A stretch of 34,644 bases of DNA, taken from a virus. Below the pieces are notes generated by a model that was not told the DNA's origin, made no database searches, and was given only the letters and a program-made list of their open reading frames with translations. How positions within the stretch are numbered: position 1 is the first letter of the stretch; every line of letters starts with the position of its first letter. Where the stretch lies: the IMG/VR virus record IMGVR_UViG_3300025030_000295, positions 1 to 34,644 of that record, one strand, 5' to 3'. A program made the translations under genes and the position numbers. This document shows, one piece after another, positions 1 through 34,644 of the stretch.

Positions 1-111
1 ATCGAAAGAGCCCGCCGCAGCCTGGACTGGTTTCGCGAGAATATAACTGAAGTCGAAGAAGGGCTGAATTGGATTTACATGTACAAGCAACCGGCCCTGA
101 AACTGGGCTGA
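1..111 (+). CDS. C-terminal fragment of an unknown cassette protein
   Basis: An open frame runs from the first base to a TGA at 109-111 and gives the last 36 residues of a protein whose start lies outside the window. The tail is rich in Arg, Glu and aromatic residues and I do not recognise it. It ends just before the first attC-like site, as the other array genes do, so it is most likely the cargo of an eighth cassette whose own attC lies upstream of the window. Confidence 0.6.
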   Translation: MERARRSLDWFRENITEVEEGLNWIYMYKQPALKLG

Positions 112-113
112 CG

Positions 114-203
114 AACGAACGGGTTTTGCGGCTGAACCGCAGTCACTTTTAACGGCTGCGCTCAACTTTTATCGGCTCGGCGGGTCGAGCCGCTTGGTTA
201 AAT
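114..203 (-). other. attC-like recombination site 1 (90 bp)
   Basis: Read on the - strand, the R''-type box is ATTTAAC (203-197) and the R'-type box is GTTCGTT (120-114), the one poor match to GTTRRRY in the set. The inner arms are GCGGCTGAACCGC (128-140) and GGCGGGTCGAGCCGC, which pair with one extra base in the right-hand arm. Its outer and inner arms are almost identical to those of site 6, with a different centre. It belongs to the cassette of the 217-606 gene: ATTTAAC here is complementary to GTTAAAT at the far end of that cassette. Confidence 0.78.
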
Positions 204-216
204 TTTCGGAGGCATC

Positions 217-606
217 ATGGACAAGCGAGCAATTCATTGGATTACAGGAGATCACACAGGCACCTCAAGTAAAACCATTTGGGCCGCAATGATGGGTGGC
301 GTCGAGGGGACTCACCGGCTGGGCGGACGGTTTGACATCCCTTATGACCCCTCCGACTTTGGCCGCTGTCACCGACTCCTACAACTCATCCCTGAGTGGC
401 GGGCTAACCTTGGCAAGGTCGCTGAGATTTTCCCAGGCTGGAAGCCGATGGTGGACGCATGGGGTGAGTTGGAGGATCTGTGGGAGGAAGAACTGCCGAA
501 AGGGAAGCTCCCGAAACTCTACGAGCGGATTCAGGGGCTTGTGAATGAGTGCCGACTGGCTGACGGGTGGAAGCAAACTAGCCCTTATAGCTGGAGCCGG
601 GACTAA
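217..606 (+). CDS. Phage hypothetical protein (129 aa), cassette cargo
   Basis: The start is ATG 217 with GGAGG at 208-212. It encodes a 129-residue soluble protein with no membrane segment. It opens with a conserved-looking segment (IHWITGDHTGTSSKTIW, from residue 6) followed by a DPSDFGRC motif near residue 44, and it is rich in Trp and charged residues. From memory this type is common in proteobacterial phages and prophages and has no assigned function. It is the only gene of its cassette. The TAA at 604-606 directly abuts the ATTTAAC box of attC site 2. It has its own ribosome binding site just after attC site 1 and no visible promoter, so it probably depends on read-through from upstream. 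Confidence 0.82.
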   Translation: MDKRAIHWITGDHTGTSSKTIWAAMMGGVEGTHRLGGRFDIPYDPSDFGRCHRLLQLIPEWRANLGKVAEIFPGWKPMVDAWGELEDLWEEELPKGKLPKLYERIQGLVNECRLADGWKQTSPYSWSRD

Positions 607-694
607 ATTTAACGGTTCGCGGGTCCCCCGCTGCAGACTTTCACTGACCGGCTCTGGCTGGTCGCAACCTGGCGGGTGGACCCGCTTGTTAAAC
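607..694 (-). other. attC-like recombination site 2 (88 bp)
   Basis: On the - strand the R'' box is GTTTAAC (694-688) and the R' box is GTTAAAT (613-607). The inner arms GCGGGTCCCCCGC and GCGGGTGGACCCGC pair with one extra base in the right arm. The 40-nt centre can form a further small hairpin (GACC/GGTC). GTTTAAC is complementary to GTTAAAC at the far end (1284-1278) of the cassette holding the 705-1283 gene. Confidence 0.85.
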
Positions 695-704
695 CCTGGA
701 GGGA

Positions 705-1283
705 ATGATGGAACCTAAACTGCCGCGGTTGCTCGAATCTGGCCGAGTCGAAGTCAGGCTATCAAGTGTAGGTGGAACGCACGTCTTTGAGGAGTACGGC
801 ATTGACCGGCTGCTGAAGCACCTGCTGGACGCTAAGGAAGTGCTCCGGCCGGTAAAGGCGGGCTCGCCCGAACATAAGACCCGCCTTTACCTGGAGCGCA
901 AGCTGGACGTGGCCCGCGTAGCTAAAATCGTCATGCCGTACTTCATGTCAGAAGCAGACAAAGCAGATGAACAGGACCTGGAGGAAGTTACGGTCTCTGT
1001 TTCCTCAGTCTACAGCGCATGCAATGTCATGGCCTTCATCGAGAACCTGGAGATGTACGAAAAGGAACAGCGGGAGGAGATGGAGCAAATCCGCGCCAAG
1101 CTGTCACAGATAGAAATGGCAATCCGCGACTACCACTTTGCACTGGACACCTGCCAGCATGGGCATGTTGCCTTGGCACAGGCTTACGATGTTATCTCTG
1201 ATGTGATGGGCTTGCCTTGGGAATACGGGGCAGAACAGGTAAGGCGTCGTCATGCCGCGGAGAAGTCGCCGGAGTCGGTTTAA
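705..1283 (+). CDS. Hypothetical protein with coiled-coil segment (192 aa), cassette cargo
   Basis: Two tandem ATGs occur at 705 and 708. GGAGGG at 698-703 sits one base from the first and four from the second, so 708 may be the true start. The protein is soluble and charged. Residues about 100-150 (from VYSACNVMAF through EKEQREEMEQIRAKLSQIE) look like a long amphipathic helix or coiled coil. I do not recognise a family. It is the sole gene of a 671-bp cassette. Its stop codon TAA (1281-1283) lies inside the GTTTAAC core of attC site 3, so the recombination core supplies the stop. Confidence 0.8.
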   Translation: MMEPKLPRLLESGRVEVRLSSVGGTHVFEEYGIDRLLKHLLDAKEVLRPVKAGSPEHKTRLYLERKLDVARVAKIVMPYFMSEADKADEQDLEEVTVSVSSVYSACNVMAFIENLEMYEKEQREEMEQIRAKLSQIEMAIRDYHFALDTCQHGHVALAQAYDVISDVMGLPWEYGAEQVRRRHAAEKSPESV

Positions 1284-1325
1284 CGGTTTTGAGTTGTGCC
1301 AGTAGGCACGAACGCCTTGTTAAAC
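1278..1325 (-). other. attC-like recombination site 3 (48 bp)
   Basis: On the - strand the R'' box is GTTTAAC (1325-1319) and the R' box is GTTAAAC (1284-1278), a perfect outer pair. The inner stem GTTGTGCC/GGCACGAAC has a 4-nt loop and one extra base in the right arm. The - strand reading AACAAGGCGTTCGTGCC closely resembles the left half of classical attC sites such as that of aadA1. It is shorter than the 57-141 bp usually quoted for attC sites. Confidence 0.87.
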
Positions 1326-1351
1326 GGGGCGTACTTTCCATGGAGGGAATC

Positions 1352-1594
1352 ATGAGCGACAAAGAGCATGTGAATCACCCGCAGCACTATGGCGGGAAAG
1401 AGAACCCGTATGAGGCCATCAAGATCATTGAAGCCCACGACTTGGGCTTCAATGACGGCAACGCAGTCAAGTACACCCTTCGCGCTGGCAAGAAGGACCC
1501 CGCCAAGGCGATAGAGGATCGTGAAAAAGCTATTTGGTACCTCACCCGCGAAATCCAAAAACTGAAAGGAGAACTGCCTCATGTTACTCGTTAA
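1352..1594 (+). CDS. DUF3310 (SaV-like) phage protein (80 aa)
   Basis: The start is ATG 1352 with TGGAGGGA just upstream. An in-frame ATG at 1340 lies within that ribosome site and is less likely. The 80-residue protein has the hallmark pattern of the phage DUF3310 family: an N-terminal VNHPQHY motif (residues 7-13), then a region ending NAVKYTLRAGKKD (about 38-50), then an amphipathic helix with AIWYL. The family is frequent beside nucleotide-metabolism genes in phages and its function is not settled. It overlaps thyX by 14 nt and shares one cassette with it, which suggests coupled translation and a joint role in thymidylate supply (inference). Confidence 0.88.
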   Translation: MSDKEHVNHPQHYGGKENPYEAIKIIEAHDLGFNDGNAVKYTLRAGKKDPAKAIEDREKAIWYLTREIQKLKGELPHVTR

Positions 1595-2258
1595 ACCGTC
1601 CGCTGAAATCCTGCACATCACCACCGAGCCGCTGCATCTGATCGAGGCTGCGGGACGGACCTGCTACAAGTCCGAAGACAAGATCACCGCCGACTCCGCG
1701 CCGAAGTTCGCGGAGATGATCCTGAAACGCGGGCACGAGTCGGTGATTGAGCATTGCTCCGCAACCGTTCGCTTCATCTGCGATCGCGGCGTGTCGCATG
1801 AGATCGTGCGTCACCGTCTGGCCAGCTACAGCCAGGAAAGCACGAGATACTGCGACTACGAGGGCGGGCATGTTGCCTTTGTGATTCCGCCCTGGACCAG
1901 ATTTTTACCTGGTGAGGCGTCATGCTGCACCGATGACGCAGCAGTAATCACACTCAACGACATCGCCGACGCAGGAGCTGTTTGGCTCTACAGTATGCAA
2001 CTTGCCGAGAACAACTATAAGGATCTGCGTGATCGAGGCTGGCGTCCCGAGCAGGCCCGCTCCGTCCTGCCGAATAGCTTGAAAACGGAGCTAGTGATGA
2101 CCGCGAACCTGCGCGAGTGGCGCCATTTCTTCAAGCTCCGGACTGCGGCAGCAGCTCACCCCCAGATGCAAGAGGTCGCGTGTCCTCTCCTGGAGAAGTT
2201 CAGGCAGGCAATGCCGGTGCTGTTTAACGATGTTGGCACCACGGAGAGCGCCGTTTAA
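1581..2258 (+). CDS. thyX: Flavin-dependent thymidylate synthase ThyX (225 aa)
   Basis: ThyX makes dTMP from dUMP using methylene-tetrahydrofolate, FAD and NADPH, and feeds phage DNA synthesis in the cytoplasm. The diagnostic motif RHRLASYSQESTRY is at residues 77-90 (RHR, seven residues, then Ser87). The upstream HESVIEH segment (52-58) and the downstream LPNSLKTELVMTANLREWRHF stretch (split here as LPNSLKTE and ANLREWRHF) are also family-typical. Length is normal for the family. It starts at ATG 1581 inside the 3' end of the DUF3310 gene, preceded by GGAG. The TAA stop lies inside the GTTTAAC core of attC site 4 (2253-2259). ThyX in phages is known; here it is cargo of an integron-type cassette. 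Confidence 0.97.
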   Translation: MLLVKPSAEILHITTEPLHLIEAAGRTCYKSEDKITADSAPKFAEMILKRGHESVIEHCSATVRFICDRGVSHEIVRHRLASYSQESTRYCDYEGGHVAFVIPPWTRFLPGEASCCTDDAAVITLNDIADAGAVWLYSMQLAENNYKDLRDRGWRPEQARSVLPNSLKTELVMTANLREWRHFFKLRTAAAAHPQMQEVACPLLEKFRQAMPVLFNDVGTTESAV

Positions 2259-2298
2259 CGAATTTAGCTCAGCGCTTGCGCTGGAGCGGGTGTTATGC
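2253..2298 (-). other. attC-like recombination site 4 (46 bp)
   Basis: On the - strand the R'' box is GCATAAC (2298-2292) and the R' box is GTTAAAC (2259-2253). GTTATGC/GCATAAC is the core also found in Vibrio repeat sites. The inner stem GCTCAGCGC/GCGCTGGAGC has a 2-nt loop and one extra base in the right arm. GCATAAC is exactly complementary to GTTATGC at 3048-3042, the far end of the cassette holding the 2317-3047 genes. Confidence 0.86.
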
Positions 2299-2316
2299 CC
2301 GCAGGAGACGGGGACC

Positions 2317-2694
2317 ATGGACAGTAAATTACACATTCTGCAACACTCCCTGGGCGTCGACCAGTACGGCAACGGGGTTCAGCATCGGAACCATTTTGTT
2401 ACTGGCCCTGGCGGGAAAGACCATGCGGACTGCATGACCCTCGTTGAAATGGGGCTGATGGCCAATCGTGGATCGAGCGCATTAACTGGCGGGTCCGATT
2501 GCTTCATCGTAACCAGGGCGGGCAAGGATTACATGACCCAGAACAGTCCCGTTCCGCCTCCACAACCGAAGTTGACAAAGAGCAAACAGCGGTACCAGCG
2601 GTATTTGGAGTATGGCGATATGTTCGACAGATTCATTGACTTCTGCCGGTGGGATGCTGCCCCGGAAAGAAGCTGGAACGGAGGTAGGGCATGA
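2317..2694 (+). CDS. Phage hypothetical protein (125 aa), cassette cargo
   Basis: The start is ATG 2317, preceded by CAGGAGACGGG. Longer upstream in-frame starts would run back through attC site 4 and are rejected. The N-terminus (HILQHSLGVDQYG, then RNHFVTGPG, then an Asp-His-Ala-x-Cys segment, residues about 6-40) is a type I recognise from many proteobacterial phages, with no known function. The C-terminal third is basic and aromatic. The stop overlaps the next gene's start (ATGA, 2691-2694), so the two genes are translationally coupled and move as one cassette. Confidence 0.83.
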   Translation: MDSKLHILQHSLGVDQYGNGVQHRNHFVTGPGGKDHADCMTLVEMGLMANRGSSALTGGSDCFIVTRAGKDYMTQNSPVPPPQPKLTKSKQRYQRYLEYGDMFDRFIDFCRWDAAPERSWNGGRA

Positions 2695-3047
2695 AGAGAG
2701 ATGAAGCGCGGGAGCTTTTCAATAGCACGTTGTCATACTCGGACGTCACGGTAGAGAGCGCCAAAAGACTCAGGGACATCATCGACTCCAAGATGGTGGA
2801 AAGTGGCCTGATGAACGGCACTTACAGGTGTCAAAAAACTATCTCACGGGTTGGTGACCCTGGGAAATTTTTTACCGGGATCAAATGCAAGTCATTCTAC
2901 TTCACTGGCCGGGAAGCTGTGAGTTTCAACAGGGACGGCTTTGTTGGGTTCGCTGGATGGTCGGACGAAACCAATGTGCAGCCTATCCTGGCAGGCTTCG
3001 CCGAGTGGGTCAACGAGACGGCAGCCGCTAAGCAGCAGGCGGCATAA
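2691..3047 (+). CDS. Hypothetical protein (118 aa), second gene of a two-gene cassette
   Basis: The start is ATG 2691, overlapping the preceding stop by four bases, with GGAGG upstream inside that gene. It encodes a soluble 118-residue protein with a helical N-terminal third and a probable beta-rich middle (CKSFYFTGREAVSFNRDGFVGFAGW, here split: CKSFYFTGREAV and SFNRDGFVGFAGW). It has no family I recognise. The stop TAA (3045-3047) is part of the GCATAAC core of attC site 5. Confidence 0.78.
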   Translation: MKRDEARELFNSTLSYSDVTVESAKRLRDIIDSKMVESGLMNGTYRCQKTISRVGDPGKFFTGIKCKSFYFTGREAVSFNRDGFVGFAGWSDETNVQPILAGFAEWVNETAAAKQQAA

Positions 3048-3091
3048 CGGTTTTCGAGCTGGCCGCGTAGCGGACGAGTGAGGGGTTAAGC
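3042..3091 (-). other. attC-like recombination site 5 (50 bp)
   Basis: On the - strand the R'' box is GCTTAAC (3091-3085) and the R' box is GTTATGC (3048-3042). The inner stem (GGCCGC against GCGGAC) contains one mismatch and one extra base in the right arm, so it is the least tidy of the seven. GCTTAAC is exactly complementary to GTTAAGC at 3827-3821, the other end of the cassette with the 3113-3826 gene. Confidence 0.78.
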
Positions 3092-3112
3092 ATCACATAT
3101 CAGGAGGAGCGG

Positions 3113-3826
3113 ATGGCAAAGGATTCAGAACGCTGGATAAAGGAAGCAAAGGAGAACCTGAAGGACCACCAGTTCAAACAACTGGCGTCGTGGGGCGAAG
3201 GTGATAGCGAGGTGTGGGAGTGCTCACGTCCAGGTTCGAGCTCTTATGCCTTCACCATCTGTATCACACGCATGGGGATCGCCGTCGTCGGAGACATCGA
3301 TGGGCTCACCTTCAACGTTGGCAGCAACTACGGGATGCCTTTCTTGGCTGGGAACGATGTGGGCTACTACATCCACTCAAAGCTGGAGGCGAGCTGCAAG
3401 GAGAAGGAACTGAACCGGGAGCGTTATCTGGAATGGGTGGCTCGGTGTGTCATCAGGTATATTGCCAATAACCATATCGACGGGCTGGAAGAGCGAAAGG
3501 TGGCTATCCCGGACTGGCTCACAGAGCATGCAGATCCTGACCACAAAGATTTCGAGCGTCTTCGGGACTTCGTTTACCACGTATGGCATGGCTTCGACTG
3601 CGCTGACGAGCTTTGGGACTGGTTCTACTCCTGTCACAACCTGCTGGACTCGGCTGATGGTGCGGCAGAAATGCACGAGGCTTACGCCCTCCCCGATCTC
3701 GATGGGGTCGATTTCGATTGGGCCGATGCCCCCGATTTTGAGAAACCGAGAGAGAGCCTGATGGTGCGGCTCCACATGGTAAACGAGGCGGCAAAGCGGA
3801 TCATGGCGCAGAAAGAGTCTGCTTAA
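3113..3826 (+). CDS. Hypothetical acidic protein (237 aa), cassette cargo
   Basis: The start is ATG 3113 with a good CAGGAGGAG ribosome site. It is the largest gene in the array after thyX. The product is acidic, soluble and rich in Trp, Asp and Glu, with no membrane segment or motif I can name. An Asp-rich segment (residues about 193-210) precedes a basic C-terminal helix. It is the only gene of a 779-bp cassette. The TAA at 3824-3826 forms part of the GCTTAAC core of attC site 6. An anti-host or metabolic accessory role would fit its place, but nothing in the sequence shows one. Confidence 0.82.
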   Translation: MAKDSERWIKEAKENLKDHQFKQLASWGEGDSEVWECSRPGSSSYAFTICITRMGIAVVGDIDGLTFNVGSNYGMPFLAGNDVGYYIHSKLEASCKEKELNRERYLEWVARCVIRYIANNHIDGLEERKVAIPDWLTEHADPDHKDFERLRDFVYHVWHGFDCADELWDWFYSCHNLLDSADGAAEMHEAYALPDLDGVDFDWADAPDFEKPRESLMVRLHMVNEAAKRIMAQKESA

Positions 3827-3911
3827 CGGGTTTTGCGGCTGAACCGCCGCCAACTCTTACACACTGACAGAAACTTTTACCGGCTCGGCGGGTCGAGCCG
3901 CTTGGTTGGGC
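3821..3911 (-). other. attC-like recombination site 6 (91 bp)
   Basis: On the - strand the R'' box is GCCCAAC (3911-3905) and the R' box is GTTAAGC (3827-3821). Inner arms GCGGCTGAACCGCC and GGCGGGTCGAGCCGC pair with one extra base on the right. It shares 23 identical bases on the left (3825-3847 with 118-140) and nearly the whole right half with site 1, while the centres differ. GCCCAAC is exactly complementary to GTTGGGC at 4472-4466, the far end of its own cassette. Confidence 0.86.
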
Positions 3912-3937
3912 GATTAAGCCCCAGAAAGGAAGGAACG

Positions 3938-4165
3938 ATGAAAGCAGCGATTGCAATAGATGACTGGAAACTGCCGATTTTTGACCGCCACCTGTCAAAA
4001 GCTGGTCACACCTACGAGATGGGACCGGGAGTAACGGAGGATACGCTCCTCCTCACGGTCGAATCCAACGACATGGCCGCACTGGAAATTGTGGTGCGGT
4101 CCGCGAACACAGAAGCCGCACAGACACCTAAAGGAGGCCGCAATGCAAGAAACTACCCTCACTGA
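3938..4165 (+). CDS. Small hypothetical protein (75 aa), cassette cargo
   Basis: The start is ATG 3938 after AGAAAGGAAGGA. An upstream in-frame start at 3833 would translate through attC site 6 and is rejected. The first 55 residues look like a compact alpha/beta fold (FDRHLSKAGHTYEMGPGVT, then TLLLTVESND). The basic tail past residue 60 overlaps the next gene by 23 nt and may be poorly constrained. No family recognised. It is the first of two genes in a 645-bp cassette. Confidence 0.68.
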   Translation: MKAAIAIDDWKLPIFDRHLSKAGHTYEMGPGVTEDTLLLTVESNDMAALEIVVRSANTEAAQTPKGGRNARNYPH

Positions 4166-4463
4166 TGGATCACCAGTGACACCGGACCATCGCGAAATCG
4201 ACCCTACAACGGGGATGCAGAAAGGCTACGTCGTGCTTTCCGCTGAAGAACGGGCAAAGGGCTTTGTGCGGCCAGTGCGCCGCTCCTACGTGCATGACAA
4301 GTGCGGGACTGTAACGACGATGGGACAGTCGCTGGCAGAAACCTACGCCCGCGATCCTGGCTTTTACAGCGGGACGTTCTGCGCCACCTGCCGCGCTCAC
4401 TTTCCTGTCGGAGCTAATGGCGAGTTCACCTGGCACGGGACAAACGAGAAGGTCGGAGTCTGA
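4143..4463 (+). CDS. Putative zinc-binding phage protein (106 aa), cassette cargo
   Basis: The start is ATG 4143 with a strong TAAAGGAGG site inside the 3' end of the preceding gene. Cys/His pairs occur in a YVHDKCGT segment near residue 60 and in FCATCRAHF near residue 85, so a small zinc-ribbon or zinc-stabilised fold is likely. The N-terminal third (around residues 21-40, TTGMQKGYVVLSAEERAKG) resembles phage proteins of unknown function found in proteobacterial phages. TGA ends at 4463, three bases before the GCCCAAC core of attC site 7. Confidence 0.8.
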   Translation: MQETTLTDGSPVTPDHREIDPTTGMQKGYVVLSAEERAKGFVRPVRRSYVHDKCGTVTTMGQSLAETYARDPGFYSGTFCATCRAHFPVGANGEFTWHGTNEKVGV

Positions 4464-4465
4464 CG

Positions 4466-4511
4466 GCCCAACGGTCTTTAGCTGTGCGAAAGCACGAGCG
4501 CCTTGTTAGGC
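4466..4511 (-). other. attC-like recombination site 7 (46 bp)
   Basis: On the - strand the R'' box is GCCTAAC (4511-4505) and the R' box is GTTGGGC (4472-4466). The inner stem AGCTGTGC/GCACGAGC has a short GAAA-type loop and one extra base in the right arm. The - strand reading AACAAGGCGCTCGTGC is a classical attC left half. GCCTAAC is exactly complementary to GTTAGGC at 5064-5058, the end of the array. Confidence 0.88.
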
Positions 4512-4526
4512 GCGGGGAGGGAGAGG

Positions 4527-5063
4527 ATGCAGGTAACAGAGCAAACAGTGCAGCGTATGACCATCACGGACGTGCCGAGCTTGGACCCGATAGCGGTTTA
4601 TCTGGAGGATTTTGGAGCAGGCAGGGGAAAGGCTACGATCACCTGTTCCAATGATTCTTGGTCTTACTTTTGGGGAAGCATGGGTGAAGGCTCGACTATC
4701 AGATCCTTTTTGGCTGAGTGCAGCAACGACTATCTGGCCGGTAAGTTTTCTCCTGGCCTCGACCACACAGTAGATGATTTGGACAAGCTGGTGGAGCACG
4801 CCAAAAAGCACATATGCAAGATGCGGCGCGATAACGATTTCAGCAAGGAAACGGCGCGGGAGCTTTTCGACCTTGCCGAACAGCATCTGGATGATGTCAG
4901 TGAGTTTTTTGACGTAGAGCGCGACTTGATGTACCGGATCTTCGGTGACGAGTGGTGGTATGACATCCCGAAGCAGCCTAACCACAAATACGAGTACCTG
5001 TGCAGGATACTTACGACGGTTAAAGAGGCACTTGCAGAGACGGCGGAGAAACTGGCCGCCTAA
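4527..5063 (+). CDS. Phage hypothetical protein (178 aa), terminal cassette cargo
   Basis: The start is ATG 4527 after a purine-rich GGGGAGGGAGAGG. The N-terminal half is beta-rich, with ITCSNDSWSYFWGSMG near residues 39-54 followed by FLAECSNDYLAGK (about 65-77). I recognise this as a conserved phage protein type of unknown function. The C-terminal half is helical and acidic, with an aromatic FGDEWWYDIP patch. Its TAA (5061-5063) is part of the GCCTAAC half-site that closes the array. It is the cassette nearest the late promoter, which in attC polarity would be the most recently added position. Confidence 0.83.
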   Translation: MQVTEQTVQRMTITDVPSLDPIAVYLEDFGAGRGKATITCSNDSWSYFWGSMGEGSTIRSFLAECSNDYLAGKFSPGLDHTVDDLDKLVEHAKKHICKMRRDNDFSKETARELFDLAEQHLDDVSEFFDVERDLMYRIFGDEWWYDIPKQPNHKYEYLCRILTTVKEALAETAEKLAA

Positions 5064-5096
5064 CTCCCTACTATCCCGCCATCCGGCGGGATAGTA
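5058..5096 (-). other. Array-end core half-site with perfect hairpin (candidate attI-like insertion point)
   Basis: GCCTAAC at 5058-5064 (GTTAGGC on the - strand) matches the far end of the last cassette but has no partner box after it. Instead a perfect 12-bp hairpin follows (5069-5080 with 5085-5096, loop ATCC) with no T-run. In attC polarity this is the leading edge of the array, where an attI-type site would sit. It could equally be a decayed attC or a transcription-ending stem-loop. I do not see standard attI direct repeats. Confidence 0.5.
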
Positions 5097-5195
5097 ACTC
5101 CTCCAATCCGCAGCAACCCCTCGCCGTTGCCGCATCCGGCTGGATAATGGAAAACGCAAAAGCCGCCGGGCTGACCTGGATTACCCTCTCTGTGC

Positions 5196-5225
5196 TTGAC
5201 AGACCTCGCCCGCCTGGGATATAGA
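5196..5225 (+). promoter_or_regulatory. Strong sigma70-type promoter, candidate late promoter
   Basis: A consensus -35 TTGACA (5196-5201) is followed after 18 bp by TATAGA (5220-5225). Reading the -10 as GATATA instead gives 16 bp. Transcription should start near 5232. It is the best promoter I see in the window and precedes lysis, packaging, head and tail genes that lack other obvious promoters. Confidence 0.72.
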
Positions 5226-5291
5226 GGCATGATCGCAGTTCCCTCCAAAACCGTCTAACCCCCCACTACTATTACCAAACTGAACCAAACG

Positions 5292-5314
5292 AACGCGCCG
5301 CCCGGCGCGTTTTT
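5292..5314 (+). terminator. Intrinsic terminator in the late leader
   Basis: The 8-bp stem AACGCGCC / GGCGCGTT (5292-5299, 5304-5311) with loop GCCC runs into a T-tract. It lies about 60-80 nt after the predicted start of the promoter at 5196-5225, so unmodified polymerase would make only a short RNA. Late expression would need read-through or antitermination. Confidence 0.78.
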
Positions 5315-5480
5315 CGTTATTGTCCCTCCCGTAGTTTCTTCCATCGACTGATCGTCCCGGAGTTAGTCGCTCCGGGGCGGTCCTCTCTTTACCCAAACTT
5401 TGAAAAACACGGGGCCTTCGGGCCGACGATGCAGCATGAGCCGGCACGGCTCGATAAACGGGGGGGGTGGTCCTCTCCTT

Positions 5481-5554
5481 ATCCGGGGGAAGGGGCGGGG
5501 TTTTCCGAAACTGTTTCTGTCTGGAACTTTTCTTCCCGCCCCTTCTCCCCGGAT
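5481..5554. repeat. Long GC-rich inverted repeat in the leader
   Basis: The 19-base left arm (5481-5499, beginning ATCCGGGGG) pairs with a 20-base right arm (5535-5554, ending CCCCGGAT) with a single bulge and a loop of about 35 nt. It would fold into a very stable RNA stem about 50 nt before the lysozyme start. A second small stem CCGCC/GGCGG follows near 5564-5577. Confidence 0.8.
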
Positions 5555-5603
5555 ATCGCTTTGCCGCCTGCGGGCGGAACCTTGATGCTGTTACGGAGGT
5601 TGC

Positions 5604-6086
5604 ATGGACAGGGCACGGCTGCTGAACCAGCTGAAAGAGGATGAGGGGTACCGCAGGGAAGCGTACTGGGACGTGAAGCAGTACTCCTACGGCTACGGCT
5701 GCCGGGCGCCGATGGCCGGAGCCATGATCACGGAGCCGGACGCCGCCAAACTGCTGGCGCAAAAGATGGAGGAGGCAATCGGTGACTTCGAGCGGATCTT
5801 CCGGCAGCACCTGCACAAGTTCAACGACGTGCGCGCCGAGGCGTTCGTGAACCTGATCTTCAACATGGGGCCGGGCCGGCCCGGCGGCAACCAGGGGCTG
5901 CTCTCCTTCAAGAACACCTTGGCGCATATCACCTCGAACAAGGAGGTTCCCTGGGAGGCGGTGGCCAAGGGGCTCAAGGCTTCGCTCTGGTACCGCCAGG
6001 TGGCGGACAGCGGCGCGTTTCCGGGGCGGGGTAACAGGATCGTGGCGGAAGTGGCTACCGGGATCAAGGGGGTGCGGCATGGGTAA
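5604..6086 (+). CDS. Phage lysozyme, T4-type (GH24) endolysin (160 aa)
   Basis: It cleaves the glycan strands of peptidoglycan to release virions. The N-terminus has the T4-lysozyme catalytic layout: Glu14 in the EDEGY segment, Asp23 nine residues later as in T4, and a YSYGYG turn (27-32) in place of YTIGIG, so Ser28 would stand where T4 has the catalytic Thr26. The FNDVRAEAFVNLIFNMG helix region and the W-x-x-R-Q-V-A segment are typical of the family. ATG 5604 follows TACGGAGG. There is no signal peptide, so release needs a holin. It overlaps the next gene by 8 nt. Confidence 0.9.
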   Translation: MDRARLLNQLKEDEGYRREAYWDVKQYSYGYGCRAPMAGAMITEPDAAKLLAQKMEEAIGDFERIFRQHLHKFNDVRAEAFVNLIFNMGPGRPGGNQGLLSFKNTLAHITSNKEVPWEAVAKGLKASLWYRQVADSGAFPGRGNRIVAEVATGIKGVRHG

Positions 6087-6711
6087 CAAAAATCGGATAG
6101 CGGCGTCGCTCGCGCTGATGGCTATGGCCGGGTTCCTGGCCATGTTCGGGGGGCTCTGCTTCGTGCAGATCCCGGTGCAGAACAAGGATTTCTTCAACAT
6201 GGGCTTCATCGCCCTGATCGGCTTCGTCGGCACGGCCTTCGGCTACTACCTGGGGAGCTCGCTCGGCTCGGCTCATAAAAACGAGCTGCTCGCGCCGGGC
6301 GCCCAGGGCGTCCCGGGAACGGCTCCCCTGGCGGGGCCGGAGGGGTTCGCCCGCCTGCCGCTTCTTTCGGTGCTGGCGCTTGGCTGCACACTGATGCTCT
6401 GCGCCGGCTGCGCGACCTTGAAGACGGAGGGGCCGGAGGTTACGGCGGGCAAGGCGCTCCTGGCGGTGAAGCAGACGGTGGTGACTGCGGCCGTCACGGC
6501 TGATGCGCTCTGCGGCTCCGGGCAGATGTCCGCGGAGAACTGCGACCGGGCCAGGGCAGCTTACGAGATAGCCAAACCCGCCTACGATTCGGCGGTGGAC
6601 GCATACCTTCTGATGATCCAAGGGGGTGACCCTGCCGCATTCGGCGGGGCTCTAGCCCGGCTGCAGGGGCTCGCGCAGAACATGGCCGTTCTGACGGGAG
6701 GTGCCAAGTGA
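6079..6711 (+). CDS. Membrane protein with holin-like N-terminus and internal lipobox (210 aa)
   Basis: Residues about 7-30 and 41-60 form two membrane segments of holin-like spacing. A Gly/Pro/Ala linker (about 70-90) leads to a third hydrophobic segment (93-110) that ends in LCAGC, with Cys111 followed by a soluble helical domain of about 100 residues. The last part reads like a lipoprotein signal and mature outer-membrane lipoprotein. The gene therefore looks like a holin-type module fused to a lipoprotein (o-spanin-like) module. An independent internal start is possible (GGAGGGG near 6339-6345), but no ATG is present there. It starts inside the end of the lysozyme gene. The lysis role is inferred from context. 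Confidence 0.72.
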   Translation: MGNKNRIAASLALMAMAGFLAMFGGLCFVQIPVQNKDFFNMGFIALIGFVGTAFGYYLGSSLGSAHKNELLAPGAQGVPGTAPLAGPEGFARLPLLSVLALGCTLMLCAGCATLKTEGPEVTAGKALLAVKQTVVTAAVTADALCGSGQMSAENCDRARAAYEIAKPAYDSAVDAYLLMIQGGDPAAFGGALARLQGLAQNMAVLTGGAK

Positions 6712-6893
6712 CCGCGCCGCAGATTGCTCAGCTCGCCGTCATCCTCGCCCCGATCGCCAAGGAGCTGGTGGTCGAGGGGGGTAAGCTGGTGGCCACCATG
6801 CGCGACGAGATCAGCGTCGAGGATCTCACCAGGTCGCTGGAACTTTCCAAGTCGGCATCCTGGCCGGCGCTGGATTTCAAGGCGGGGGCATGA
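6708..6893 (+). CDS. Small hypothetical protein in lysis region (61 aa)
   Basis: It starts with GTG 6708, overlapping the previous stop by four bases (GTGA), and ends in an ATGA overlap with the next gene. It is helical throughout with an amphipathic N-terminus and no clear membrane segment. Tight coupling on both sides supports it as a real gene. I do not recognise a family. Confidence 0.7.
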   Translation: MTAPQIAQLAVILAPIAKELVVEGGKLVATMRDEISVEDLTRSLELSKSASWPALDFKAGA

Positions 6894-7558
6894 TGACCGG
6901 GCCATCCTTTCCCAACGTCTGGTTTGCCCTTTTCGTCATCTTCGGCTGCGCGGCCCTGGGCGGCTACGTCGGCGGTTACACAGCCGCCAGCCTGCACACT
7001 CCCCTCCAGGCCGAGACGGTCCGTGAAGCACCCGCGGAACTGGTGATCCGGGAGATCGTGGAGCTGCAGCCGGTGCTGATAGTGCAGGGCGACCGGCCGG
7101 TCGCCCCTACGGTGCCCGCGGCACGGCGCGAGACGGTGGCGCTGCAGACGGTGGCCGCCGCGGTGGCGGGGACCGAGAGCGTGGGGGACGAGCCTGCCCT
7201 GGACGAGCTGGCGCGGGCGGTACAGCCCGAGACGCCGGTGGACGTGATGCTGCAGGCAGCGGCAAAGCCTGAGGCTGAGCGGCCTGGTCTGAACCCGGCG
7301 CCGCTCTACCCGGGCGCACTGGCGGGCCTCGCGCCGGAGGAGCCTGCTGCCGGCTGGTGGCAGTTCCGGGACAACATGGGCGCGGGGATCCGCGGCGGCA
7401 TGGGCTTCCGGGAAGGGGTTTCCAGCTACCAGGGCGCGGCCTACGGGTTCTGGGAGTTTCTCCGGGTGCGCGACGTCTACCTGACCGGGTACGGCGAGGT
7501 GAATACGGACCGGGCGGCCAGGGTCCAGCTGGACATGCAGTGGCGCCGCAACAAGTGA
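6890..7558 (+). CDS. Single-pass membrane protein with Pro/Ala-rich linker (222 aa)
   Basis: The start is ATG 6890 or the adjacent ATG 6893. One N-terminal membrane segment (residues about 9-34) is followed by a long Ala/Pro/Glu-rich stretch and a C-terminal 60 residues with alternating aromatic and charged residues (from about GWWQFRDNMGAG) that look beta-rich. Signal-anchor topology would place the bulk in the periplasm, which could suit an inner-membrane spanin or envelope-acting protein, but no spanin signature is clear. A palindromic repeat lies inside the gene at 7087-7113. Confidence 0.72.
   Translation: MMTGPSFPNVWFALFVIFGCAALGGYVGGYTAASLHTPLQAETVREAPAELVIREIVELQPVLIVQGDRPVAPTVPAARRETVALQTVAAAVAGTESVGDEPALDELARAVQPETPVDVMLQAAAKPEAERPGLNPAPLYPGALAGLAPEEPAAGWWQFRDNMGAGIRGGMGFREGVSSYQGAAYGFWEFLRVRDVYLTGYGEVNTDRAARVQLDMQWRRNK
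7087..7113. repeat. Palindromic REP-like element, copy 1 (inside a gene)
   Basis: A perfect 20-bp palindrome GGGCGACCGGCCGGTCGCCC (7087-7106) is followed by CTACGGT. A near-identical copy with the same CTACGGT flank is at 11460-11487 in the portal gene. From memory, GGGCGACC...GGTCGCCCCTAC palindromes occur as dispersed repeats in several environmental bacteria, so this may be of host origin. Confidence 0.75.
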
Positions 7559-7597
7559 CGGCTATCTTAATTTTCCCAACGAGCACACGGAGGGCTT

Positions 7598-7933
7598 GTG
7601 ACACCTGAACAGATCGCCGCGCTGACGGCCATTTCCACCATCATCTCCAAAGTAGGCACCTGGCCCATAGGCTCGGTGGTCGCGCTGGTCGTCCTAGGCC
7701 CCTGGATCTTCATGGGGTTCATCTCCTACAGCATGCAGCAGCGCCACACCGCGGCGATCCGGATGTACGAGGAGAACGTCAAGCTGGTGCTGGCCTACGA
7801 GAGGGTGGCGACGGGGCTGCAGGATATCGTGGTGCTCTCCACGCAGGTGATGACGCAGGTGCGCGACAAGATCGACGCCAACCTGTACTGCCCGCTGATG
7901 CGAAAGGACCCCAAGGTGGAGAAGACGATATGA
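7598..7933 (+). CDS. Small single-pass membrane protein, holin-like (111 aa)
   Basis: GTG 7598 is preceded by CGGAGGG. One membrane segment (about residues 24-46, including VVALVVLGPWIFMGF) is followed by a soluble helical region that looks like a short coiled coil (about 50-100). Position between lysozyme and terminase suggests a holin accessory or lysis regulator, though no family is evident. It overlaps the next gene by four bases. Confidence 0.75.
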   Translation: MTPEQIAALTAISTIISKVGTWPIGSVVALVVLGPWIFMGFISYSMQQRHTAAIRMYEENVKLVLAYERVATGLQDIVVLSTQVMTQVRDKIDANLYCPLMRKDPKVEKTI

Positions 7934-8175
7934 ACCTGGAACGCGCGGCAATGAAGGGAAAGCTGGTCGAGGCCAGGGAAAAGCGGGTGCGGCTGATCAA
8001 CCGGATACAGGGGGACGCCACGGCGATCCGCGCGGCCCTCAACACGGCGCTGACTCCGGCCGAGGAGCTGAACGTCCCGGTGATCGATGAGCAGTGGGAC
8101 CAGCTCAAGGAGGCCTGGGCGGAGCTTGTGTCCGCGAACCAGGACATCAGGCAGCTGGAAAGGGAGCTGGACTGA
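7930..8175 (+). CDS. Small coiled-coil protein (81 aa)
   Basis: The start is ATG 7930, overlapping the previous stop. It is almost wholly helical and charged, with a central loop near PAEELNVPV. Mu-like phages have comparable small helical proteins just before the small terminase gene. The stop overlaps the terminase start (TGATG). Function unknown; it may assist packaging or lysis timing. Confidence 0.72.
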   Translation: MNLERAAMKGKLVEAREKRVRLINRIQGDATAIRAALNTALTPAEELNVPVIDEQWDQLKEAWAELVSANQDIRQLERELD

Positions 8176-8648
8176 TGGCGGAGAAAGGGGCGCGGGCGGA
8201 GCTGGAGGCGCTGGTGCGACAGTCGTACATCGACACCGGCAACCTCACCAGGGCGGCCGAGCTGCACGGCGTGTCGCGCCAGGCGGCGACCGAGTGGAAG
8301 AAGCGCGCCGGCGACGAGTGGGACAAGGCGCGAGAAAGAAAGGTCACCTTCGCGCTGCGCATGGAGAAGCTTCTGGACCGCGAGCTGGAGTACGCCGAGG
8401 AGCGGCAGCCGGGCGCGATCGAGGGGGGGACGCTGGACAACCTCTCCAAGCTGGGCGCGCTGGTCGTGAAGTTCAAGGCGCTGGAGGCGACCGGCGGACC
8501 TTCTTACGACAAGGCGGCGGTGTTCCTGGAGAACCTCAAGTGGATGGTCGGGTACCTGAAGGAGCATGACCAGATCGCCCTCGAGGCGCTGGCGGAGAAT
8601 TTCGAGCAGATGGCTTCGGCCTTCAAGGAGCAGTGCCTGAGTGCGTAA
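8175..8648 (+). CDS. Terminase small subunit, Mu gp27 / DUF1804-like (157 aa)
   Basis: The start is ATG 8175 at a TGATG junction. The N-terminus carries a helix-turn-helix (residues about 16-42: TGNLTRAAELHGVSRQAA, then TEWKK) that would recognise packaging-site DNA. The rest is helical and suited to oligomer formation. It directly precedes and overlaps by 8 nt the large terminase gene, which is the usual order. Longer in-frame starts upstream overlap the previous gene and are not needed. Confidence 0.83.
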   Translation: MAEKGARAELEALVRQSYIDTGNLTRAAELHGVSRQAATEWKKRAGDEWDKARERKVTFALRMEKLLDRELEYAEERQPGAIEGGTLDNLSKLGALVVKFKALEATGGPSYDKAAVFLENLKWMVGYLKEHDQIALEALAENFEQMASAFKEQCLSA

Positions 8649-10155
8649 GAAGATCAACCTCACAGAAGGGCAGTATGACAAGGAGGTGGGCGAGCTCAAG
8701 AAGTGGATCCGCGAAAGCGTCTCCCCTTTCGAGCACGACACGCCGGCCAGGAAGAAGGAACGCGTGGAGCGCGCCAGGACGGATCTGCTCTTCTTCTTCT
8801 CGACCTACCTGCCCCACTACTTCTCCTGCGACTTCGGCGATTTTCACGGAGAGTGGCAGGAGGTGACCGAGCTTTCAGACCAGTTCGCCCTGGTGGGCGC
8901 GCCGCGCGAGCACGCCAAGTCGACCTTCTTCACCCTGGGCAACCCGGTGCACAAGATCGTCTACGCGCTGAAGCGCTTTATCTGGCCCTGCTCGGACACC
9001 CACGACCAGGCGGCGGGCTTCGCCCTGCAGATCAAGCTGGAGCTGGAGGAGAACCCGCGCATCCGGCACGACTTCGGGGACCTGAAGACCAAGCAGTGGA
9101 GCGACGACGAGTTCGAAACCTCCAATGGCGTCAAGGTGCTGGCGCGCGGCCGCGGCGACAAGGTCAGGGGCATCAGGTACCGGCAGCACCGTCCGGACAT
9201 GGCGATCTTCGACGACATGGAGAATGACGAGACCGTGGAGAACCCGCGCACCACCAAGAAGATCTTGAACTGGATGCGCGGCGCGGTGCTGGGCTCGCTC
9301 GGCAAGGGGTACTCGGCCATCATGGTCGGCAACCTGTTCCACTCGAAGAGCGCCATCGTCCAGCTGATAGAGGACCTGGACGATGACGGCAAGCCGCGCT
9401 ACTTCTCCAAGGTCTACGCGGCGATCCTGGACGAGGGGGGCGAGAACGAGCGCCCCCTGTGGCCCGCGAACTGGCCCATGGAACGGCTGATCAAGAAGCG
9501 GCACGACGTGGGGAGCTTCACCTTCAACAAGGAGATGCTGAACAAGGTCGGGGTGGAGGATACACCCTTCCCCGAGCACCAGGTGAAGTACTACGGCCGC
9601 ATCGAGATGGTGAACCGCAAGCTGATCTTCTGCACGGCGATCGACCCGTCCGCCACCTCGCACAGCGGCAGCGACTTCCGCGCCGTGGTCACCTACGGCT
9701 TCGACCCGAAAGATATGCTCTTTCCCTGCATGCACGCCTGGATCCAGCGCCGCTCCATAAACGAGATGCTTGCCGCGGCCTACCAGCAGAACGACCAGTA
9801 TCCGGGGGTGGTGGCGATCGAGGACAACATGCTGAAGGAGTTTCTGCACCAGGCGATTCACAACTACGCCAAGGAGGTCGGGCGCTATCTCCCCTGGGCG
9901 CCGATGCAGCACTCGACCAACAAGATCGGCAGGATCGTCGGTACCTGCAGCTACCTCTGGGAGCACGCCAAGATGCTATTCGAGAAGGGGCACTCGGACC
10001 AGGCGCGGCTCATCGAGCAGTTCGTCTACATCTACAACGCCCAGGTGAACGACGACGGTCCGGACGCATCGGAGATGGCGATCAGCAGGCTGATGGGGGG
10101 AATGGGAATCAAAACGACTGACGCATTACCGGAGTTCGGGGAGGCTTTAGCATGA
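8641..10155 (+). CDS. Terminase large subunit, Mu gp28-like (504 aa)
   Basis: This is the DNA-packaging motor ATPase and nuclease. It has a Walker A-like GAPREHAKST (residues 86-95), a Walker B region ending IFDD (Asp191-Asp192), and an RNase H-like nuclease domain opening with TAIDPSATSHSGSD (Asp335) and closing with an Asp-containing DDGPDASEMAISR segment near the C-terminus. Length is normal. It starts with GTG 8641 within the end of the small subunit gene and overlaps the portal gene (ATGA). Confidence 0.93.
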   Translation: MRKKINLTEGQYDKEVGELKKWIRESVSPFEHDTPARKKERVERARTDLLFFFSTYLPHYFSCDFGDFHGEWQEVTELSDQFALVGAPREHAKSTFFTLGNPVHKIVYALKRFIWPCSDTHDQAAGFALQIKLELEENPRIRHDFGDLKTKQWSDDEFETSNGVKVLARGRGDKVRGIRYRQHRPDMAIFDDMENDETVENPRTTKKILNWMRGAVLGSLGKGYSAIMVGNLFHSKSAIVQLIEDLDDDGKPRYFSKVYAAILDEGGENERPLWPANWPMERLIKKRHDVGSFTFNKEMLNKVGVEDTPFPEHQVKYYGRIEMVNRKLIFCTAIDPSATSHSGSDFRAVVTYGFDPKDMLFPCMHAWIQRRSINEMLAAAYQQNDQYPGVVAIEDNMLKEFLHQAIHNYAKEVGRYLPWAPMQHSTNKIGRIVGTCSYLWEHAKMLFEKGHSDQARLIEQFVYIYNAQVNDDGPDASEMAISRLMGGMGIKTTDALPEFGEALA

Positions 10156-12476
10156 CCTGGTGGAAACCGTTTGCCAAATCCAAGCGCCCCGATGTGCTTC
10201 CCGGTCAGCAGTCCGTGCCCGAGGATTCCATCAGCGGGGTGATCAACAGCCTGACGAGCTTCTACACGTTCGCCTCGGCCCCCTTTGATCTCAGGGCGCT
10301 GGAGGTGCTGGAGCTTTTGGGGATGCTGAACCCGGATGTCGCGCAGGTGCTCTCCATCTGGGTCAACCTGGGCAATACCGGGCACGACCTGGAGGTGGAG
10401 GCGCGCAACCCCGAGGCGGTGCTGGACCGGCTGAACACGCTGGCCTCGACTGTGTACCAGACCGGCGGCGGGGTGGACGGCATGGTGAACCACTTCCTGC
10501 GCCAGATCCCGCTCATGGGGGCGCTCTCGGCGGAGTGGGTGGTGGCGGACCGCATCCAGGACGGCATCTCCGATTGCGTGGTGGTGCCGGTCAAGCGGAT
10601 CCGCTGGCAGAGGGTCGAGGGGGCATGGGCTCCTTTTCAGCTCACCAACACGATTACGGCGTCCAACCAGGGGCGCGTGGCGCTGAACCCGCTGACCTAT
10701 TCGTACATGCCGCTGCAGACCAACGACGGCAACCCCTACGCGATACCCCTCTTCCTCTCGGCGCTCAAGTCCCTGGGGATCCAGCTGGACAGCCTGGGCA
10801 ACGTGGGGGCGATCATCCGCAAGATGGGGCTGGTCGGGTTCGTCGACGTCGCGATGGATGTACCGGAGCGCAAGGGTGCGGAGAGCGACGAGAGCTTCGC
10901 GGCCCGCTGCGCGGCACGCCTCAAGGCATACTCCGCATCCTATTCGGCGGGGCTCTCCAAGGGGGTGGCGGTCCACTACAAGGATCAGGAGATCAAGCAC
11001 AACGCCATGAGCCCCGGCGCGGCGGCGGGGGCGAAGTCTCTCTTCGACATGAACGAGGAGCAGATCTTCAGCGGCCTGGACACGCCTCCCTCGATGTGCG
11101 GCCGCAGCTACTCGACCACGGAGACCTACGCCGAGGTGGACTACGAGAAGGTGGTCACCAAGCTCGGCAACGGCCGCCGGCTCATCAAGCGCTTCCTGGA
11201 AAAGGGGTACGGGCTCGATCTGCTGCTGGCCGGGATCGACGCGCAGGTCTCGGTCACCTTCCGGGAGAACTCGGCCTTCAAGCTGAAGGAAAAGGAGGAG
11301 GCCGAGGGGGAGCGGATCAAGAACGTCTTGAGCAAGCGCGACGGCGGCATCATCAACGACGACGAGGCGGCGCAGGAGCTCGGGTATGAGGAGGCCACCG
11401 GGAGGCTCCCGGGGGACCTGCCGCCGGAGGGGTTTTTGGGGAGCGCGGGGTTGAAAGGCGGGCGACCGGCCGGGTCGCCCCTACGGTTCGGGTTCGACAG
11501 GGTGCGCGGCCGCTACGAGTTGCTCCGGGAGCGCATCACGGTGCTGGAGACGCCGGACGACGACCGGGGGGACCAGAGCTATCAGGCGGCGCTGGAGAGC
11601 GTGCTGATCGGGCCGGAGGAGAAGGCGATCGAGGCGGCACTGGCCGCGGCGGAGGGCTTTGACCATGGAAAAAAGGTTCTCACTGCCATGCTCGCCCGTG
11701 AGTTTGCTGCAGCGGTCTGGACGGCGTTTGCGGGGACGCTGCGCGAGGAAATCGGCAAGACGGCGGTGATGAGGGTCTGCACCAGGTTTACCGGGGCCGC
11801 CTGGCGGCGCTGGCGCTACGAGGACAAGAACCACCTGAGCGCAAGGCGGCCGCAAAGCATGCCGATCGGCGGCCACCCGATCAGGCTCAAGATCGACATC
11901 GGCCTGGTGGACAAGAACGCCATCCGCTACATCACCAACGTGGAGGAGTTCTACTTCGGCCGCGGCAACTATCTGGCCCAGGACGACGTGACGGGGAGGC
12001 AGTTCATCACCTGGCTTCAGGAGGAGTACATCGCCAAGGGTCTCAACATCCGGGACGAGGCGACCTGGACCGAGTTCCGCGGGCTCTTCAAGAAGCTCGT
12101 GGAGGAGACGAGCTTTCAGAAGATCGAGCAGATCGTCTCGACCACCATGGGGCGCGTCCAGAACATGGGGCAGACCCTGTCGCTCTACGAGGCGGGGGTC
12201 AAGCGCTACCAGATCGTGGGGCCGCGCACGGCTCCGATCTGCGATTACTGCAAGTCGATGCTGGGGCGGATCTTCGAGGTGAAGGTGGCGGCTGAACGGC
12301 TGGCCACGGTGCTGGAGAAGGGTTTCGAGAAGCCGGCGGATCTCCCCCCTTTCCTTTCATCGAAATATTCGGTGGAGACGGTGCGGAAAATGACGGACCA
12401 GGAGCTCCAGGACGCCGGGTTCGAGTCGGCTCCCTTCCACCCCAAATGCAGGCACAGGAAGGCGGCGGTGGAGTAG
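10152..12476 (+). CDS. Portal protein fused to MuF-type head morphogenesis domain (774 aa)
   Basis: Residues 1 to about 420 match the Mu gp29-like (DUF935-type) portal that forms the dodecameric DNA gate. Landmarks are LNPDVAQVLSIWVNLG near 58, DTPPSMCGRSYSTTETYAEVDY near 313 (here split: DTPPSMCGRSYS, TTETYAEVDY) and a following helical stem. Residues about 470-774 are a MuF minor head domain ending with the zinc-type motif C697-x2-C700 and H763-x2-C766-x-H768. In Mu the two are separate genes (gp29 and gp30). A linker at about 430-460 contains a palindromic repeat (11460-11487). ATG 10152 overlaps the terminase stop. Confidence 0.9.
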   Translation: MTWWKPFAKSKRPDVLPGQQSVPEDSISGVINSLTSFYTFASAPFDLRALEVLELLGMLNPDVAQVLSIWVNLGNTGHDLEVEARNPEAVLDRLNTLASTVYQTGGGVDGMVNHFLRQIPLMGALSAEWVVADRIQDGISDCVVVPVKRIRWQRVEGAWAPFQLTNTITASNQGRVALNPLTYSYMPLQTNDGNPYAIPLFLSALKSLGIQLDSLGNVGAIIRKMGLVGFVDVAMDVPERKGAESDESFAARCAARLKAYSASYSAGLSKGVAVHYKDQEIKHNAMSPGAAAGAKSLFDMNEEQIFSGLDTPPSMCGRSYSTTETYAEVDYEKVVTKLGNGRRLIKRFLEKGYGLDLLLAGIDAQVSVTFRENSAFKLKEKEEAEGERIKNVLSKRDGGIINDDEAAQELGYEEATGRLPGDLPPEGFLGSAGLKGGRPAGSPLRFGFDRVRGRYELLRERITVLETPDDDRGDQSYQAALESVLIGPEEKAIEAALAAAEGFDHGKKVLTAMLAREFAAAVWTAFAGTLREEIGKTAVMRVCTRFTGAAWRRWRYEDKNHLSARRPQSMPIGGHPIRLKIDIGLVDKNAIRYITNVEEFYFGRGNYLAQDDVTGRQFITWLQEEYIAKGLNIRDEATWTEFRGLFKKLVEETSFQKIEQIVSTTMGRVQNMGQTLSLYEAGVKRYQIVGPRTAPICDYCKSMLGRIFEVKVAAERLATVLEKGFEKPADLPPFLSSKYSVETVRKMTDQELQDAGFESAPFHPKCRHRKAAVE
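11460..11487. repeat. Palindromic REP-like element, copy 2 (inside the portal-MuF gene)
   Basis: GGGCGACC, a 5-nt centre and GGTCGCCC (11460-11480) are followed by CTACGGT, almost identical to 7087-7113 with one extra G. It is read in a different frame from copy 1 and lies in the linker between the portal and MuF domains, so it may have expanded the linker without harm. Confidence 0.75.
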
Positions 12477-12562
12477 TTGCATTAGTGCGGGGGGCTTTGC
12501 CCGTTCATGAACGAAATTTGGAAGCCTCAGGGCGGTTTTGATTGGTCATCACGGAGGGTGAT

Positions 12563-13639
12563 ATGGCTCAAGCGGTAAGGAAGCAGTATGAGGTGCTGAA
12601 GGAGGGTTTCGCCAAGGCGACCTTCGGGGGGGCGCTTTCGGGGTGCGACACGGCGCCGGTGGGGGGCTCGATCGCGTTCGCCGCGGTCGAGGATAACGGG
12701 GGACGCAACCCGGAGGAGTACTTCGTGACCAATGCGAGGCTTCTCTCCATGGCGGTCACCCCCTACCGCAAGTTCGACTTCACCCGGCCCGGCGTCCTGA
12801 AGAGCGCGGTCCCTCTCTTCGAGGGGCTGACGCTCTACGCGAACCACTGGGCGGACGTGAACAACTGGAAGGGGCTGGTCGAGGGGTGCGTCTGGGACGA
12901 GAAGAACGACCCGCCGGGCATCAACGGGATGGTGGTGGCGGACCGCGTGGTTGACCCGAAGCTTGCGCGCGGCCTGGAGACCAAGGCGCTCCGGAGCCTG
13001 TCGGTGACCATCTGGTTCTCCTACGAGCGGAGCCACCCGGACCTGGCGAACTTTTACGACCGCCTGGGGGAGACGGTGGACGGCCAGGTGGTGCGCTTCA
13101 TCGTGACCCAGATCACGCAGGCCGGGGAGGTCTCGGTGGTCTGGGAGGGGGAGGACCCGCACGCGAAGACGTTCGGGGCAGGCGGCAACGAGGAACCTAT
13201 TCTTGTATCGGGAGGAGATGAAGAGATGAAACTGTCAACGGCAACATTGGGACTGTTGGGCATCGCGGCGGGTACCGAGATAACCGAGGTGCTGCTGGAA
13301 ACGAAGGTGAGGCAGCTGAGCGACCAGGTGGACCAGTTCAAGGCGGACGCGGCGATCGGCCAGGCGACGCTCAAGGAGACCAGGGAGCGGGCTGTGACGC
13401 TCTACAAGGCTGCCAAGGGGGAGAAGGCGGTGGAAACCTTCGTCACCGGGGTGATCGAGAAGGCGGACCTCGCCACGGCGCGCGCCTTCTGCCTGGAGTA
13501 CCAGGGCGAGGTGGAGGAAAGCATGCCCCTCAACTGCCCCGGCTGCGGCGAGAAGCTGTCCCGCCGCTCCTCCGTGCCGGAGGGGGAGCAGCTGGAGCCG
13601 GGCGACGGCAAAAGGGCGGAAGCGTTCAAGGCGGTTTAA
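12563..13639 (+). CDS. Prohead protease with C-terminal scaffold-like region (358 aa)
   Basis: ATG 12563 is preceded by CGGAGGG; an in-frame TTG at 12542 lies before that site and is rejected. The N-terminal about 210 residues resemble HK97-type/Mu gpI-type maturation proteases, with a probable catalytic His95 (YANHWAD) and Ser147 (LRSLSVTIWF). The remainder is helical and charged, with a DQVDQFKADAAIG coiled coil, as expected of a scaffold that is cut away during maturation. A CPGCGEKLS knuckle (Cys325, Cys328) near the C-terminus is an odd addition. It precedes the decoration and capsid genes. Confidence 0.82.
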   Translation: MAQAVRKQYEVLKEGFAKATFGGALSGCDTAPVGGSIAFAAVEDNGGRNPEEYFVTNARLLSMAVTPYRKFDFTRPGVLKSAVPLFEGLTLYANHWADVNNWKGLVEGCVWDEKNDPPGINGMVVADRVVDPKLARGLETKALRSLSVTIWFSYERSHPDLANFYDRLGETVDGQVVRFIVTQITQAGEVSVVWEGEDPHAKTFGAGGNEEPILVSGGDEEMKLSTATLGLLGIAAGTEITEVLLETKVRQLSDQVDQFKADAAIGQATLKETRERAVTLYKAAKGEKAVETFVTGVIEKADLATARAFCLEYQGEVEESMPLNCPGCGEKLSRRSSVPEGEQLEPGDGKRAEAFKAV

Positions 13640-13667
13640 CCGGGACATCTAAATAAAGGAGCTTGCC

Positions 13668-14381
13668 ATGTGGGGAATCGGTTATGAGGGGATCGGGGTC
13701 AGGATGCTTACGCTGCTGTTGGCGGCGGGGACCCTGGCCGCGGACGAGGGGAAGGTGGTCAAGGTGTCGGCTAACGACACGGTGGACCTGTGCGACGCCG
13801 AGGATATCTTCTGCGGCGTGCTGAACCGTGTCGAGGCGGACAGCCGCATGCCGGCGGGGACGGTGCAGGACAGGGGTTTCCGGACTCTGAGCTATACCGG
13901 CAACCCGGGGCTCGGGTTGCAGAAGCTGGTGGCGGACGGCGCGGGCGGGGTGAAGCCGCCTGCCGCGGAAGCGGCGGCTACCCTGGTCACGGGGGTGGTG
14001 GCCAATAACAACGCCATCCTCTGGACGGCAAAATGGGCCGGGGCGGAGGGGAACGAGATCAGCGTGAAGCTGCTGGACCCGGCGGGCAACGACAAGGCGC
14101 TCTCGGTGGACGTGGTGGGACGCGACATCATCGTGAGCCTCGCCACCAGCGGCGCGGGGGCCATCGTTTCCACGGCCGCCGAGGTGATCGCGGCGATCGA
14201 GGCGAGCGCCGCGGCTGACCTGGTCACGGTGGACAACGAGGGGGCCTCGACCGGAGCGGCGGCGGTGGTCGCGGTGGCCAAGACGGACCTGGCGGACGGC
14301 GCGGAGGCGAGTGCCTCCCGGGAGTTCATGGTCTACAGCAAGGACGCCGGCGCCGGGACGCTGGTGGTCGATCTGGGCTAG
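13668..14381 (+). CDS. Probable capsid decoration protein with Ig-like domain (237 aa)
   Basis: ATG 13668 follows AAAGGAG. The first about 100 residues look like a small head-decoration protein (AGTLAADEGKVVKVSAN then VLNRVEADSRMPAGTVQD). A central domain (about 105-215) begins NNNAILWTAKWAGAEGNE and contains the AAEVIAAIEAS pattern of a repeated beta domain seen in many phage structural proteins. The C-terminus returns to a short decoration-like strand. Its position between protease/scaffold and major capsid genes is the standard one for decoration proteins. Confidence 0.77.
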   Translation: MWGIGYEGIGVRMLTLLLAAGTLAADEGKVVKVSANDTVDLCDAEDIFCGVLNRVEADSRMPAGTVQDRGFRTLSYTGNPGLGLQKLVADGAGGVKPPAAEAAATLVTGVVANNNAILWTAKWAGAEGNEISVKLLDPAGNDKALSVDVVGRDIIVSLATSGAGAIVSTAAEVIAAIEASAAADLVTVDNEGASTGAAAVVAVAKTDLADGAEASASREFMVYSKDAGAGTLVVDLG

Positions 14382-14418
14382 TTTTATTCGACATTTCACT
14401 TTTTAGGAGACTGACATC

Positions 14419-15414
14419 ATGGTCAAGTTGGCAAAAGAGATGTACACGCAGGCGGCGCAGCAGGGGATGACCTTCTCGGAGCTGCTCGCCGTGGAGAACC
14501 CCTCGAAGGTGGCGGGGCTGGACGCGTACCAGTTCGCGCTTTACGACCGCAAGTTCGACCTTTCCAAGGATACGGTGGAGAGGTTCTACCAGACCAAGGA
14601 GGACTCCATTCTCTTTCCGGAGTTCATCAACCGCAACGTGCGCATCGGCATCGCCGGGCTCGGGCGTCTGGACCTGACCCTGGACGAGATGATCGCGACC
14701 ACCACCACGATCGACTCCGGCGTCTACCAGACGGTGAAGGCGGAGTTCGACGCCAAGAAGATCGACTTCACCAGGGTGAGCGAAGGCGCGCCCTTCCCCA
14801 CCGTCGCGATCTCGGCCGGCAAGGAGTCGATCACGCTGGCCAAGATCGGCATCGGCATGGACGCCACCTACGAGGTGCTGCGCCGCATGAAGCTGCCGCT
14901 TCTGGCAATCCACATGCAGCTGATCGGCCAGCGGCTGGCCAAGAGAAACGTGGCCTACGCCATGTACAACATCATAAACGGCGACGGCAACGACAACGCG
15001 GCCCCGCAGACGGCGGCGCAGGCCATAAGCTACGACAACCTGCTCGACTTCTACCTGGACATGGAGGATTGGGAGGCGACGGTCTGGGCCGGCAAGAAGG
15101 CGCTCCTGAAGACGGTCTTCAAGCTGACGGAGTTCAAGGATCCGCAGCTGTTCGATACCGCGAAGACGGGCGATCTGGCCAAGACGTTCGGCTACAACAT
15201 CAAGCGCTTCGCCTGGACCGAAACCACCCTGGGGGACAAGATGCTGGTGGCGATCGCGAAGAACGCGGCTCTGGAGCTGGTCCGGGAGGCGGGCTCCGAG
15301 CTGGTGGAGACGGACAAGATCATCGACAGGCAGTTCGAGAAGACGGTGATCAGCCAGGTGCTCGGCTTCAGCCGGATCTTCAAGAACGCCGCCACCATCT
15401 TCAAGCAGCAGTAA
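14419..15414 (+). CDS. Major capsid protein, HK97-fold (331 aa)
   Basis: ATG 14419 has TTAGGAG upstream. Size, position after protease and decoration genes, and a sequence rich in alternating beta and helical segments fit an HK97-fold capsid protein. FPEFINRNVRIGIAGLGRLD (residues 66-85) and a C-terminal AIAKNAALELVREAGSELVE then KTVISQVLGFSRIFKNAATI region resemble capsid proteins of Mu-like and related phages. There is no N-terminal delta domain, in keeping with a separate scaffold in the preceding gene. Confidence 0.88.
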   Translation: MVKLAKEMYTQAAQQGMTFSELLAVENPSKVAGLDAYQFALYDRKFDLSKDTVERFYQTKEDSILFPEFINRNVRIGIAGLGRLDLTLDEMIATTTTIDSGVYQTVKAEFDAKKIDFTRVSEGAPFPTVAISAGKESITLAKIGIGMDATYEVLRRMKLPLLAIHMQLIGQRLAKRNVAYAMYNIINGDGNDNAAPQTAAQAISYDNLLDFYLDMEDWEATVWAGKKALLKTVFKLTEFKDPQLFDTAKTGDLAKTFGYNIKRFAWTETTLGDKMLVAIAKNAALELVREAGSELVETDKIIDRQFEKTVISQVLGFSRIFKNAATIFKQQ

Positions 15415-15417
15415 GCG

Positions 15418-15792
15418 ATGGCCTCGCTCCTTGACATGGTCAAGAACAGGCTCCCGGACGAGGCGGCGCTTTTTGCCGCCTCGCTGGGGGCCACGATCGA
15501 GGAGGCCCAGGCGGACGCCGGGCTGGAGGGGACTCCGGAGGGAGCTCTCTCGACTCGGCAGAAGTCGCTGATCGCGGACCTCGCGGCGCGGGCGCTGATC
15601 ATGCCGGCGATGTCGAAGTACAAGAAGGCCGCCGAGGAGGCGGAGGGTGACGACGCGGGGAAGGTGAAGTTCGCGAACAAGCTCAAGTTTTTGCAGGAGA
15701 TGAAGAAGGACCTGGAAACGTCGATCGGGGAAAGGCGGGCGGGGCTCGCCGCGGCGGCGGATACCGGAGTGCCGATGATGCTGGTGGAATAG
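15418..15792 (+). CDS. Hypothetical head protein, possible head-tail connector (124 aa)
   Basis: The start is ATG 15418, three bases after the capsid gene. It is helical, acidic and charged, with a Lys/Glu-rich C-terminal half (KYKKAAEEAEGDDAGK). Small helical proteins directly after the capsid gene are often connectors, but the fold cannot be confirmed by eye. I do not recognise the family. Confidence 0.72.
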   Translation: MASLLDMVKNRLPDEAALFAASLGATIEEAQADAGLEGTPEGALSTRQKSLIADLAARALIMPAMSKYKKAAEEAEGDDAGKVKFANKLKFLQEMKKDLETSIGERRAGLAAAADTGVPMMLVE

Positions 15793-15818
15793 CTGATGAA
15801 TATCAAGGGGAGGTTTGC

Positions 15819-16409
15819 ATGAAAAAGTTTGGATTGATTTGCTGGCTGGTGCTCCTGGTGGTGATGGCGATCGCGCCTGCGGCTTTTGCCGGGGAGGCTC
15901 CGGCGGTGACGGTGCAGGAGCGGGGTTATTTCGACCTGGTGGCGCGGGACGCGACCGGGCGGGTGATCTGGGAGGAGCATGACGTGCCCAACGCCCTGGC
16001 GAACGAGGGTGAGTACCTGATCCAGGACGTGATGTTCCGGGGCAACACGGTGCCTTCGGGGTATTACCTGAGGCTCTACAACACGACTCCGACCCTGAGC
16101 AGCACGCTGGCGACGCTGGCCGCGTCGGAGCCCGCCACCGCCAACGGCTATGCGCCGGCTTCGCAGGGGATCACCCGGGACTCGACCGGCTGGCCGCTGG
16201 TGCCTCAGCTGGTGTCGAGCCATTACGAGATCACCTCTAAGACGGTGACCATTACGGCGACCGGCACGGTGGGGCCGGTGACTTACGCGGCTCTTACGAC
16301 CAGTTCTGACAACACGGGTAAGCTCGTGGCCTACGCGGCGCTGGCTGCTACCAGGACACTGGCAAGCGGCGACTCGTTGCAGATCACGTACAAGATCAGG
16401 CTGCAGTAA
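15819..16409 (+). CDS. Secreted-looking phage protein with Sec signal peptide (196 aa)
   Basis: ATG 15819 follows AAGGGGAGG. The N-terminus MKKFGLICWLVLLVVMAIAP then AAFA is a textbook Sec signal peptide with cleavage after residue 25. The mature part is beta-rich, Thr/Ala-rich, with an NALANEGEYLIQDVMFRG then YYLRLYNTTPTL stretch that resembles phage structural proteins. A signal peptide on a gene within a head operon is unexpected. It may have been captured from an exported protein, or the product may act in the envelope. Function unknown. Confidence 0.78.
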   Translation: MKKFGLICWLVLLVVMAIAPAAFAGEAPAVTVQERGYFDLVARDATGRVIWEEHDVPNALANEGEYLIQDVMFRGNTVPSGYYLRLYNTTPTLSSTLATLAASEPATANGYAPASQGITRDSTGWPLVPQLVSSHYEITSKTVTITATGTVGPVTYAALTTSSDNTGKLVAYAALAATRTLASGDSLQITYKIRLQ

Positions 16410-16432
16410 GGGAGTGAAGGGGTTTGCTAGAC

Positions 16433-16452
16433 GGGTCCAGGAGACTGGGCCC
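16433..16452 (+). promoter_or_regulatory. GNRA-loop RNA hairpin between genes
   Basis: GGGTCCAG (16433-16440) pairs with CTGGGCCC (16445-16452), with one G-U pair around a GAGA tetraloop. There is no T-run, so it is unlikely to be a simple terminator. It may tune the next gene or protect a processed 3' end. Confidence 0.4.
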
Positions 16453-16481
16453 CTCTGTCGAACGTCTTACCGGAGGCATCG

Positions 16482-17609
16482 ATGGCAGTCAGACACTACA
16501 ACCTGGAATACAACGTAGACGGCAATGCGTGGCAGCTCGGGCGTGCCGACGAGACCCCGGGGCCCGGGAAGGAGATCCAGATCGCCGGGCTCGCCACGGG
16601 GACCCATGCGGTGAAGCTCCGGCTGGTCCCGCTGGACGGCAGCGCTCCGGTCGAGTCCCAGGAGGTGATCCTGCAGGTGGGTGTTCCGGCCCTTGCCGAG
16701 CCGGTAGCGACGCAGGCCCAGGCTGTGGTGACGCTGGCTGACGTGGCGGTCAGGCGCGACGCGCTGCTGGCCGCGGCGGGTGTCGAGGTGAGCGCCGCCG
16801 ATGCGCAGGCGATGAACGAGGCGCTGATGGCTTCGTCTGCGGGCGCGGTGAGCGTGGTGGATGTCCAGCAGACAAGCAACCAGGAGACGGTTACCGCGCT
16901 CACCTCCGCGGCGGCGACCATCACCGACGTGCAGACCATGCTGGAGCAGGTGGTGGCAGCGATCTCGGCGCAGGCAACGGCGGCGGATGTGTTTTCGGCA
17001 GGTGCGGGCGCCGGCCCCATAGCCTCAGATGATTTCTCCGGCACGCTCTCCGCGTGGGGTGCACCGATATATACAGGTGCAGGCGCATTTACAGGTTCAA
17101 GCGATGTTATAGACACAGCTAACAGCCGCGTCATCATGACATTTGTCCGTAACTCCTCCTCAGGTGCTGCAACTATGCGCGTGCCGTGGACAACCAGCTA
17201 TACCGTTGTTGCGGGACGTGCTTTCGTGGTCGAGGGACACGCCCTCCGTATTACTTTTGCTAATGGTGCGTATCTCACCATTGAGAAACACCCTGTTCCA
17301 GTGTGGGTCGGAGAGGAACCCGAGGATTATGAAACCCGCCTGCTGTTTGTGGACGGGTACACATCAGGCGGGGTCAACGGCGTGACCCAAGCGTACGAGT
17401 ACGCAGTAGCCAACGACAGCAACGTGCTTAAAGTGGCATTTGTTGACGCTACCCATATAGACGTGTTCGTGGGGGGCGTGAAAGTCGTTAGCAACCGGGA
17501 TATTTCAGGTGCGCTACCCTCCGGCAACATCACCCCCGAACGGCATATTTACTGGGAGAACGCGACTGGTACACGGACAGAGTATGTCTACGGGTTTGAG
17601 GTCTACTGA
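16482..17609 (+). CDS. Virion protein: helical-repeat N-terminus plus jelly-roll-like C-terminal domain (375 aa)
   Basis: ATG 16482 follows ACCGGAGG. Residues 1-65 look like an Ig/fibronectin-like module. Residues about 66-180 are Ala/Val-rich helical repeats (around ALAEPVATQAQAVVTLADVA). Residues about 185-375 form a beta-sandwich, starting DDFSGTLSAWG and containing a long exposed EEPEDYETRLLF loop, resembling laminin-G/concanavalin-type carbohydrate-binding domains. At about 17,020 the DNA changes from very GC-rich to near-even base use, so the last domain looks imported. It abuts a glycosidase gene and likely helps that enzyme bind glycan (inference). Confidence 0.75.
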   Translation: MAVRHYNLEYNVDGNAWQLGRADETPGPGKEIQIAGLATGTHAVKLRLVPLDGSAPVESQEVILQVGVPALAEPVATQAQAVVTLADVAVRRDALLAAAGVEVSAADAQAMNEALMASSAGAVSVVDVQQTSNQETVTALTSAAATITDVQTMLEQVVAAISAQATAADVFSAGAGAGPIASDDFSGTLSAWGAPIYTGAGAFTGSSDVIDTANSRVIMTFVRNSSSGAATMRVPWTTSYTVVAGRAFVVEGHALRITFANGAYLTIEKHPVPVWVGEEPEDYETRLLFVDGYTSGGVNGVTQAYEYAVANDSNVLKVAFVDATHIDVFVGGVKVVSNRDISGALPSGNITPERHIYWENATGTRTEYVYGFEVY

Positions 17610-19888
17610 TGACCGCCACAGCCAATAAATACGGGGTCAATCTCCAAGCCTCTTTTGCCTACGCAGTCTTTAACGCTGTCGTACCAGGCATGACGCCGCC
17701 TGAACGCTATACGCCGCCCACCGGCTACGCGTTCGATCCGTGGTTTAAATCACTTGCCCCGATTCGCTACGGGTACAAGCGACTGGCGGAAATGGGCTAC
17801 AAATGGAATAGGACATTTGTTTCATCTACCCAGCTCGAAAGGAGACTGTGGGGCACCAACCGAGGAACCCTCATTGACTTCAGCCAGATCACGGATTGGG
17901 AGGCTGTTGATCTTGAGGTAAGACTTTGCAAAGCCTACGGGGTGAAACTAGTTCTCTGCGTCGAAGGTGCCTATGCGCCGGGGTGGGGGCAGGGCTTTTA
18001 TGACAACTCCATTGCCAGTTACGCCAACTGGACGACCAACTATGTTTTCCCCTTGGTGGCGTTTCTCGCAGACCGGTACAAGGATGACTATGACACAGTT
18101 TTGATAGAGCCCTTCAATGAAGGTGGGGGTGTGGTTAATACGAATATCGCCAAACTATCAGCAGACGTATATGACGTAGTTAAGGCAAACTGCCATGCCG
18201 CGCCGAACGACATAAAAGTACTGACAGTTGGGATGATGTACGACAATGGCACATTCAATAACTACAAGAATCAAGTAGGATCAAACACCGACTACCGGAC
18301 GAAGTTTGACTACTTGAACTTCCATAAGGGCGCTTTCTACGATGAAGATACGGAAGGATTTGACATGTCTCCCTTGCTGGGAGCCGTCAACGATGCCATA
18401 TCTTGGCTAGACTCGATAGGCCGGACCGACTGCAAGATCATCGGCACGGAATTCACGCCCATTGGTGGGCCTACCTATGGCTCCCATGTCAATGCTCACG
18501 TTGACGGGATGGGGTACTGGCTGAATTCCAATCCAAGAGTTGAGGCGATGCTGGCATGGTCGGCTTGTTGGACTCTGACGGAGCCAGCTAGGGCGGTATG
18601 GGATTATCAACCCTACAACACAGCCCCTTGGGAATGGGAGGGTGGTATTGGCTACCCGGTGTTTTTCGCGGGGCAATCAGGCCACATGGAATTTTTCTAC
18701 ACCGATACGCACCCGTCCGACACTGACGCGGTAGCTGTAGCGATGAGCAAAAATCTCCCCGGCAGGATAAGTACGGAGGCGCTTGTCTCTGTCGCGCATC
18801 TTAAGAACGGCAATCTCATGATTGACGCTCCGGCCGATGCGACAGCGAATTACAGAATTGACGGCGGGGAATGGCAGATTTATTCACAGCCCTTGCCGTT
18901 TGTGTCCGGAACCGTGGAGTACTTCGCAACCATGGGCGAGGCGACGGAACCAACACAGATCTTTGCCGCGGTCGCTCTTCCCCCGAGCCTCTTCTTCACC
19001 TCCCAGCCGTCCGTCGCTGCGCAGGTTGAGGGAGGGGGGCTTCTGTCTTACGGAACTGCAGACACAGAAGCGGAGGATGTGACTGCGTCGGCGGCTGGGG
19101 CGGCGAGCGTTCAGGCCAGGGCGACCTTTCGGGAGGCGGTCAGCGCGGTGGCCGCCGCGGGAGTCTTGGCTGACTCGGTCAGGTCTATGGCGGAGGCGGT
19201 TCTCTCCTCGGCTTTGGTCACTACCACCGCAGCAAACACGCTGCACCAGGTCGAGGCGGCTCTGGCCCAGATCAGCGTTTTCCCTACCGTCCAGGACATC
19301 CTCTCTTTTGCGGACCAGATCTCCGCTCCCTTCATCTTCACCGCACAGCCGTCCATCTCGATGCAGACCGGAGACGGCGGGATCCTCGCCTACGGCACGG
19401 CTGACGGCGGGGCGGATGACGTGGCAAGCCAGGCCTCGGTTACGGCGCAGGTGGCGGACCTCGTGTCGCGCCTGGAGGCCTTGGTGAGTACAATCCAGGC
19501 GGTCCCTTCAGTGGCGGACATGCTGGCCAGACTGGAGACGGTCACGAGCGAGGCTGAGGTCCGGACCAGCGTGACGGACCTGAAAATCACCGGGGTGGCG
19601 GAGAGTCTCAGTTCGGCGGCCACCGCGATCGCGGAGGTCCGGGACCTGCAGCTGATGGTGGACAACGTGACCATCATGGCGCGTTCGGGCGCGGCGCTCG
19701 AGGAGATCGCGGAGTACCTGGAGAGCGTCTCTTCGGCGGCCGCCGTCAGCGCGACGGTGGCGGACGTGCTGCGCGGCTCGTTCGTGGGGCGCTACCTGTT
19801 CACCGACCTGTGCGCGGCCAGGCTCTTCGCCGATCTGGCGGGGCCGCGCTTTTTTACCGATCTGTGCAGTCCCAGGGGGAGAGCTTGA
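17609..19888 (+). CDS. Virion-associated glycoside hydrolase (clan GH-A, GH5-like) with helical-repeat tail (759 aa)
   Basis: The ATG at 17609 shares one base with the previous stop. Residues about 1-400 look like a (beta/alpha)8 glycosidase of clan GH-A: acid/base Glu171 in LIEPFNEGG and a candidate nucleophile Glu281 in IIGTEFTPIGG, 110 residues apart. Residues about 460-490 and 574-605 are two copies of one motif (FFTSQPSVAAQ / IFTAQPSISMQ followed by YGTAD), each leading into Ala-rich helices. A short FTDLC...FTDLC tail closes the protein. The hydrolase half is less GC-rich than the tail. It probably degrades capsule or extracellular polysaccharide. Unusually it lies between head genes and connectors, not in the tail-fibre locus. 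Confidence 0.82.
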   Translation: MTATANKYGVNLQASFAYAVFNAVVPGMTPPERYTPPTGYAFDPWFKSLAPIRYGYKRLAEMGYKWNRTFVSSTQLERRLWGTNRGTLIDFSQITDWEAVDLEVRLCKAYGVKLVLCVEGAYAPGWGQGFYDNSIASYANWTTNYVFPLVAFLADRYKDDYDTVLIEPFNEGGGVVNTNIAKLSADVYDVVKANCHAAPNDIKVLTVGMMYDNGTFNNYKNQVGSNTDYRTKFDYLNFHKGAFYDEDTEGFDMSPLLGAVNDAISWLDSIGRTDCKIIGTEFTPIGGPTYGSHVNAHVDGMGYWLNSNPRVEAMLAWSACWTLTEPARAVWDYQPYNTAPWEWEGGIGYPVFFAGQSGHMEFFYTDTHPSDTDAVAVAMSKNLPGRISTEALVSVAHLKNGNLMIDAPADATANYRIDGGEWQIYSQPLPFVSGTVEYFATMGEATEPTQIFAAVALPPSLFFTSQPSVAAQVEGGGLLSYGTADTEAEDVTASAAGAASVQARATFREAVSAVAAAGVLADSVRSMAEAVLSSALVTTTAANTLHQVEAALAQISVFPTVQDILSFADQISAPFIFTAQPSISMQTGDGGILAYGTADGGADDVASQASVTAQVADLVSRLEALVSTIQAVPSVADMLARLETVTSEAEVRTSVTDLKITGVAESLSSAATAIAEVRDLQLMVDNVTIMARSGAALEEIAEYLESVSSAAAVSATVADVLRGSFVGRYLFTDLCAARLFADLAGPRFFTDLCSPRGRA

Positions 19889-20190
19889 TGCTGGAGATTG
19901 AAAAGCCTGATTACAATGACGAGTTCAGGACGGTGCAGTTTCGGCGCCCGGACGGCAAGGGACAGCTGAACGCGGAGGAGGTGATCACCGCCTGCGACAT
20001 TCTCTGCGCGGAGCGCTCGAGCGGAACGCCGGTGGCGGACATGGTGAGCGAGGTTGCGGTCTACGACCAGACCCAGGTGCGCTACCGGCTCAAGGGGGGC
20101 TCTCCGGACAAGGTTTACCTCCTGACGGTGCGCATCACTACCAGTAACGGCCAGAAGCTGGCGGAGAAGATCCTGGTGAGGGTGGTCTGA
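19888..20190 (+). CDS. Hypothetical virion protein (100 aa)
   Basis: ATG 19888 overlaps the previous stop by one base (TGATG) after GGGGGAGAG. It is a small beta-rich protein with a central VITACDILCAERSSG segment and a C-terminal strand pair (YLLTVRITTSNGQK). It is coupled by one base to the next gene. Small beta proteins here may be head fibres or stabilisers of the glycosidase module; no family recognised. Confidence 0.74.
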   Translation: MLEIEKPDYNDEFRTVQFRRPDGKGQLNAEEVITACDILCAERSSGTPVADMVSEVAVYDQTQVRYRLKGGSPDKVYLLTVRITTSNGQKLAEKILVRVV

Positions 20191-20603
20191 TGGCTGACCT
20201 CCTCGATCAAGATGATGTTGACGCGATCCGCGCGGCGCTTCGGGACGTGACGGACACCTTCCACCGCTCAACCGTCACGCTGCGCCGGGTGAACGGGGAC
20301 GAGGTGGACCTCCTGGTCGGGCTAAAGCCGGCGGAGTCGGGAAACGAGGGGGAGGCCCACGGGGAGCTTGCCGCCAGGCAGGACCGGACTGAGACGGTGG
20401 AGCGCTGGGTGGTGTCGGTGAACCGGGATTATCTGGCGGAAAAGGGTCTGGTGGATACGGAGGAGGAGCCGGCGCGCCAGCTGCTGATCTCCCGGGAGGA
20501 CTGGGTGATGATCAACGGGAAGCGCTTCGCGATCGTGGAGCTGTCGGACCGGGCGCTCTTTCGGGGCGTGCCGGTACTGGTCAGGATGGTGCTGGAGAGG
20601 TAG
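20190..20603 (+). CDS. Probable head-tail connector / stopper protein (137 aa)
   Basis: ATG 20190 overlaps the previous TGA by one base. A helical N-terminus (residues 1-25) is followed by beta strands in the pattern of head-completion proteins (TVTLRRVNGDEVDLLVGL, later DWVMINGKRFAIVEL). Place in the series capsid - connectors - tail terminator - sheath supports a stopper or adaptor at the portal. The call rests on fold impression and gene order. Confidence 0.68.
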   Translation: MADLLDQDDVDAIRAALRDVTDTFHRSTVTLRRVNGDEVDLLVGLKPAESGNEGEAHGELAARQDRTETVERWVVSVNRDYLAEKGLVDTEEEPARQLLISREDWVMINGKRFAIVELSDRALFRGVPVLVRMVLER

Positions 20604-20611
20604 GGGGCGGC

Positions 20612-21094
20612 GTGGCCAAGTCGGTTGAGACTACGGGGGACTGGAAACGGCTGAAGCGGGTGCTGGACAACGCTGCGCCGGCTTTGAAGCGGGAAAGCCG
20701 CAAGGCGATCGGCAGGCAGCTGAAGCGGATCGAGGCGCGGGTGCTGGACCACCTGGACGCCCAGGATCTGGACTGGCAGGAGCTGAGCGCGCCGCACGCG
20801 GCCAGGAAGGAGAAACAGGGACTGTCGCCCGATATCCTGCGCGCCACGAACCAGATGTACTCCAACATCACCACGTCCCAGGAGTCGGATTACGCGGGGG
20901 CCGTGGGGGTGATGAGGGGGGTGAAGACGGACGAGGGGGAGGAGCTCACCGATATCGCCCTGATTCATGAGCAGCCGGAGGATGACGGCAAGGTGATACC
21001 GGCCAGAAAGCTCTGGAAGCCGGTTTTTGAGGAGATGGAGCCGTCGGTCTCGGCGGCGCTTAAGGGGATAGCGATCGAGGTGTTCAAGAAATGA
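20612..21094 (+). CDS. Tail completion / virion morphogenesis protein (160 aa)
   Basis: GTG 20612 follows GTAGGGGGCG. The N-terminal half is basic and helical (LKRVLDNAAPALKRESRKAI) and the middle has an LSPDILRATNQMYSNIT segment, consistent with the gpG/HK97 gp10-like tail completion group that caps the tail or joins it to the head. The C-terminus (PARKLWKPVFEEMEPSVSAA) is family-like. It overlaps the next gene by four bases. Confidence 0.7.
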   Translation: MAKSVETTGDWKRLKRVLDNAAPALKRESRKAIGRQLKRIEARVLDHLDAQDLDWQELSAPHAARKEKQGLSPDILRATNQMYSNITTSQESDYAGAVGVMRGVKTDEGEELTDIALIHEQPEDDGKVIPARKLWKPVFEEMEPSVSAALKGIAIEVFKK

Positions 21095-21666
21095 AGCGCG
21101 AATGCATGCAGTTTCTGACCGAGCGACTGGAGGGGCTCACCCTGACAAGCGGGGTCAAGCCGTTCCTCTCCATGGCCCACGCCCGCTCGATCTTCTTCCG
21201 AGAGCTGCCGGTCGACTACCTGAAGGACAACGATTACGCGGTCTGCTGCCTGCCGCTCATCGACCGCAACGTCAAGTACGGCAGCCTGATCGGCAAGAGC
21301 CGGAACCTGGAGACCAGGATGCTGCACCTGGTGCGGCGCAGGTACCGCCGGGAGATTGTCTTCCGCTGCCTGATGTACGGCCTGCCGGACGAGCTGTACG
21401 GCACGGAGCTGTCGACGGGGCTCGCGGAGCGCTTCATCCAGTCGGTGGCCGGTGTGCACCACATCATCGCAGACGACAACAGCGTGATTCTGGTGAACCC
21501 CCAGGACACGGCGCAGCCCTGGGACCGGACGGCGGAGCGGGACCGTTCATTAGGACGCCCGGCGCTGGCAATCATTAGAGTGGAGTTCAGGGGAGGGGTT
21601 CAGGTGGAGTCGGAAGTACCCCTTATCACTGGGGTGGAGATCAATCCGCAGGTCGAAACAGTTTAA
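21091..21666 (+). CDS. Probable tail terminator-type protein (191 aa)
   Basis: The start is ATG 21091 (ATGA overlap). It is a mixed alpha/beta, Arg-rich protein with a basic RNLETRMLHLVRRRYRREIVF patch (split here RNLETRMLHL, VRRRYRREIVF) at residues about 71-91 and a beta C-terminus. Position right before the sheath gene is that of tail terminator or joining proteins. I do not recognise a precise family. Confidence 0.66.
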   Translation: MKRECMQFLTERLEGLTLTSGVKPFLSMAHARSIFFRELPVDYLKDNDYAVCCLPLIDRNVKYGSLIGKSRNLETRMLHLVRRRYRREIVFRCLMYGLPDELYGTELSTGLAERFIQSVAGVHHIIADDNSVILVNPQDTAQPWDRTAERDRSLGRPALAIIRVEFRGGVQVESEVPLITGVEINPQVETV

Positions 21667-21681
21667 TAAAAGGAGCGTGGC

Positions 21682-21930
21682 ATGGGAGCCAATGAGAAAA
21701 CGGGTATCGAGAGGAAGGGCGGCAGCATGGTGGCGCCGAAGCCGGCGCAGCAGGTGAGGCTGCAGCCAGTGACCGAGCTGGCGGCGGAGCGAGGCGTGCC
21801 GGCGCATGCCCTGGCGGGGATGTGCCGCTTCTACGGCTGGGCGGAAGGGAAGCAGCTTGACGCGGCGGAGTTCGAGCGGGTGATGGACGCCTACCGGGTC
21901 AGGCCGATGGGCAGCGGCTGCAGAGGTTAA
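21682..21930 (+). CDS. Small hypothetical protein ahead of tail sheath (82 aa)
   Basis: ATG 21682 follows AAAAGGAG. After a basic disordered start, residues about 32-75 form a helical segment (VTELAAERGVPAHALAGMC) resembling a small DNA-binding or HTH-like fold, though it may simply be a tail assembly accessory. Mu-like phages also carry a short protein at this place. Function unknown. Confidence 0.68.
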   Translation: MGANEKTGIERKGGSMVAPKPAQQVRLQPVTELAAERGVPAHALAGMCRFYGWAEGKQLDAAEFERVMDAYRVRPMGSGCRG

Positions 21931-21993
21931 GCGGGCCCGGTTCGCCGGGACTTGACTGGACACCCCGAGGGGTGATCCGAGAGGACGACTATT

Positions 21994-23676
21994 ATGAGGG
22001 ATGTGTTCGAGTTTCTGGTGGACGGCACGTCGGGACTGGCTCCCGGCGGCGTGGAGGGGGCGGCGATCGTGACGGGGGTCTGCTCCCTGGGCGAGGTGGG
22101 CAAAGGCTACCTCCTGGGCAAGTCCTCCAACCTGGAAGGGCTTCTGGGGGTGGGGCCTCTGGTGGACCGGCTGCGCGACCTGTTCGCGCCCGCCGGACAG
22201 GGGGCCAAGGTGATTGCCGTGCCGGTCGAGGGGCTGCCCGGCGGTTACATCACCCCGGTCGAGCAGGTGGGGGAAGGCCCTGCGGGGGCGGCAAGCGGCG
22301 TGCCGGTGGCGAACGCCTCGGCTAAGGTCGTAATTGTGGACGGCGGCGCGCCGGGCGTGGCGACCGCCAAGGTTTCGCTGGATGGCGGCACTACCTATGG
22401 CAATGCCGCCGCGGTCCCGCTGAACGGACAGATCGCCATCGGCGCCACCGGGGCAACGCTGGCGCTGGCAGCGGGGGACCTGGTGGCGGCGGACTCCTAC
22501 GCGTTCCTGGTGCGCTCGCCGATCGGGCCGGTGCTGAAGACGGGGGCGGGTCCCGATATCACGGTGGCCGGGACGGTCAAGGCCGCGGCGGACGTGATCC
22601 TGCTGATCAGCGGAGCGGGGGGGCGCAACGTAGGGACTTACCAGATCAGCCTGGACGGCGGGGACTCTTGGAGCGGCATCAAGACCTTGCCTGTGGACGG
22701 CCTGATCGCCGTGGGCTCCACGGGGGGCGTCATCACCTGGCCAGCGCAGGATGCCGTGGCGGGGGACTCCTACGGGTTTCAGCTGCTGGCGCCGGTCCCC
22801 TCGGTGTCCGGGGTGGTAGAGGCGCTGGAAACGCCGCTTGCGCTCTACGACGTGGAGTTCGTCCATGTCGTGGGTCCCTCCGATTCCTCGGACTGGGCGG
22901 CGCTGGGGGTGCAGGCGGACCTGTTGTGGAATGCGCACCGCCCCACCTTCTTCCTGGCGGAGGCGAGGCTCCCCTACGCTGACGAGACCCTGGACGAGTG
23001 GACGGCTTACCTGACCGCGGAAAGACAAGGTTTCGCGCACCGCTTCGTCTCGGTCTGCGCGGCCTTTGGGGAGATCTCGGAATCGACCGGGCGGCGCATC
23101 ACCAGGAACGCGGCGGGGCTTGCCGCGGGGAGGCTCCTGGCGATCCCGGTGATGCGGGCGCTTGGGAGGGTGAAAGACGGCAACGTGGCGCAGCTCTCGC
23201 TGCCGGTGGAGTACACGGAGGCGCACCAGGCTCAGCTGGAGGGCGCCGGGTACCTGACCGCTCGCCGCTATGCCGGGCTGTCCGGGACCTACTGGGGTGA
23301 TGAGCGGACCATGGCGGACCTGACCTCCGATTACCAGTACCTGACGGTGCTCAGGGTGGTGTTCAAGGCGGTGCGGAAGGCGCGGCTCGCGGCGCTCAGG
23401 TCGATGTACGACGAGGCGGGGGACCTGGCTCTGGGCGCCTCGGCCGGGGGGCTCGCCTACCTCACGGCGAAGATCGAGGAGGCGCTGGACACCATGGTGA
23501 ACGCGGTGCCCAAGGAGCTCGCGGGGAGGCAGATCACCATCCCGGAGGGTCAGGACATCGTGAACAACGGGGTGGCGGTGGAGATGGTGCTGATCGGGAT
23601 CCCGATTATCAGGACCATCAAGCTCTACGCGAGCTATGTGTTCGCGGGGTCTGCGGCGGATCCGCGGCTGGCTTAA
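21994..23676 (+). CDS. Contractile tail sheath protein with two inserted Ig-like domains (560 aa)
   Basis: It polymerises around the tail tube and contracts to drive infection. The N-terminal about 100 residues and residues about 285-560 fit the sheath core of the DUF2586 type (GYITPVEQVGEGP; a helical STGRRITRNAAGLAAGR region; conserved C-terminal VAVEMVLIGIPIIRTI). Between them sit two repeats of one beta domain (KVSLDGGTTYG near 130, QISLDGGDSWSG near 218). Such surface-inserted domains decorate the sheath. Its presence makes this a myovirus-type particle. Confidence 0.88.
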   Translation: MRDVFEFLVDGTSGLAPGGVEGAAIVTGVCSLGEVGKGYLLGKSSNLEGLLGVGPLVDRLRDLFAPAGQGAKVIAVPVEGLPGGYITPVEQVGEGPAGAASGVPVANASAKVVIVDGGAPGVATAKVSLDGGTTYGNAAAVPLNGQIAIGATGATLALAAGDLVAADSYAFLVRSPIGPVLKTGAGPDITVAGTVKAAADVILLISGAGGRNVGTYQISLDGGDSWSGIKTLPVDGLIAVGSTGGVITWPAQDAVAGDSYGFQLLAPVPSVSGVVEALETPLALYDVEFVHVVGPSDSSDWAALGVQADLLWNAHRPTFFLAEARLPYADETLDEWTAYLTAERQGFAHRFVSVCAAFGEISESTGRRITRNAAGLAAGRLLAIPVMRALGRVKDGNVAQLSLPVEYTEAHQAQLEGAGYLTARRYAGLSGTYWGDERTMADLTSDYQYLTVLRVVFKAVRKARLAALRSMYDEAGDLALGASAGGLAYLTAKIEEALDTMVNAVPKELAGRQITIPEGQDIVNNGVAVEMVLIGIPIIRTIKLYASYVFAGSAADPRLA

Positions 23677-23695
23677 CTTTTAAGGGGGTTGAACA

Positions 23696-24130
23696 ATGGT
23701 CAACGGGAATTCTTACGACTGGGAGTCGGTGGAAATCATGCTGCCCAGCGGGCTGGCTGTAGCTGTCACTGACATCAGCTATGACGACGAGAGGCCGATC
23801 GAGGAGCGCTACGGCCGCGGCAGCCTGCCGCACGGCTATGGTAGGGGGAACTATAAGGCGAGCGGCAAGATGACGCTGGACCTGGAGGAGGCGACGCGGC
23901 TGCAGCTTTCTCTGGGAGGGTCGGTCTACGACTCGCCCCCCTTCCCCATTATTGTCTGTTACGGCACGGACGGGCTGCCGATTATCACTGACACGCTGCC
24001 GCTGGTGAAGATCGTCAAGACCAGCTCCGGAGCCAAGCAGGGGGAGGCGAACGTCGGGGTGAGGGAGTACGATTTCACTTGCATCGCGCCGATTGTCTGG
24101 GGGTTCGTGCCGGCGCTCTTGCCGACGTAA
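23696..24130 (+). CDS. Tail tube protein (144 aa)
   Basis: ATG 23696 follows AAGGGGG. A compact beta-rich protein with SYDDERPIEERYGRGSLPHG (residues 28-47) and a K-M-T-L-D-L pattern, typical of the contractile tail tube (gpM-like). It directly follows the sheath gene and precedes the tail chaperone, the canonical order. Confidence 0.83.
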   Translation: MVNGNSYDWESVEIMLPSGLAVAVTDISYDDERPIEERYGRGSLPHGYGRGNYKASGKMTLDLEEATRLQLSLGGSVYDSPPFPIIVCYGTDGLPIITDTLPLVKIVKTSSGAKQGEANVGVREYDFTCIAPIVWGFVPALLPT

Positions 24131-24139
24131 CGAGGGTCT

Positions 24140-24169
24140 GACTGGTGGGACTGGTTGGACTGGTGGGAC
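24140..24169. repeat. Three tandem 9-bp repeats in the tube-chaperone gap
   Basis: GACTGGTGG, GACTGGTTG and GACTGGTGG follow one another at 24140-24166, with a final GAC. It fills most of the 68-bp gap before the chaperone gene. Similar GGACTGG runs occur between genes in some environmental bacterial genomes (from memory); no function is evident. Confidence 0.7.
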
Positions 24170-24198
24170 AACAACTAACAGATCAAAGGAGTTTTGAT

Positions 24199-24519
24199 AT
24201 GGCAAATGGTGCAATGCCGCCGGTGGTTAAGGAAGCAATGGAAAAGGGTGTCTCGGTGCTGGAGCTTACGGGGGAGGATGACCGCTTCTACTACTTCAAG
24301 AAACCGGGCCGTGAGGACATGAACCGCTACATCGCAACGGCGGCCAAGGGGAAACCGGCGCAGGCGGTGCGCAACCTGGTGGTCGAGCTGGCCATCCATC
24401 CTTCGGGCTCGGATTTGGCCAAGGAGTTTGAGGAGAAGCCGGGCAAGATGGTGGCGCTGAACAGCGCGCTGCAGGCTGAAGTGGGGATGAACGAGGAGTT
24501 CGCCTCAAAAAAGCTGTAA
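24199..24519 (+). CDS. Tail assembly chaperone, zero-frame product (106 aa)
   Basis: ATG 24199 follows AAAGGAG. The sequence fits the small acidic helical tail chaperones (gpG analogues) located between tube and tape measure: LELTGEDDRFYYFKKPGRED, later AAKGKPAQAVRNLVVELAIH. It ends at TAA 24517-24519, two codons after a slippery A AAA AAG, so it is also the first part of a longer frameshift product. These proteins bind the tape measure during tail assembly and are absent from the virion (family knowledge). Confidence 0.85.
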   Translation: MANGAMPPVVKEAMEKGVSVLELTGEDDRFYYFKKPGREDMNRYIATAAKGKPAQAVRNLVVELAIHPSGSDLAKEFEEKPGKMVALNSALQAEVGMNEEFASKKL

Positions 24520-24713
24520 GGCTCCTGGAGGAGCTGGAGGCGCACCCCTTCCGGCAGATGGCGGTACTGGTCCGGCACTACCTGCGGGTGGAGCCGGACC
24601 AGGACTTCGAGCTTTTCCTGGAGCAGTACGCGGAGGCGCTCTGGATGGAAAAACGGCAGGTCCAGGCCATGGCGAGCGCGGTGGCCAAGGGGTTCGGCGG
24701 AGATAAGAAGTAG
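24199..24713 (+). CDS. Tail assembly chaperone, -1 frameshift fusion (gpGT-type, about 171 aa)
   Basis: A slippery A AAA AAG (24507-24513) lies in the zero-frame register X XXY YYZ. A -1 shift there continues from 24513 through GCT GTA AGG CTC to TAG 24711-24713, adding 66 residues (AVRLLEELEAHPFRQ onward to MEKRQVQAMASAVAKGF). The extension has no good start of its own. A GCTCC/GGAGC hairpin sits 7 nt downstream (24521-24534), and a GAGGAG lies 8 nt upstream (24493-24498), both known stimulators in dnaX-type sites. The G/GT strategy is widespread in tailed phages just before the tape measure, as here. Confidence 0.85.
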
Positions 24714-24750
24714 GCAGGGACTTACGGGCGCAAGGGGCACGGGAGCTTTT

Positions 24751-26943
24751 ATGGAGTCGCTTTTCAAGCTGGGCATATTGCTTCGCATCGTGGACATGGT
24801 TTCGGGGCCCATTGCGCGGATCTCGCAGACGGTGGACGCGCTGCAGTCGAGGGTGGCCAGGCTGGAACCCGTGTTCAGCCGCTTCCGGGATTACGGGGCC
24901 TGGATCGCGGGGGCCGGGGTCGCGGGGGCGCTGGGTCTCTCGATCGCGGTGACCCAGTTCGCCAACCTGGAGGAGGCGCAGCTGGGTCTCCGGACCCTGG
25001 TGATGGACTCGGCGGGACGGGTGGGCGAGGAGTACTCGAAGCTGAACCGGCTGGCGGAGGATCTGGGAACGTCGCTCCCGGGGAGCACGCAGGACATGAT
25101 CCAGATGTTAGTGGCGCTTCGCGAACAGGGGGTGCAGACGAACGTGATCCTGGGCGGCATGGGGGAGGCGGCCGCCAAGTTCGCGGTGCTGATGAAGGTT
25201 TCGTTTGCGGAAGGGGCCACGCATGTGGCGAAGTTCTCGGAGGCGCTGGGGATCGCGGACCGGGAGGCGGTCCCCTTCATGGATATCCTGCAGCGGCTGA
25301 AAAGCGCGGCGGGGGTGAACGTGACGGATCTGGCGGAGTCGTTGAAATACGCAGGCGCTTCGCTCAAGGCGCTGCGGGTCCAGGGGCTGGACGCCGGGCT
25401 TGAGGTGAGTGCTGCGATCGGGCTCATGGCCACGTCGTCCATCGAGGGGAGCCAGGCCGGGACCAACTTCGCGGCGGCGCTCACCAGGATGGCGGAAATC
25501 AGCAGCCGGCTTGACGGCGGCACGGTGGCGAAGCTGGTCGGGCCGCTTTTGGCTGCGAAGGGGATAAAGCTCAACTTCTTCGACGAGGCGGGGAACTTCG
25601 GCGGTATCCGGGCCATGATGGGCGAGCTGGAGAAGCTGCGGGCGCTGAACCCGCAGGAGCAGCTGATCGTGCTTTCCAAGCTGTTCGGGGTGGAGGCTGC
25701 GCGCCCGCTTTCCGTCTTCATCGCCCAGGGGCTCTCCGGATACGACGCCATGCTGGCGAAGATGCAGAACCAGGCGGACATGCAGACCAAGATCAACGAG
25801 ATCATGTCCGGGACCAAAATGCAGTGGGAGACGTTGACGGGGACGCTGGGGAACGTGGTGGCGCACCTGGGCGCGGTGGTGACCAAGGTGGCGGGCCTGA
25901 ACGGCTTGATGCGCCTGGCTAACGATCTTGCCGGAGGTCTCGATGCCTGGATTGTCGCTCATCCGCGCACCGCGGCGCTGATCGGCGGGACGGCGGTGGC
26001 GGTGACGACCATGGCGCTGGCGGTCGGGGGGCTGCTCCTTACCATCGGCCTGGGCGGGACCGTGGTCTCCAAGATGGTCATGGGGTACGGGCTCCTGGTG
26101 CAGGGACTGGGGCTCTTGAAGCTGGCGATCGGCGGACTGATCCCGATGATCTGGAGCTTCACGGCGGCGCTCCTGGCAAACCCTGTCACCTGGATCGTGC
26201 TGGCGGTGGTGGCCGGTTCCTACGCGATCGGCAAGGCTTTCCAGTGGATGTACCGGCATGTGACCTGGTTCAAGGCCGGTGTGGACGCCATGCTCTACGG
26301 GTTGGGGTTCGGGATCGGGCGGCTGGGGAAGTGGCTGATGGGCTTCGGGGCCATGCTGGCCAAGCCGTTCGTCTTCATCTGGACGGCGATCGGGAGGCTG
26401 GTGGCTGCATTGCCCGCGGTCTCGGAGGCGGTGTCTAAGGCCATGGCCGGGATGTTGAACGCGCTCCCTGACATGCTGGGAAGGTTGTTCGGGTCGGGTC
26501 AGAAGATCGTGACGACGCTGGTGGCGGGGATCAGGTCGGTGGCGCACCAGCTCCCCGGGGCGGTCAGGGAAATCTTCGGGAAGGTCCGTAACCTGCTCCC
26601 CTTTTCGGACGCCAAGGAGGGGCCGCTTTCGCAGCTCACGCTTTCCGGCTCGCGCATCATGTCCACCCTGGGGGATGGGATCATGGGGGCGGCTCCGGGA
26701 CTGCGGAAGACCATGGCCACGGCGCTGGCTGGGGCGGCGCTTTCAACCAGCATCGCGGTGGCGCCGGTGCCTTCTTTTGCGGAGGAGGCCAAGGGGAAAG
26801 GGGCCGCGAGGCCGCCGGCTGCGACTGTGGCGCAGGGGAAGAAGCTGGTGATCCACATCGAGAATATTACCCTCCCCGGGGTGACCAACGCCTCGGACTT
26901 CATGGCGCAGCTGCAGGCCCTGGTGGAGGCGCATGATGCGTGA
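24751..26943 (+). CDS. Tail tape measure protein (730 aa)
   Basis: It sets tail length and is ejected with DNA. It is long and helical, with an opening coiled coil (ISQTVDALQSRVARLEPVF), a TMP core domain (about 60-350, with a Gly/Ala-rich EVSAAIGLMATSSIEGSQAG) and a hydrophobic stretch of several membrane-like helices at about 407-492. The C-terminal part includes MAGMLNALPDMLGRLFGSG and an LPFSDAKEGPLSQLT motif typical of myovirus tape measures. It has the right position directly after the chaperone. ATG 24751 overlaps nothing upstream; the 3' end overlaps the next gene by 11 nt. Confidence 0.9.
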   Translation: MESLFKLGILLRIVDMVSGPIARISQTVDALQSRVARLEPVFSRFRDYGAWIAGAGVAGALGLSIAVTQFANLEEAQLGLRTLVMDSAGRVGEEYSKLNRLAEDLGTSLPGSTQDMIQMLVALREQGVQTNVILGGMGEAAAKFAVLMKVSFAEGATHVAKFSEALGIADREAVPFMDILQRLKSAAGVNVTDLAESLKYAGASLKALRVQGLDAGLEVSAAIGLMATSSIEGSQAGTNFAAALTRMAEISSRLDGGTVAKLVGPLLAAKGIKLNFFDEAGNFGGIRAMMGELEKLRALNPQEQLIVLSKLFGVEAARPLSVFIAQGLSGYDAMLAKMQNQADMQTKINEIMSGTKMQWETLTGTLGNVVAHLGAVVTKVAGLNGLMRLANDLAGGLDAWIVAHPRTAALIGGTAVAVTTMALAVGGLLLTIGLGGTVVSKMVMGYGLLVQGLGLLKLAIGGLIPMIWSFTAALLANPVTWIVLAVVAGSYAIGKAFQWMYRHVTWFKAGVDAMLYGLGFGIGRLGKWLMGFGAMLAKPFVFIWTAIGRLVAALPAVSEAVSKAMAGMLNALPDMLGRLFGSGQKIVTTLVAGIRSVAHQLPGAVREIFGKVRNLLPFSDAKEGPLSQLTLSGSRIMSTLGDGIMGAAPGLRKTMATALAGAALSTSIAVAPVPSFAEEAKGKGAARPPAATVAQGKKLVIHIENITLPGVTNASDFMAQLQALVEAHDA

Positions 26944-27502
26944 CGGATATCTTTCCTGGGATGACGGTGAGGTGAGGCTGGGGGGCGAGCTCTTGCCGGG
27001 GGTGTTCGTGGAGCAGAATGTCCGCGGGGCTGTGCGCTTCGATGATGCCCAACTGGACGCGCAGTCGGGCAAGGCCAAGGTGCCGCTGGGGTACCAGGAC
27101 GCGGTGGTGACGCTGACGCTCGATCTGCTTTGCGACGAGGCGGGGGACTGCTACCAGAAGCTCGAGCAGATCAGCAGGGTGTTCAAGGCGGACCGGAACG
27201 CGAACCCGAAGGTCTACGCGGTGCAGAACCGTCATCTGGCGGCGCGCGGGGTCAGGAACGTGATCTTCGCGGCGCTCGATTCGTTCGAGGATGACCGGGA
27301 GGATGTGATCATGGCGGTGCTCTCCTTTACCGAGCATCAGCCGGCGGTGATCCGGAGGGAGAAGCAGGCGACGGCGACCAGGGCGGCGCAGACCAAAGCG
27401 GGGACGGCTCCGCCTGTCAAGGCCAAGCCTGCGGTGTCGCCGAAGGTCGTGTCGGACCCGGAGAACCCTTTCATGGCGGGGCTCAGGGACGGCGCTTTAT
27501 GA
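26933..27502 (+). CDS. Baseplate/tail protein after tape measure (189 aa)
   Basis: ATG 26933 (with a second ATG directly after) overlaps the tape measure end. Residues 1-125 are a compact beta/alpha domain (DGEVRLGGELLPGVFVEQ; later VNLTL-like strands and FAALDSFEDDREDVIMAVLS). The last 60 residues are a Lys/Ala/Pro-rich tail. Genes at this place encode baseplate hub or tail-initiator proteins (LysM-type or DUF6046-like); the exact family is uncertain. Confidence 0.7.
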   Translation: MMRDGYLSWDDGEVRLGGELLPGVFVEQNVRGAVRFDDAQLDAQSGKAKVPLGYQDAVVTLTLDLLCDEAGDCYQKLEQISRVFKADRNANPKVYAVQNRHLAARGVRNVIFAALDSFEDDREDVIMAVLSFTEHQPAVIRREKQATATRAAQTKAGTAPPVKAKPAVSPKVVSDPENPFMAGLRDGAL

Positions 27503-27542
27503 TGGGAGTTGTGGGAGCAATGGGATTCAGGGGAGTGATGGC

Positions 27543-28343
27543 GTGGAAGTGAACGGGCTTAACCTGGAAATTACCGTGGGGGAGCTGGAGGTGTACCGGG
27601 CCCCTCAGTGGTGGATCGAGTCGCTGAGACACATGCCGCTGGGGCGGGCGGGCATTACTCTGCCAGACCCTGACCGCGAGCTTTGTCAGGTGGTCCGGGT
27701 GGGGGACGCCGTCCGGATCAGCGCCGGGTACCGCGACGCGGCGCCGTCTGTCTGGGAGGGGACGGTCACCTCGAGGTTTCCCGGGGAGACTCCGGACCAG
27801 CTGGAGATCAGGGCGGTGGACGCATCGCTGGCGCTTACCGAAACCAGGATCCTGCAGAGCTGGGAGGCCGAGACCCCGGAGGCGCTGGTAGCTTGGGTGA
27901 TCAGGCAGACGGGGCTTGCGGCCGGGACGGTGATGGAGACCGGGATGGTGCTCCCCAGGGTGGCGGCTTCCAACGTCCCCGCCTGGCATCTGGTGCGCCA
28001 GATCCGGCAGAGCTGCGCGAGCGCCTTCGGGCTCGACATGAGCCGCTGGGCGCTCTGGCTGGGCAGGGATGGGGTGAATTGGGGGGACTTCGACGAACCG
28101 GGGGACCTGGTTCGGATCGCGATCGGGGAGAACCTGATCGGGCACGAGCCGTGCGACTGGAGAAGCGGCGGGATGGGGATGATCGAAACCTTCCTGATCG
28201 GGGGGCTTTCGCATTCGCGGCGGGTGCGGCTTAAGGACGATCGGCGGGGTATCGATGAGGTGCACCGGGCGCTCCGGGTGAGGCACGAGGGGACTCCGGA
28301 GAGGGTGCGGACCTTTGTCTGGTACGGGGTGGAGCATGGGTAA
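27543..28343 (+). CDS. Baseplate hub protein, gpD/gp27-like (266 aa)
   Basis: GTG 27543 follows CAGGGGAG; the nearby ATG at 27538 is out of frame. The protein shows the hub pattern of tandem beta domains: an N-terminal barrel with VGDAVRISAGYRDAAPSVWEG-like strands (split here VGDAVRISAGYRD, AAPSVWEG), an RAVDASLALTETRI segment, and a middle helical part (EALVAWVIRQTG). This fits gpD/late-control-type hubs that hold the spike. The downstream spike gene overlaps it by 8 nt. Confidence 0.8.
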   Translation: MEVNGLNLEITVGELEVYRAPQWWIESLRHMPLGRAGITLPDPDRELCQVVRVGDAVRISAGYRDAAPSVWEGTVTSRFPGETPDQLEIRAVDASLALTETRILQSWEAETPEALVAWVIRQTGLAAGTVMETGMVLPRVAASNVPAWHLVRQIRQSCASAFGLDMSRWALWLGRDGVNWGDFDEPGDLVRIAIGENLIGHEPCDWRSGGMGMIETFLIGGLSHSRRVRLKDDRRGIDEVHRALRVRHEGTPERVRTFVWYGVEHG

Positions 28344-29082
28344 AGATATGGACCTGAAAAAGCTGCTGCAGCGGGTGGTGGAGCTGGTCATGCCGGACCT
28401 GCGCGCCTATTACCGTGTGCCACGGAAGGGGCGCGTGGTCAAGGCTTACGCGGCTGACGGGGCCTACTGGGCGGACGTGCAGCCGCTGAGAAACGATGAC
28501 AGCGACGACGTTAACGAGCCGGTGCTGAGCCGGGTGGAGATCCCTGTCTTGTGGGGCGGACCTGAGCGCGGGGTGGTCTGCCCTCCTGTGGCTGGGACGC
28601 TCTGCGACATCACCTATTACGACGGCGACCCGAATTATCCGCGCATCAGCAACTTCCGATGGGAGAGGCACAAGGCGCCGGCCTGCGAGGTGGGGGCGTT
28701 TGTGATTCAGCAAAAGCCGGGGGTCTACCTGCGCATCACGGCGGGGAGCAACCTGGAGGGGAAGACGGGCGCGGACCTGGTGCACGACATCGGCGGCTCG
28801 ATGCAGGAGACGGTGGCGGCGGACTGGAACATCGAGGTGGGGGGGAAGGCTGTCATCACCTGTCCGGAGGTGGAGCTGGCGGCGTCCGTCAAGGTTGTCT
28901 TGACCACCCCCATGCTACAGGTCACCGGCAGCATCTCGGCGGGCGGCGGTATCCAGGCGGCGGGCGATGTGGCTGACGCGGGGGGCACCATGGCGGGGAT
29001 GCGGGATGTCTTCAACCCCCACACGCACCAGGAGCACGGTACGGGGGGCGGGGTGACCGACCCGCCTGCTGAGGAGATGTAG
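28336..29082 (+). CDS. Baseplate spike protein, gpV/Mu gp45-like (248 aa)
   Basis: ATG 28336 is chosen over an in-frame ATG at 28348; both are possible. The N-terminus has a helical start and an OB-fold (RKGRVVKAYAADGAYWADVQ). The middle is a repetitive beta-helix (VELAASVKVVLTTPMLQVTG) and the C-terminus ends with FNPHTHQEHGTGGG, the HxH iron-binding tip of contractile-tail spikes. It punctures the host outer membrane. It overlaps the hub gene and precedes the gp25-like wedge. Confidence 0.88.
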   Translation: MGKDMDLKKLLQRVVELVMPDLRAYYRVPRKGRVVKAYAADGAYWADVQPLRNDDSDDVNEPVLSRVEIPVLWGGPERGVVCPPVAGTLCDITYYDGDPNYPRISNFRWERHKAPACEVGAFVIQQKPGVYLRITAGSNLEGKTGADLVHDIGGSMQETVAADWNIEVGGKAVITCPEVELAASVKVVLTTPMLQVTGSISAGGGIQAAGDVADAGGTMAGMRDVFNPHTHQEHGTGGGVTDPPAEEM

Positions 29083-29084
29083 TC

Positions 29085-29519
29085 ATGGATGATCTGTTCG
29101 GCCAGGACATAAAGCTGGGTGCGGACGGCCAGGCGCTGGTGGCGGCCAATGGGGAGCTGCTCCTGACTGAGGGGGCTGGGACGGGGGTGCAGGACATCCG
29201 CCTGCGGCTGGAGACCCCCCTGGGGGAGCTCTTCTACGATGCCGAGTTCGGGAGCCTGGTGCACGAGTTTTTCCTGGACGAACAGACCGGGGGGAGGCGC
29301 AGCGCGTTCGAGGCGGAGGTGATCGCGGCGATCGAGGCGGACCCTCGGGTGGTGCTTGGGTCGGTTCAGTGCCGGGTCGTCGCCTTCGACGAGCGGGGCT
29401 TCGAGGCGAGCGCTTCCTGGAGCTTCATCGGCGAGGACCACCCGTTCAACCTGGTGCTTTCTTACGGCGCCGGCAAAAAGGAGCTGCTGATAGATGTCAA
29501 TCCAAGATCTGGTCTCTAA
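29085..29519 (+). CDS. Baseplate wedge protein, gpW/gp25-like (144 aa)
   Basis: ATG 29085 follows GAGGAG. Residues about 34-75 carry the gp25 signature (GVQDIRLRLETPLGELFYD, then AEFGSLVHEFF), with the two helices and strands that follow. It is part of the baseplate inner wedge together with the J protein. The end overlaps the J gene by 26 nt. Confidence 0.88.
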   Translation: MDDLFGQDIKLGADGQALVAANGELLLTEGAGTGVQDIRLRLETPLGELFYDAEFGSLVHEFFLDEQTGGRRSAFEAEVIAAIEADPRVVLGSVQCRVVAFDERGFEASASWSFIGEDHPFNLVLSYGAGKKELLIDVNPRSGL

Positions 29520-30663
29520 ATCGCTGGACAGCATCCGCCAGGAAATGTTTGACCGGGCGGCGTCGGTCCAGGAGGAGTACGCGGCCAAGGGGTGGCTGCC
29601 GATCCGGCTCAATCTGAACAAGGGGATTGCGCGCGGGCTGATCGAGCTCTGGTGCTGGGGGCTCTGGCAGCTGTACCAGTTTCTGGCGCTGGTGCTGAAG
29701 CAGGCGTTTCCCGACAGCGCCACGGGGCTTTGGCTGGACCTGCACTGCAGGCAGGTGGGGGTTACCCGGCGTTTGGCGACCAAGGCGGCCGGGGTGGTCT
29801 ATTTCATACGGACCGGGACGGCGGGGAACCTCCCTATCCCAGCCGGGCGGGTGGTTCGCACCAGGCCGGACGGCAGCGGGCGCATATATAGATATGTGAC
29901 CACGGCGGCCGCCGTGATCCCGGACGGGTCGGCCGAGGTGGCTGTGGCGGTGCATGCTGAGGATTACGGCGCGGCTGCCAACGCCACGGCGGGCCAGATC
30001 TGCGAGATCGTCACCGTCATCCCGGGCGTGGACGCGGTTGAGAACCGGGCCGGGTGGATCACTTTGGAGGGGAGCGACGAAGAGGGGGACGAAAGCCTCC
30101 GTGAGCGCTACCGGCTGGCCTGGAAGGTCTTGAACGGCTGCACCAAATATGCGTACGAGGCGTGGGCCAAAGAGGTGACCGGCGTGGTCCAGGTGAAGAT
30201 CCGAGACCAGCACCCCCGCGGCGAAGGGACGGTGGACGTGGTGATCATAGGGAGCGCCGGCGCGCCGAGCCCCGCCCTGCTCGCGGCGGTCGACGCCAAC
30301 ATCAACGGGACCGGTAACGATGACGAAAAGCGCCCGATTAACGACGACGTGCTTGTGGTGGGGGCCGACATGGTGACGACCGCGATAGTCGCGGAACTGG
30401 AGGTTTTTGAGGGGGACCCGGTGGTGATCGCGGAGCAGGCGGAGAACCGGGTGCGGGCCCTGTACGCGCCGCTGCCTGTGATCGCAGGTGTGGCGCCATT
30501 TGGGGTCGGGGGGGACGTCACGCGGGACCGCCTGGTTTGGGCCATGATGGTACCGGGGGTGAAGCGGGTCAACATGGTGTTTGCGGACGTACCGGTGCCG
30601 GAGTACGGGCTGGCGAGTTTGACGGCTCTCGACATCACCGGTGTCGTGGTCGCGGAGGCTTAG
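29494..30663 (+). CDS. Baseplate J-like protein, gp47/gpJ (389 aa)
   Basis: ATG 29494 lies within the end of the wedge gene after AAAAAGGAG. The protein is full length for the family: N-terminal helical region, beta core (IPAGRVVRTRPDGSG near 108-122) and the helical REEESLRERY-like motif present here as DEEGDESLRERYRLAWKV. It ends VPEYGLASLTALDITGVVV. It links baseplate wedges and triggers sheath contraction (family knowledge). The stop is followed at once by the next gene's GTG. Confidence 0.9.
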   Translation: MSIQDLVSKSLDSIRQEMFDRAASVQEEYAAKGWLPIRLNLNKGIARGLIELWCWGLWQLYQFLALVLKQAFPDSATGLWLDLHCRQVGVTRRLATKAAGVVYFIRTGTAGNLPIPAGRVVRTRPDGSGRIYRYVTTAAAVIPDGSAEVAVAVHAEDYGAAANATAGQICEIVTVIPGVDAVENRAGWITLEGSDEEGDESLRERYRLAWKVLNGCTKYAYEAWAKEVTGVVQVKIRDQHPRGEGTVDVVIIGSAGAPSPALLAAVDANINGTGNDDEKRPINDDVLVVGADMVTTAIVAELEVFEGDPVVIAEQAENRVRALYAPLPVIAGVAPFGVGGDVTRDRLVWAMMVPGVKRVNMVFADVPVPEYGLASLTALDITGVVVAEA

Positions 30664-31332
30664 GTGGGGCTCTTATGGACATATTTCCGGGACTCGCTGC
30701 GGGTCTCCTTCCTGGCCAAGCCGGGGCCGCTCTCTATGCTGGCGGAGGGGGGCGCGCTCTGTCTCGACACGGTGAGGGATACCATTCTGCAGCTGCGTGA
30801 CCAGTTCTTGCCTGCGCGCTGTGAGGATGTCTACCTGGAGCGTTTCGCGGCGAGCCGCGGCATCGTTCGGGCGCCGCTGGAGCCGGTGGAGCACTGGCAG
30901 GCGCGGATCAGGTTTGCCTATCACTGGTGGGCTCGCGGCGGCCGCGGTTCGGCCCTGAGCGAAGCGCTCCGGCTCGGCTTCGGTTTTACCTCGGCGGCGG
31001 TGATCGACCTGCGACCGGAGGATCCTTTACGGTGGGCCTCGTTTCGGGTGGTTATCGAGGGGGGCGCCGGGGATATTCTGCTTCGGGTGGCGCAGGTGCG
31101 CTGGGCAATCAATGAGGTTAAACCGGCGCGCTCGAAGCTTGCTGAGCTCAAGTTTTATGCGCCGGCTGAGCGGGTGGAACGGTGCGCGGGCATCGCTGTT
31201 CTTGGGGGCTGCGTGACTACTATCTACCCTTACGCACCGACGGATCTGCCGCTCGAGGATGCGTCGCTTTGGTTGGGAGTCGGCTGTCTTACCGGAACCC
31301 ATACCGTTATTTATCCTGGGAGTGAGGAGTGA
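30664..31332 (+). CDS. Baseplate/tail protein I-like, gp48-type (222 aa)
   Basis: GTG 30664 directly follows the J stop. It is helical with WARGGRGSALSEALRLGFGF (residues 89-108) and a VAQVRWAINEVKPARSKLAELKF-like C-terminal region (split: VRWAINEVKPARSK, LAELKFY) typical of protein I, which sits between J protein and tail fibre. It probably attaches fibres to the baseplate. Confidence 0.82.
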   Translation: MGLLWTYFRDSLRVSFLAKPGPLSMLAEGGALCLDTVRDTILQLRDQFLPARCEDVYLERFAASRGIVRAPLEPVEHWQARIRFAYHWWARGGRGSALSEALRLGFGFTSAAVIDLRPEDPLRWASFRVVIEGGAGDILLRVAQVRWAINEVKPARSKLAELKFYAPAERVERCAGIAVLGGCVTTIYPYAPTDLPLEDASLWLGVGCLTGTHTVIYPGSEE

Positions 31333-31336
31333 TCAA

Positions 31337-32092
31337 ATGAACCTGAAAACGCTTTGGACCGCGCTGGGGCTTGCCAAGAGGGCAAATGCCGAGGTGCTGG
31401 GGACGCTGGTCGAGATAACGCACATTGCGTTCGGTGACGCCGGCGGCAACGAGGCTTTCGAGCCGGACCAGGAAATGCTGGAGCTGGTCAACGAGGTGTA
31501 TCGGCGCCCCGTCGATTTCGTGGCGGTGGACGAGGTGAACCCCGCCTGGGTCAACGTGGAGGGTCACATACTGGCGGCCGACGGCGGGTGGTGGGTGCGT
31601 GAGGTGGGGCTTTTCGACGCGGACGGCGACCTGGTCGCGGTGGGCAATTGTTCGCCTCGTTATAAGCCGCTGCTTGTCGAGGGGGAGTCGACGGACCAGT
31701 ACTTCCGGCTGGTGCTTCTCACCTCGAACACTGCTGTGATACAGCTGGAAACGAACCCGGCGCAGGCGGTGGCTTCGAGGAAGTACGTGGAGGAAGCACT
31801 GGTTGAGGCGGGATATGGGCTACCGGTGACTTTGGCGGTGGAAACCACCTTTACCTGCCAGCATGGTACGGTCTTTCTGAACCCGGCCGAGGGTGCAACC
31901 GTCGCCTATCGTCTCCCTCCTTTCAGTTCGGTGTCGGCTGCCAAGAGGTTCAAGCTGAAGAATATCGGCCAAGGGCAAGCATTGCTTGATGCTGCCGACG
32001 CCAAAACCATTGACGGGGAAGCTAGCATATCGCTTTTACCTGGTGACCGCTTTGAGTTAGCCAAAGACGGCAGCAACTGGCAGACCATTTAA
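31337..32092 (+). CDS. Tail fibre protein, DUF3751-type N-terminus (251 aa)
   Basis: ATG 31337 follows AGTGAGGAG; an upstream in-frame start at 31259 lies inside the previous gene and is rejected. The N-terminal about 150 residues match gpH-type fibre heads (ALGLAKRANAEVLGTLVEIT, later WWVREVGLFDADGDLVAVGN). The C-terminal about 90 residues are a small beta domain (LKNIGQGQALLDAADAKTIDG) that is similar in kind to the end of the next gene's product. It recognises the host surface or carries the spike. Confidence 0.87.
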   Translation: MNLKTLWTALGLAKRANAEVLGTLVEITHIAFGDAGGNEAFEPDQEMLELVNEVYRRPVDFVAVDEVNPAWVNVEGHILAADGGWWVREVGLFDADGDLVAVGNCSPRYKPLLVEGESTDQYFRLVLLTSNTAVIQLETNPAQAVASRKYVEEALVEAGYGLPVTLAVETTFTCQHGTVFLNPAEGATVAYRLPPFSSVSAAKRFKLKNIGQGQALLDAADAKTIDGEASISLLPGDRFELAKDGSNWQTI

Positions 32093-32107
32093 AGAGGAGG
32101 AATCAAA

Positions 32108-34450
32108 ATGAAGAGCTTTTACATTCTGCTGTTGATACTACTGACCGCCCTGCCGGCCTTGGCCGCCCCCACTAATACCAGTGGCCCCTGGGGCATCGAT
32201 GCCGCTGGTTTTCGGAACTTCTCCACCGCCTTGGCGTCTCCGGCCACTATCGGTAAAACTATTGTCGTCACGAAGCCGGTGACCGTCAACGACATGACGG
32301 TTACCGGCAACAGGCAGGTGAAAGTCATGCCAGGGGGGCGCATCGACGTTGCCGCGGGTAAGACCTTGGCCTTTGCACTCGATTCCGGCTTCGAGGCAGG
32401 CGGTCACGCGGCCTTTGGCGGAGCAGGCGCCGTCACGGGGCTGAAGTATGCCGAGCCGGAGTGGTTCGGGGCTATCACGGGCGACGCCGGTGATGATGGC
32501 TCGGCCATCCAGAAAGCTTTGAATGCGGCCACCACTGTGCGCTGCAGGCCAGGCGTTTACCTGTGCACCATCGTCAGGCTGAACAGCTATAACGAACTGT
32601 ACGGCGCGGGCTCCTCCACGGTGCTCCGGGCCTTCGACAGCACCACGGCCAGCCAGTATGTCCTGGCAACCAACGCATATGGTGAGGGGACAGAGGACCC
32701 TGCCGAGAACAAACATGACATCTATGTCCACGACCTGAAACTTGACGGGCGGGTTGCCGAGTACGGATACCAGCCGTTCTATTACACGTTGAACATCAAC
32801 GCCACAACCAACATGCTCGTTGAGCGCGTGGAAATGTACGGGTTCAGGGGCGACGGTGTTTACCTCGGGTCCGGCAACTACGCCGGCCTAATTCGTCGGA
32901 ACCAGAACCTTACGTTCAGGGACTGCACCATAGATGGTGTGACCAAGACCAACCGCAGCGGCATGTCTGTCATCGATTGCGATGTTCTCACCGTGGAAAA
33001 CTGCCGGTTTAAAAACATTGGCAATCCCGAATTGTCGTCATCGGTCGGCGGGTTCAACTGCGAACCGAACGGGACCAACGCAATCTATCGCACTATCCGT
33101 TTGGTCGGCTGCACGTTCAGCGACATCGACACAACGAACACCTACGGGGTGAGCTTCTTCACTGGCGGTAGACAGCTTGACAGGAATGATCGGGACTGGT
33201 CGGTGGAGAACTGCACATTCATCCGCTGTTACAAAGGCGTGTCGGTCGCTACTGCAGCCAAAACGCCCGGCAGCGAGCATGACTACCTCAGGGTCGTCGG
33301 TTGCAAATTTTACAACTCGGTAACTGAAGACATCAACCTAGCCAGTACATTCGGCGTGACCATAAGCGATTGCCACTTTGAGGTGTTCCCTATAGGGTCG
33401 ACGTCTTACCGCGGAGGTATTTCAGTTGGCGCGTCGTATGGAAATGCGATAGATACGGTGATCGAGAGCAACACCTTCAAGGGGCTTCGCCCGCAGTTCG
33501 GGTGTATTGCCATCCGTGGTGCACGTTCACTGCTGATTGAGAAAAACAACTTTTACGACATCACCGGCCCATGCGTGCAGATAGTAACCACTGACACGGT
33601 GGGGCTCGCTCGCAGCCTGGAAGGAATCATAGTTCAAGGTAATGTCGCTTACGATTTCTTTGACACGATAGACGGATCTTCAGCCACCACCGGCATGTTT
33701 GTCAACACGTCGGGTATCGGGTCGGAGTTCATCAGCTCAACCTGCATCGAGCGCGACAACCTAGTATTCGGTGGGATCTTCAAGCACCGGGCCACCAGCC
33801 TAGTGACGTTCCGGGAGCAGAAAGTGACCGCAGCCCCGAGCAACGGTACCTGGGATGTCGGGAATTCTGTCACTCTGGCGGCTGCATATGGTGGAACTTA
33901 CACCTGCACGGCTGCCGGGACCTACGGCACACTGACGGGCGTGACGGCCAATGCTACCAATGGCAGCTACGCACTGACAGGCGTGGTGGATACATCCACT
34001 GTGCTCCGCGAAGGTCACTGGATCACGGTAGACGCGGCTTCTACTGCTTATAAAATAGCAAAAATCGACGGGTCCACGGTGTACATCGCAACTGCATTTG
34101 CTGGTACCACCGGTACATCACTCGCGGTCGCTTTTGCCCCCCCGTCATTCGCATATTCGGCGCCGGTTTCCCGTAGTGCCGATCGGGGCAACGAATCGGT
34201 GACATTGACCCTTGGCGTCTCGCCCATGGTCAACACCTGGGCTACTCCGCTGACCGCCGATCGTGCTGTCAGCCTGAACAACACAAATGCCGTCGCAGGT
34301 GCGAGATTCAGGATTGTCAGAGCTGCCTCTGCGACGGGGGCCTATAATCTGAATGTTGGTGGTGGCCTGAAACTTTTAGCAGCTGGCCAGTGGTGTGAAG
34401 TGGAATATGACGGCACAACGTGGGTGGTTACTGCGAGTGGTTCGTTGTAA
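32108..34450 (+). CDS. Tail spike with pectate-lyase-type beta-helix and signal peptide-like N-terminus (780 aa)
   Basis: ATG 32108 follows AAGAGGAGG. Residues 1-19 (MKSFYILLLILLTALPALA) look like a cleavable Sec signal peptide. Residues about 20-120 form a small N-terminal beta domain. Residues about 125-570 are a parallel beta-helix of the pectate-lyase-superfamily type, opening with DAGDDGSAIQKALNAA and rich in CxF and ENN/N-x-F turns. The C-terminal about 200 residues are Thr/Ala/Gly-rich with a terminal VEYDGTTWVVTASG strand domain. It probably binds and cleaves surface polysaccharide. The DNA is less GC-rich than its neighbours, suggesting horizontal exchange. Confidence 0.85.
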   Translation: MKSFYILLLILLTALPALAAPTNTSGPWGIDAAGFRNFSTALASPATIGKTIVVTKPVTVNDMTVTGNRQVKVMPGGRIDVAAGKTLAFALDSGFEAGGHAAFGGAGAVTGLKYAEPEWFGAITGDAGDDGSAIQKALNAATTVRCRPGVYLCTIVRLNSYNELYGAGSSTVLRAFDSTTASQYVLATNAYGEGTEDPAENKHDIYVHDLKLDGRVAEYGYQPFYYTLNINATTNMLVERVEMYGFRGDGVYLGSGNYAGLIRRNQNLTFRDCTIDGVTKTNRSGMSVIDCDVLTVENCRFKNIGNPELSSSVGGFNCEPNGTNAIYRTIRLVGCTFSDIDTTNTYGVSFFTGGRQLDRNDRDWSVENCTFIRCYKGVSVATAAKTPGSEHDYLRVVGCKFYNSVTEDINLASTFGVTISDCHFEVFPIGSTSYRGGISVGASYGNAIDTVIESNTFKGLRPQFGCIAIRGARSLLIEKNNFYDITGPCVQIVTTDTVGLARSLEGIIVQGNVAYDFFDTIDGSSATTGMFVNTSGIGSEFISSTCIERDNLVFGGIFKHRATSLVTFREQKVTAAPSNGTWDVGNSVTLAAAYGGTYTCTAAGTYGTLTGVTANATNGSYALTGVVDTSTVLREGHWITVDAASTAYKIAKIDGSTVYIATAFAGTTGTSLAVAFAPPSFAYSAPVSRSADRGNESVTLTLGVSPMVNTWATPLTADRAVSLNNTNAVAGARFRIVRAASATGAYNLNVGGGLKLLAAGQWCEVEYDGTTWVVTASGSL

Positions 34451-34460
34451 GGGCAGAAGG

Positions 34461-34493
34461 AGAATGGGGGCAGTGATTCGCTGCCTCCATTCT
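34461..34493 (+). terminator. Hairpin after the tail spike gene
   Basis: A 13-bp stem (34461-34473 with 34481-34493, one G-U pair) with a 7-nt loop starts ten bases after the spike stop. It has no T-run; it may back up the terminator that follows or protect the 3' end. Confidence 0.55.
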
Positions 34494-34509
34494 GTGATAC
34501 AGGGGGCGT

Positions 34510-34541
34510 AAAACAGAGGCTGGTTTTCCAGCCTCTGTTTT
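34510..34541 (+). terminator. Strong bidirectional intrinsic terminator
   Basis: A perfect 14-bp stem AAAACAGAGGCTGG / CCAGCCTCTGTTTT with loop TTTT. The T-run works on the + strand and the A-run on the - strand, so it should end the late transcript and any convergent one. Confidence 0.92.
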
Positions 34542-34644
34542 GTTATATAGTCAGTGGTCAAAAGAATCTTGGCGTGGTCAATAAATTAGGTGCGAGGAAA
34601 TATCGCGCTTTTGGTGCGCTTTTTATCGCGTTGCGCTTGTAAAC
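34542..34644. other. Short 3' flank without a gene
   Basis: About 100 bp with low GC and repeated GCGCTTT / GCGCTT words but no open frame, tRNA or clear recombination site that I can see. The window ends before the next gene. Confidence 0.4.

Follow-up and report, generated by a model that had tools for sequence, protein, structure and literature searches.

Seven attC hairpins in a phage genome fragment probably form the cassette array of a phage-borne integron

The viral DNA analysed here (the window, a complete IMG/VR record of 34,644 bases) very probably carries at its left end the cassette array of a phage-borne integron, of which sister phages hold the dedicated integron integrase (IntI) past an attI-like site. 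Integron cassette arrays are best known from antibiotic-resistant bacteria, and the mosaicism of phage genomes is commonly put down to illegitimate and homologous recombination. If this reading is true, unrelated phages possess a dedicated site-specific device for the base-precise exchange of individual genes (thyX, DNA methyltransferase, NADAR, ASCH), which would bear on the origins of integrons and on the reason for their fixed cassette orientation, as the phage cassettes run the opposite way and thus cannot depend on the Pc promoter.

The array occupies about 5.06 kb (1-5064), in which single plus-strand phage genes or gene pairs are set apart by hairpin sites, and it leads into the late operon. 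It contains seven attC sites, ten ORFs that make up seven complete cassettes, and a further, truncated cassette; position 1 falls within the latter, and therefore the array goes on past the contig end. Reading from the left, with ORFs on the plus strand and attC sites on the minus strand, the contig opens within a cassette ORF, of which only the 3' end remains (1..117), and this is followed by attC 1 (113..203), a near-copy of attC 6 with a degenerate left core (GAACGAAC) and one extra base in the right arm of its stem, by an ORF of phrog_1229, function not known (217..606, E 1.9e-27), by attC 2 (607..694), and by an ORF without known family (705..1283), part of whose DNA is also found in phage G035 (74%). 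Next to attC 3 (1278..1325), whose core GTTTAAC contains the stop codon of the preceding ORF, lies a two-gene cassette encoding a DUF3310 protein (1352..1594; PF11753, E 2.1e-11) and ThyX, the FAD-dependent thymidylate synthase (1581..2258; TIGR02170, 138.9 bits against a cut-off of 87.9). Beyond attC 4 (2253..2298), of a subtype present in 10 viral contigs, are ORFs matching the PHROG families phrog_13561 (2317..2694) and phrog_24658 (2691..3047), then attC 5 (3042..3091), an ORF of no known function (3113..3826), attC 6 (3821..3911), two ORFs of no known function (3938..4165 and 4143..4463), attC 7 (4466..4511) and finally an ORF of phrog_3451 (4527..5063, E 1.3e-47), with homologues in Pseudomonas, enterobacterial and other phages, which adjoins the attI-like site.

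The initial annotation had taken these hairpins, from the letters alone, for an integron-type cassette array within a phage genome, and the array is real. A strict core-plus-stem scan of the plus strand gave four matches in 1-5100, attC 3 and attC 6 among them, and none in 5101-34644, and dinucleotide shuffles of 1-5100 (n = 200) averaged 0.02 matches; given these two figures, the hairpins are not due to chance. The proposed check by attC covariance models also came out in favour, with both of our models matching window sites. The first, R1, was built from 21 bacterial or plasmid attC sites, none taken from the window, and its six top matches in the 34.6 kb are the six intact window sites, all on the minus strand, with attC 7 as the best (14.2 bits) and attC 2 at 10.7 bits. 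The second, R2, represents the phage attC type and was trained on six window sites, two of sister phages and six of other phages, 14 in all. It gave 38 matches in 368 kb covering 23 integron-phage loci, 14 of them near or at training sites, with a single polarity relative to the array genes, and zero matches in 445 kb of 24 control loci that included phages with related terminases or thyX, the control DNA having drawn on a thyX scan that returned mostly unrelated thyX phages. R2 recovers attC 3, attC 4, attC 6, attC 7 and attC 2 (37.2 bits, a site in its training set), as well as the counterpart of attC 1 in phage contig L134 (5723-5811). The R1 scores of single window sites are modest (8.7-14.2 bits, E 0.12-3.3), and these E-values, like the partly window-derived training of R2, count against the integron reading. 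An Rfam scan of the window gave no match.

Paired cores and an extrahelical base, as expected of integron attC sites, are thus present in the window. The cores had been described as fitting RYYYAAC/GTTRRRY, with one unpaired base per stem; both heptamers are present in six of the seven sites, and attC 1 has the degenerate left core. The core heptamers overlap stop codons. In bacterial attC, the unpaired base in L'' determines the recombining strand (Bouvier et al., 2009, PMC2727003). In the window sites the extra base lies on the plus-strand right-hand arm, and therefore the canonical attC orientation is the minus strand, against the genes, where R1 places it as well. The polarity originally read was backwards, and a common polarity of genes and attC is ruled out by the bulge position and by model-strand tests.

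In bacterial control loci fetched by intI, the attC sites 5' of intI have the opposite polarity to it (47/51 polarised), and phage attC stand in the same relation to phage intI. It is the cassette genes that are turned around: among 28 phage cassettes, 23 have their longest ORF opposed to attC polarity, whereas in 22 of 27 bacterial ones it follows attC polarity (Fisher p 2.6e-6), several of the 5 phage exceptions being short or multiple-ORF cassettes in which the longest-ORF rule is unreliable. Because the ORFs point toward attI, a Pc promoter at its usual attI-side place could not drive the cassettes, and the window does not have the classical layout of an attI-side Pc reading into the array.

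The right-hand end of the array is an attI-like site on the minus strand (5058..5099; core GCCTAAC, then TCCCTACTATCCCGCC..GGCGGGATAG), which forms the boundary between the variable cassettes and the phage backbone and adjoins the late operon. Alignment of 14 loci shows, in 12 of them, a last cassette that terminates in TAAC and, next to it, a conserved sequence with the consensus TAACTACTGATTATCCCGCC..CGGCGG, and this conservation at the array border (TAACTACTGATTATCC..CGGCGG) marks it as a putative attI. The site is found both in phages with intI (G001, L099, L100, L134, L103 and L306) and in contigs without it (the window, G031, G033 and L109), as well as in G002, where only a partial intI is present at the contig end. 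Homology between intI-less phages starts exactly at the attI core, both for G033 with G031 and for the window with G031 (71% identity, with its onset at window 5061). Beyond the site, the window has an interval without intI (5100..5292), at the place occupied in the sister phage G001 by intI and an ORF of 102 aa, and homology to G001 resumes at 5293 (G001 10707). The late operon (5604..34450, plus strand) encodes lysozyme, terminase, portal, protease, capsid, DUF2586, tape measure, baseplate J and tail fibre proteins; no DNA relatives of it were found in the phage collection, and a capsid scan across bacterial genomes found none.

The search for an intI gene suggested at the outset was negative for the 34.6-kb fragment itself (TIGR02249, 0 hits at E<=10) and positive for related phages, where the gene sits at the array border. 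On its own the window is therefore a CALIN, an attC cluster without integrase, plus an attI-like site. G001, whose terminase and portal are 87% and 77% identical to those of the window, encodes a complete integron integrase (9318-10253; 323 bits against a curated cut-off of 265) directly past the attI-like site and ahead of the lysis genes. Scans with this protein found further integrases in viral contigs; together with nine others it forms one phage-only clade (SH-aLRT 99) in a quick tree, in which the nearest neighbours are other viral-contig integrases. These ten full-length phage IntIs align across all 387-388 residues and have a conserved C-terminal extension that is largely missing from the match in the best 80 bacterial hits. 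The closest solved structure is that of V. cholerae IntI (2a3v, E 5e-77, against 9e-32 for XerA); an AlphaFold model of the phage protein has low confidence (pLDDT 56.8), and no conclusion rests on it. Six phages with the same sites (G029, G030, G031, G033, G034 and G035) have no intI above the family cut-off, and the lack of intI in several same-site relatives and in the window record counts against the integron reading.

Might the loci be bacterial integrons mislabelled as viral, or chimeric assemblies? The records are metagenome contigs without annotation, and some IntIs of the viral collection cluster with bacterial ones in the quick tree. Nevertheless, we regard this as exceedingly improbable, since terminase, portal, capsid and tail genes lie on the contigs of the window, G001 and others, and several samples, as well as one bacterial genome assembly (L306, where attC, attI, intI and a phage ORF are consecutive), show this same arrangement again. 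L306 is one of only two genomes with a near-full-length match to this IntI type in a survey of 277 from a single bacterial class, the one to which a Desulfuromonas MAG belongs. The intI contigs also hold terminase or portal genes, and the integron-phage contigs span at least three terminase families (phrog_38, phrog_15 and phrog_2). As for a Mu-type transposase, the window begins past the early region; G029, which shares a cassette with it, has PF02914. A MuA label for G001 was reduced to a DDE-motif ORF, seen by eye and without a Pfam match.

The decisive test of the integron reading is cassette mobility, and the aligned loci show, as far as sequence comparison can, whole-unit movement of cassettes between unrelated phages, cut at attC or attI cores. 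For example, a cassette of 912 bp (L099 8027-8938) is 100% identical in G033, although the two loci have no other DNA match; its left junction is TAACGG in both phages with differing flanks, and its right junction is CGCCTAAC in both, followed by an attC in L099 and an attI in G033. Similarly, L133 and L317 share 101 identical bases that end in GTTTAAC and continue into two different sequences, one of them leading into intI. The DUF3310-thyX cassette is internal in the window, with attC 4 next to it, and attI-proximal in L134, with attI next to it, the encoded proteins being 66-68% identical (66% for the DUF3310 protein). L134, which encodes IntI, also has window 1-122, the cut first cassette, in identical form (5610-5731), and the end of the contig at position 1 would be accounted for by an assembly break at this shared cassette. 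In the Mu-type phage G029, a match to the cassette at window 3043-3806 sets in at a CATAAC core (81% over 767 bp). G030 and G035 differ in their arrays upstream of an attC core and are 90% identical past it. This last break was at first taken for an attI, until alignment placed an attC there. Overall, 10 of 58 homology ends, which are not fully independent, lie within 8 nt of a core, against about 2.7 expected. The cassettes are thus mobile units bounded by recombination cores, and related phages display the gain, loss and reordering with breaks at core sites that the initial annotation had asked for; its proposal that the phage swaps its own small genes by integron-type recombination gains support from these exchanges. 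Most contigs are metagenome assemblies, several from one sampling series, and therefore single junctions could be misassemblies.

These junctions also bear on a reading of the hairpins as transcription terminators or RNA elements, with genes shuffled by ordinary homologous recombination between similar hairpins. The sites do fold well, and some attC arms, such as those of the window and L134 near 3042 (attC 5, an R1 match common to L134, at 94%, and to G029), are alike enough for homologous exchange. By contrast, the flanks of the 912-bp and L133/L317 junctions have only the core in common, and past the core there is attC in one phage and attI in the other, or two differing attI-side sequences. 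Considering further the single unpaired base in the stems, the overlap of cores with stops and the IntI that adjoins the array in sister phages, we find this explanation very unlikely.

A somewhat less remote, but still unlikely, alternative is that the array is a fossil CALIN, captured once from a host chromosomal integron and now inactive. It would account for the lack of intI in the window, it has a parallel in virulent phages reported with intI-less attC clusters (PMC9892861), and the likely host class has many chromosomal integrons. The phage-type cargo, the ORF orientation reversed relative to bacterial cassettes, and the conservation of attI core and cassette borders among phages speak against it; moreover, identical cassettes imply recent movement, and core-bounded identity contradicts a fossil for the phage group.

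Under the integron reading, IntI would bind the minus strand of folded attC, presumably single-stranded during phage replication, and would recombine it with double-stranded attI or a second attC, as in bacterial integrons. New cassettes would enter at attI, the right-hand end of the array. A phage promoter on the left-hand side would drive their transcription, which would run the same way as that of intI and the late operon; such a promoter is suggested in place of the classical attI-side Pc because the genes oppose attC polarity. As the recovered fragment has no intI, its array may be rearranged in trans by the IntI of another phage or prophage, or intI may have been lost. A possible benefit is that co-infecting phages could rapidly exchange accessory genes that serve nucleotide metabolism and the evasion of defences.

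The initial annotation could name no established system of phages with a multi-cassette array in their genome. Arrays of attC in phages had been described, however: Qi et al. (2023, PMC9892861) found intI-less attC clusters (CALINs) in virulent phages and, in temperate phages, intI as part of fragments of host or class 1 integrons, and recombined five of six phage attCs with attI1 under IntI1; a phage-specific integrase lineage is not reported there. The window resembles their CALINs in having attC arrays in phage genomes, and the loci described here differ in the phage-only intI clade with its C-terminal extension, the conserved attI-like site, ORFs against attC polarity and cassette exchange between phages that can be followed base by base. 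Sedentary chromosomal integrons (Vibrio, Xanthomonas and others) are alike in IntI family, in an attI by the start of intI and in attC opposite to intI, whereas the phage arrays are short, lie just upstream of the late operon, and have phage-gene cargo and reversed cassette ORFs. In Treponema integrons intI is transcribed toward attI (PMC3607928), whereas its direction in the phages is away from attI, the classical layout, and the reversal concerns the cassette ORFs instead. What appears to be new is an integrase lineage specific to phages that has its own attI, together with reversed cassettes and a common cassette pool; a literature search, thin on subscription papers and preprints and hence weak evidence, did not turn up any earlier account of such a lineage with an attI of its own and exchanged cassettes. 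On balance we lean towards a distinct, long-standing class of phage integrons, with a phage-only IntI lineage and its own attI, a common pool of reversed cassettes that passes between unrelated phage lineages, separation from the bacterial pool, and action in trans on phages without intI.

With regard to cargo, the window array holds thyX, DUF3310 and phage families without known function, and other phage arrays hold genes for NADAR, N6/N4 DNA methyltransferase and ASCH proteins. From these domain names, it is plausible that counter-defence and nucleotide metabolism are the themes of the cargo.

Downstream of intI in G001, the sister phage of the window, lies a small ORF (L085 10440-10748) whose end coincides with an AAC core-like motif, which suggests that intI and this ORF together may form a removable unit. 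The G001-type small ORF also comes after attI in prophage L109 (6140-6420), which is without intI, and a similar gene is carried as a cassette at L136 (7168-7589).

In the IntI at L085 9234-10397 and in nine further phage IntIs, the conserved C-terminal extension makes up the final ~45 residues. Judged by eye, it looks like a ribbon-helix-helix domain, and Pfam returned only weak matches (RelB, E 0.009; FitA-like RHH, E 0.1). The integrases of L139-L144 constitute a viral sister group without the extension; some of them are encoded upstream of a DNA primase gene resembling that of L099, and attC matches of the same polarity are present at these loci. At L099, a long (AG)n run (10798-10854) immediately follows the intI stop codon; it may be related to phase variation or to the assembly. 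The related phage G002 carries a partial integron integrase with an extended N-terminal part (L087 22-435, minus strand); it lies at the end of the G002 contig, outside the late region.

Within the attI-like site of the window, positions 5069-5096 hold a perfect 12-bp inverted repeat (TACTATCCCGCC/GGCGGGATAGTA), possibly a terminator. The array at L318 (around 6410-6480 and 7950-8010), which includes an ASCH-like cassette gene, contains two attI-like sequences, one of them internal to the array.
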